The position numbers were made by a program, and so were the translations under genes. From a virus, in IMG/VR virus record IMGVR_UViG_3300043827_000384, positions 1 through 39,560 of that record: a stretch of 39,560 nucleotides of DNA; one strand, 5' to 3'. The notes under the pieces were generated by a model. That model was not told where the DNA came from and did no database searches. It was given only the letters and a program-made list of their open reading frames with translations. This document shows positions 1 to 39,560 of the stretch, one piece after another (position 1 is the stretch's first letter; every line of letters begins with the position of its first letter).

Positions 1-1
1 A

Positions 2-241
2 TACTATAAATCATTTATTCTTTATAGGTCGGCAATATATGACGAATGCATTTGTCCTCAAATTAAAAATAAAGTTTCTGTCGTGACTGGTAAGGAGCAG
101 ATAAACTTTTGTTTTATTGAAAGATTAGAAAGTGGTAGATGTGGTCCAAATGCAAAGTATTTTGAAGAATATAAATTTCCAGAAACAAATTCACCATGGT
201 GGATTCAAAATTTAGAAAAACTCAAAAAACTTTTAGGGTAA
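2..241 (+). CDS. C-terminal end of an unidentified protein (5' truncated)
   Basis: The frame is open from the left edge of the window and closes at TAA 239-241, giving 79 codons of a protein whose start lies outside. The piece has three scattered cysteines, then a basic, helical, lysine-rich tail (ending KKLLG). The next gene starts one base after the stop, which fits a polycistronic transcript. I do not recognise the family. That it is coding is inferred from the absence of stops, the amphipathic composition and the tight junction with the next gene. Confidence 0.6.
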   Translation, partial: YYKSFILYRSAIYDECICPQIKNKVSVVTGKEQINFCFIERLESGRCGPNAKYFEEYKFPETNSPWWIQNLEKLKKLLG

Positions 242-242
242 A

Positions 243-701
243 ATGAAAGATTGGAAAACCATATTTAACTCATTACCTGATGAAGAACAAGATAAACTTG
301 CTCTTTTGAGACTGATAGAATGCACAAATGGTGTGATACAACATATGCACAGAAATCAAAACTCTGATGCACTTTCATTAGAAGATACCAGAACAGCAAT
401 GAAGTTCTCAATGAAATGTATGAAAACTCAAACTATTTTATTAGGTGATGAGGTGATTACATTTGCACCAGAAACCAAAAAGATTATGAAAGAAGTAAGA
501 GAACTTTATATTTCTGGATTTAAACAACAAAAACAAGAAGATTACGAAGAGTTTATGATTGCCTCTGTTTGTAATCTTAATGCAATCGGTAAAAAAAGAA
601 TACTTAAGGCACGAACAATACTTTTTGATAACTTATATGATATTCCTCATCATACATTAGACTGGGGACTTTCTTATATTTTTAATTTAATGAATTGGTA
701 A
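243..701 (+). CDS. Hypothetical protein, 152 aa
   Basis: The ATG at 243 follows the previous stop by one base, so translation is probably coupled. The product is soluble, mostly helical and charged, with many Met, Lys and Glu residues and no signal peptide, membrane segment or metal-binding cysteine cluster. The N-terminus (MKDWKTIFNSLPDEEQDKLA) looks like a helix-loop-helix. I do not recognise a family. The ordered codon use and the position in a run of same-strand genes support that it is real. Confidence 0.7.
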   Translation: MKDWKTIFNSLPDEEQDKLALLRLIECTNGVIQHMHRNQNSDALSLEDTRTAMKFSMKCMKTQTILLGDEVITFAPETKKIMKEVRELYISGFKQQKQEDYEEFMIASVCNLNAIGKKRILKARTILFDNLYDIPHHTLDWGLSYIFNLMNW

Positions 702-734
702 AAACCTAAATATACTAAAACTCTGAATCATCAT

Positions 735-932
735 ATGAATATTCACCCCGACGATATTGTTCTTATAAATACATCTAAACTTTTTCAATATCATGTTCAG
801 GTAAGAGAAATAGATGAGTGTGATGATATTGAAGAGATTCGCAATGCACTTAAAGGTTTACTTAAACTTTTTATGAAACAACAAGAAGTGGTTGCAAGTC
901 TTGGAATTGAACCTATTAACAATCAGACCTAA
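735..932 (+). CDS. Hypothetical small protein, 65 aa
   Basis: Small acidic protein beginning MNIHPDDIVLINTSK. The second half (about residues 28-56) is predicted by eye to be one long amphipathic helix. No catalytic motif is visible. It lies 33 bases after the previous gene and 8 bases before the next. The function is unknown. It could be a small regulatory or host-interaction protein of the kind common in T4-like phages. Confidence 0.6.
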   Translation: MNIHPDDIVLINTSKLFQYHVQVREIDECDDIEEIRNALKGLLKLFMKQQEVVASLGIEPINNQT

Positions 933-940
933 AACTAGAT

Positions 941-1108
941 ATGATAAAAAACGAGTGCTATAAACCTTCTTTTGAAAAAAGACTCGCAAAACTTGAAGAG
1001 GAAAATATAGAGACAACTAATGTGTTGCACGAACTTAAAGTTGATATTGAAATGCTTAAAAGTAAAATGCAAACTCTTGAAAATTTTATTATTGGTGACA
1101 ACAAATGA
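941..1108 (+). CDS. Small coiled-coil protein, 55 aa
   Basis: ATG 941 to TGA 1106-1108 encodes 55 residues. From about residue 12 onward there is a heptad-like pattern (RLAKLEEENIETTNVLHELK followed by IEMLKSKMQTLENF), the signature of a short coiled coil. Its stop overlaps the next gene's start as ATGA at 1105-1108, so the two are probably translationally coupled. The function is unknown. An opposite-strand frame over the same bases is a shadow. Confidence 0.6.
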   Translation: MIKNECYKPSFEKRLAKLEEENIETTNVLHELKVDIEMLKSKMQTLENFIIGDNK

Positions 1109-1590
1109 CCATTCATTTCAATCACGCAGAACATACACTTGAACAACTTGAGGGATTTCTGCACGATGCAATAAGTGAAGAAAATATTAGTGCCGAGAAA
1201 ATCTATGATACAATCATAGAAAATGTTGCAGCAAATGTAGAGCACCATCAGATACATTATCAAAAATCAGAAAGACTTTTCAATCTTCTGAAAGGTTATG
1301 TAAAACCAAATTCAACAGTGATTGAAAAAGATTTATATGATGCTGCAATAGAAGAAAGAGAATATTATGAATCTTCTATGCAATCTTGGGGACATGATAA
1401 AGAAGATAAAGTAGTCAAGTGGAAACTTCCTGTTCAGCAAGGTGTAGATGATTATTACATTCAATTTCCAGATGATTTGTTAGAAGCAGCAAATCTTCAA
1501 GAAGGAGATACTGTAGAATGGGTAGATAATGGTGATGGAACATATTCTATGCACAAAATAACAAAGACACTTACAATTAGCGATTGCTAA
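1105..1590 (+). CDS. AbrB/MazE-like swapped-hairpin domain protein, 161 aa
   Basis: Two parts are visible. Residues 1-95 are helical and acidic. Residues 104-152 read as an AbrB-type beta element (YYIQFPDDLLEAANLQEGDT followed by VEWVDNGDGTYSM), with the usual pattern of strand, P-x-x-L-L, LxEGD turn and a final strand around DNGDGT. AbrB-fold domains bind DNA in antitoxins and transition-state regulators. From memory, T4-like cyanophages carry proteins with this same C-terminal domain. A DNA-binding or regulatory role is inferred. The start overlaps the stop of the upstream coiled-coil gene (ATGA). Confidence 0.7.
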   Translation: MTIHFNHAEHTLEQLEGFLHDAISEENISAEKIYDTIIENVAANVEHHQIHYQKSERLFNLLKGYVKPNSTVIEKDLYDAAIEEREYYESSMQSWGHDKEDKVVKWKLPVQQGVDDYYIQFPDDLLEAANLQEGDTVEWVDNGDGTYSMHKITKTLTISDC

Positions 1591-1778
1591 TGTGGGGAAT
1601 ACTTTACTCCATTCTGGAATGTGGTTCATTTATTGATTGTCATTATAAAAACTTGACGAAACCAAAAGAACCTGCTAGTATTATATGCAGGCACTTTATT
1701 GCTGAAAAATCAAAATTACCTAATTATTGTATTGAAACGTCAGAGGAGATTTTAGATGTCATTGAGCCAATCAGTTGA
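1590..1778 (+). CDS. Hypothetical small cysteine-containing protein, 62 aa
   Basis: An in-frame TTG lies at 1584, but the ATG at 1590 is preferred because it overlaps the previous stop as TAATG. The protein has four cysteines spread along its length and no clear CxxC pair. Its last 23 bases overlap the next gene, which has the stronger ribosome binding site. The function is unknown, and reality is less certain than for its neighbours. Confidence 0.4.
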   Translation: MWGILYSILECGSFIDCHYKNLTKPKEPASIICRHFIAEKSKLPNYCIETSEEILDVIEPIS

Positions 1779-1953
1779 AGAAAGTTTGAGAGAAGCAGAA
1801 TCACATTTGCGAAATGCACTTGCATTTGCAGCCCGACAGGAAAAACCTTATGTTGGAAAACATATTTCTGATATGATACTATCAATTGATAATTTGATTA
1901 GCACTGATGCACTGTTTGATAAACTTGATTCGATGATGGGAGATAAAAAATGA
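1756..1953 (+). CDS. Hypothetical helical protein, 65 aa
   Basis: A strong Shine-Dalgarno (GAGGAG, 1743-1748) lies seven bases before the ATG. The product is almost wholly helical (SLSQSVEESLREAESHLRNA), with no membrane segment. Its stop overlaps the next start as ATGA at 1950-1953. The function is unknown. Confidence 0.65.
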   Translation: MSLSQSVEESLREAESHLRNALAFAARQEKPYVGKHISDMILSIDNLISTDALFDKLDSMMGDKK

Positions 1954-2366
1954 ATGAAGTTTCTACAGGAGAACTGATTGATTCTCCCAAGTTTCAAGAG
2001 GAACAATCAAAGAAGCATACTTTGTTAGAGTCTCTAAATTCACCAGAAACAAAGAAGATGCAGGAAGAACTACAAAAAGCACATCAAGAAAGTATTGAAA
2101 AATCTGTGGGATGGTATCATATGCTTTCTGCCGAAGATAAGTATAAGGCAGTGGAAGCACTTTGTTATATTATCTGTAAGGCAGAAAAAGAGGGAACCAG
2201 TCATCGTGGATTGATGAATGAACTTGGTGTATATCCTGAGGCATTTTGGATTGATGGCCTTTTGGATATTCATAATGCGCTTTATGTAGAGTATCAAGAA
2301 CAAGACTCAAAGTATTATGCTCAAAAAAATACTGAAATTCAGAATAATGATGTGACAGTCAACTAA
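1950..2366 (+). CDS. Conserved phage protein, 138 aa, unknown function
   Basis: The start is within an ATGA overlap, with GGGAG about seven bases upstream. Residues 1-50 are a charged helix. The core (GWYHMLSAEDKYKAVEALCY, then CKAEKEGTSHRGLMNELGVY) is compact and resembles, from memory, a conserved small protein of T4-like cyanophages. The last 20 residues are polar and probably disordered. It ends a run of coupled genes just before a promoter-like site. Confidence 0.65.
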   Translation: MNEVSTGELIDSPKFQEEQSKKHTLLESLNSPETKKMQEELQKAHQESIEKSVGWYHMLSAEDKYKAVEALCYIICKAEKEGTSHRGLMNELGVYPEAFWIDGLLDIHNALYVEYQEQDSKYYAQKNTEIQNNDVTVN

Positions 2367-2380
2367 CTGGTACAGGATGC

Positions 2381-2409
2381 TTGATTTTTTTCGTAAAATG
2401 CTCTATTCT
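2381..2409 (+). promoter_or_regulatory. Sigma70-type promoter
   Basis: TTGATT (2381-2386), a 17-bp spacer and TATTCT (2404-2409) match the host sigma70 pattern with correct spacing. The site lies between the stop at 2366 and the next start at 2432, so it would drive the two small genes and the restriction-modification pair. It is predicted by eye only. Confidence 0.5.
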
Positions 2410-2431
2410 GTAAAGGTGAATTTGAGTTATT

Positions 2432-2599
2432 ATGCAAAAATATAGTGTTGATTCTTTGTCTCATGAGCAATTAGAAATTGTTTCTGAAAATGCAGAAGAA
2501 TTTCTTTATTCAAAAAATGTTAAACTAATGTCTCATTCTTATGAGAATATTATTTTACAGGCAATTGCACATGGATTTGAATTTCAAGTAGATCAATGA
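2432..2599 (+). CDS. Hypothetical small protein, 55 aa
   Basis: ATG 2432 to TGA 2597-2599 gives 55 residues, beginning MQKYSVDSLSHEQLEIVSEN, mostly helical and acidic. It is the first gene behind the promoter at 2381-2409. The stop overlaps the next start as ATGA (2596-2599). No family recognised. Confidence 0.55.
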   Translation: MQKYSVDSLSHEQLEIVSENAEEFLYSKNVKLMSHSYENIILQAIAHGFEFQVDQ

Positions 2600-2763
2600 G
2601 TACACCAAATTGGCAACACAATAGTGGTAAAGATCCAAAAAGAAAACTAAAGCCAAGAAAACTGAAGGATCGTAGACAAGCACTTCAAGCATTACTTCGC
2701 AAACTCAATTTCGACAAAAATGATAAGAAAAATGTCGATTATTTTATAAAATTCTCTACATAA
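2596..2763 (+). CDS. Small very basic protein, 55 aa
   Basis: ATG 2596 to TAA 2761-2763. About a third of residues are Lys or Arg, concentrated in the first 40 (DPKRKLKPRKLKDRRQALQA), which suggests nucleic-acid binding. It sits nine bases ahead of the restriction endonuclease candidate and could be a controller or part of that unit, but no helix-turn-helix can be made out. The function is unknown. Confidence 0.5.
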   Translation: MSTPNWQHNSGKDPKRKLKPRKLKDRRQALQALLRKLNFDKNDKKNVDYFIKFST

Positions 2764-2772
2764 CTAAAAGTC

Positions 2773-3294
2773 ATGATTTTTGCCGAAGAAATTGTTAACT
2801 ATGAAAGTCACAAAAATGCACTAAAGGATAGGGATAATCATCCATATATTAATTCTAAGTTTCTCGTTTATAAGGAAATGAGTAGCAAAAAAAAGGGTAA
2901 ATATTTTGAAATAATTGTTGAAGAATATCTAGAGAAAAATGGTTACAAAGTAAGTAAAGCAAAAAATACAGATCATGATCGTATCATTAATAATCTTATC
3001 AAACTTGAAATTAAAAGTTCTCTACTTTGGGGTACAGGCACACATTTTCGTTGGCAGCAAATTCGTACATCTCAAGACTATGATTTGATGTGTTTTCTTG
3101 CTGTATATCCTGATCGTATTCAATTTTACGGTGCCACTAAAGATGTGATAAAATCTAACTTAGAAGTACAAGATGAAAATGGCAAATGGACTTACAATCA
3201 ACATGGTGGAAAGCGTATTAATTCTGGTACTTTTGTGATTGATGGTATGCCAGAAGATTTTAGTTGGTTTCAACCTTTGGAGGAACTTTTATGA
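2773..3294 (+). CDS. Putative type II restriction endonuclease (PD-(D/E)XK fold)
   Basis: A 173-aa protein. After a helix with EYLEKNGY (51-58) come Asp67/Asp69 (NTDHDRII) and, ten residues on, LEIKSS with Glu79-x-Lys81: the spacing and hydrophobic context of a PD-(D/E)XK active site. The following FRWQQIRTSQDYDLMCFLAV and DRIQFYG segments match the core strands that follow in many small restriction enzymes. The stop overlaps the start of a DNA methyltransferase (ATGA, 3291-3294), the strongest contextual evidence for a restriction-modification pair. The recognition site is unknown. Alternatives are a phage nuclease of the same fold or an inactive relic, although no catalytic residue seems missing. 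Confidence 0.65.
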   Translation: MIFAEEIVNYESHKNALKDRDNHPYINSKFLVYKEMSSKKKGKYFEIIVEEYLEKNGYKVSKAKNTDHDRIINNLIKLEIKSSLLWGTGTHFRWQQIRTSQDYDLMCFLAVYPDRIQFYGATKDVIKSNLEVQDENGKWTYNQHGGKRINSGTFVIDGMPEDFSWFQPLEELL

Positions 3295-4034
3295 TTGAAA
3301 ATAAAGATTGTTTAGAATATCTGAAAACACTCGAAGATAATAGTGTGGACATGGTTCTTACTGATCCACCATACTTTATTGGATTTGATGGTGGAAAGGG
3401 ATGGGATTCTCAATGGAAAAATGAATATGATTATTTGTCTTGGTGTGTTCAGTGGACACACCAGTGTGTTCGTGTACTCAAACCCAATCGCATGTTGATT
3501 GTTTGGGGAACACTCAAGACAGAAACATTCTTGCGGTATAAGTTAGAAATCAGCGATAAGTTTCCGATGCTTATGCCACAAAATGAGATCATCTGGAGTT
3601 ATAATTGGGGTGGGCGCAGTAAAATTAACTTTGCGCGTAAGCATGAATATGCTTTCTGTTGGTCAAAGGGTGATGTATTTCTTTTCAACGATAATGATAT
3701 TCGTGTAGAACGTAAAGTTAAGAAAAATCTCCGAACCGGACAGGATCATACACAAGGAACAATACCAACATGCGTATGGGAAAAGAATAATCATACAACT
3801 TCAAAAGAATTTTGTGGATGGCATCCTACAACAAAAAATCTTGAAGTTTTAGAAAAAATGATTCGTGCTTATACAAATGAAAATGATACTGTTCTTGATA
3901 TTTTTATGGGTTCTGGATCAACTGCAATCGCTGCCGAAAGATGTAATCGTAAGTATATTGGATGTGAACGTGATTCAGAATATCATTCAAAATCATTACA
4001 AAGAATTAAAGAACAAAATCCACTTAGTCTGTGA
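3291..4034 (+). CDS. DNA adenine/cytosine-N4 methyltransferase, beta class
   Basis: The ATG at 3291 is chosen over an upstream in-frame start because GGAGGA (3279-3284) lies just before it and it overlaps the nuclease stop as ATGA. This gives 247 aa. Motif IV, TDPPY (24-28), is N-terminal, and the AdoMet-binding motif I, DIFMGSGSTAIAA, is C-terminal. That order defines the beta class of amino-methyltransferases (N6-adenine or N4-cytosine). The DPPY form favours adenine. Segments WGTLKTETFLRYKL and WHPTTKNLEVLEKMI are typical of the family. With the upstream PD-(D/E)XK protein it would protect the phage genome while foreign DNA is cut. A role independent of restriction is possible. Confidence 0.85.
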   Translation: MIENKDCLEYLKTLEDNSVDMVLTDPPYFIGFDGGKGWDSQWKNEYDYLSWCVQWTHQCVRVLKPNRMLIVWGTLKTETFLRYKLEISDKFPMLMPQNEIIWSYNWGGRSKINFARKHEYAFCWSKGDVFLFNDNDIRVERKVKKNLRTGQDHTQGTIPTCVWEKNNHTTSKEFCGWHPTTKNLEVLEKMIRAYTNENDTVLDIFMGSGSTAIAAERCNRKYIGCERDSEYHSKSLQRIKEQNPLSL

Positions 4035-4066
4035 CACTTGACAAAGTGTACTCAAATACATAATTT
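4034..4066 (+). promoter_or_regulatory. Hairpin overlapping a sigma70-type promoter
   Basis: ACACTT (4034-4039) and AAGTGT (4044-4049) form a 6-bp stem with a GACA loop, immediately behind the methyltransferase stop. TTGACA (4038-4043), 17 bp and TAATTT (4061-4066) form a promoter that overlaps the hairpin. A second -10-like box (TATACT, 4082-4087) lacks a clear -35. The site would start the transcript for the genes from 4112 on. Confidence 0.45.
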
Positions 4067-4111
4067 TTCTAAAAAATCATTTATACTGAATCTGTTCAAA
4101 CATTTTATTTT

Positions 4112-4294
4112 ATGATCTATTCCGATCCTCTTAATTTGTTTTCTACCTTCGATAATGAAGATTTTGTCTACACTTGGTGTATTGAATGGATTCAACATTA
4201 CAATGACTTAGAATCATTATTTACGTCTATTTGTTCAAATGGAATTGAACTTCGTCAAGAAGAAATCAATTCATACAAATACTTTGATGTTTGA
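4112..4294 (+). CDS. Hypothetical small acidic protein, 60 aa
   Basis: ATG 4112 to TGA 4292-4294. An acidic, aromatic-rich protein (MIYSDPLNLFSTFDNEDFVY) without recognisable motif. It is the first gene after the promoter at 4038-4066 and is followed within nine bases by another small gene. The function is unknown. Confidence 0.55.
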   Translation: MIYSDPLNLFSTFDNEDFVYTWCIEWIQHYNDLESLFTSICSNGIELRQEEINSYKYFDV

Positions 4295-4302
4295 ATAACT
4301 TA

Positions 4303-4512
4303 ATGATTTCTGATCTAACATACAAATCGATTGATTCTCAATCACTCTGCAACATTGCATACTTTTTGTATCTACAATCTGCATATAAAAAACATACTCG
4401 AATACCAACTCGACGAGAGTTGATGAAAAGAAATCCGGAGTATATTATCAAAAGAAATGAGCAGAATGATGACAAAAAATTAGGAATTAAACGTTATTGT
4501 CTTCTGGACTAA
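4303..4512 (+). CDS. Hypothetical small basic protein, 69 aa
   Basis: The frame also has an upstream TTG at 4291, but the ATG at 4303 avoids overlap and is preferred. The second half is strongly basic (RIPTRRELMKRNPEYIIKRN), compatible with RNA or DNA binding. The next gene starts four bases after the stop. No family recognised. Confidence 0.5.
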   Translation: MISDLTYKSIDSQSLCNIAYFLYLQSAYKKHTRIPTRRELMKRNPEYIIKRNEQNDDKKLGIKRYCLLD

Positions 4513-4515
4513 ATC

Positions 4516-4815
4516 ATGTCAAAATACAAAGCAAAGATATGGACAAAAGATGGAGTCTTGACTGATTATACGGAAGCATTGTATACTTCCATCGCACAAA
4601 ACAAATTGTCTCGAATCTATGGAGTTTCTCCTGATAAGATTCAGTGCATTCAATTAGATCAAAAATCAGAGGAAAATTCGGAAAATGATTCTCATTTTTC
4701 GTTTTGGGCAATTCCAATAAGTATTGGAATTTGGATTTGTATTAGTTATTGGTGGATTTTATTTCTTATATTTGGGATTTATTGTATTCTCAAATGGTAT
4801 TATTCAGAGTCATGA
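4516..4815 (+). CDS. Small membrane protein with soluble N-terminal domain, 99 aa
   Basis: Residues 1-50 form a small soluble beta/alpha unit (KAKIWTKDGVLTDYTEALYT), followed by an acidic linker (51-60) and two closely spaced hydrophobic segments (about 63-78 and 80-96) rich in Trp, Ile and Phe. This predicts a hairpin in the host inner membrane. Such small proteins can act in host takeover, superinfection exclusion or lysis timing, but nothing specific can be assigned. Confidence 0.6.
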   Translation: MSKYKAKIWTKDGVLTDYTEALYTSIAQNKLSRIYGVSPDKIQCIQLDQKSEENSENDSHFSFWAIPISIGIWICISYWWILFLIFGIYCILKWYYSES

Positions 4816-4816
4816 C

Positions 4817-4880
4817 TGTGACAATTTTTGAACTGTCACATATCATCTTTCATTTTGCCATTGGGTGTGCAATACTGTAA
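4817..4880 (+). promoter_or_regulatory. Hairpin followed by promoter-like site
   Basis: TGTGACA (4817-4823) and TGTCACA (4834-4840) form a 7-bp stem directly after the membrane-protein stop. Downstream, AATACTGTAAGAGTCAAA (from 4871) resembles the -10 and initial region of the duplicated promoter at 5321-5392 (TATTATTAAAGAGTCAAA). No good -35 is visible. The hairpin-then-promoter layout recurs four times in this region. Confidence 0.4.
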
Positions 4881-4903
4881 GAGTCAAACAAAGGGAGTTC
4901 GTT

Positions 4904-5047
4904 ATGTGGGATGAGATTCAAGACATGCAGGGAGAAATCTTTGATGTTTGTGAAAATACTGGAATGCTAATTCCTGCCGGTTCAGAATCAATTTCTCAGG
5001 AAATGATTGATGAAATGCACACCTGGGCAGAAATGAATTGTAATTAG
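4904..5047 (+). CDS. Hypothetical small acidic protein, 47 aa
   Basis: A GTG further upstream (4865) is in frame, but the ATG at 4904 follows a GGGAG ribosome binding site (4893-4897) and lies after the predicted promoter, so it is chosen. The protein is acidic (MWDEIQDMQGEIFDVCENTG) with an amphipathic C-terminal helix. The function is unknown. Confidence 0.6.
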   Translation: MWDEIQDMQGEIFDVCENTGMLIPAGSESISQEMIDEMHTWAEMNCN

Positions 5048-5054
5048 ATTTACT

Positions 5055-5183
5055 ATGAAATCTCGTTATTTGGTTTATGTCATCGGCACACTTGTGATGA
5101 TGATTGGATGGAACATATTTCTTATCTCTCGGGATAATGAATTGTTCAAGGTTTATGATGCACAAACTACTCAAACAAAATGA
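5055..5183 (+). CDS. Small single-pass membrane peptide, 42 aa
   Basis: ATG 5055 to TGA 5181-5183. A basic start (MKSRY) is followed by a hydrophobic stretch at about residues 6-24 (LVYVIGTLVMMIGWNIFLIS) and a polar tail. It is a predicted one-span membrane peptide with the N-terminus probably inside. It overlaps the next gene's start as ATGA. Possibly a host-membrane effector; the function is unknown. Confidence 0.5.
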   Translation: MKSRYLVYVIGTLVMMIGWNIFLISRDNELFKVYDAQTTQTK

Positions 5184-5308
5184 TGCCCGACTTCTATTCT
5201 TTCTCTGGTGATGGTGTTACTTGGTTGGGAGCAGTTGGTATTGCTTCTAGCCTGATAATCATAATCACAGCATTTCGACGTTATTCTAATTCTCCTTTGA
5301 AAAAATAA
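5180..5308 (+). CDS. Small single-pass membrane peptide, 42 aa
   Basis: ATG 5180 (a second ATG follows at 5183) to TAA 5306-5308. One hydrophobic segment, about residues 14-31 (TWLGAVGIASSLIIIITAF), is followed by a basic tail (RRYSNSPLKK), which by the positive-inside rule puts the C-terminus in the cytoplasm. It is coupled to the previous membrane peptide, so the two may act together. The function is unknown. Confidence 0.5.
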   Translation: MMPDFYSFSGDGVTWLGAVGIASSLIIIITAFRRYSNSPLKK

Positions 5309-5320
5309 TATGATGAGATT

Positions 5321-5392
5321 GTGCCAGTTTGAGAACTGGCACAATAAATGAGCACACGCCGGAAAATCATGTATTATTAAAGAGTCAAAGAA
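5321..5392 (+). repeat. Hairpin-promoter cassette, copy 1 of a 72-bp direct repeat
   Basis: GTGCCAGTT (5321-5329) and AACTGGCAC (5334-5342) form a 9-bp stem with a TGAG loop. The following bases contain an early-type promoter (TGAGCA 5349-5354, 17 bp, TATTAT 5372-5377). Bases 5334-5392 are identical over 59 bp to 6204-6262; only the four loop bases differ in the rest. It lies just upstream of the gene at 5404 and probably drives it. The stem may cap transcripts of the preceding genes, though it has no T-tract. Confidence 0.8.
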
Positions 5393-5403
5393 CTTGATTG
5401 AAA

Positions 5404-5871
5404 ATGACTGCTACTTTTTCACAATTTGTTGCCGAACAGGATGCAAAGAATAGCATTCAACTCAATGTAAATAAGTGGTGTTATATGCTCACTGATTCTC
5501 TATGTCAGAATTACATTAATTATGCTATTCGTGGGCATCAACGTGCGATTGATAATTTGAATTACACATACGACACAACTGATTCTGTTCAATCACAATA
5601 TCATCAGCAGAAAATTGATGAATTGAAGTCCGGTGTTTGCCCGATTGATTATGTAATTGAGTCTGGCAATAAGTATCACAAAGTCATCCTTGTTGATGGT
5701 GGTGGACAGCGTTCTGTTCATTGTTTCATCGACAAGAATACTGGTGAAGTTTACAAGTCTGCATCTTGGAAATCTCCTGCCAAAGGTGTTCGCTACGATC
5801 TGCGATTGATTAAAGATCGTGAATGGTTGTTTGTTAATGCTGATTGGTCTGGTGGTTATCTTTACAAATAA
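5404..5871 (+). CDS. Conserved cyanophage-type protein, 155 aa, unknown function
   Basis: ATG 5404 is preferred to an in-frame TTG at 5398. The N-terminal 85 residues are helical. The C-terminal part (YHKVILVDGGGQRSVHCFID, then TGEVYKSASWKSPAKGVRYD) is a compact beta domain that I recall as widespread in T4-like cyanophages, where it is annotated only as hypothetical. No catalytic motif is clear. Its position directly behind the promoter cassette at 5321-5392 suggests early or middle expression. Confidence 0.75.
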   Translation: MTATFSQFVAEQDAKNSIQLNVNKWCYMLTDSLCQNYINYAIRGHQRAIDNLNYTYDTTDSVQSQYHQQKIDELKSGVCPIDYVIESGNKYHKVILVDGGGQRSVHCFIDKNTGEVYKSASWKSPAKGVRYDLRLIKDREWLFVNADWSGGYLYK

Positions 5872-5909
5872 TCAAACTACAATAAAAGTGTCATCTAAAC
5901 TTTTTTTTC

Positions 5910-5957
5910 ATGAACGCACCCACTAAGTTCAATCACCTGTCACCTGAAAAACTATGA
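5910..5957 (+). CDS. Possible 15-aa peptide
   Basis: ATG 5910 to TGA 5955-5957 encodes MNAPTKFNHLSPEKL. It could be the start of a once longer gene, since the sequence reads like a normal protein N-terminus, or chance. It lies in the 118-bp gap before the HicA-like gene and has no ribosome binding site. Low confidence. Confidence 0.2.
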   Translation: MNAPTKFNHLSPEKL

Positions 5958-5989
5958 GGTTTAAATGAATTTTATTAACGAGGATTTTC

Positions 5990-6178
5990 ATGATGAAATA
6001 CAATGATTTTTTAAAAGAATTGATTGCTCGTGGATGTTATGAGCATCGCACAGGTGGCAAACATTTGATTTATCGGCATTCAAAGTTGAATCGAAATCTT
6101 GTTATTACCAAAGCGAAAAAAGTCTCCTTGGGAGTCTATCGAGAGTGTGATAAACTTCTACAATCAGTTGGCGCATAA
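5990..6178 (+). CDS. hicA: HicA-like mRNA interferase (YcfA family), apparently solitary
   Basis: A 62-aa protein with the dsRNA-binding-like layout of HicA: N-terminal helix (NDFLKELIARGCYEHRT), then GGKHLIYRH, in which the family's conserved Gly and catalytic His occur (normally GSHhxy), then a strand and a C-terminal helix. HicA cuts mRNA and is usually held inactive by HicB encoded just downstream. No HicB-like frame is present here: the next gene (6283) is an unrelated phage protein. A GAGG site (5980-5983) supports ATG 5990, and ATG 5993 is also possible. It could be an active effector against host mRNA, an orphan with a host antitoxin, or a repurposed RNA-binding protein. Confidence 0.65.
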   Translation: MMKYNDFLKELIARGCYEHRTGGKHLIYRHSKLNRNLVITKAKKVSLGVYRECDKLLQSVGA

Positions 6179-6190
6179 AATGTTACTGAT

Positions 6191-6262
6191 GTGCCAGTTG
6201 TAGAACTGGCACAATAAATGAGCACACGCCGGAAAATCATGTATTATTAAAGAGTCAAAGAA
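6191..6262 (+). repeat. Hairpin-promoter cassette, copy 2 of a 72-bp direct repeat
   Basis: Same structure as 5321-5392: GTGCCAGTT (6191-6199), loop GTAG, AACTGGCAC (6204-6212), then the identical promoter region with TGAGCA and TATTAT 17 bp apart. It begins just after the HicA-like gene stop and precedes the gene at 6283. The repeat pair brackets 5404-6178, so recombination between the copies would delete exactly that segment and leave one promoter. Confidence 0.8.
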
Positions 6263-6282
6263 ACCAAGCGACTTCACTCATC

Positions 6283-6597
6283 ATGCGTAAGATCGAATCC
6301 CAAATGATTGCCGCTATTAAAGCAGGCAAAGATTTCAAACTCGATAACACTGAGGTGATTGCATGTTCGAACGTTGTGGATGTATTTTTGCACGGTAATT
6401 TGATTGCTCGAATTGGTGAGACTTGGATACAATTATTTGATGGCGGTTGGCAGACTCAAACTACCAAATCACGTCTTAATGCTATTCTGGGTTCCTTTGG
6501 TTTGCCTCATGAAGGTATCTTCCAACGTAAAGGTGAGTGGTTTGTTAATATGAATGATATGACTATTCCTTTCTTTTCTGGAATGCGTCTGAACTGA
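6283..6597 (+). CDS. Conserved cyanophage-type protein, 104 aa, unknown function
   Basis: Starts MRKIESQMIAAIKAGKDF. The middle reads HGNLIARIGETWIQLFDGGW and TTKSRLNAILGSFG. I recall this arrangement (short helix, HGN-x-IA, LFDGGWQ, TTKSRLNAI) as a family found in most T4-like cyanophages and annotated hypothetical. It probably forms a small alpha/beta domain. It is expressed from the promoter copy at 6191-6262. This is one of the better pointers to a cyanobacterial host. Confidence 0.75.
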   Translation: MRKIESQMIAAIKAGKDFKLDNTEVIACSNVVDVFLHGNLIARIGETWIQLFDGGWQTQTTKSRLNAILGSFGLPHEGIFQRKGEWFVNMNDMTIPFFSGMRLN

Positions 6598-6635
6598 ATC
6601 TGATCTTTATTCATTCATATTCACAATCAAAACAA

Positions 6636-6914
6636 ATGACTTTTTCGCCTTCATTTTCTATCACTGGTAAGCATATTATGATATGCAATGAATCCGGTAG
6701 ATTCTTTATCTCTCAGGTAGAGAATCCTGTATTTAAAAATGCAATCGCACAGCTCTATGATTGGGTGCTGGATAATCATGCTGATGAGGAAAGAGCATAT
6801 GATTGGGTATGCGATCAATGTGACATTTTAACATTTGTTGCCGATGAATATGCCTGGAATATGTATTATTCTGTTTTTCAATCTGCATCCAAATTAATTA
6901 CATCTCCTTGCTAA
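6636..6914 (+). CDS. Hypothetical protein, 92 aa
   Basis: ATG 6636 to TAA 6912-6914. A soluble, aromatic- and acid-rich protein (YDWVLDNHADEERAYDWVCD) with two repeats of the form YDWV that may mark paired helices. No known motif and no membrane segment. The function is unknown. Confidence 0.6.
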   Translation: MTFSPSFSITGKHIMICNESGRFFISQVENPVFKNAIAQLYDWVLDNHADEERAYDWVCDQCDILTFVADEYAWNMYYSVFQSASKLITSPC

Positions 6915-6919
6915 AAATC

Positions 6920-6985
6920 ATGTTTGCAATTTGTCCTCAAGGTTTAGATTTTATGGATATAGAGAATTGCGTGAGCGGGGTTTAG
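6920..6985 (+). CDS. Possible 21-aa peptide
   Basis: ATG 6920 to TAG 6983-6985 encodes MFAICPQGLDFMDIENCVSG plus Val. It fills the space between two accepted genes and may be a short gene or the truncated start of a longer one. No ribosome binding site is evident. Low confidence. Confidence 0.25.
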   Translation: MFAICPQGLDFMDIENCVSGV

Positions 6986-6992
6986 TGGGCAA

Positions 6993-7196
6993 ATGATGCA
7001 ATTCCAAGTTACCTATATTGAGTTTGATTTTGATGATGAAGATGAGATGGATGCTTATGACAAAGATCGCCTAACTTCTGAAATGATAGGACAAATCTGG
7101 GAAGCAGATGATGAAGAAGATCTAATTGAAGAAATCACATGTGCAACCGGTTGGTGTATTAAATTCATTGATTATCATGTAACACTTGTCACGTGA
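6993..7196 (+). CDS. Conserved small acidic phage protein, 67 aa
   Basis: Two adjacent ATGs (6993, 6996) can serve as start. The N-terminal half is extremely acidic (EFDFDDEDEMDAYDKDRLTS). The C-terminal half (DLIEEITCATGWCIKFIDYH) recalls a small family in T4-like cyanophages. It might mimic DNA or bind a basic partner, but that is inference. Its stop lies inside a 12-bp palindrome (TGTCACGTGACA, 7187-7198). Confidence 0.65.
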   Translation: MMQFQVTYIEFDFDDEDEMDAYDKDRLTSEMIGQIWEADDEEDLIEEITCATGWCIKFIDYHVTLVT

Positions 7197-7215
7197 CACT
7201 CTACCAACTGGCATA

Positions 7216-7241
7216 GGGGGGGTTGCGTTCCCCCTTTTTTT
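7216..7241 (+). terminator. Rho-independent terminator
   Basis: A run of seven G (7216-7222), the loop TTGCGTT, five C (7230-7234) and seven T (7235-7241) form a classical intrinsic terminator 20 bases after the preceding stop. A weak promoter-like pair (TTGCGT 7223-7228, 17 bp, CATACT 7246-7251) overlaps it and would start transcription almost at the next ATG. Confidence 0.85.
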
Positions 7242-7257
7242 GTGCCATACTAACAGT

Positions 7258-7428
7258 ATGAAAAACAAAACCTCAATGACCGACTATCGCAACCCATTCT
7301 CCCTTCACCGCCAGTGGGTAGAGGAAGATATGTCCTCAGAGTGTGAGGCAGTGGATTCCTTCGATCGTGCCATTGCTAATGGTGAATTGGTACTGGGTGA
7401 GGATGGATATTTCTACCCTGCCACCTGA
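7258..7428 (+). CDS. Hypothetical small protein, 56 aa
   Basis: The ATG at 7258 lies just past the terminator; an upstream in-frame start would run through the terminator and is rejected. The protein is acidic (SSECEAVDSFDRAIANGELV) with a C-terminal LGEDGYFYPAT. Codon use begins to shift to G/C-ending codons here. The function is unknown. Confidence 0.6.
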   Translation: MKNKTSMTDYRNPFSLHRQWVEEDMSSECEAVDSFDRAIANGELVLGEDGYFYPAT

Positions 7429-7496
7429 GGTACTGACCACCAGATGTCTTCACTGACTCTCTGACCCCTTACACTGACCTCAGTTCAAACAAACCG

Positions 7497-7685
7497 ATGA
7501 CCCGCACCAACGTTCTGCCCCTTGACCTCTGCACCGTGACCCTGACCGAGGCACAGTGGAGCACAATCAGGACCGCTGTACTGTCCCTTGCCTGTGACTG
7601 CCGCACCGCTGGCAAAGATTCTGATGCTGACTATTACCTGAACGCCTACAACGCCCTTAAGGCAGCGATGGGTATGGACGATTGA
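7497..7685 (+). CDS. Hypothetical helical protein in a GC-rich island, 62 aa
   Basis: Starts MTRTNVLPLDLCTVTLTEAQ; residues 15-60 form two helices with CDCRTAGKDSDADYYLNAYN between them. The gene is far richer in G+C than its surroundings and favours ACC, CTG, GAC and GCC codons, unlike the A/T-ending codons elsewhere. That suggests recent arrival from a phage or host with higher GC. A 17-bp sequence (7461-7477) upstream is repeated at 7720-7736 before the next small gene and may be a shared promoter. Confidence 0.6.
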   Translation: MTRTNVLPLDLCTVTLTEAQWSTIRTAVLSLACDCRTAGKDSDADYYLNAYNALKAAMGMDD

Positions 7686-7699
7686 TCTAGTGGCACAAA

Positions 7700-7717
7700 G
7701 GGGGCAGCAATGCCCCC
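7700..7717 (+). terminator. GC-rich hairpin with GCAA loop
   Basis: GGGGGCA (7700-7706) and TGCCCCC (7711-7717) form a perfect 7-bp stem closed by GCAA, a GNRA tetraloop that is unusually stable in RNA. It sits 15 bases after the stop at 7685. There is no T-tract, so it is either a weak terminator or a 3'-end stabiliser. Confidence 0.55.
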
Positions 7718-7738
7718 ACCTGACCCCTTACACTGAAT

Positions 7739-7834
7739 ATGGCAAACAAATTCCTTCCCATGAAATCTTTCGCTGTTCAACCCCTTTCCTTCGGTTCTGA
7801 TCTTGATGAATGGGGATGTTCCTTCGCTAGGTGA
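7739..7834 (+). CDS. Possible small protein, 31 aa
   Basis: ATG 7739 to TGA 7832-7834, beginning MANKFLPMKSFAVQPLSFGS. It starts three bases after the second copy of the 17-bp repeat (7720-7736), in the same relation as a leader. Codons are intermediate in GC. The protein has no known motif and may be truncated. Confidence 0.35.
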   Translation: MANKFLPMKSFAVQPLSFGSDLDEWGCSFAR

Positions 7835-7932
7835 CTGGAAATTAATCTCGAAGGTATTTGCTTAATTGATTTTTGAGAATGAGATGCGCTCTAAAGACAC
7901 TCAATTTCCTTATTGATTTGTTTTTCAATTTT

Positions 7933-8076
7933 ATGTCTAAAAGTATTGCTTTGTCTCTGTTGAATTGTGCTATCAATGGTGATGAGTTGCTTCGTATTCT
8001 TGATAGTATTGTTAGTGAGAATGATGATGCTCAGAGTGTTGAAGATTCTGATGCCGAGTGTCAGACAGTGTTCTGA
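7933..8076 (+). CDS. Small conserved phage protein, 47 aa
   Basis: The frame is open further upstream, but the ATG at 7933 gives MSKSIALSLLNCAINGDELL, a start that resembles small cyanophage proteins I recall (MSK-x-IALSLL...NGDELL). A single helix is followed by an acidic, probably disordered tail. The function is unknown. Confidence 0.5.
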   Translation: MSKSIALSLLNCAINGDELLRILDSIVSENDDAQSVEDSDAECQTVF

Positions 8077-8119
8077 TAGATTTATTCATTTTTCACCTGA
8101 ACTTTATTCGGAGATTGTC

Positions 8120-8254
8120 ATGTTTGATGAGTATGAAAAAGATTTCAATTATGATGATACTTTCTGGGAGGATGATAATTTAGTCTGTATTCTGAATGAT
8201 GCTCCTAAAGAGCAATTATCAAAGGAAGCACAGTCTCTATTGGATAGTTTTTAG
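8120..8254 (+). CDS. Small acidic protein, 44 aa
   Basis: ATG 8120 is preceded by GGAG (8110-8113) at good spacing; a longer frame opening at 7967 would run through the previous gene and is rejected. The product is very acidic (DEYEKDFNYDDTFWEDDNLV) with a C-terminal amphipathic helix. It is the last gene before the 1-kb repeat region. The function is unknown. Confidence 0.55.
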   Translation: MFDEYEKDFNYDDTFWEDDNLVCILNDAPKEQLSKEAQSLLDSF

Positions 8255-8380
8255 GTATTCGCGCAGATCGTAAAAAGGTGTGAATAAATGTATTAGAGTC
8301 TTTGATAAGTTTTTGTTATTATTCTGATGAAACTTGTGAAAGACTCTGATATGTTTTGTGTTCACTTATGTGTGAAATCG

Positions 8381-8581
8381 TGTTACTTATGTGTGAATAA
8401 ATGGTGTTACTTATAGTCCAATAATGGTGTTACTTATGTGTGAATAAATGGTGTTACTTATAGTCCAATAAATGGTGTTACTTATAGTCCAATAATGGTG
8501 TTACTTATGTGTGAATAAATGGTGTTACTTATGTGTGAATAAATGGTGTTACTTATAGTCAGCTTAGCCGTCGCATTATAA
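8381..8581 (+). repeat. Tandem 23/24-bp repeats, each a 7-codon mini-ORF
   Basis: Two alternating units share ATGGTGTTACTTAT and then differ: type A continues GTGTGAATAA, type B continues AGTCCAATAA. Counted from TGTTAC, starts are 8381 (A), 8405 (B), 8428 (A), 8452 (B), 8476 (B), 8499 (A), 8523 (A), and a final partial B at 8547. Read from ATG, B gives MVLLIVQ and A gives MVLLMCE, each closed by TAA that touches or overlaps the next ATG (starts 8401, 8424, 8448, 8472, 8495, 8519). The last start, 8543, runs to 8581 as MVLLIVSLAVAL. No Shine-Dalgarno precedes them. The first unit has ATC in place of ATG. Confidence 0.9.
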
Positions 8582-8706
8582 CACGTCCCCGAGAAATTGT
8601 CAACCCCCCGAAGTGTCTCAGAGAATCACAGAAGTATAAGTATTCGTTATAAATCGTCTTCGAAAAGTATCACAAACACTGCACGACTTTGAGTGTAACT
8701 TATAAA

Positions 8707-8790
8707 CCCCCCATTCAAGAACATCAGTGACACCTCGAAAAGTATCAGTAAAACTTATAAGTTGACTCACTGATGTTCTTGAATGGGGGG
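8707..8790. repeat. Perfect 24-bp inverted repeat with palindromic centre
   Basis: Left arm 8707-8730 (CCCCCCATTCAAGAAC...) and right arm 8767-8790 (...GTTCTTGAATGGGGGG) are exact reverse complements, separated by 36 bp. The spacer contains the 12-bp palindrome AACTTATAAGTT (8752-8763), which carries the CTTATAA core seen in the other arrays. It could extrude as a cruciform or form a long RNA hairpin. No T-tract follows, so a simple terminator is unlikely. Confidence 0.9.
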
Positions 8791-8898
8791 AATTGGCAGT
8801 GTATCAAAGTTACTTATATATCCGCCTTCGATGTCAGTGAATTGGCAGTGTATCAAAGTTACTTATATATCCGCCTTCGATGTCAGTGAATTGGCAGT
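8791..8898. repeat. 49-bp tandem direct repeat (two copies plus 10 bp)
   Basis: Bases 8791-8839 and 8840-8888 are identical, beginning AATTGGCAGTGTATCAAAGT and containing GTTACTTATATAT and CCTTCGATGTCAGTG. A third copy starts at 8889 and breaks off after 10 bp. The array abuts the right arm of the 24-bp inverted repeat without a gap and again contains the TTACTTAT core. Confidence 0.95.
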
Positions 8899-9000
8899 AT
8901 TGTGGGGGGTTATTTATGTTTGGGGGGGTGCCGGTTTTAAATCGACTAACTACCCTAACCTACAACGGACCGAATTCGAGAGAAAACTATAAGGGTTTCT

Positions 9001-9133
9001 AAAAATTTTTTTGAGTATAAAAAACCGAAAACCGAAAAAAGTTATAAAAAAATTGAAAAATTTTTTTGAGTATAAAAAACCGAAAACCGAAAAAAGTTAT
9101 AAAAAAATTGAAAAATTTTTTTGAGTATAAAAA
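9001..9133. repeat. 55-bp AT-rich tandem repeat (two copies plus 23 bp)
   Basis: Units 9001-9055 and 9056-9110 are identical, and a third begins at 9111 and runs for 23 bp. Each unit starts A5T7 then GAGTATAAAAAACC, contains a doubled AAACCGA element and ends GTTATAAAAAAATTG. The phased A- and T-tracts should bend or unwind the DNA. TATAAAAA within each unit resembles a weak late promoter. Confidence 0.95.
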
Positions 9134-9156
9134 TTCTTATACTGGTTTATAGAAAT

Positions 9157-9192
9157 ATGAAAATATTTTTTAATGGTGACAGTATGATATAA
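9157..9192 (+). pseudogene. Remnant of an SGNH-hydrolase gene N-terminus
   Basis: The sequence reads MKIFFNGDSMI and stops. The first seven residues are identical to the starts of the two SGNH paralogues at 10966 and 11601, and the whole NGDS block matches the third (12313). At DNA level ATGAAAATATTTTT is shared with both. After the catalytic-serine block the similarity ends at once. This is best explained as the stub of a fourth paralogue cut off when the HNH and radical SAM genes arrived, or by repeat-mediated deletion. Confidence 0.65.
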
Positions 9193-9195
9193 ATA
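9188..9195 (+). promoter_or_regulatory. T4-type late promoter
   Basis: TATAAATA exactly matches the T4 late promoter -10 element recognised by gp55. It lies 47 bp before the HNH gene and overlaps the stop codon of the SGNH stub. It would transcribe the HNH, radical SAM and SGNH genes late in infection. Confidence 0.55.
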
Positions 9196-9241
9196 TAAAA
9201 AAGTCTCATAGATGCTCAACTAGTCATCATCTAAAAACTAA

Positions 9242-9634
9242 ATGTTACTTAGTTCTCCTCAAGAGTACTTACATCAAATGATTGTGACAAGCAAATCAGA
9301 AGCCGTAAAGATGTGGAGAAGTGCAATCAAACAAAAATGGAATTGGTGTTGTGCATATTGTGGAGAAAATAAACAAGGAATGACAATTGATCATATTATT
9401 CCTCAAGCACTAGGAGGAACCGATGAATTGACGAATGTGCTTTGTTGTTGTGAGGAATGCAATAAATCAAAGTCTCATAATTCATGGGAGGATTGGTATA
9501 TCAAACAATACTTCTTCAATCAGAACAGATATGATGCAATTATGGAGTGGTGTCGAATCAAGACAGAAGGAAAAACTAAGAGATATATAAGAGGTAAAAA
9601 TGGAACTCCCACACGAACACAGATTTATGAATGA
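9242..9634 (+). CDS. HNH endonuclease
   Basis: A 130-aa protein with a complete HNH module: zinc-binding CAYC (37-40), the catalytic strand MTIDHIIPQALGG with Asp50-His51, then LTNVLCCCEECNKSKS with Asn65, the second Cys pair C70/C73 and Asn74. The domain nicks or cuts DNA. In T4-like phages such free-standing genes often act as homing endonucleases that spread themselves and flanking DNA. Its place between a repeat region, a gene stub and a set of accessory genes fits that. The 3' end overlaps the radical SAM gene by 35 bp. Confidence 0.9.
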   Translation: MLLSSPQEYLHQMIVTSKSEAVKMWRSAIKQKWNWCCAYCGENKQGMTIDHIIPQALGGTDELTNVLCCCEECNKSKSHNSWEDWYIKQYFFNQNRYDAIMEWCRIKTEGKTKRYIRGKNGTPTRTQIYE

Positions 9635-10799
9635 AGTTATTTGTTCAAAACCATTCACATCGATTTATAATGCACCAAAAAAAAATTATAAACCTTGTTG
9701 TTGGGCAAGACACAATGAATTGATTCCCAATCCCACAGAAACTTTTCCGATTGATTGGTTTGAGAGTGAGCATCTTTCGAGAATACGAAAAGAAATGTTG
9801 GAAGGAAATAAAACAGATTTCTTGAGTCTTGCTTGTGGAACTTGTTGGAAACAAGAAGAAGAAATTGGAACTTCTGCAAGATTAATGCATACCGTAGATG
9901 AAAATTTACTGAATCAATTTGATGCAGAAGGAAAACCTTTATGGAAAGATAGATTTTTAAGAATTGAAATTAACATATATGGAAATTATTGCAATCTTGA
10001 ATGTTATATGTGCGAGAAATCTCATTCATCGTCAAGAGACAAAGTTATTGAGAAATTAGATTCAAAATGGAAAAAAGTTTTAGGGAAACCCTTTAATGAT
10101 TTTGAAGAAATTAATTCGATAACATTTAAACAAATTGTTGATCAATTAATTGAAAAGGCAAAATATATTCAAACAATCAGTATTGTTGGAGGAGAACCAG
10201 CACTGATGAGATCTCATCTCATATTCTTACAAAGATTAATTGATTGTAAAGAATCTCAGAATATAAATCTAGATTATGTTTCAAATATGACAGTATTTGA
10301 TTCAATTCAAATGAATGAATATTTTAAGCATTTTAAACATATATCTTTGCAGTGGAGTGTGGATGCACTTCGAGAAAGAAATTATTGGTTGAGGTATCCT
10401 ACTGACTGGAATAAAACTATCAAAAACGTAAAACAATTTCATAACATTGTTAAAAATGGAAAAATTAAAGCCACAATCACTCCAAGTCTTTTATCTGTTC
10501 TTACACTAAAGGAAACTTGTAATTGGTTAATGTTAGGTAATTATATCGGAAAAAAACCAGTAATTTGGAATACAATTACAAGTCCCAAAATTCTAAATCC
10601 AAGACATCTTCCGAATGAAATTAAAGAACATTTAATTTCAAAACTTTCCGGAATTAGTGAAAAGGTATGTAATATATTAAAACTTGAAAGAGATGAAAAT
10701 TTATTTCAACAAGCCTTAGAATACTGTGATGCCTTGGATCAATCCAGAGGAACCGATTGGAAAACTACATTTCCGGAATTGGTAAAATATTATAAATAA
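9600..10799 (+). CDS. Radical SAM protein with twitch/SPASM-like features
   Basis: A 399-aa protein. The [4Fe-4S] motif is Cys131-x3-Cys135-x2-Cys138 (GNYCNLECYMCEKS), and the SAM-binding GGEP motif is at 197-200 (SIVGGEPALMR). Further cysteines N-terminal to the core (C15, C33-C34 in KPCCWARH, C79/C82 in CGTCWKQEE) could hold an auxiliary cluster, as in twitch- or SPASM-type enzymes, although those usually carry it C-terminally. Such enzymes use a 5'-deoxyadenosyl radical to modify sugars, peptides or cofactors. The ATG at 9600 is preferred because AGAGG lies just upstream; 9627 is an alternative. The substrate is unknown. SGNH, oxygenase and glycosyltransferase genes nearby suggest glycan or peptide tailoring. 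Confidence 0.85.
   Translation: MELPHEHRFMNEVICSKPFTSIYNAPKKNYKPCCWARHNELIPNPTETFPIDWFESEHLSRIRKEMLEGNKTDFLSLACGTCWKQEEEIGTSARLMHTVDENLLNQFDAEGKPLWKDRFLRIEINIYGNYCNLECYMCEKSHSSSRDKVIEKLDSKWKKVLGKPFNDFEEINSITFKQIVDQLIEKAKYIQTISIVGGEPALMRSHLIFLQRLIDCKESQNINLDYVSNMTVFDSIQMNEYFKHFKHISLQWSVDALRERNYWLRYPTDWNKTIKNVKQFHNIVKNGKIKATITPSLLSVLTLKETCNWLMLGNYIGKKPVIWNTITSPKILNPRHLPNEIKEHLISKLSGISEKVCNILKLERDENLFQQALEYCDALDQSRGTDWKTTFPELVKYYK
10791..10798 (+). promoter_or_regulatory. T4-type late promoter at the radical SAM gene end
   Basis: A perfect TATAAATA overlaps the stop codon of the radical SAM gene (TAA 10797-10799). The next ATG is at 10808, so the transcript leader would be only a few bases. It probably boosts late transcription of the SGNH genes. 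Confidence 0.5.
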
Positions 10800-10807
10800 A
10801 AAAGAAA

Positions 10808-10969
10808 ATGAAGCTACGCAATTACGAGGTTTGTGCAGATGATCGAACTTTACGCTCAAATCTTACTTTCGAAGAAGCAGAGAGAACCGTCAATCTGCTT
10901 AAAAATATGGTCATGTGTGGAATACCTTCTGAATATAAAGTAAAATCTTTTTTTATTCGAAAGGCATGA
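10808..10969 (+). CDS. Hypothetical small protein, 53 aa
   Basis: ATG 10808 to TGA 10967-10969: MKLRNYEVCADDRTLRSNLT, then a helix (FEEAERTVNLLKNMV) and a basic end. It looks like a compact beta-alpha-beta domain. The stop overlaps the first SGNH gene's start (ATGA, 10966-10969). The function is unknown; the location suggests it belongs to the cassette. Confidence 0.6.
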   Translation: MKLRNYEVCADDRTLRSNLTFEEAERTVNLLKNMVMCGIPSEYKVKSFFIRKA

Positions 10970-11604
10970 AAATATTTTTCAATGGATGTAGCTGGACATA
11001 TGGTGAAGAACTTAAAAATCCAGAAGAAACTCGATATAGTAAATTGATTTGTAATCATTTTAATGCAGAAGAAACAAATATTGCGATTTCTGGAGGAAGC
11101 AATTCTCGTGTACTTCGAACCACACTTCTTGATCATGATATGAGTCAATATGATCTTGCGATCATTCAATTTACGACAAATTCTAGAACCGAGTATTTTG
11201 ACGATTCATATCAAAAATGGAGAAACATAAATATCAGTGGTGTACATAAAACTTCTCGAAAGAATATAGTCCGTAAATTTCATCAACATCCGGAAGGAAT
11301 TCATAATCTAGAGCATATTAATTTTTGGGCAGATCATTTTAGCAGCATTTATACAGATACTTATGGAGAGTCTGAAGAAGAAATTTGCTTTAAATCCATT
11401 CGAAATCATTTTGAAATTCAAAAGACTCCATATTTACTGATTACAATAAAATCAAAAAATCAAGATTATGATTTTAATCTAAATCGTCGAATATATCCAA
11501 TTGCTGTAAGGCAACATCCAAATGAATTAGGACATTATATGATAAGTCGAGATCTGATTAAATTGATTGAATCCCGCTATTCACATCTAAAAATAAAAAA
11601 ATGA
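10966..11604 (+). CDS. SGNH/GDSL-hydrolase-like protein, paralogue 1
   Basis: A 212-aa protein with SGNH block I at the N-terminus (FFNGCSWTYGEEL, candidate nucleophile Ser9), a glycine-rich block II (ISGGSNSRVLRTTL), a strand ending FTTNSRTEYF (block III-like), and block V HPNELGH (candidate His184). The Asp usually three residues before the His (DxxH) is replaced (VRQH), so activity may rely on a dyad or be altered. SGNH enzymes deacylate or acylate sugars and lipids. It shares long stretches with the next gene, so the two arose by tandem duplication. It overlaps its neighbours by ATGA at both ends. Confidence 0.75.
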   Translation: MKIFFNGCSWTYGEELKNPEETRYSKLICNHFNAEETNIAISGGSNSRVLRTTLLDHDMSQYDLAIIQFTTNSRTEYFDDSYQKWRNINISGVHKTSRKNIVRKFHQHPEGIHNLEHINFWADHFSSIYTDTYGESEEEICFKSIRNHFEIQKTPYLLITIKSKNQDYDFNLNRRIYPIAVRQHPNELGHYMISRDLIKLIESRYSHLKIKK

Positions 11605-12224
11605 AAATATTTTTCAATGGATGTAGTTTCACTGCAGGATATGAACTTAAAAATTCAGAAGAAACTCGATATAGCAAACTCATATGTGATTCTTACGGCG
11701 CAGAAGAAACAAATATCGCGCAAATGGGTGCAAGTAATCGCACAATTCTGCGCTCTACATTTGAATCAAATCTCAAAGAATATGACTTGGCTGTCATTCA
11801 AATGACATTTAACCCAAGAACAGAATATTATTCAGATTCTCGAAAGAGGTGGGAATTGGTATCTATACTTCAAAATACTAAAGAGACTCTCGAATCAATT
11901 AGTTCAAGTGAATATGATAATTTAGAGCATCCAAATTTTTGGAAATATTATTATCAGAACATTTATAGTGATACTTATGGAAATGAATATGAAAAATTGA
12001 TTCAGAAATGTCTTTTAGAACACTTTCAATGTCTTTCAATACCACTTATTCTACTTACAATCAATCATATTACTCAGATTCAGAATTTTGATTTTGTGCT
12101 AGACTGGAAAAAATATCCTACTTATCCAAAAGGACATCCTACCGAACTCGGGCACATTCAAATCAAAAAACAATTGATTTCAATTATCGAGTCTAAATAT
12201 CCTCAGTTTCAAAAAAAATTATGA
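11601..12224 (+). CDS. SGNH/GDSL-hydrolase-like protein, paralogue 2
   Basis: A 207-aa protein closely related to the preceding gene (FFNGCSFTAGYELKN; EETRYSKLIC; HPTELGH). Block I keeps Ser9, but the block V Asp is again absent (PKGH). The middle region, roughly residues 80-125, diverges from paralogue 1, as expected if the substrate-binding loops have changed. The start overlaps the previous stop as ATGA, and the stop overlaps the next small gene likewise. A role in deacylating or acylating a glycan is inferred from the fold only. Confidence 0.75.
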   Translation: MKIFFNGCSFTAGYELKNSEETRYSKLICDSYGAEETNIAQMGASNRTILRSTFESNLKEYDLAVIQMTFNPRTEYYSDSRKRWELVSILQNTKETLESISSSEYDNLEHPNFWKYYYQNIYSDTYGNEYEKLIQKCLLEHFQCLSIPLILLTINHITQIQNFDFVLDWKKYPTYPKGHPTELGHIQIKKQLISIIESKYPQFQKKL

Positions 12225-12313
12225 TTGCAAAACTTATTCGTTGGATTCGAACCGAATATAAGATGTGGAAACTTCGTCGAGAAGATCCATTCATTTATGA
12301 AGATGAAGATTGA
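12221..12313 (+). CDS. Small protein between SGNH genes, 30 aa
   Basis: ATG 12221 to TGA 12311-12313, with ATGA overlap upstream and TGATG overlap downstream: MIAKLIRWIRTEYKMWKLRR then an acidic end (EDPFIYEDED). The sequence is a strongly basic amphipathic helix followed by an acidic tail. Both junctions being translationally coupled argues that it is a real gene rather than filler. The function is unknown. Confidence 0.5.
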   Translation: MIAKLIRWIRTEYKMWKLRREDPFIYEDED

Positions 12314-12936
12314 TGCATATTTTATTTAATGGAGATTCCTTTACCGAAGGACAGGAATTAGGTGAAAATTATTTAAATCTTCGATATAGTGCAAGAATAT
12401 GTAAGGAACTCGGAATTGTAGAAAATAATTTATCCAAATCCGGATCCTCAAATGATCGAATCAAAAGAACGACACTCGAATATTGTCAAACAAATCAAGT
12501 CGATCAAATCATTCTTTGTTGGTCATATCCGGATCGATTGATGTATACTGGAGATGCTCCCAGTTCAAAGGATAGTCAATACGGACTACACTGGAAAAGC
12601 ACAAGTCCACTTCGAGCCAAATATTATAAGCATAAACCCTGGGTTCAGTTTTATCGAGATATTTGGACAGATGAGATGATGAGAAATAATTTTATTATGA
12701 ATTGCATTACCATGCAAGAATTTTGTCAAAATCGCCAAATAAAATTGATCATGAGTCATATATGTAAACCAGAAATTTTTCGAGGATTCAAAATTGACTC
12801 ACTCTTTGAAATGATTACCATGTTAGACGAAGAAGGGTTCACAGCACCCCCAAACATGAGTACCGGAGATAATATTCATCCAAATTCAATCATACATAGT
12901 AGATTCGCTCACAAGTTACTAAAACGTTTACAATGA
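12313..12936 (+). CDS. SGNH/GDSL-hydrolase-like protein, paralogue 3 (canonical residues)
   Basis: The ATG at 12313 overlaps the previous stop as TGATG, giving 207 aa. Block I is the canonical GDS (NGDSFTEGQEL, Ser9), block II is KSGSSNDRIKRTTL, and block V is GDNIHP with Asp186-x-x-His189. Unlike paralogues 1 and 2 it therefore has the full Ser/His/Asp set expected for an active SGNH hydrolase. It is more distant from the other two than they are from each other. The stop overlaps the oxygenase start (ATGA, 12933-12936). Confidence 0.8.
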   Translation: MHILFNGDSFTEGQELGENYLNLRYSARICKELGIVENNLSKSGSSNDRIKRTTLEYCQTNQVDQIILCWSYPDRLMYTGDAPSSKDSQYGLHWKSTSPLRAKYYKHKPWVQFYRDIWTDEMMRNNFIMNCITMQEFCQNRQIKLIMSHICKPEIFRGFKIDSLFEMITMLDEEGFTAPPNMSTGDNIHPNSIIHSRFAHKLLKRLQ

Positions 12937-13517
12937 ATCTGAATTTTGTTTGTCCGATATGGGAGTACCATATTCCATTAGATCAAAGATTGATTGATTT
13001 TGTGTATGAACATCGAAACGAACAAAAAAACTGGTCTTCAAATTATTTGGGTGCTTCCCGACATTTGTATCTTATGCAATTTGAATGCTTTCAACAATTT
13101 GTCGTAAATATCAAATCTACAATTCGAAAAAAATTATTTCTTCTCAAACCCTATCGAGAATATGATCTGAATCTCACTGCCCTTTGGTGTAATCTAAATT
13201 ATGCTGCAGACGTGGATTATGCTCATATTCACTATCCGGACATTGCAGGCGTGTATTATCTTCAGACTCCAAAAAACTGTGGAGATCTGATGATGCATAA
13301 TCCACATAAAGATACTTCTCAGGGAAAATTTGCTAGACTCTTCAAAGAATTCAAAACATCATATACTGTCACTCCAGAAGTCGGAAAGGGACTTATATTT
13401 CCATGTTGGGTTCCTCATCAGGTTCTTCAAAATCAAAGTGGCGAGGATCGTATTTCAATGTCCTTTGGATTTGAACTTATTGAAAAGGAATCTATAGTTC
13501 CTTTTAAACACTTATAA
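12933..13517 (+). CDS. Putative 2OG-Fe(II) oxygenase
   Basis: A 194-aa protein matching the small TIGR02466-type oxygenases. The region WCNLNYAADVDYAHIHYPDI gives His98/His100 as proximal iron ligands, followed by AGVYYLQTP. The distal part GLIFPCWVPHQVLQNQSGED gives His162 and, with RISMSF, Arg173 for the 2-oxoglutarate carboxylate. Such enzymes hydroxylate or otherwise oxidise proteins, nucleotides or small molecules, and T4-like marine phages often carry them. It is coupled to the SGNH genes, so it probably acts in the same pathway. The last codons are part of the decamer repeat that follows. Confidence 0.8.
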   Translation: MNLNFVCPIWEYHIPLDQRLIDFVYEHRNEQKNWSSNYLGASRHLYLMQFECFQQFVVNIKSTIRKKLFLLKPYREYDLNLTALWCNLNYAADVDYAHIHYPDIAGVYYLQTPKNCGDLMMHNPHKDTSQGKFARLFKEFKTSYTVTPEVGKGLIFPCWVPHQVLQNQSGEDRISMSFGFELIEKESIVPFKHL

Positions 13518-13620
13518 ACTCTTATAAACTCTTATAAACTCTTATAAACTCTTATAAACCCTTATAAACCCTTATAAACCCTTATAAACCCTTATAAACC
13601 CTTATAAACCCTTATAATCC
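13511..13620. repeat. Decamer tandem array, 11 x 10 bp
   Basis: Four copies of CTTATAAACT (13511-13550), six of CTTATAAACC (13551-13610) and one CTTATAATCC (13611-13620). The first copy contains the stop codon of the oxygenase gene, and the preceding ten bases (CTTTTAAACA) look like a decayed unit. The period is close to one helical turn, so every copy faces the same side of the DNA. TATAAAC resembles the late promoter TATAAATA. Each frame meets TAA within 30 bp, so the array is not coding. Confidence 0.97.
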
Positions 13621-13672
13621 GCTTAACCAGCAAATCGCCTCTCTTGATAAGGAACTTGAAAACAAATCATGA
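13598..13672 (+). pseudogene. Remnant of a gene C-terminus after the decamer array
   Basis: Downstream of the last in-frame stop in the array, the frame reads NPYNPLNQQIASLDKELENK, then Ser and TGA at 13670-13672. This looks like a natural coiled-coil C-terminus. Its stop overlaps an ATG (ATGA at 13669-13672) that opens a 9-codon frame, MKKKTIDKL, the same junction style as real genes here. I infer that the array has eaten into or replaced the 5' part of a gene. Confidence 0.4.
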
Positions 13673-13684
13673 AAAAGAAAACAA

Positions 13685-13747
13685 TTGACAAACTCTAAAT
13701 ATTCTGGTAAAATGAATTGGGAAAATATTTTCCTGTTTACGTAAACA
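13685..13747 (+). promoter_or_regulatory. Sigma70 promoter with two abutting 14-bp palindromes
   Basis: TTGACA (13685-13690), a 17-bp spacer and TAAAAT (13708-13713) are a near-perfect sigma70 promoter. The expected start is near 13720, exactly where two perfect palindromes lie back to back: GGAAAATATTTTCC (13720-13733) and TGTTTACGTAAACA (13734-13747). They could be a double operator or two hairpins at the 5' end of the mRNA. CTAAATATT (13695-13703) inside the spacer is late-promoter-like. Confidence 0.65.
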
Positions 13748-13765
13748 AATTTTGAAAATTATCAT

Positions 13766-14524
13766 ATGTCAAAAGGATTTAAAGTAGTTACTAAACCTCC
13801 GGTAAAAACGGAGTCTCAAGATACATTTAATCTTGAGGCAGCAAAGGAAATGATAAAAGATAAAAGTATTGTCTTTTGCCTTCCCGGAAGAGGAGTTTCC
13901 TACACATATCTCAAAAACTTTGTTCAACTTTGTTTTGATTTAGTACAAGCAGGAGCTTCGATTCAGATTAGCCAAGACTATAGTTCTATGGTAAACTTTG
14001 CTCGTTGCAAATGTCTAGGAGCAAATGTTCTAAGAGGTCCGGACCAATTGCCATGGGATGGTAAACTTAAGTATGATTATCAATTATGGATTGATAGTGA
14101 TATTGTATTCAATACAGAAAAATTCTATCGTCTAGTCGCAATGGATAAAGACATTGCATGTGGATGGTATTGTACCGAAGATGGAGTCACAACTTCAGTT
14201 GCTCATTGGCTGGAAGAAGATGATTTCAAAAATAATGGTGGAGTAATGAATCATGAACTGCTGGATGGCATTCAGAAGCGTCGTAAACCATTTACTGTTG
14301 ATTATACTGGATTTGGTTGGACTCTCATCAAGAATGGTGTATTCGAGCACGAGGAAATGAAATATCCTTGGTTTGCTCCACAAATGCAAGTATTTGATTC
14401 TGGAGAAGTTCAGGATATGTGTGGTGAAGATGTTTCGTTTTGTTTAGATGCAATCAAAGCAGGATTTGAAATTTGGTGTGATCCACAATGTAGAGTAGGA
14501 CACGAAAAAACTCGAATAATTTAA
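13766..14524 (+). CDS. Glycosyltransferase, GT-A fold
   Basis: A 252-aa protein. After an N-terminal extension come the nucleotide-sugar strand SIVFCLPGRGVSYTYLKN (34-51), the metal-binding DxD motif in LWIDSDIVF (Asp110, Asp112), FTVDYTGFGWTLIKNGVF with the usual acceptor-side Gly-Phe-Gly, and GEDVSFCLDAIKAGFEIWCD with the catalytic-type Glu221-Asp222, ending with VGHEK (His246). These are the hallmarks of inverting GT2-like GT-A enzymes. It could glycosylate DNA, virion proteins or a host surface glycan. It has its own promoter (13685-13713) and a terminator (14536-14560), so it may be regulated apart from the late genes. Confidence 0.85.
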   Translation: MSKGFKVVTKPPVKTESQDTFNLEAAKEMIKDKSIVFCLPGRGVSYTYLKNFVQLCFDLVQAGASIQISQDYSSMVNFARCKCLGANVLRGPDQLPWDGKLKYDYQLWIDSDIVFNTEKFYRLVAMDKDIACGWYCTEDGVTTSVAHWLEEDDFKNNGGVMNHELLDGIQKRRKPFTVDYTGFGWTLIKNGVFEHEEMKYPWFAPQMQVFDSGEVQDMCGEDVSFCLDAIKAGFEIWCDPQCRVGHEKTRII

Positions 14525-14535
14525 TTTTTATACAT

Positions 14536-14560
14536 AGGAGGTGAAAAAACCTCCTTTTTT
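14536..14560 (+). terminator. Rho-independent terminator
   Basis: AGGAGGT (14536-14542), a short A-rich loop, ACCTCCT (14549-14555) and six T in total form a clean intrinsic terminator 12 bases after the glycosyltransferase stop. Confidence 0.9.
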
Positions 14561-14574
14561 GTGTCAATTTACAC

Positions 14575-14742
14575 ATGGAAAAATATAATATATACAATGT
14601 GGGGAAGAAAATTTTTTCTGCTGTCTCTGAAGAAAAAATGATGGAGATTACTCAAAATCTTGCTGATGATTTTTATAAAACAGGAACTCCCCATCCTGAC
14701 GATATTGTGGTAGAATATATTGGTTGTGATATTGATGAATAA
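14575..14742 (+). CDS. Small conserved phage protein, 55 aa
   Basis: ATG 14575 to TAA 14740-14742. Reads MEKYNIYNVGKKIFSAVSEE, a helix (KMMEITQNLADDFY), then TGTPHPDDIVVEYIGCD. From memory this beta-alpha-beta pattern (YDIYNNG...F...L.D.FY..G.PHPD) occurs as a small protein next to structural genes in T4-like cyanophages. The function is unknown. Confidence 0.65.
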   Translation: MEKYNIYNVGKKIFSAVSEEKMMEITQNLADDFYKTGTPHPDDIVVEYIGCDIDE

Positions 14743-14745
14743 AAA

Positions 14746-14874
14746 ATGAATAAGAGATCTGATAAAATTGAATCTACTCCAAAAAAAAGTCGTCAAGGAA
14801 ATTCGAAATTAACAAAACGTTCTGCATCAAGTAGAAACGGTGCTAGTAAAGGATATCGAGGACAGGGTAAATAA
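14746..14874 (+). CDS. Small basic conserved phage protein, 42 aa
   Basis: ATG 14746, four bases after the previous stop. About a third of residues are Lys or Arg (MNKRSDKIESTPKKSRQGNS), ending SKGYRGQGK. I recall close relatives (KRSDK...TPKKSRQGN...YRGQG) in marine T4-like cyanophages. It is probably disordered and nucleic-acid binding. A short TCTCAA/TTGAGA hairpin follows the stop (14877-14891). Confidence 0.65.
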   Translation: MNKRSDKIESTPKKSRQGNSKLTKRSASSRNGASKGYRGQGK

Positions 14875-14924
14875 TTCTCAATTATTGAGAGTGAATTGAA
14901 TTCCAAACTGCATCCAATAGATCA

Positions 14925-15074
14925 ATGGAATTTATTAATAATAACAATAAAATAAATTTATCATCTCTTTTGATCACTCTCATGGCAACATCAGCTTTTA
15001 TTAAGTTGACAGATGCCTCAATTGCCATAGATAAATTACTATCAATTTATACTGTGGTAAATAAGTCCAGATAA
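14925..15074 (+). CDS. Small hydrophobic protein, 49 aa
   Basis: ATG 14925 to TAA 15072-15074. Reads MEFINNNNKINLSSLLITLM, ATSAFIKLTDASIAIDKLLS and IYTVVNKSR. It has one moderately hydrophobic helix at about residues 10-27 and an amphipathic second helix, so it may associate with the membrane. A TAAATAAGT late-promoter-like element overlaps its end (15058-15066). The function is unknown. Confidence 0.45.
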   Translation: MEFINNNNKINLSSLLITLMATSAFIKLTDASIAIDKLLSIYTVVNKSR

Positions 15075-15146
15075 TATTTGGACATATTCTATACAAATAT
15101 CGAGTATTGGACTATAATTAATCCTGTACTCGATTTTTTATTTAAA

Positions 15147-15293
15147 ATGACAAACAAAACTCAATCTAAAGAAGACGTATGCAAATTATTCATTCAAAAT
15201 GAATTGCATCAAAAAATTCGTAATGATGAAGATTATGATGATTGGACATATGGAACAGAACCTACATATCAAATGCCTCTAAATAAAGAATAA
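15147..15293 (+). CDS. Small acidic phage protein, 48 aa
   Basis: The frame is open from a TTG at 15078, but the first ATG is 15147 and gives a normal soluble protein (MTNKTQSKEDVCKLFIQNEL), ending with an acidic, Tyr-rich stretch (DEDYDDWTYGTEPTYQMPLN). Its stop is the first codon of a late promoter element. It directly precedes the baseplate block. Confidence 0.5.
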   Translation: MTNKTQSKEDVCKLFIQNELHQKIRNDEDYDDWTYGTEPTYQMPLNKE

Positions 15294-15296
15294 ATA
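15291..15296 (+). promoter_or_regulatory. Late promoter element beginning with the stop codon
   Basis: TAAATA with flanks GAATAAATAAGT matches the reduced late promoter of T4-like cyanophages. Its first three bases are the stop codon of the preceding gene. It lies 20 bp before gp25, the first baseplate gene, and probably opens the late operon. Confidence 0.5.
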
Positions 15297-15315
15297 AGTC
15301 AGTTAATATTGAAAA

Positions 15316-15720
15316 GTGCCTCTTCAAAATATTTCTAGAGGTTTCAAAGACATTTCTTTGTCTTTTGCCCAACATCCAGTCACAAAGGATATTCTTGCAC
15401 TCAAAAATGCGGATGCAATCAAGCGTTCTGTTCAAAATTTAATAAGAATTCGCATTGGAGAAGTATTTTTTAATAATTTGATTGGTACAAAAATTGAAGA
15501 CAGTCTTTTTGAACTTGCATCTCAAAATTTTTTAGATCCAATTAAATCTGAAATTGAAACCGTTATTCAAAATAATGAACCAAGAGTCAAATTGAATGAC
15601 GTAATTGTAGAATCAAATTCAAACAGTAATGAATTGTTAATAACAATTTCATATGATATTATTGGACTGCAAATTCCAAATCAACAAATAACATTTGTAT
15701 TAGAATCAACTAGACCATAA
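15316..15720 (+). CDS. 25: Baseplate wedge protein gp25
   Basis: A 134-aa protein, close to T4 gp25 (132 aa). It starts with GTG: MPLQNISRGFKDISLSFAQH, the typical cyanophage gp25 start. It contains ALKNADAIKRSVQNLI, FFNNLIGTKI, SLFEL, and the EPR motif at 88-90 (NNEPRVKL), diagnostic of the GPW/gp25 family. gp25 is a sheath-like core wedge component that, with gp6 and gp53, joins the baseplate to the tail tube and sheath and helps nucleate sheath assembly. The stop overlaps the gp6 start as TAATG. Confidence 0.95.
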   Translation: MPLQNISRGFKDISLSFAQHPVTKDILALKNADAIKRSVQNLIRIRIGEVFFNNLIGTKIEDSLFELASQNFLDPIKSEIETVIQNNEPRVKLNDVIVESNSNSNELLITISYDIIGLQIPNQQITFVLESTRP

Positions 15721-17597
15721 TGTCATTTACTCAATACACAAACCTCAATTTTGAGGATATAAAGACATCCATAAAAGATTATTTAAGATCAAATTCAAAT
15801 TTTTCGGATTTTGATTTTGAAGGTTCTAATTTATCAGTAATTATTAATACTTTAGCGTATAATACTTATATTACTGCATATAACACCAATATGGTGGTCA
15901 ATGAAAGTTTTATTGACAGTGCGACATTAAGAGAAAATATTGTTTCACTTGCAAGAAACATTGGATATGTTCCACGTTCAAAAAGATCTGCAAAGGCGTC
16001 GGTAAATATTTCTATATCTGGAATTAGTACTACAACAAAAACAATTACACTTCAGCCCGGATTTGTGGCTAGTGGATTAGGATATGATGTAAATTATAAT
16101 TTTTCATTACCGGAAACAGTTAATATTGCTGCAAATAATGGAACTGCAAATGGTATAGTTGACATCTATCAAGGACAATATCTAGAAAAAAATTGGACAG
16201 TTGATACTTCACAACCAAATCAACGTTATATTTTACCGAATGATAGTATTGACACATCAACATTACGAGTAAAAATTCAGAATACTTCTACGGATACCAC
16301 AATTACTGAATTCAATCTTATTGATAACATTATTGGTATCAATTCAACATCAAATATTTACTTAATACAAGAAACAACTGATGAAAAATATGAATTATTG
16401 TTTGGTGATGGAATTTTTGGTAAAAAATTAATAAATGGAAACATCATTAAAGCATCTTACATACGTACCGGAGGTGTAAATGGTAATGGTGTATCAAATT
16501 TTGTATTTTCAGGAACAATTTATGATGATAATAATGCTCAAATTAATAATTTTACTGGATATATTGATCCAATTACTAGTTCCGAAAATGGCGATAGCAT
16601 AGAGTCTGTTGAAAGTATCAAATACTATGCCCCAAGAATGTATTCGGCACAGTATAGGGCGGTTACAGCAGGTGATTATGAGGCAATTTTACCATCAATC
16701 TATCCAAATATTGAATCCGTAACAGCTTATGGTGGAGAAGAACTAAATCCACCCCAATATGGAAAAGTTTTTATTGCCGCAAAACCAAGAAATGGCACAT
16801 ATTTATCAAAATTTACTAAAAAAAATCTATTAAATTCACTCAAAAATTATTCAATTGCAGGAATTGTTCCTCAATTTGTAGATTTGAAATATTTGTATGT
16901 TGAATTAGAAAGTTATATCTATTATAACACAAATCAATATGGAGATTCGAATAATTTGAAATCGGAAGTGGTTTCTTCACTCAATGCATATGCAAATGGA
17001 ACTGATTTTACTAAATTTGGAGGAAGGTTTAAGTATAGTAAGACAGTATCTATTATTGATAATGTAAATAGGGCAATTACTTCAAATATTACTAAGGTAA
17101 AGATGAGAAGAGATCTGATTGCAAGTATTAATAAATTTGCACAGTATGAATTATGCTTTGATAATGAATTTTATTCTGCAAATTCCGAATATAATATCAT
17201 AACTAGCGGATTCACTGTATATGGAATTGATGGAATTTGTTATTTTGCAGATCAACCTGATTCAAGTCAAAAAAATGGAAGATTATTTTTATTTCAATTG
17301 AATGGAAGTGATGTAAAAATAATTTCAAATAAATTTGGAAGTGTTAAATATGACACTGGAGAAATTATTATAGATACTGTTAATATTACATCAACCGAAA
17401 AAGAAAATAACATTATTGAGGTTCAGGTAATACCTTTGTCGAATGATGTTCTTGGAAGAAAAGAAGTCTATCTTCAATTAGATATTTCAAAAAGTCAATT
17501 TTATATGTTAAATGACGTAATATCTTCTGGAACAAATACTGCGGGAACTAGATTCGATACTCAATCAAGTTATCAAACAGGAAATAAAACTAGATAA
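15720..17597 (+). CDS. 6: Baseplate wedge protein gp6
   Basis: A 625-aa protein (T4 gp6 is 660 aa) placed directly after gp25, as in other T4-like phages. The N-terminus (TQYTNLNFEDIKTSIKDYLR, then FEGSNLSVIINTLAYNT and NESFIDSATLRENIVSLARN, GYVPRS) is characteristic of gp6/J-like wedge proteins. The middle has FGDGIFGKKL and the segment YRAVTAGDYEAILPSIYPNI, the conserved J-family core. gp6 dimers form the ring that holds the wedges together and drive baseplate expansion on infection. The next gene follows after one base. Confidence 0.93.
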   Translation: MSFTQYTNLNFEDIKTSIKDYLRSNSNFSDFDFEGSNLSVIINTLAYNTYITAYNTNMVVNESFIDSATLRENIVSLARNIGYVPRSKRSAKASVNISISGISTTTKTITLQPGFVASGLGYDVNYNFSLPETVNIAANNGTANGIVDIYQGQYLEKNWTVDTSQPNQRYILPNDSIDTSTLRVKIQNTSTDTTITEFNLIDNIIGINSTSNIYLIQETTDEKYELLFGDGIFGKKLINGNIIKASYIRTGGVNGNGVSNFVFSGTIYDDNNAQINNFTGYIDPITSSENGDSIESVESIKYYAPRMYSAQYRAVTAGDYEAILPSIYPNIESVTAYGGEELNPPQYGKVFIAAKPRNGTYLSKFTKKNLLNSLKNYSIAGIVPQFVDLKYLYVELESYIYYNTNQYGDSNNLKSEVVSSLNAYANGTDFTKFGGRFKYSKTVSIIDNVNRAITSNITKVKMRRDLIASINKFAQYELCFDNEFYSANSEYNIITSGFTVYGIDGICYFADQPDSSQKNGRLFLFQLNGSDVKIISNKFGSVKYDTGEIIIDTVNITSTEKENNIIEVQVIPLSNDVLGRKEVYLQLDISKSQFYMLNDVISSGTNTAGTRFDTQSSYQTGNKTR

Positions 17598-17598
17598 A

Positions 17599-20500
17599 AT
17601 GATAAGTACATCAATTAATCGAGTAAAAATTAGTGAAGTAATTCAAAGTCAAATTCCAGAATATATTGACTTTGAAAATCCAAGATTTTCTGATTTTTTA
17701 CGTCAATATTACATTTCACAAGAATTTCAAGGTGGAGTAGTTGATATTGCAGAAAGTTTATCTGAATATAAAAATTTAGATTTCTTAAATAAATCAAATC
17801 TTGTTGGTTATACAACTCTTACAAATGAAATTTCCTTTTTTGATGATACAATTAGCGTATCTTCAACAAAAGGTTGGCCTCAATCATATGGGCTTTTTAA
17901 AATTGATGATGAAATTATTACTTATACTGGAATTAGTTCAAATACGTTTACTGGTTGCATACGAGGATTTAGTGGAATAGAAAATTTACATTCTACAAAT
18001 ACTCCGGAATACTTAACATTTAGTTCCACAGGAATTACTACACACGTAATTGGAGCAAAAGTTAATAATTTAAGTAATCTTTTTCTGACTGAGTTTTTGA
18101 CTAAAATTAAAACTCAAATACTTCCTGGATTTGAAAAAAGAAATTTATATTCTACACTAAACGAATCTAATTTTATTCGTCAAGCAAAAGATTTTTACAA
18201 ATCAAAGGGAACCGAAGAAGCATTTAAAATTTTATTCAAAGCATTATACAATGAAGATGTGAGTCTTATCAAACCACAAGAATATTTGATGAGACCATCC
18301 GATGCAGAGTATATTAAAAATCAAGTATTAGTTTGTGAATTGATTGAAGGAAATCCTTTAAAAATTGAGGGTCAAACTTTAGTTCAAGAAACTTTGCCCA
18401 TGCAAACAAGTGGTGCAATTTATAAAGTTGAACCATTTTTAGCAAATAAACAAAAATATTATAAAATTGATATTTCTGATGGAACTATATTTGGAAAATT
18501 TATATCATATAATAGAAGTATAATAAATTCAAATGTTTCATCTGGATCTTCGATCATCAATGTTGATTCTACGGTTGGATTTGCAACATCCGGATCATTA
18601 TTTGTGAATGAAATTTTTATTAACTATTCTAATAAAAATTACAATCAATTTTTTGGAGTTACTGGGGTAACTACTTCAATTAGTATAGGAAGTACAGTTA
18701 ATTCTGGAATTGAAGCAATTTCTTATGAAAATGGGGATATTAATAATCCAGTCAGATTTAGAATTTTATCAATATTGTCTAATTTAAATCAAAATGCAAA
18801 TTATCAGAATGTAAATGATTATATTGATGTAAAAACTTTAGGAAAATCTCAAGAAGATATTAAATTTACTTCTTGGATTTATAATGCAAGTACTAAATCG
18901 ACAATTTTATCAATTACTTCAGTTGGTTCTAATAATTATAGAATAAAATTTTATAATGATCATCAAATTTATAATGAAGATGATGTTAATCTCATTTCAT
19001 TAGATACTTCGGATATTATTTCTGCAAAAGTAAATTCGATTATAAATTCGAAAGAAATACAAATTAATCCAGCATCATTTGATATTAATCAAAAATATTT
19101 TGTAAGAAGATTATTAAAAACAAATTTAAATGGAATTATTGCAAATATACAAAACACTTATGCTGACAATTCTTCATTATATGTAACATCAAATAGTTTA
19201 CCTCACTGGAAAATAGATGCAAAAAAAAGAATAAGAACTTTTACAAATTCTGGAATTGTAACAGATACTCAACAAGTTGCTATAATAGATCATTACTATC
19301 AAAGTGGAGATCTTGTAACATATTTTCATGCATCTACAAATAAAGCACTTTCTGGATTATCTACAGGACAATCATATTATATAAAAAAAATTACAAGTAA
19401 TTCAATTTACTTAGCATTATCCCTTGAAAATGCAAGAATTGGAGAATATATTACAATATACAATAATTCAGATTTAGAATCTACAGGAATTACTACTCAT
19501 TATCTAATTCCTCAAAATGTAGCATTTAGTGACCTTGACGGACAAAAGTTAATAAGAATTTTTGATAAACCTGCATACGATGAAGAAAGTGTAGAAATTT
19601 CCAATGGAGGAATTGGACTACTTGCAAATGGAGTTGAACTATACACATACAAATCTTCAAATAAAGTTTATTATGGACCTATTGAAAGTATTTCTGTTCT
19701 CAATGAAGGAAGCGATTATGATGTAATTAATTCACCAAGATTATCTGTTTCTCAATCAGGACATACTGGAGCTGGTTCTTCTATAATTCCTCACCTGCAA
19801 GGAGAATTGAAAGAAATTATTGTAGATTCCTCTGGATTAGATTATTTGGAAGAACCTAAAGTTATAATTTCTGGTGGAAACTCGAAAGGATATCTGGCAA
19901 AAGCAAAAATGAAATTAGTTAGTCATGATATTGAATTTAATAGTTCGAGTATTGGCGGAGTTGTAAATACTTCAACTGATATTTTTAATTTTCCAGAAGC
20001 TCATGGAATTAAAAATGCAGAAGAAATTATATATCTAACAAATGGAACAACTTCAATTGGAATTGGAACAACTCCAGGAACTCTAATAAATGAGGCATCT
20101 TATTATTGCATCAAAAAGGATGATTATTCATTTTCACTGACAAAAAATCTTTCAGATGCACTTTCTGGAATTAATACAATTAATATTACAACCAATGGTC
20201 AAGGATATCATAAATTTGAAACAAAAATAAAAAGATTAAAAGTTGATAAAGTTGAAATATCTCAAATTGGATCTAATTTTTATAATCGGCACAATACTGC
20301 ACCAAGTAACAATATAAACATTTATACTGATACAATTACAATTAATAATCATGGATTTTCTTCGGGTGAAATTATAAATTATTCGAGTGAGGGATCTTTA
20401 GTTGGTGGACTTAGTACTACAACAAATTATTATATAATTAAAGTAGATGATAATCAATTTAGACTTTCAAAAACAGAAAATTTAAATTCTCATGTTAATT

Positions 20501-23500
20501 TAACTTCTATTGGATCTAGTTTTCATATTTTTGCATATCCACCAATAACAGTAATAATTGATGGTAGGCAAGGTATTTCCACATCAAATGCTATTGCAAC
20601 ACCAATAGTACGAGGTAAAATTACAAATATTCATATTAAGGATGGTGGATCTGATTTTGGATCTATTTTGATGAATGATAATTTTAAACCAAATATTGAT
20701 ATTATTAAAGGATCTGGTGCTGTATTGAAACCATATATCGTAAATGGAAAAATTGAAAGTATCATTGTTAAAAATGGAGGAGAGAATTATTTTGATGTTC
20801 CGGTTATTGAAATTGTTGGTAATGGTTACGGAGCATATGCAAAGGCAGTTATTCAAAATGGAAAAATTATATCTGTAAATGTAATTCAAAAGGGAATTGG
20901 ATATAATCAAAATAATACTCAAATAACTGCAATCGTACCAGGAAAAGATGCAAAATTTTCTGCAAACTTAAAAGTATGGACAGTAAATGAAGTATTTGTA
21001 CGAAATAATATAAAAGATATTGGATCTGATGATGGATTTTATGCAACAAGAAGAAATGATGATTTAGGTAATCCTTACGTAAATTATTACGTTCCAAGAA
21101 AATTAAGAACTTTTCTGAAAGATACAGGAACAACTCATTCTCCCATTTTAGGATGGGCATATGATGGATCACCGATTTATGGTCCTTATGCATATGCAAA
21201 TTCAAATGGTTCTGGAAATTTAAAATACTTAAATTCAAGTTATACTGTAATTTCTGGATCTAGAATTTCTGGTCCAAATTTATCAACATATCCTGCAGGA
21301 TTTTTTGTAGAAGATTATAGATATTCAAATGGAACTGGAGATTTAGATGAACATAATGGAAGATTTGCAGTTACTCCAGAATATCCAAATGGAGTATATG
21401 CTTATTATGCAACAGTTTCTTCGAGAATTGTAAATAATTCAGGAAGTCCTTTTAATAATTCCAGAATTCCAATTTTTCCATATGTAATTGGAAATAAATT
21501 TAATTTTAAGCCAAATTTATTTAATTTTCAATACGATTCAACGCAAGATAAAGATATAAGTTCATATAAAGTAACAAGAAATACAAAACCACATAAACTT
21601 GAAGAAGGGTATGAGTTTGTAAAAACACCATATATTGATTCTATATCTGAAGCAAAAGTTAAAAGTATTTTGGATGGATCCATTGAATCAATTCAAATTG
21701 AAAATCCTGGACAATTTTATAACGTAAATGATAAACTAGTATTCAATAATACTGGAACTGATGGATTTGGTGCGATTGGTAAAGTTTCAGAAATTGTAGG
21801 ATCTGCAATAACAAATATAACTTCTATAATTACTGGAATAACTTCAATTACTCTAGTATCAGATTCGAATCGAGTAACAGGCATCTGCACCATTCCACAT
21901 AATTTAAAGAATAATTCATATGTTAAGATTTCCGGAATTTCATCTGAATTATATGCAAATCTTACCGGAAATATTCAAATTAATGTAAAGACAGTTAAAT
22001 CAGGACTTTCTACAGAAATGTTGTCTACCGGACTTACTACGTCCATAACCATTTCAGATAGTGTATCTAAGTTCAATGTAAATGATATTATCAAAATTGA
22101 TAATGAAAAAATGTTGATAATGGGAGTTGATTTATATAATAATAAGTTAAACTTATTGAGATCATATGATAATACTAGTGGATCTGCTCATACGAATGGT
22201 GCAGAAATTATAAGACTAGAAAAAGAATTTAGTTATTATATTCCTAAGGAATTAAATATTAATTCTCAAAAAAATGAAGTTATTTTCTTTGATGCTTCAA
22301 CTTCAGTTGGGGTTGGATTATCGTATGGAGTTGGAATTGGTACAACAATATCATATATTGGTGCAGGAAATTCTATTGTTTATAAATTTATTCCAACAAG
22401 AACAATATACTTACCAGATCATTCATTTAAAAATGGAGAAAGGGTAATTTATTCTCCGGGAGCAGGAACATCATTAACAGTTTCTGCAGATGGAATAAAT
22501 CAATTTGTAATACCAAAAAATGTTTATATGCAAAAAATTGATAAAGATTTAGTTGGTATTGTTTCGTCACATGTTGGAATTAATTCAGATTTACAAAGAC
22601 TTTATTTTAATGGAAATGTTGGAATTGGAAATAGTCATTCATTTACTACAAATAGAACAATCATAACTGCAAATTTACAAACAGTTGATGTAATTGTTTC
22701 TACTGCAACATCTCATCGCCTAGTGCCTTCTGATACAGTTACACTATCGGTAGTATCATCTGCAACTAGTTCAATTGCAGCATCTTATAGTTCTGGAACT
22801 AGATTTATAAGTATTGGATCGTCAAATAATCCCCCAATTAATGTAACTCGCGGAGATTATTTAACAATAGATACTTCAAATGCAACTTTATTAAATACAA
22901 AACTTGATTTTTATTTAGATCAAAATTTCAATAAAAAATTTGTAGGATCTGGAGTATCTAGTTTAGAAATACGAAATTATTTTTCCCCAGGAGTAACCTC
23001 TTCAAGAACAATTATTCATTGTACTGAGCAAATTCCTCAAATTTTATATTACAAATTCAATTCAACAAATTTATCCAAAATTATTGAGACAAATAAAAAT
23101 ATTAAAGATTATAATAAAATTGTAATCAATTCTAGTAAATTTAATGGAACATACTCGATTACAACAACTACAGATCAGACATTTACTTTTAATATTTTTG
23201 ATATTCCAGAAAGAGTTGGATATACATCTAATTCATATTTAAAATACACAACAAATTCAAATCAATGCACAGGTCCAATTTCAAAAATAATTTTGCAAGA
23301 TGGTGGTAAAAAATATAAAAAATTACCTCAAATATCAATTGCATCAACTACTGGAAAATCTTGTGTTCTGAGACCATATGGCAAAAGAATTGGAAAAATT
23401 GGAAGTATTGATATTTTTAATTATGGGTATGATTATCCATCCGATAAAACTTTAGTTCCTCAGGCAAAAATACCAAATATTATAAAATTGAAAGATAATT

Positions 23501-25809
23501 TCAGTGTCAATAGAATTGGAATTACATCCACCGGATCAAATTATCTATCTCCACCAAATTTAGTCATTTATAATGATGTAACAAATTTAGTAAGTTCTGA
23601 AGTGGAACTAAAGGCATTATTGCAGGGTGGAAGTATTAGTTCGGTTCAAATAATAAATTCAGGTGGAAGTCTAAAGAGTACTGATAATAGAGTTGTATCT
23701 GTAAATAATACTAATGGTGTTGGTATTATTAGTGCCATTTATTCATCACCAAATGTAACATTAAGATTACAAACTCCGGCATCAGGTTTTTCTACAGATA
23801 TTCCTTTACCATTTCAAATTGGAGATCAAATATTTGTTGAGAATGTTGGTGTAACTTCTGGAAAGGGATTTAATTCTTCAGAATATGGATATCGTTACTG
23901 GACAATTAGTGGTGTTAATACTGCATTTGGATTACTAAATCAGGCAACAATAAGTTATGAAATTGATGAAAATCCCGGATATCATGATGGATTGCAATAT
24001 GGAACAGTTTCTAATTCAAAAAATCTTCCTTCATTTACACTTTCGTTAAAGGAAGCAGAATTTTTGAGTGGGGAAGAGGTATTTACAAAAACTGGAATTT
24101 CTAAAGTAGTAAAAAGTGATGATAAATTTACATCAATACTTAGAGTTGAAGATGTTATAGGAATTAATACAGGAGATCAAATAAAAGGAAAATCTTCCGG
24201 ATCATCTGGAATAATTGAAAGTATAGAATACTTTGAGGGATATTTTGACACCTCTTCTACTATTTCAGTGTCTAAAGGTTGGGAGAAAGATACTGGAAAA
24301 CCAAATTTTTATTATCAAAGAATTGCTGATAATGATTATTATCAAAATTTTTCGTATTCTTTAAAAAGTAGAGTTGGAATTAGTAGTTGGGATGAACCAG
24401 TAGATAGTTTATCTCATATTGCAGGATTTAAAAAACATTCGAATTTATTAATTCCTTCAGATAGTCTTGCTGGGTTGGGAAGCACTAGTGTAAGAATTGG
24501 AATTACAACTTCTGCAAATAGAACAATAATTATAGATGCAAAAAAAGAATTATATTGCAAACATGATTTTGATTTAGTTTATGAAAAAACAAATAGTAAT
24601 GCAACGATTAGTGATGAAATTATTTTTAAAAGTAAAAGATTTGGTGATTCTTTATTGTGCCTAACAAATAGAGTTTTAGAGATAGATGATATTAGCCCAC
24701 AATTTTATTCGGATCCTTTTATTTCTAGAACTTTAGAAATGGATACTCTTGATATTACACAAGTATCAGCAGTCAAATATTATGCTCAGATTGTGTTGGA
24801 CGTATCTTTAGGATTAACATTTAATGATGCTCAATATGTTGAATTTTTAGTTACTCACGATGGAACAATTTCATATAATTTAAATTATTCAGATTTATTT
24901 GAAATTTATAAATTGGGAACATTTGGTACATCTTTAACTGGAAATACCCTTTCTATAATATTTTCACCATATAATACTGCATATACATACGATATAACTT
25001 TTTATAAAGAAATTGTCAATAAGGGTATTGGAATTGGAAGTGTTTCATATGGATCCATTACTAAAGTTGGAAAGGGAACTTATATTCCATCATCAGGATC
25101 TCCAATACCTACTACAACAAGTATAATTGATGCAAATCAATATAAAAGTGGAACTATTTTATTATCTGCATATACTTCAGACTTAAAAGAAGTTAAAGAA
25201 TTTTCTTTTATTGGAATTGGATCAACCGTTTCATATACAAGTTATGCAAATATGAATAGTAATTCTGGAATTGGAACGTTTGATATTTTTATGAATGGAT
25301 CAAATCAAATTTTATTAAATTATACTCCCGTTGCTGGATATGCTGTTACGGTTTCAACTTTATCAACTTTAGTTGGAGTAGACACTCATACAAATAATAA
25401 TTTATTAAGTCGAATAGTAGTCGGGGATACTGAAATTTCTTCGACAAGAACTGAAATATTATCTTCAGGATCACCAACCAATGAAATAATTTCAACAATA
25501 AATTATACAAATTTTTCATCTATAAAATATCTTGTCGAAATACAAAATATTACAGATAATACTTATTGTTTCTTCAATATTTCTGCAAGCGTATATCAAT
25601 CTGATGTAATTTATAATAAATATGCAAATCTTTCTACTGCAAGTAATTCTAATCGAAACATTCAAAATATTGATATTATTGCTTCTGGAAATGATGCATT
25701 ATTAAGATTTTTACCAGAATTAAATAAATCATATACGGTAAGAGTTTCTGAATATAAAATTCAAAAACCGGATGCGATTAGTTTAAATACTGTCATTCCT
25801 CTTCCATAA
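17599..25809 (+). CDS. Giant baseplate structural protein with YHYH domain (gp7 position)
   Basis: A 2736-aa protein in the place of gp7. The N-terminus (NRVKISEVIQSQIPEYIDFE, then FSDFLRQYYISQEFQGGVVD) is the wedge-anchoring start seen in cyanophage counterparts. Around 1150-1285 lies a YHYH-type domain: GWAYDGSPIYGPYAYA (from about 1185) and LDEHNGRFAVTPEYPNGVYA (about 1250-1270). The rest is built of repeated beta modules. One is of the form G-x-I-x-x-I-x-V-x-x-x-G-x-x-Y; another of about 65-70 aa reads NHGF-x-SGE...YYIIKVDDNQFRLS. T4 gp7 has 1032 aa, so this is more than twice as long. It probably forms the outer wedge arm and may carry host- or glycan-binding modules. Confidence 0.8.
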   Translation: MISTSINRVKISEVIQSQIPEYIDFENPRFSDFLRQYYISQEFQGGVVDIAESLSEYKNLDFLNKSNLVGYTTLTNEISFFDDTISVSSTKGWPQSYGLFKIDDEIITYTGISSNTFTGCIRGFSGIENLHSTNTPEYLTFSSTGITTHVIGAKVNNLSNLFLTEFLTKIKTQILPGFEKRNLYSTLNESNFIRQAKDFYKSKGTEEAFKILFKALYNEDVSLIKPQEYLMRPSDAEYIKNQVLVCELIEGNPLKIEGQTLVQETLPMQTSGAIYKVEPFLANKQKYYKIDISDGTIFGKFISYNRSIINSNVSSGSSIINVDSTVGFATSGSLFVNEIFINYSNKNYNQFFGVTGVTTSISIGSTVNSGIEAISYENGDINNPVRFRILSILSNLNQNANYQNVNDYIDVKTLGKSQEDIKFTSWIYNASTKSTILSITSVGSNNYRIKFYNDHQIYNEDDVNLISLDTSDIISAKVNSIINSKEIQINPASFDINQKYFVRRLLKTNLNGIIANIQNTYADNSSLYVTSNSLPHWKIDAKKRIRTFTNSGIVTDTQQVAIIDHYYQSGDLVTYFHASTNKALSGLSTGQSYYIKKITSNSIYLALSLENARIGEYITIYNNSDLESTGITTHYLIPQNVAFSDLDGQKLIRIFDKPAYDEESVEISNGGIGLLANGVELYTYKSSNKVYYGPIESISVLNEGSDYDVINSPRLSVSQSGHTGAGSSIIPHLQGELKEIIVDSSGLDYLEEPKVIISGGNSKGYLAKAKMKLVSHDIEFNSSSIGGVVNTSTDIFNFPEAHGIKNAEEIIYLTNGTTSIGIGTTPGTLINEASYYCIKKDDYSFSLTKNLSDALSGINTINITTNGQGYHKFETKIKRLKVDKVEISQIGSNFYNRHNTAPSNNINIYTDTITINNHGFSSGEIINYSSEGSLVGGLSTTTNYYIIKVDDNQFRLSKTENLNSHVNLTSIGSSFHIFAYPPITVIIDGRQGISTSNAIATPIVRGKITNIHIKDGGSDFGSILMNDNFKPNIDIIKGSGAVLKPYIVNGKIESIIVKNGGENYFDVPVIEIVGNGYGAYAKAVIQNGKIISVNVIQKGIGYNQNNTQITAIVPGKDAKFSANLKVWTVNEVFVRNNIKDIGSDDGFYATRRNDDLGNPYVNYYVPRKLRTFLKDTGTTHSPILGWAYDGSPIYGPYAYANSNGSGNLKYLNSSYTVISGSRISGPNLSTYPAGFFVEDYRYSNGTGDLDEHNGRFAVTPEYPNGVYAYYATVSSRIVNNSGSPFNNSRIPIFPYVIGNKFNFKPNLFNFQYDSTQDKDISSYKVTRNTKPHKLEEGYEFVKTPYIDSISEAKVKSILDGSIESIQIENPGQFYNVNDKLVFNNTGTDGFGAIGKVSEIVGSAITNITSIITGITSITLVSDSNRVTGICTIPHNLKNNSYVKISGISSELYANLTGNIQINVKTVKSGLSTEMLSTGLTTSITISDSVSKFNVNDIIKIDNEKMLIMGVDLYNNKLNLLRSYDNTSGSAHTNGAEIIRLEKEFSYYIPKELNINSQKNEVIFFDASTSVGVGLSYGVGIGTTISYIGAGNSIVYKFIPTRTIYLPDHSFKNGERVIYSPGAGTSLTVSADGINQFVIPKNVYMQKIDKDLVGIVSSHVGINSDLQRLYFNGNVGIGNSHSFTTNRTIITANLQTVDVIVSTATSHRLVPSDTVTLSVVSSATSSIAASYSSGTRFISIGSSNNPPINVTRGDYLTIDTSNATLLNTKLDFYLDQNFNKKFVGSGVSSLEIRNYFSPGVTSSRTIIHCTEQIPQILYYKFNSTNLSKIIETNKNIKDYNKIVINSSKFNGTYSITTTTDQTFTFNIFDIPERVGYTSNSYLKYTTNSNQCTGPISKIILQDGGKKYKKLPQISIASTTGKSCVLRPYGKRIGKIGSIDIFNYGYDYPSDKTLVPQAKIPNIIKLKDNFSVNRIGITSTGSNYLSPPNLVIYNDVTNLVSSEVELKALLQGGSISSVQIINSGGSLKSTDNRVVSVNNTNGVGIISAIYSSPNVTLRLQTPASGFSTDIPLPFQIGDQIFVENVGVTSGKGFNSSEYGYRYWTISGVNTAFGLLNQATISYEIDENPGYHDGLQYGTVSNSKNLPSFTLSLKEAEFLSGEEVFTKTGISKVVKSDDKFTSILRVEDVIGINTGDQIKGKSSGSSGIIESIEYFEGYFDTSSTISVSKGWEKDTGKPNFYYQRIADNDYYQNFSYSLKSRVGISSWDEPVDSLSHIAGFKKHSNLLIPSDSLAGLGSTSVRIGITTSANRTIIIDAKKELYCKHDFDLVYEKTNSNATISDEIIFKSKRFGDSLLCLTNRVLEIDDISPQFYSDPFISRTLEMDTLDITQVSAVKYYAQIVLDVSLGLTFNDAQYVEFLVTHDGTISYNLNYSDLFEIYKLGTFGTSLTGNTLSIIFSPYNTAYTYDITFYKEIVNKGIGIGSVSYGSITKVGKGTYIPSSGSPIPTTTSIIDANQYKSGTILLSAYTSDLKEVKEFSFIGIGSTVSYTSYANMNSNSGIGTFDIFMNGSNQILLNYTPVAGYAVTVSTLSTLVGVDTHTNNNLLSRIVVGDTEISSTRTEILSSGSPTNEIISTINYTNFSSIKYLVEIQNITDNTYCFFNISASVYQSDVIYNKYANLSTASNSNRNIQNIDIIASGNDALLRFLPELNKSYTVRVSEYKIQKPDAISLNTVIPLP

Positions 25810-25812
25810 ATA
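25807..25812 (+). promoter_or_regulatory. Late promoter element beginning with the stop codon
   Basis: CCATAAATACTC: the stop TAA of the giant protein is the start of TAAATA. It lies 19 bp before the next ATG at 25831. Confidence 0.5.
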
Positions 25813-25830
25813 CTCTAAAAATAATCAATA

Positions 25831-28800
25831 ATGGCACTGTTTGAATTAGGATCCATTAACAAACAGTATAATTCTCAAACGGAAACCTTTAGGTATTCGT
25901 TTAATTTGACACACAATGGATTTCCATTATTTAATAAGTATTTTGACGGATCGGATACTACGATTACAAATATTGCTGCGGATATTATTACAATTCCAAA
26001 TCATTTCTTTATCACTGGAGAACCGTTATATTATAATGCAGGTATTGGAGGAACAGCGATTTCAATAGATCCCTCAAGCCCTGGAGTTGGAGGAGCAACA
26101 ACTTTACCTCAGAAAGTATATGCAATAAAGATAGATGAGAATAAAATTAGAGTATCAGCAGCGTCATCATTAGCATTTTTGGGGTCACAAATTAATATGA
26201 CTTCTGTGGGAATTGGAACGAGTCATTTCTTTACTGCAGAAAAACAAAATACAAAGTGTATTATTGCTCTTGATAACGTTATCCAATCTCCTCTTTATCC
26301 TCGAATTGGTTATGCAACTACTTTAGTTTCTATTAATAATAGAGTTTTAGAATTATATGATTCGAGTTATTTTAAAAATTATGATTTAATTAAAATTAAA
26401 GATGAAATTATGAGAATTCAAGTAATTGGATTCAATGGAAATCCAAATCAAATTCTCGTAGACCGTGCATGGATGGGAACAGTGCCTGATGGACAATCTC
26501 CAGGAGACTATGTTCAACTTTTATTGGGAGATTATAATATTATAAAAGATACTATTAGTTTTGCAGATATTCCTTTTGGTGGTTATAAACAAACTATAGG
26601 AGTATCATCATCTAGTATAAATTTATCTACAAATAGTTTTACATATCTTACAGATTTATTTGAAACCGGATCTCAAATAAGAACTCGATCTTTACAACCG
26701 CCACTTCCAATTCAATCAAATGCGGATTATTTCATTATTAAAAATAGTGCTAATAATTTTTCATTTGCTTCTTCTAAAAATAATGCATTAATTGGAATAG
26801 CAATTACACTAACAACTGCAGGGATAGGAACTCATTTTCTAACATATACTGATATCACAAACGGAAGTTCTTTTCAGGGAAGATCTTTTATAAGATCAAA
26901 TTATGATGGAAATCTAATAATTGATGATATTTCAGAAAAATTTACCGGAATAGGAAAAACATTTTTAATTCAAAGTTCTGGAATTCATACTACTGGAATT
27001 TCTACTGATTATGGATCAATATTAGTAAATAATATCTTTCAAAAACCAGAAATTGATTATAATTTTGTTGGAATAGGAACTACTTCAGTTAATATTGTTT
27101 TTAATGGAAATTCAAATATTCCAGAGGGAGAGATTTATTCAACATACGATGTAAATGCAAATAAATTGCCGAGAAAGGGAATCATAGTTTCAATTGGAAA
27201 TAGTCAAGGATATGGATATCAACCAAGATATGTTGGAACCGGAACTGCAATCATTTCTGGATTTGGAACAGTATCTGTTGCAATTGGATATAGTGGAAGT
27301 GGATATCGAAATGGAACCAATTATAAAATTTTTGTCGATGGTGGAAATTCAATTTCCGGTGCAGCTGGAACATTTTCGACATTAAATGGTATGATTGATA
27401 AAATTTTTATGAGTAGTCCTGGGGTTGGATATACTTGGACAAATGTACCAAAAATAATATTTGATAATCCAATTCCATATGATGATATTCAATTAATTAG
27501 CTTATCTACTGGAATTGGAGCTTCAGTAAGCATTGTAGTTGGATCTGGATTAAGCATTACTCAAGTTCAACTTAACAATTTGGGATATGGATATACTGTA
27601 GGAGAACAACTAAGAATTGCTGGAATTCCAACAGATTCTTCTGTTGGAGTTAATTTTAAGGATGCAATATTTACAGTAAAAGAGACTAGAACTGATGAAT
27701 TTGCTGGTTGGGTATTTGGAAAATTGCAAGTACTTGATGATTTTTCAAATGAATTTGATGGCAAAAAAACAATTTTTACCATCAAAGAAAATGGAACAGT
27801 ATTAAGTATTGACAAAAAAGATGGTTCTCCTATAAAACTTGCAAATAATTTACTTATTTTTATAAATGATATATTACAAAAACCAGAAGAATCTTATAAT
27901 TTTGACGGAGGAACTCAAATCAGTTTTACAGAACCTCCAGAATTTGGATCTACTTTACAAGTTTTATTCTATAGAGGAACTGATAGTGATGTGACTATAG
28001 ATACTGCACTTCAATCAGTAAAAGTAGGAGACACTCTAAAAATTTCACACAATCCAAATTATATTACACCAGTCGATCAAGAAGAAAGAATTATTAAAGA
28101 AATTATTAAAAGAGATTCTGTTTCTACTCCAAACTATACTCAACAAGGAATTTCTGCGGCAATTTTCCCATTAAGACCAGTCGAGTGGTGTAAGCAGCAA
28201 AGAGACATTGTTATAAATGGTCAAATTATAAGTAAAGCACGAGATTCTTATAAATCAAGAATTTATCCATCCACAAGAATTATAAAAAGTATTTCAACTT
28301 CAGATAATATATTTTATGCAGATTCTGGAGAAATTATTTTTGATGTTACAGAAGATCCAAATACTACTAATTTCAATATTAAAATCATTGATAGTGATAA
28401 AGATAATTCTGGATTTGGAACAACAACTTTTACAATGCCTATTGAAATTGTAAATGGAGTTTCAATTTCCGGAGATAACGGAATTATTGCCGGAATTGGT
28501 ATTACTTCAATGGGAATTCAATTTCATTTTTATCTTCCTACAAATTCTCCTCTTACACAAAATCCTTTTGGAGGATTGCAAAAAACAGGAATATCCACAG
28601 GAGATTATTTTATCATTTCAAGATCAAATGTTGGTAATGGCATTATATCACTTTCAAATGTTGGATTTACAACAATTGGAATTGCAACTGAATTTTTAGA
28701 TGGCGTATATCAAGTAAGTGATTTGCAATCTGTTGGATCCGGAAGAACTATGATTGTGACTGCAAAGGTTCAAGGAACGAATGGATTTAATGCATCTGGT

Positions 28801-28968
28801 CTTGGATCTGGTTCTGGAAATTATTATGGCGAATATTCTTGGGCAAAGTTTACAAGTTCAAGAAGTATCGGACTCGCATTTACATGCAATACTTTATCTG
28901 GATTGAGTGGATTATCAACATCTCCACAAATTATTAGAACAACAGAATTATCTGTAGATTATTCATAA
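25831..28968 (+). CDS. Virion structural protein, 1045 aa
   Basis: Begins MALFELGSINKQYNSQTETF. The protein is rich in Gly, Ile, Ser, Thr and Asn and built of beta modules related to those in the previous gene: ITGEPLYYNAG...KVYAIKIDENKIRVSA near the N-terminus, NADYFIIKNSANNFSFAS at about 300, and GYGYQPRYVGTG, IGYSGSGYRNG and SSPGVGYTWTNVPKIIF in the middle. The final third contains repeated NNLLIFINDILQKPEESYNF-type units, typical of phage appendage proteins. From its place between the gp7-position protein and gp8 it is very probably a baseplate wedge or fibre-attachment component. The exact T4 counterpart is unknown. Confidence 0.75.
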   Translation: MALFELGSINKQYNSQTETFRYSFNLTHNGFPLFNKYFDGSDTTITNIAADIITIPNHFFITGEPLYYNAGIGGTAISIDPSSPGVGGATTLPQKVYAIKIDENKIRVSAASSLAFLGSQINMTSVGIGTSHFFTAEKQNTKCIIALDNVIQSPLYPRIGYATTLVSINNRVLELYDSSYFKNYDLIKIKDEIMRIQVIGFNGNPNQILVDRAWMGTVPDGQSPGDYVQLLLGDYNIIKDTISFADIPFGGYKQTIGVSSSSINLSTNSFTYLTDLFETGSQIRTRSLQPPLPIQSNADYFIIKNSANNFSFASSKNNALIGIAITLTTAGIGTHFLTYTDITNGSSFQGRSFIRSNYDGNLIIDDISEKFTGIGKTFLIQSSGIHTTGISTDYGSILVNNIFQKPEIDYNFVGIGTTSVNIVFNGNSNIPEGEIYSTYDVNANKLPRKGIIVSIGNSQGYGYQPRYVGTGTAIISGFGTVSVAIGYSGSGYRNGTNYKIFVDGGNSISGAAGTFSTLNGMIDKIFMSSPGVGYTWTNVPKIIFDNPIPYDDIQLISLSTGIGASVSIVVGSGLSITQVQLNNLGYGYTVGEQLRIAGIPTDSSVGVNFKDAIFTVKETRTDEFAGWVFGKLQVLDDFSNEFDGKKTIFTIKENGTVLSIDKKDGSPIKLANNLLIFINDILQKPEESYNFDGGTQISFTEPPEFGSTLQVLFYRGTDSDVTIDTALQSVKVGDTLKISHNPNYITPVDQEERIIKEIIKRDSVSTPNYTQQGISAAIFPLRPVEWCKQQRDIVINGQIISKARDSYKSRIYPSTRIIKSISTSDNIFYADSGEIIFDVTEDPNTTNFNIKIIDSDKDNSGFGTTTFTMPIEIVNGVSISGDNGIIAGIGITSMGIQFHFYLPTNSPLTQNPFGGLQKTGISTGDYFIISRSNVGNGIISLSNVGFTTIGIATEFLDGVYQVSDLQSVGSGRTMIVTAKVQGTNGFNASGLGSGSGNYYGEYSWAKFTSSRSIGLAFTCNTLSGLSGLSTSPQIIRTTELSVDYS

Positions 28969-28971
28969 ATA
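28966..28971 (+). promoter_or_regulatory. Late promoter element beginning with the stop codon
   Basis: TTCATAAATAAAAC: TAAATA starts with the stop codon of the 1045-aa gene, 21 bp before the gp8 start at 28992. Confidence 0.5.
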
Positions 28972-28991
28972 AAACAAAAGTTTCTAAAATA

Positions 28992-30530
28992 ATGCCTGCG
29001 ATCATTACTGATCAATTTAGAATATTAAATTCTGCTAATTTTGTTAGTGGAGTTTCAACAACTTCAAATAGTTATTATATTTTTATTGGTTTAGCAGATG
29101 CTACTGCCAAAAATGCAAGTTGGAATATCAATACTCCATTTCCAATTGATAATTTTGATCAGTATCATGATACTTATGACAATATCATTTCTGCAAAGAG
29201 AATAAATTCTTCCGATATTATTCGAATGATACGAAAGGTATCTTGGACTTCAGGAACAATTTATGAAATGTATCGTCACGATTATAGTATTAATAATACT
29301 AGTAAGCAAACTGGATCGACTCATTTATACGATGCAAATTACTATATAATTACTTCAAAATATAGAATATATGAATGCATTTATAATGGAGCTAGTCCTT
29401 CAAATTTAGGAAAAGGAATTGTTTCTTTAGAAGAACCAAATCATACTGATCTTGCTCCTAGACTCGAAACAGATGGATATATTTGGAAATATCTTTATAC
29501 TATCAATCCAGAACAAATAATTAAATTTGATAGCGTCGAGTATATTCCAGTTCCTTCTAATTGGGAGATTAATACTGATGTGTCATCTGTGAGAAATGCT
29601 GCAGTTGATGGGAAAATTGAAATCATTGTCATTTCTGATGTTACGAATGCAGCATATCAGTATACTGGAGTAAAGTCTAATGTTCCGATTCGAGGAGATG
29701 GTAGAGATGGATTAGCTTCTGTTACTTTCTTTGATGGAAAACCAACTTCAGTCGAAGTAACAAATGGAGGATCTGGATATACATTTGCAACTTTAGATTT
29801 AGATAGTGTTGTAAGTGGAAGTGGAGCACAATTTTCTGTAATTATTCCTCCTCCGGGTGGGCATGGAAAAAACATATATTCAGAACTAGGAGCAAATAAA
29901 GTTTTAGTATACAGTAGAATTGAAAATAGTGATATTACAAATCCAGATTTTCCAATTGGAAATCAATTTTCTCAAATTGGCATACTAAAAAATCCATATG
30001 CAAATGGTACAACATCCATATTAACAGGTTCTTCAATTTCTGCTACTTATGCAATTAGAGTTACTGGTGCGGCAACAACCACGATGTCGGTTCAATACGA
30101 TGGATATATTAAACAAACTGTTGGAGTTGGATCAACTGCTATAGGTAAAATTATTTCATATGATCCAATTACAAAAACATTAAAATATTGGCAAGATAAA
30201 ACATATTCTATTGATAGTGTTACTGGGTCAAAACCAACGTATGGATATACTCTAAATAGATTTACCAATTCTCCCTCTACAGGAGGAAATTTAAATATAA
30301 TAGTACAAACAACAACAGGAACTGAGGTTGTTGGAATTGATACTATGTTTACAGGAATCTCAACTACTGTAAATACAAAAAATTATTATTTGGGACAAAG
30401 ATATGAACGTGGATTGGCGAATCCTGAAATTCAAAAATATTCAGGAGAAATTATTTACATTGATAATAGACCTGAAGTAACACGGGCCCAAAATCAAAGA
30501 GAAGATATTAAAATCGTATTAGAGTTCTGA
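28992..30530 (+). CDS. 8: Baseplate wedge protein gp8
   Basis: A 512-aa protein. The N-terminus (ITDQFRILNSANFVSGVSTT, then SYYIFIGLADATAKNASWNI) matches gp8-like proteins. LETDGYIWKYLYTINPEQII corresponds to T4 GDGYVWEYLFEIPPDV. The end, YSGEIIYIDNRPEVTRAQNQ followed by REDIKIVLEF, parallels the T4 gp8 end SGEMIYMENRPPIIMAMDQT. T4 gp8 has 334 aa; the extra length here is mainly a central insertion with the GGSGY beta module (DGKPTSVEVTNGGSGYTF). gp8 bridges gp7 and gp10 in the wedge. Confidence 0.9.
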   Translation: MPAIITDQFRILNSANFVSGVSTTSNSYYIFIGLADATAKNASWNINTPFPIDNFDQYHDTYDNIISAKRINSSDIIRMIRKVSWTSGTIYEMYRHDYSINNTSKQTGSTHLYDANYYIITSKYRIYECIYNGASPSNLGKGIVSLEEPNHTDLAPRLETDGYIWKYLYTINPEQIIKFDSVEYIPVPSNWEINTDVSSVRNAAVDGKIEIIVISDVTNAAYQYTGVKSNVPIRGDGRDGLASVTFFDGKPTSVEVTNGGSGYTFATLDLDSVVSGSGAQFSVIIPPPGGHGKNIYSELGANKVLVYSRIENSDITNPDFPIGNQFSQIGILKNPYANGTTSILTGSSISATYAIRVTGAATTTMSVQYDGYIKQTVGVGSTAIGKIISYDPITKTLKYWQDKTYSIDSVTGSKPTYGYTLNRFTNSPSTGGNLNIIVQTTTGTEVVGIDTMFTGISTTVNTKNYYLGQRYERGLANPEIQKYSGEIIYIDNRPEVTRAQNQREDIKIVLEF

Positions 30531-30534
30531 AAAA

Positions 30535-33500
30535 ATGCCACAAAATACTAATCTGAATATTAGCCCATATTATGATGATTTTGATCCAAGAAAAAATTAT
30601 AAAAAGGTACTTTTTAAACCAGGAGAGCCAATTCAGGCTAGGGAATTAACTACCTTACAATCAATACTTCAGGATCAAATTGAAAGTTTTGGTAAACATT
30701 TTTTCAAAGAAGGTTCCGTTGTCATTCCGGGATCATTGACTTATGATAACAATTACCATGCAGTAAAAATTGAATCCACATTTTTTGGAGTTCCCGTAGA
30801 ATTATACTATGAGCAATTAATTGGAAAACTTATTTTTGGAAAAACATCTGGAATAACAGCAAAGGTAATTAATGTTCTTTCATCAACTGATGATAGACCA
30901 ACTACACTTTATGTAAAATATCAAAAGTCTTCAAGTCAAGATTACTCATCTTCATTTTTTTCAGATGCTGAAAATTTAATTGTTTTGGATGATGTTGTAT
31001 ATGGAACTACAACAATTTCTTCCGGATCCGATTTTGCAACATGTATTCAATCAAATGCAACTTCAACAGGATCATCTTTTTCAATTTCTTCTGGAATTTT
31101 CTTTGTTCGAGGATTTTTTGTTGAAGTTTCCGATGAAACTTTAATTTTAGATGAATATACAAATACTCCATCCTATCGTGTAGGATTTTATATTGATGAG
31201 GAAATTATAGCTGCTGTAGAAGATGATTCGTTATATGATAATGCAGCAGGATTTTCAAATTATACTGCACCAGGAGCAGATAGATTTCAAATAAATTTAA
31301 GTTTAATCAAAAAAAATCTTGATGATTTTCAAGATGAAAATTTTATTGAACTTTTTCGAGTAAAAAATGGTGAAGTATCTAAAATTGTTAACAAAACAAT
31401 TTATAGTGAAATCTCAAAAGAATTAGCAAGAAGAACCTATGATGAAAGTGGCGATTATTATGTCAAGCAATTTGATATAAAATCGAAAGAATCTATTAAT
31501 AATCGTTATAATCGTTTTGGAATTTTCTTTCCTGAACAAAAAACGGATCAAGGAAATACTCCATCAAATGACTTAATGGAGATTCAAGTTGGTCCAGGAA
31601 AAGCATATGTTCATGGATTTGAATCCGAAATACAATCAAATCAATTTATAGACTTAGAAAAACCAAGAACAACTAAAAAAATTGAAGGTTCTTCTATTCC
31701 ATTTCAAGCAGGTAATTTATTATATGTAAATAACACGTATGGATCTCCTGGAATTGGATTGGGAACAACAGGATTTTTAGATTTACGCAATTCTAGACTT
31801 AATAAAAATTTATCAATTGAATCTGGACAATCTATAGGTAGAGCAAGAATCTATGATTATAGGATCAAAGATCTTCCATATTCAAATGCATCTTCATTAT
31901 TTGAAATTTATCTTTTTGACATTCAAACTGATGTTGAAATTATATTAAATAAAGCACTCACAATTTCATCACCTGCATTGATTGAAGGCAATAATTCAGG
32001 AGCAAGAGGATATATAAGATCAATTAATGGAGCAACTGTTACCTTGCATCAAACTGCAGGTAATTTTATAATTGATGAGCAAATTATTGTAAATGGTGTT
32101 TTAGATGGAAGAATTATAACCAGTGTAAGGCAGTTTGATATTTCTGATGTTCGTTCGATTCGTCAAGAAGTTGGTATACAAACATTTAGTGCTGATATTG
32201 TTTTAGATATTAAGAAAAACTTTTCTGGTCAATCATTTACAATTACTCCAACAAGTCCCGCAGGAGTTTCCACTGTAACCAGTAATAATAATAAATGGGC
32301 AATTGGAATTAACACTGGAGATATTTTTGCATATAATTCTTCAGGAATAAGTTCAACAATTTATAATAAAATTTTAACAATTTCAACAAATAATAATATA
32401 GTTACGTTAGGTCCAACTACAAGTGTGATTGGAGTTTCTCATGGTGCATTACCAGCAATAGGATCTTCGTCAATTACTATAAGTGGAGCTAAAATTGTTT
32501 CTGCAAAACTTTATAATGCAACTAATGGATTTTTATATTCAGAACTTCCAAATTCGAATATTGCTTCTGTTGATTTGACACGTTCTGATATTTTTATTCG
32601 AAAAAAATATGGTGGTAGATCAACCTCATCTATTGGAGAATTAACTCTTCCTTCTCTTTCCGGAACTGATTTTGTATATACTCCTTTTGAAAATGGAAGG
32701 TACATAATAACATATTCAAATGGAGATATAGAATCTTTATCTTCTGATAAATTTACTATTACGAATGGCGGAAAGGGAGCAACTATTTCTGGATGCAGTA
32801 AAGTTTCTCAAACAGATGTTTCAGTAATTACAACTCAACAAAAATCAAAAGTAACATCAAAAAATAAAAAATTAGTTCGAGCAGCTTCAATTATAGTAAC
32901 TGGATCAAAGTATAATCATTCTGGAATTTCTACTGGAATTTTAGATGGGTTATCTTATACTTCTGCATATGGCAAGAGAGTTCAAGATGATGAAATTTCT
33001 TTAGATGTTCCTGATGTAGTAAATGTTCATGCTATTTTTGAATCATCAACACCATCAAATCCAACAATTCCATCGTTGATTTTATCTTCATTGAATGGAC
33101 CAAATTCTAATGTAAGTGATATTTTTATTGGCGAAATTATTATTGGTAAATCTTCGGGAGCTTGTGCAATTGTAATTGATAAAACTGGAACAAATCAAAT
33201 TTTTATTGTAAATAAAAATAATTTTAGTTTCAAAGAAAATGAGACAATTTCTTTTCAGGAAAGTGGAATATCAGCAAATATTAATGTAATTAATCTTGGA
33301 GATCGAAATATTTTAGATAATTTTAGTTTTGATACTGGACAAAGATTAGAATATTATGACTTTGGAAGATTAATTCGAAAACAAAACTCAGCATCTCCTT
33401 CCAGAAGAATAAAAGTTTTTTATGATTATTATACTATTGATGGTAGTGATAATGGAGAACTTATAACAGCAAGTAGCTATATTCAATCAAACTTTGAATT

Positions 33501-36500
33501 CAATATTCCCTCATTTGATTCATATCGAAATACAGATGTAATTGATATAAGACCAAGAGTTTCTAATTATTCTGGCAATTTATCACCGTTTGAATTTCTT
33601 TCTAGAAATTTTGAAGGATCTGGGCAATCAACTCCAAATGTATTAGTTTCAAATGAAAATATTATTTTTGATTACGAATTTTATCTTGGTCGAATTGATA
33701 GATTATTTTTAAATGCAGATTCAAGTTTAACTATTAAAAAAGGAATACCTGCAGAATTTCCGGTAGAACCAGAATCAATTGATTTAAGTTTTGAATTAGC
33801 AAAAATTACTTCTAACCCATTCGTATACAATGCAGAAACTGATGTAAAAATTGAATTTAGAGGTAACAAACGTTATACGATGAATGATATTGGAAAACTT
33901 GAAACTCGCATTGAAAATTTAGAATATTATACCACACTTTCATTATTGGAAAAGGAAACTAAAAATCTTACAATTGAAGATCCAACAACCGGATTGAATA
34001 GATTTAAGTCTGGTTTTGTTGTAGACAATTTTAGTACATTTGATGTTGCTGATAAGACTTATCCAAAAATTAAGTATGAAATAAAAAATAATACTATGAT
34101 TCCCATCATAGATTATGACACCATAGATCTTGAAGTTGCTTTGAATCGTCCCGCAGGACTTGTAGATCCGACTGTTGATATTACATATTATGATGATCTA
34201 TCATCAAAGAATATTTCAAAAAAACAAAATATTGTCACACTATCTTATTCTGAAGTTGAACATTTTAAACAACCTTTTGCAAGTAGAGTTGTAAATGTAA
34301 ATCCATTTAATGTTGTTACTTGGCAAGGAAGAATGAATTTAAATCCATCTTCTGATGTTTGGGTCGAAAGAAGATTTAATACTGTAGATGGTGGGTGGGG
34401 AACTACCGAAGTTATTACAACAAACACTTCTATAAAAAATTTACGACCTCAAAATATTTCATTTGATGCAACTCGATTAAAACCAAGAACAAAATTTTAT
34501 TCATTCTTTGGTAGAAATGATATGTCTGACACTCAGACATATACAGTTCCAAAATTACTAGAAATTACTCCAATAAGAGGATCTTTTGTAATTGGAGAAA
34601 CTGTTATTGGTAGAGTTAATTCAAATCAAAATACAAATATTGTTCCTGAAATTAGATTTAGGTTATGTCAACCAAATCATAAGAGTGGTCCATATAATAG
34701 TCCAGTTTCAGTTTATAGTTCAAATCCATATTCAGATACTGTAGGACTTTCATCTCAATATAGTTCAACAACTACTGTTTTGAACATTGATACAAATAGT
34801 TTAAATATGAAATCTGATCAAAGATTTTTTGGATATGTTACAGTAGGAATGAGTTTAATTGGTGAAACCAGTGGAGCAGAAGCAACAGTAAAAGATATTA
34901 GATTAATTTCTGATGATAATGGTACTTTAATTGCAAGTATTAATATTCCAATATCTGGTCCGAAATTTGACAATGGAGTCAATACCGTCGAAGTTTCTTC
35001 TCAAAAAACAATATCAAATATTCCTGGAGAAATTACAAGTCAAGCTTCTGCCAATTTTGCATCACAAGGAACTCTAAGCACTCAAACAACGATTATAAGA
35101 AGATTACCTCCTCCACCACCTCTAACTGGTGGATCAGATCCTCTTGCTCAAAGTTTCTTTGTAACTGAAGATCCTGGAGTTTTTTATACCTCAGTCAGTA
35201 TTTTCTTCTATAGTAGAAGTTCTAGAATTCCAGTAAGTCTTGAAATTGTTACCGTTGAAAATGGATACCCAAGTCAAAATACAATATCCGGGTCAATTGT
35301 TACTCTAGATTCCACTCAAATTAAAACTTCAAACGATGCTTCAATACCAACAGAATTCATTTTCGAATCTCCAGTTTATTTGAGTGCTGGAGAATACGCA
35401 TTTGTTTTAAAAGCAGACACTGATGAATATAATGTTTGGATATCTAGAGTTGGTGAGGAAGATATTTCAACAGCAAGTCTTCCAGAACTTCAAAAAATTA
35501 TTATCAATAAACAACCATCATTAGGATCTTTATTTAAATCCCAAAATGCATCGACTTGGGTTTCTTCGGATCTTGAAGATTTAAAATATATTGCAAATAA
35601 AGCAAAATTTACAACCGATACCGGAACTCTAACCCTTTATAATCCATCATTATTATTATATGGAAATCGAAATCTTCTAAACAATAATCCAATTGAAGTT
35701 TTTCCAAAAAAAGTAACAATTGGTTTAAGTTCTGCAATTAATAATTCATTTGTGACAGTAGGAACTCAAATTCTTCAGAATAATACAACTGCTTCTGGAG
35801 TTATAGAAAGTCTTCGTGGTGCAGTTGGTCTTGCAAATACAGGATTATCAATTACAAATCCTGGTATTGGATATTCAAATGGAATTTTTACTAATGTTAA
35901 TTTCACAACTTTAAGTGGTATTGGATACAGTGCAGTTGGTATTGTAACAGTTTCATCTGGATTAATTGAATCAGTTTGTGTGACAAATGGTGGTATTGCA
36001 TATTCTGTTGGTGATACTCTTACTGCAAATTTGGGAAATAATACTCTTGGAAGAGATTTAATCTTTACAGTTGGAATTACTACAAATAATAATGCATTTA
36101 CACTCACAAATGTATCTGGTGATGAATTTAATACTTCAGATGAAATTAAATATGTTCCAGTTGCAGGAGTTGGAGTTGGTATTGGATCAACTTTAGTTGC
36201 AAGAGTTCCTACTTTAGTAATTCAAAATACAGATCAATATGATGGAAATCATTTTCGAGTTAATCATTATTCTCATGGACTACATGCTTCAAATAATTTA
36301 GTAACCATAGCAAATATTCAAGGTAATGTTGCTCCGACCAAGATATCAATTGGATATTCTGCAACTTCGATTGAAAATATAAGTGTTGCAAGTACTTCAA
36401 ATTTTAATTTCTTTGAGGGTTCTCAAGTAAGTGCGTCAAATCCAGGATTTGTCATAATTGGTGATGAAATTATTGCATATACTGGAGTAAATGGTTCTCA

Positions 36501-37536
36501 ACTTACAGGAATTACTACACGAGGAGTTGATGGAACATTAGCAAGAACTTATTTGCAAAATTGTTCAATTCAAAAATATGAATTAGCAGGAGTATCTTTA
36601 AGAAAAATTAATAAAACTCATAATTTGATAAATGTAAATCCAAATATTACTTCAAAAATTACATTAGATTCTTATTATGTGAAAATTAGTAGTTCAAATC
36701 CATTTTTATCACATGCTCATGGTGGTGGTGCAAATGTAAGAGCAACTAAGAATATTCAATTTGAAAAAATTAATTCTTATATTTCTCTATTGAATCCAAA
36801 AGGATCATCATTATCATCTCAAATTCGAACTACTTCTGCAACAAGCATTGATGGATCTGAATTATCATTTCAAAACAAAGGATGGAGTAATTTATCACTC
36901 AATGGTATAACTAATTTTGATAGTCCAAGACTTATTGCATCTCAAGTAAACGAGAATTCTAAAATTTCGGAAAATTTAAACAAATCACTGGAAGTGCAAA
37001 TTAATTTGAATACCACAAATGAAAATATTTCACCAAGAATTGATCTTTCAGAATGCTCACTAGTCACATCAACAAACCGAATAAATAATCCAATTTTAAA
37101 TTATTCTTTAGATAATCGTGTAAATTCAATTACGAATGATCCACATGAAATGGCATATGTTACAAGTATTATAAAATTAGAAAATCCGGCATCTTCTTTA
37201 AAGGTATTATTTTCAGCATATAGATCAAGTTATTCCGACATTCGAGTTCTTTATAGATTATTCAGAAAAGATAATTCTGATATTGATAAAGTATTTGAAT
37301 TATTCCCTGGATATGATAATTTAGATATTAATAAAAATATCATTAATTCAAGTTTAAATAATGGAAAATCTGATGTTCAAATATCTGCAAGTAGTGCCGA
37401 TCAATTTTTAGATTATACTTTTACTGCAGATAATCTTCCTCAATTTACGGCATTTCAAATTAAAGTAGTTTCAAACACAACAAATCAAGCATTTCCAGTA
37501 AATATAAAAGATTTTAGAACGATTGCACTTGCCTGA
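30535..37536 (+). CDS. Giant structural protein with DUF4815-type N-terminus
   Basis: A 2333-aa protein starting four bases after gp8. The N-terminus (NISPYYDDFDPRKNYKKVLF, then KPGEPIQARELTTLQSILQD) is the DUF4815 signature of cyanophage and other phage tail proteins. The C-terminus (FSAYRSSYSDIRVLYRLFRK...ELFPGY and FQIKVVSNTTNQAFPVNIKD) is also typical of that family. Between these lie beta-rich repeats, including ESVCVTNGGIAYSVGDTL, and a Pro-rich hinge (RRLPPPPPLTGGSDPLAQSF, about residue 1520). The position after gp8 matches gp9/gp10, which attach the long and short fibres, so a role as fibre socket or baseplate arm is likely. Its size is notable. Confidence 0.8.
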   Translation: MPQNTNLNISPYYDDFDPRKNYKKVLFKPGEPIQARELTTLQSILQDQIESFGKHFFKEGSVVIPGSLTYDNNYHAVKIESTFFGVPVELYYEQLIGKLIFGKTSGITAKVINVLSSTDDRPTTLYVKYQKSSSQDYSSSFFSDAENLIVLDDVVYGTTTISSGSDFATCIQSNATSTGSSFSISSGIFFVRGFFVEVSDETLILDEYTNTPSYRVGFYIDEEIIAAVEDDSLYDNAAGFSNYTAPGADRFQINLSLIKKNLDDFQDENFIELFRVKNGEVSKIVNKTIYSEISKELARRTYDESGDYYVKQFDIKSKESINNRYNRFGIFFPEQKTDQGNTPSNDLMEIQVGPGKAYVHGFESEIQSNQFIDLEKPRTTKKIEGSSIPFQAGNLLYVNNTYGSPGIGLGTTGFLDLRNSRLNKNLSIESGQSIGRARIYDYRIKDLPYSNASSLFEIYLFDIQTDVEIILNKALTISSPALIEGNNSGARGYIRSINGATVTLHQTAGNFIIDEQIIVNGVLDGRIITSVRQFDISDVRSIRQEVGIQTFSADIVLDIKKNFSGQSFTITPTSPAGVSTVTSNNNKWAIGINTGDIFAYNSSGISSTIYNKILTISTNNNIVTLGPTTSVIGVSHGALPAIGSSSITISGAKIVSAKLYNATNGFLYSELPNSNIASVDLTRSDIFIRKKYGGRSTSSIGELTLPSLSGTDFVYTPFENGRYIITYSNGDIESLSSDKFTITNGGKGATISGCSKVSQTDVSVITTQQKSKVTSKNKKLVRAASIIVTGSKYNHSGISTGILDGLSYTSAYGKRVQDDEISLDVPDVVNVHAIFESSTPSNPTIPSLILSSLNGPNSNVSDIFIGEIIIGKSSGACAIVIDKTGTNQIFIVNKNNFSFKENETISFQESGISANINVINLGDRNILDNFSFDTGQRLEYYDFGRLIRKQNSASPSRRIKVFYDYYTIDGSDNGELITASSYIQSNFEFNIPSFDSYRNTDVIDIRPRVSNYSGNLSPFEFLSRNFEGSGQSTPNVLVSNENIIFDYEFYLGRIDRLFLNADSSLTIKKGIPAEFPVEPESIDLSFELAKITSNPFVYNAETDVKIEFRGNKRYTMNDIGKLETRIENLEYYTTLSLLEKETKNLTIEDPTTGLNRFKSGFVVDNFSTFDVADKTYPKIKYEIKNNTMIPIIDYDTIDLEVALNRPAGLVDPTVDITYYDDLSSKNISKKQNIVTLSYSEVEHFKQPFASRVVNVNPFNVVTWQGRMNLNPSSDVWVERRFNTVDGGWGTTEVITTNTSIKNLRPQNISFDATRLKPRTKFYSFFGRNDMSDTQTYTVPKLLEITPIRGSFVIGETVIGRVNSNQNTNIVPEIRFRLCQPNHKSGPYNSPVSVYSSNPYSDTVGLSSQYSSTTTVLNIDTNSLNMKSDQRFFGYVTVGMSLIGETSGAEATVKDIRLISDDNGTLIASINIPISGPKFDNGVNTVEVSSQKTISNIPGEITSQASANFASQGTLSTQTTIIRRLPPPPPLTGGSDPLAQSFFVTEDPGVFYTSVSIFFYSRSSRIPVSLEIVTVENGYPSQNTISGSIVTLDSTQIKTSNDASIPTEFIFESPVYLSAGEYAFVLKADTDEYNVWISRVGEEDISTASLPELQKIIINKQPSLGSLFKSQNASTWVSSDLEDLKYIANKAKFTTDTGTLTLYNPSLLLYGNRNLLNNNPIEVFPKKVTIGLSSAINNSFVTVGTQILQNNTTASGVIESLRGAVGLANTGLSITNPGIGYSNGIFTNVNFTTLSGIGYSAVGIVTVSSGLIESVCVTNGGIAYSVGDTLTANLGNNTLGRDLIFTVGITTNNNAFTLTNVSGDEFNTSDEIKYVPVAGVGVGIGSTLVARVPTLVIQNTDQYDGNHFRVNHYSHGLHASNNLVTIANIQGNVAPTKISIGYSATSIENISVASTSNFNFFEGSQVSASNPGFVIIGDEIIAYTGVNGSQLTGITTRGVDGTLARTYLQNCSIQKYELAGVSLRKINKTHNLINVNPNITSKITLDSYYVKISSSNPFLSHAHGGGANVRATKNIQFEKINSYISLLNPKGSSLSSQIRTTSATSIDGSELSFQNKGWSNLSLNGITNFDSPRLIASQVNENSKISENLNKSLEVQINLNTTNENISPRIDLSECSLVTSTNRINNPILNYSLDNRVNSITNDPHEMAYVTSIIKLENPASSLKVLFSAYRSSYSDIRVLYRLFRKDNSDIDKVFELFPGYDNLDINKNIINSSLNNGKSDVQISASSADQFLDYTFTADNLPQFTAFQIKVVSNTTNQAFPVNIKDFRTIALA

Positions 37537-37739
37537 TGAGAAGATATAAAGTTAAAGGACATTCAAATCTTGAAAGAGATATGAAAACAAATGCAATAAT
37601 TGATACAGATCAAATTGCATTTAATAAGTATATAAATGATCGAAATTCAAGATTAAAACAATTTAATGAAATTGAAAATCTTAAAAATGAAATTGAATTA
37701 CTGAAATCACTTATAAAAAATATTCAAAATGGAAACTAA
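37536..37739 (+). CDS. Small basic coiled-coil protein, 67 aa
   Basis: The ATG overlaps the previous stop as TGATG. It begins MRRYKVKGHSNLERDMKTNA, and residues 40-63 form a coiled coil (FNEIENLKNEIELLKSLIKN). I recall RRYKV-x-GHSNL-x-RD as a conserved start of a small structural-region protein in T4-like cyanophages, near gp3/gp4-like or fibre genes. It overlaps the next gene by 11 bp. Confidence 0.7.
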   Translation: MRRYKVKGHSNLERDMKTNAIIDTDQIAFNKYINDRNSRLKQFNEIENLKNEIELLKSLIKNIQNGN

Positions 37740-37944
37740 ATCTTGTATTAAATGTGGAGCATTTTTTGTTGATGGAAAACATTTTTGGACAGGAACAAAT
37801 AAACCTGGAAATACTTTAGATTTAGCTGGTTTAGTTTGTAATAAATTTGGAAACGAAAATTGTATTAATCCCGATAGAGGAAAGATTGGTGGTGATACTT
37901 GGGAAAAGAGGTGTTCTTTTATTGACAATCAAGAAGAACAATAA
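37729..37944 (+). CDS. Small cysteine-rich protein, 71 aa
   Basis: ATG 37729, inside the end of the previous gene. A CxxC pair (SCIKCGAF, C6/C9), then C37, C45 and C62 could bind zinc. The segments LDLAGLVCNKFGNENCINPD and GGDTWEKRC match from memory a small conserved protein found in T4-like cyanophages. The role is unknown. It may be a structural accessory or a zinc-stabilised regulator. Confidence 0.65.
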   Translation: METKSCIKCGAFFVDGKHFWTGTNKPGNTLDLAGLVCNKFGNENCINPDRGKIGGDTWEKRCSFIDNQEEQ

Positions 37945-37947
37945 ATA
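37942..37947 (+). promoter_or_regulatory. Late promoter element beginning with the stop codon
   Basis: CAATAAATAATTG: TAAATA overlaps the stop of the Cys-rich gene, 21 bp before the ATG at 37968. Confidence 0.5.
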
Positions 37948-37967
37948 ATTGTAAATGCTAAAGTTGG

Positions 37968-38306
37968 ATGGCAGTACCAACCGTAAATCTGGTCATAGAG
38001 CAAGATGCTGACTTTTCTACTACTTTTAGTTTGAAAAGAACAGATGGTAGCCCATTGGATTTGACAAATTATAATATAATTTCAAAAATGAGAAAATGGA
38101 GCGAGTCGGAAGGTTTTGTAAGTTTTGCCACTACATATAATGCAAATCCTACTCAAGGGAAATTAACTATTTCATTAAATTCAAATCAAACAGGAATCAT
38201 TACTGCTGGTAGATATAATTATGATATTTTAATTACAAATACAACAAATAATATTACTACCAAATCAATTACGGGGCAAGTAATAGTAAATAGCACGGTA
38301 TCATAA
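37968..38306 (+). CDS. Virion structural protein, beta-sandwich, 112 aa
   Basis: Begins MAVPTVNLVIEQDADFSTTF. The alternating beta pattern (FSLKRTDGSPLDLTNYNIIS, then KLTISLNSNQTGIITAGRYN, YDILITN, and a closing VIVNSTVS) is an Ig-like beta-sandwich common in small phage tail and fibre-linked proteins. The stop overlaps the next start as TAATG. It probably acts with the fibre gene at 38761, for example as an adaptor. Confidence 0.7.
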   Translation: MAVPTVNLVIEQDADFSTTFSLKRTDGSPLDLTNYNIISKMRKWSESEGFVSFATTYNANPTQGKLTISLNSNQTGIITAGRYNYDILITNTTNNITTKSITGQVIVNSTVS

Positions 38307-38698
38307 TGGCAGATGATATTACAATTATTACCTCAGGATCAAATTCAAATATATTAGTATCCATATCAAACAATACTGCGGATCCAGATATTGGTGTTGG
38401 AATAGATCGTTTAGTAACTTCATCTACAAATGGAGGAAAAGGAGTGGATAAACTTTCAGATCTTTTGGATGTTGATGCTTCGAATATTGGAGAAGGAACT
38501 AATAAATATGTTTTATCTTATGATTCTTCTACTGGAAAATATAAATTTATCAATCCAGATCAAGTATTAGATGCTTCGGCTGGAGTTTCTACGGATTCAA
38601 CACCAGATCCAAATCCACAAGGAATGAGTACTCAAACTTTAGATTATTTGGATGTAGCACTTGACAATCGAATTGATTTGGATGGTGGAGAATTTTAA
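38306..38698 (+). CDS. Virion structural protein, 130 aa
   Basis: Starts MADDITIITSGSNSNILVSI. A central segment KLSDLLDVDASNIGEGTNKY followed by VLSYDSSTGKYKF is a motif seen in many phage fibre proteins (LSDL-x-DVD...YDSSTGKW). The C-terminus ends LDVALDNRIDLDGGEF. A cyanophage counterpart upstream of the fibre gene is recalled. It is probably a fibre-proximal adaptor or short fibre component. Confidence 0.7.
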   Translation: MADDITIITSGSNSNILVSISNNTADPDIGVGIDRLVTSSTNGGKGVDKLSDLLDVDASNIGEGTNKYVLSYDSSTGKYKFINPDQVLDASAGVSTDSTPDPNPQGMSTQTLDYLDVALDNRIDLDGGEF

Positions 38699-38760
38699 TT
38701 GGATAATGTTATATATTGAAAATTACTAAATATTTTTGAACTAGGTTTTAAGTTATCAAT

Positions 38761-39560
38761 ATGGGTGCTCCAGTAATTCAGTTTAAAAGAGGTCTGTTCC
38801 AAAATCTTCCGGCACTTCGTGCCGGTGAACCTGGATTTACAACAGACAAGTATGATTTGTATATTGGCATTAATTCAACATCAGAAGGAAATAAGTTTTT
38901 TGGTTCTCATAGATATTGGTCAAAGGAAACTTCTACACAAGGTTCTGCAGTAAATCTTGTCGAAGGTACATCGAATGGTTCAGATTATATTTCATTAAAA
39001 TCTCCAAATAGTTTATCTGGAATACAGACATATACTTTTCCTGGAACTGCTCCAAGTCCAGCAGCAGGAGAACAATATTTTCTATTATCGGATAATAATG
39101 GCAATCTTTCTTGGACTAGAGTTGTCAGCGATCTTTATATTGCAGGAGATCAAGGAACAGATACAATCAGCACCGGGCAAACAGTATATTATAGTGGGCA
39201 AGACGGTGTTCGTACCGTAGTTGGTGATAATCAAGTATTTATTGGATTATCAACAAATGCAGTTGATATTCGAAAATTAAATATTTCTGGTGGTTCTGAA
39301 ACGACATCTTTACAAAATACTGATCTGTTTATTGTAGATGATGGTGCAAATGGAACAAATAATAAAATTACTGCTGAAAATATCAAAACATATGTTTTAG
39401 GTGGCGGAGCTGGTGCTAACTTTGAAAATTTACATGTATCTGGAATTGCAACAGCATATTATGTTGATGCAACTCAACTAAAAGTTTCTGGAATTACAAC
39501 ATTAACTCAATTACAAGCAACCACAGTAAATTCTACAGGAATCATAACAGCATCAAACTT
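38761..39560 (+). CDS. Tail fibre protein N-terminus (Mtd_N-like), 3' truncated
   Basis: ATG 38761; the frame is open to the right edge (266 codons). The start GAPVIQFKRGLFQNLPALRA, then GEPGFTTDKYDLYIG, is the Mtd_N-type domain that anchors phage fibres and receptor-binding proteins to the baseplate. Later come repeats such as VSGIATAYYVDATQLKVSGI and TTLTQLQATTVNSTGIITAS, the beginning of the shaft. The receptor-binding end lies outside. The 62-bp gap before it contains CTAAATATT, a possible late promoter. A GC-rich hairpin (38809-38825) lies within the LPALRAGEPG codons. Confidence 0.85.
   Translation, partial: MGAPVIQFKRGLFQNLPALRAGEPGFTTDKYDLYIGINSTSEGNKFFGSHRYWSKETSTQGSAVNLVEGTSNGSDYISLKSPNSLSGIQTYTFPGTAPSPAAGEQYFLLSDNNGNLSWTRVVSDLYIAGDQGTDTISTGQTVYYSGQDGVRTVVGDNQVFIGLSTNAVDIRKLNISGGSETTSLQNTDLFIVDDGANGTNNKITAENIKTYVLGGGAGANFENLHVSGIATAYYVDATQLKVSGITTLTQLQATTVNSTGIITASN

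Follow-up and report, generated by a model that had tools for sequence, protein, structure and literature searches.

A probable glycan-decoration island beside a core glycosyltransferase-like gene in one clade of cyanophages

We analysed a window of 39,560 nucleotides, positions 1 to 39,560 of the viral record IMGVR_UViG_3300043827_000384, in which a compact cassette precedes the baseplate genes. All features discussed below lie on the plus strand. The gene order is HNH endonuclease, twitch radical SAM enzyme, 53-residue protein, two SGNH proteins, 30-residue micropeptide, third SGNH protein and 2OG-Fe(II) oxygenase. The tight stop/start coupling noted in a preliminary description, made from the DNA alone, is borne out, since the junctions are overlaps of 8, 4, 4, 4, 1 and 4 bp together with one 8-bp gap. 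Profile, structure or homologue evidence likewise recovered every enzyme listed there (radical SAM, three SGNH and 2OG) and the two small proteins. The HNH gene at the operon start (9242..9634, 130 residues; PF14279, E 1.8e-13; phrog_2214, E 1.2e-28) had been missed; related contigs carry homologues of 62–70% identity in the corresponding island. Upstream, 12 codons at 9157..9192 (MKIFFNGDSMI, then a stop) are a remnant of an SGNH gene start, matching ATGAAAATATTTTTYAATGG. With up to two mismatches allowed, ATGAAAATATTTTTYAATGG occurs at 9157, 10966 and 11601 only, against an expectation of 0.01.

The cassette closes with the 2OG-Fe(II) oxygenase (12933..13517), which matches PF13759 (E 8.3e-18; 65.1 bits against a gathering cut-off of 27), TIGR02466 (E 4.8e-19) and phrog_81 (E 8e-28). 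Between the cassette and the glycosyltransferase lies a tandem array of 11.8 copies of CCTTATAAAC (13500..13617), not found in the other loci. T4-type late promoters had also been proposed, and TATAAATA is indeed present at 9188 and 10791, but the promoter argument is weak, with three copies where 7.75 are expected; both TATAAATA and ATAAATA occur less often in the window than chance predicts. The string NATAAATA is placed regularly, 26–28 nt before the start codon, only for four genes outside the cassette (15316, 25831, 28992 and 37968).

The radical SAM enzyme spans 9627..10799, the start favoured by its homologues, with 9600 likewise possible. It passes the NF033640 model (N_Twi_rSAM) at 267.4 bits (E 2.2e-79), the curated cut-off being a whole-protein score of 170 bits. 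Alignment of homologues places the CX3CX2C motif at C131, C135 and C138 and shows that the N-terminal cluster cysteines C15, C33, C34, C79 and C82 are also invariant. We considered modification of a nucleotide or other small molecule, with hypermodified DNA or an antiviral nucleotide of the viperin type among the possible products, since nucleotides are also substrates of radical SAM and 2OG enzymes elsewhere and the protein has a weak viperin superfamily match (NF038283, 29 bits; pVip, 27 bits). The NF038283 score is far under its cut-off of 180, whereas NF033640 is passed, and we rejected a viperin identity and, with it, a role in defence. Carbamoyl, sulfo and SGNH partners are also ill-suited to DNA modification, and replication genes are not linked to the locus; this reading is very unlikely.

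The three SGNH genes encode proteins with weak Pfam GDSL matches. SGNH1 (10966..11604) has a GCS motif, SGNH2 (11601..12224) is 47–48% identical to it, and SGNH3 (12313..12936) has a GDS motif. An AlphaFold2 model of SGNH1 (pLDDT 92.4) matched TesA, CE2 and CE3 carbohydrate esterases and GDSL esterases with Z scores of 12–14.6, TesA and the CE2/CE3-type enzymes being closest. In BFVD, the model also matched A0A6J5LTW5, a 602-residue protein annotated as radical SAM and a candidate SGNH–radical SAM fusion. The block I serine (Ser9) is found in 76 of 86 sequences and the block V histidine (His184) in 81. The predicted fold and these Ser and His residues fit the SGNH hydrolase superfamily. In the alignment, SGNH1, SGNH2 and most relatives have neither the usual DxxH aspartate nor the GxND block III, while SGNH3 has DNIH; some copies may thus lack activity or play a different role. 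SGNH3 is nearest to an SGNH protein encoded between the carbamoyltransferase and glycosyltransferase genes of a related locus (L039).

Both small proteins are conserved components of the island. The 53-residue protein (10808..10969) has 18 more distinct homologues in related loci and no match in Pfam or NCBIfam. The micropeptide MIAKLIRWIRTEYKMWKLRREDPFIYEDED (12221..12313) matches relatives at 79–82% identity (tblastn E down to 5e-12). It occurs in 25 distinct versions, the majority immediately upstream of a carbamoyltransferase gene, and a search of the cultured-phage collection found no copy. Twitch and SPASM radical SAM enzymes often have peptides as their substrates. The island could then direct a RiPP-like modification, in which the radical SAM enzyme acts on the micropeptide or the 53-residue protein and the remaining enzymes complete the product. 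The micropeptide is conserved and contains W-x-K and aromatic residues, and the 53-residue protein adjoins the radical SAM or carbamoyltransferase gene. However, both are conserved over almost their full length, rather than as a conserved leader and a variable core, and we rejected them as RiPP precursors. The micropeptide also tracks the carbamoyltransferase and not the radical SAM enzyme, and neither a transporter nor a protease was recognised in the locus maps. We regard peptide modification as unlikely.

The glycosyltransferase-like protein (13766..14524; phrog_1574, E 5.8e-119) anchors the island and corresponds to T4-GC 102, which is near-invariant in cyanophages and has homologues in 104 phage records. 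PHROGs labels its family 'unknown function', and it has a weak match to the glycosyltransferase family phrog_34859 (E 1.6e-4). The DxD motif of the GT-A type is present as IDSD, invariant among the homologues; the structure model, built from a shallow alignment, was poor (pLDDT 52.5). A small protein of phrog_3252 (14575..14742), at the same position in nearly all loci, and the baseplate wedge proteins gp25 (15316–15720) and gp6 (15720–17597) follow, in the order annotated in P-SSM2 and S-SSM7. T4-GC 102 with the gp25-gp6 order identifies a Kyanoviridae-type cyanophage backbone. The glycosyltransferase, previously assigned to the cassette, belongs to this backbone instead. Its adjacency alone is no proof of coupling, since it is also found in cyanophages without the cassette. 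Nor is that of the 2OG gene, because P-SSM2 is already known to carry one immediately before its glycosyltransferase. The 2OG protein of the window is only remotely like that of P-SSM2, and we rejected orthology to PSSM2_105, the match spanning only 28 residues.

We compared the window with related loci on cyanophage-type contigs in IMG/VR. Upstream of the phrog_1574 glycosyltransferase and gp25/gp6, the relatives' slot holds one or more SGNH genes, HNH, the 53-residue protein, sulfotransferases, the micropeptide, a NodU-type carbamoyltransferase (PF16861, E 1.5e-50; PF02543, E 4.5e-29), SGNH and radical SAM. Sulfotransferase-like proteins thus belong to the set in relatives. The neighbourhood is conserved, and a random scatter of homologues, the main outcome named beforehand as counting against a single system, was not what we found. 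Among 44 distinct strong radical SAM proteins, 28 are encoded near the glycosyltransferase and with SGNH, carbamoyltransferase or sulfotransferase neighbours; the 15 that have neither the glycosyltransferase nor such neighbours nearby come from other phages or bacterial MAGs. In the glycosyltransferase tree, an automated count placed the cassette in 27 of the 28 members of one clade (support 100/99) and in none of 29 other rows. The 28th (L048) has the carbamoyltransferase and radical SAM genes, with the glycosyltransferase inverted alongside.

Cultured phages are essentially without the island: we found no cultured member of the clade and, in cultured phages, neither a close twitch radical SAM enzyme nor an SGNH array, and their carbamoyltransferases match at <40% identity. 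Two of the searched cassette-bearing records contain psbA-type genes, which points to cyanophages. The cassette proteins diverge fast, with identities of 29–46% for SGNH and 38–49% for radical SAM, compared with 84–91% for the glycosyltransferase and 62–74% for gp6. Two genome-contig scans, with patterns that need near-exact peptides, found no close homologue in a cyanobacterial host; the first yielded nothing related, the second a pair of distant MAGs.

The content of the island differs strongly among loci, and the window is a reshuffled variant. Unlike most relatives, it has no carbamoyltransferase or sulfotransferase gene, while it carries the 2OG enzyme and the truncated SGNH start at 9157, and it keeps the micropeptide and the SGNH3-type gene that flank the carbamoyltransferase in relatives. 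This variation, the SGNH remnant, the missing carbamoyltransferase and the HNH gene inside the island in many loci would fit a plastic region where acquired genes have gathered loosely and stay close to a homing endonuclease, without serving one pathway. Endonuclease-bearing mobile cassettes are known from cyanophages, as are carbamoyltransferase and 2OG oxygenase genes among the auxiliary genes of cultured cyanomyoviruses (PMC3037559). We give this explanation a low probability, as the same families and order persist across one clade, stop/start overlaps join the members, and an unrelated bacterium has a comparable combination.

That bacterial parallel comes from one MAG, the gammaproteobacterium MED685 (G011, contig 3). 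The block contains at least eight twitch radical SAM genes with a carbamoyltransferase (2e-147), which matches the NodU model under its cut-off, and an SGNH gene (2e-11). It also holds an NDP-sugar dehydratase/epimerase, a PF03407 nucleotide-diphospho-sugar transferase, a DesII-like radical SAM fusion (1e-106, under its cut-off) and a weak Sulfotransfer_2 match. It resembles the phage island in combining a radical SAM array with carbamoyltransferase, SGNH, sulfotransferase-like and sugar-nucleotide genes, and differs in being bacterial, in having far more radical SAM genes and in a radical SAM identity to the phage enzyme of only ~25%. In the second MAG (G012), radical SAM arrays were present and the other families absent from the stretches examined. 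The presence of these families with NDP-sugar genes in one block points to sugar tailoring and counts against a peptide product. Together with the conserved order in one phage clade, this independent block supports the earlier view of one functional set. Of the two substrates proposed for it, glycan is the best reading and peptide is less favoured.

We consider it probable that a single cyanophage clade carries a diversifying island for glycan decoration, of which this cassette is one version. We infer its substrate, the chemistry of each step, its acceptor and its purpose as follows. SGNH proteins would act as O-acyl transferases or esterases on a sugar, and the 2OG and radical SAM enzymes may hydroxylate, oxidise, epimerise or deoxygenate it. 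Most relatives would add the transfer of sulfate and carbamoyl groups to the set. The sugar could be supplied or attached by the neighbouring conserved glycosyltransferase, or by the host's own. The product may alter the virion, at the baseplate or tail, or the surface of the infected host, and a different enzyme set would give a different decoration. LPS has been established as a receptor for cyanophages (PMC4390846). By analogy from general knowledge, the relatives' islands would bring a mix of chemistry to a sugar similar to that of the Nod-factor enzymes (NodU for carbamoyl, NodH for sulfate, and acyl/acetyl transfer); the window differs in lacking a carbamoyl- and a sulfotransferase.

The preliminary description knew of no system with this combination of enzymes, and we found none described as a unit in the open-access literature. 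Cultured cyanomyoviruses such as P-SSM2 are the same phage type with the same glycosyltransferase and baseplate backbone. Pelagimyophages are also marine and T4-like, with hypervariable regions that hold cassettes of glycosyltransferase and radical SAM genes, for which surface modification is proposed (PMC7029224). Those are SAR11 phages, with the variable region at the tail fibres, and the excerpted text of that report does not describe the set of SGNH, carbamoyltransferase, sulfotransferase, 53-residue protein and micropeptide.

More tentatively, and with some doubt, the island might be an undescribed, lineage-defining phage glycosylation system. Shuffled SGNH, radical SAM, carbamoyl-, sulfo- and 2OG enzymes and two new small proteins would then make a virion or host-surface glycan that differs from cyanophage to cyanophage, like an antigen-variation kit. 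Phage sulfotransferases have been reported without a function (PMC10580990), and reports of phage sulfotransferase, radical SAM and 2OG genes usually treat them singly and without one. Here, such enzymes are inherited together at one rapidly evolving locus linked to a core glycosyltransferase, which gives a testable hypothesis for the role of that glycosyltransferase and of the auxiliary enzymes.

Eight genes on one strand (9242–13517) form a cassette within this 39,560-base IMG/VR virus record, joined by 1–8 bp overlaps and a single 8-bp gap. They encode, in order, an HNH endonuclease (HNH_5, 51 bits, cut-off 27.5), a twitch radical SAM enzyme (NF033640, 267 bits, cut-off 170), a 53-residue protein (small53, 10808–10969), two SGNH-fold proteins (SGNH1, 10966–11604; SGNH2, 11601–12224), a 30-residue micropeptide (12221–12313), a third SGNH-fold protein (SGNH3, 12313–12936) and a 2OG oxygenase (PF13759, 65 bits, cut-off 27). 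Pfam GDSL families matched the SGNH proteins weakly. An SGNH AlphaFold2 model, computed from 52 related sequences, reached a pLDDT of 92.4 and resembles TesA and carbohydrate esterases (Z as high as 14.6). Ser9 is conserved in 76 of 86 family sequences and the His of HP in 81; most of them lack the canonical catalytic Asp and the GxND block. The model is also matched by a 602-residue viral protein annotated as radical SAM (BFVD A0A6J5LTW5), possibly an SGNH–radical SAM fusion.

We retrieved related contigs by scanning with the radical SAM protein and with the glycosyltransferase encoded downstream (13766–14524). The preliminary description had named randomly scattered homologues without a conserved neighbourhood as grounds against it; what emerged is a common island at the same position, within one glycosyltransferase clade. 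Its genes generally run in the order [SGNH]n, HNH, small53, SGNH or sulfotransferase, micropeptide, carbamoyltransferase, an occasional SGNH, radical SAM, glycosyltransferase, small55, gp25 and gp6. Of the distinct glycosyltransferase proteins, 57 had 1.5 kb or more of sequence upstream, and 27 of these 57 have a cassette gene there; all were drawn from the best 80 of about 600 matches, so that the counts do not give natural frequencies. In a tree of the 57 proteins, the cassette-bearing ones form one clade (support 100/99), and 29 sequences without a cassette fall outside it. Just one row inside the clade, L048, was scored as cassette-free; its carbamoyltransferase and radical SAM genes adjoin an inverted glycosyltransferase, and only that orientation made the count miss it.

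The glycosyltransferase, which the preliminary description had included in the system, matches phrog_1574 (E 6e-119), a family with 104 records in the phage collection, nearly all from Synechococcus and Prochlorococcus phages. The P-SSM2 copy, T4-GC 102, comes after denV and a 2OG oxygenase gene and ahead of gp25, gp6 and gp7. This breadth and fixed context place it in the phage backbone, outside the cassette. The cassette proteins evolve quickly: identities to six relatives are 29–46% for SGNH and 38–49% for radical SAM, compared with 84–91% for the glycosyltransferase and 62–74% for gp6. A lone radical SAM relative in another T4-like phage (L019, 3845–5146), flanked by neck-type genes and a large fibre-like protein rich in repeats, lacks island neighbours and so indicates that the enzyme also exists outside the island. 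Twitch radical SAM genes also occur as a pair in another viral contig (L137) and in arrays of up to seven in a bacterial MAG contig (L106).

The window carries a variant of the island, with no carbamoyltransferase or sulfotransferase gene and a 2OG gene instead. SGNH3 best matches an SGNH protein encoded between the carbamoyltransferase and glycosyltransferase in one relative (L039), and the micropeptide is kept directly before SGNH3. The simplest reading is that a carbamoyltransferase gene was lost between them. Ahead of the HNH gene, a 12-codon SGNH start at 9157 shares a 20-base start sequence with SGNH1 and SGNH2 (three found, 0.01 expected by chance); it is what remains of an SGNH gene where several relatives carry an intact one. 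The content of the island thus changes through gene gain and loss.

The T4-type late promoters proposed at 9188 and 10791 drew little support, since TATAAATA occurs three times in the window against 7.75 expected. NATAAATA, overall rarer than chance in the window, lies 26–28 nt ahead of the start codon only at four genes outside the cassette (motif positions 15289, 25805, 28964 and 37940), where it is likely to mark true late promoters. A tandem array of 11.8 copies of CCTTATAAAC, a unit similar to the late-promoter core, lies upstream of the glycosyltransferase (13500–13617) and was absent from the other loci compared. Three more arrays sit just upstream of the cassette: 8358–8560 (periods 24/71), 8790–8898 (period 49) and 9001–9133 (period 55).

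psbA-type genes occur in two records that carry the cassette, of 192 kb and 122 kb, which supports an assignment to cyanophages. Within the phage collection, relatives of the radical SAM protein were confined to AG-345-D19, a single-cell virus without annotation, and two Vibrio phages, where they are remote. AG-345-D19 also carries SGNH, sulfotransferase-like and carbamoyltransferase genes; a single-cell study of Prochlorococcus and Synechococcus lists AG-345 among its extracellular-sort plates (PMC6122165). Elsewhere, the window encodes an N6/N4 DNA methylase (3264–4034, PF01555, E 6e-48) and a 2736-residue baseplate-region protein with a YHYH domain (17599–25809, E 5e-27). One study describes variable regions with radical SAM cassettes and glycosyltransferases in marine T4-like phages (PMC7029224), and cyanophages are known to carry carbamoyltransferases, 2OG oxygenases and endonuclease-flanked mobile cassettes (PMC3037559). 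We found no description of this combination of families in the open-access literature; the cassette is best called a member of the phage auxiliary surface-modification islands, a kind already known.

The micropeptide (27–45 residues, consensus IxxLIRWIKGEYKLWKLRxxDPYIYEDED) has 24 relatives in other loci and was not found in the cultured-phage collection. It directly precedes the carbamoyltransferase, at times SGNH or HNH, and in most relatives ends exactly at the carbamoyltransferase start. The cassette could possibly modify a peptide; however, small53 and the micropeptide are both conserved over nearly their whole length, and the micropeptide tracks the carbamoyltransferase and not the radical SAM enzyme.

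The strongest functional clue comes from outside phages. In a gammaproteobacterial MAG of 1.2 Mb (G011), a single block of roughly 37 kb brings together at least eight genes for twitch radical SAM enzymes with a carbamoyltransferase of NodU type (E 2e-147 against the phage model), an SGNH protein (2e-11) and a weak sulfotransferase match, alongside an NDP-sugar dehydratase/epimerase, a nucleotide-diphospho-sugar transferase, an aminotransferase and a GFO/IDH/MocA–DesII-like radical SAM fusion. Deoxy-sugar and surface-glycan clusters have a similar make-up; thus, the cassette families occur together, in the company of sugar genes, in an unrelated organism. By analogy only, Nod-factor decoration combines carbamoyl, sulfate and acyl chemistry much as the relatives' islands do. 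We take the cassette as a putative sugar-decorating kit, whose substrate would be a sugar on the virion or on the surface of the infected host.
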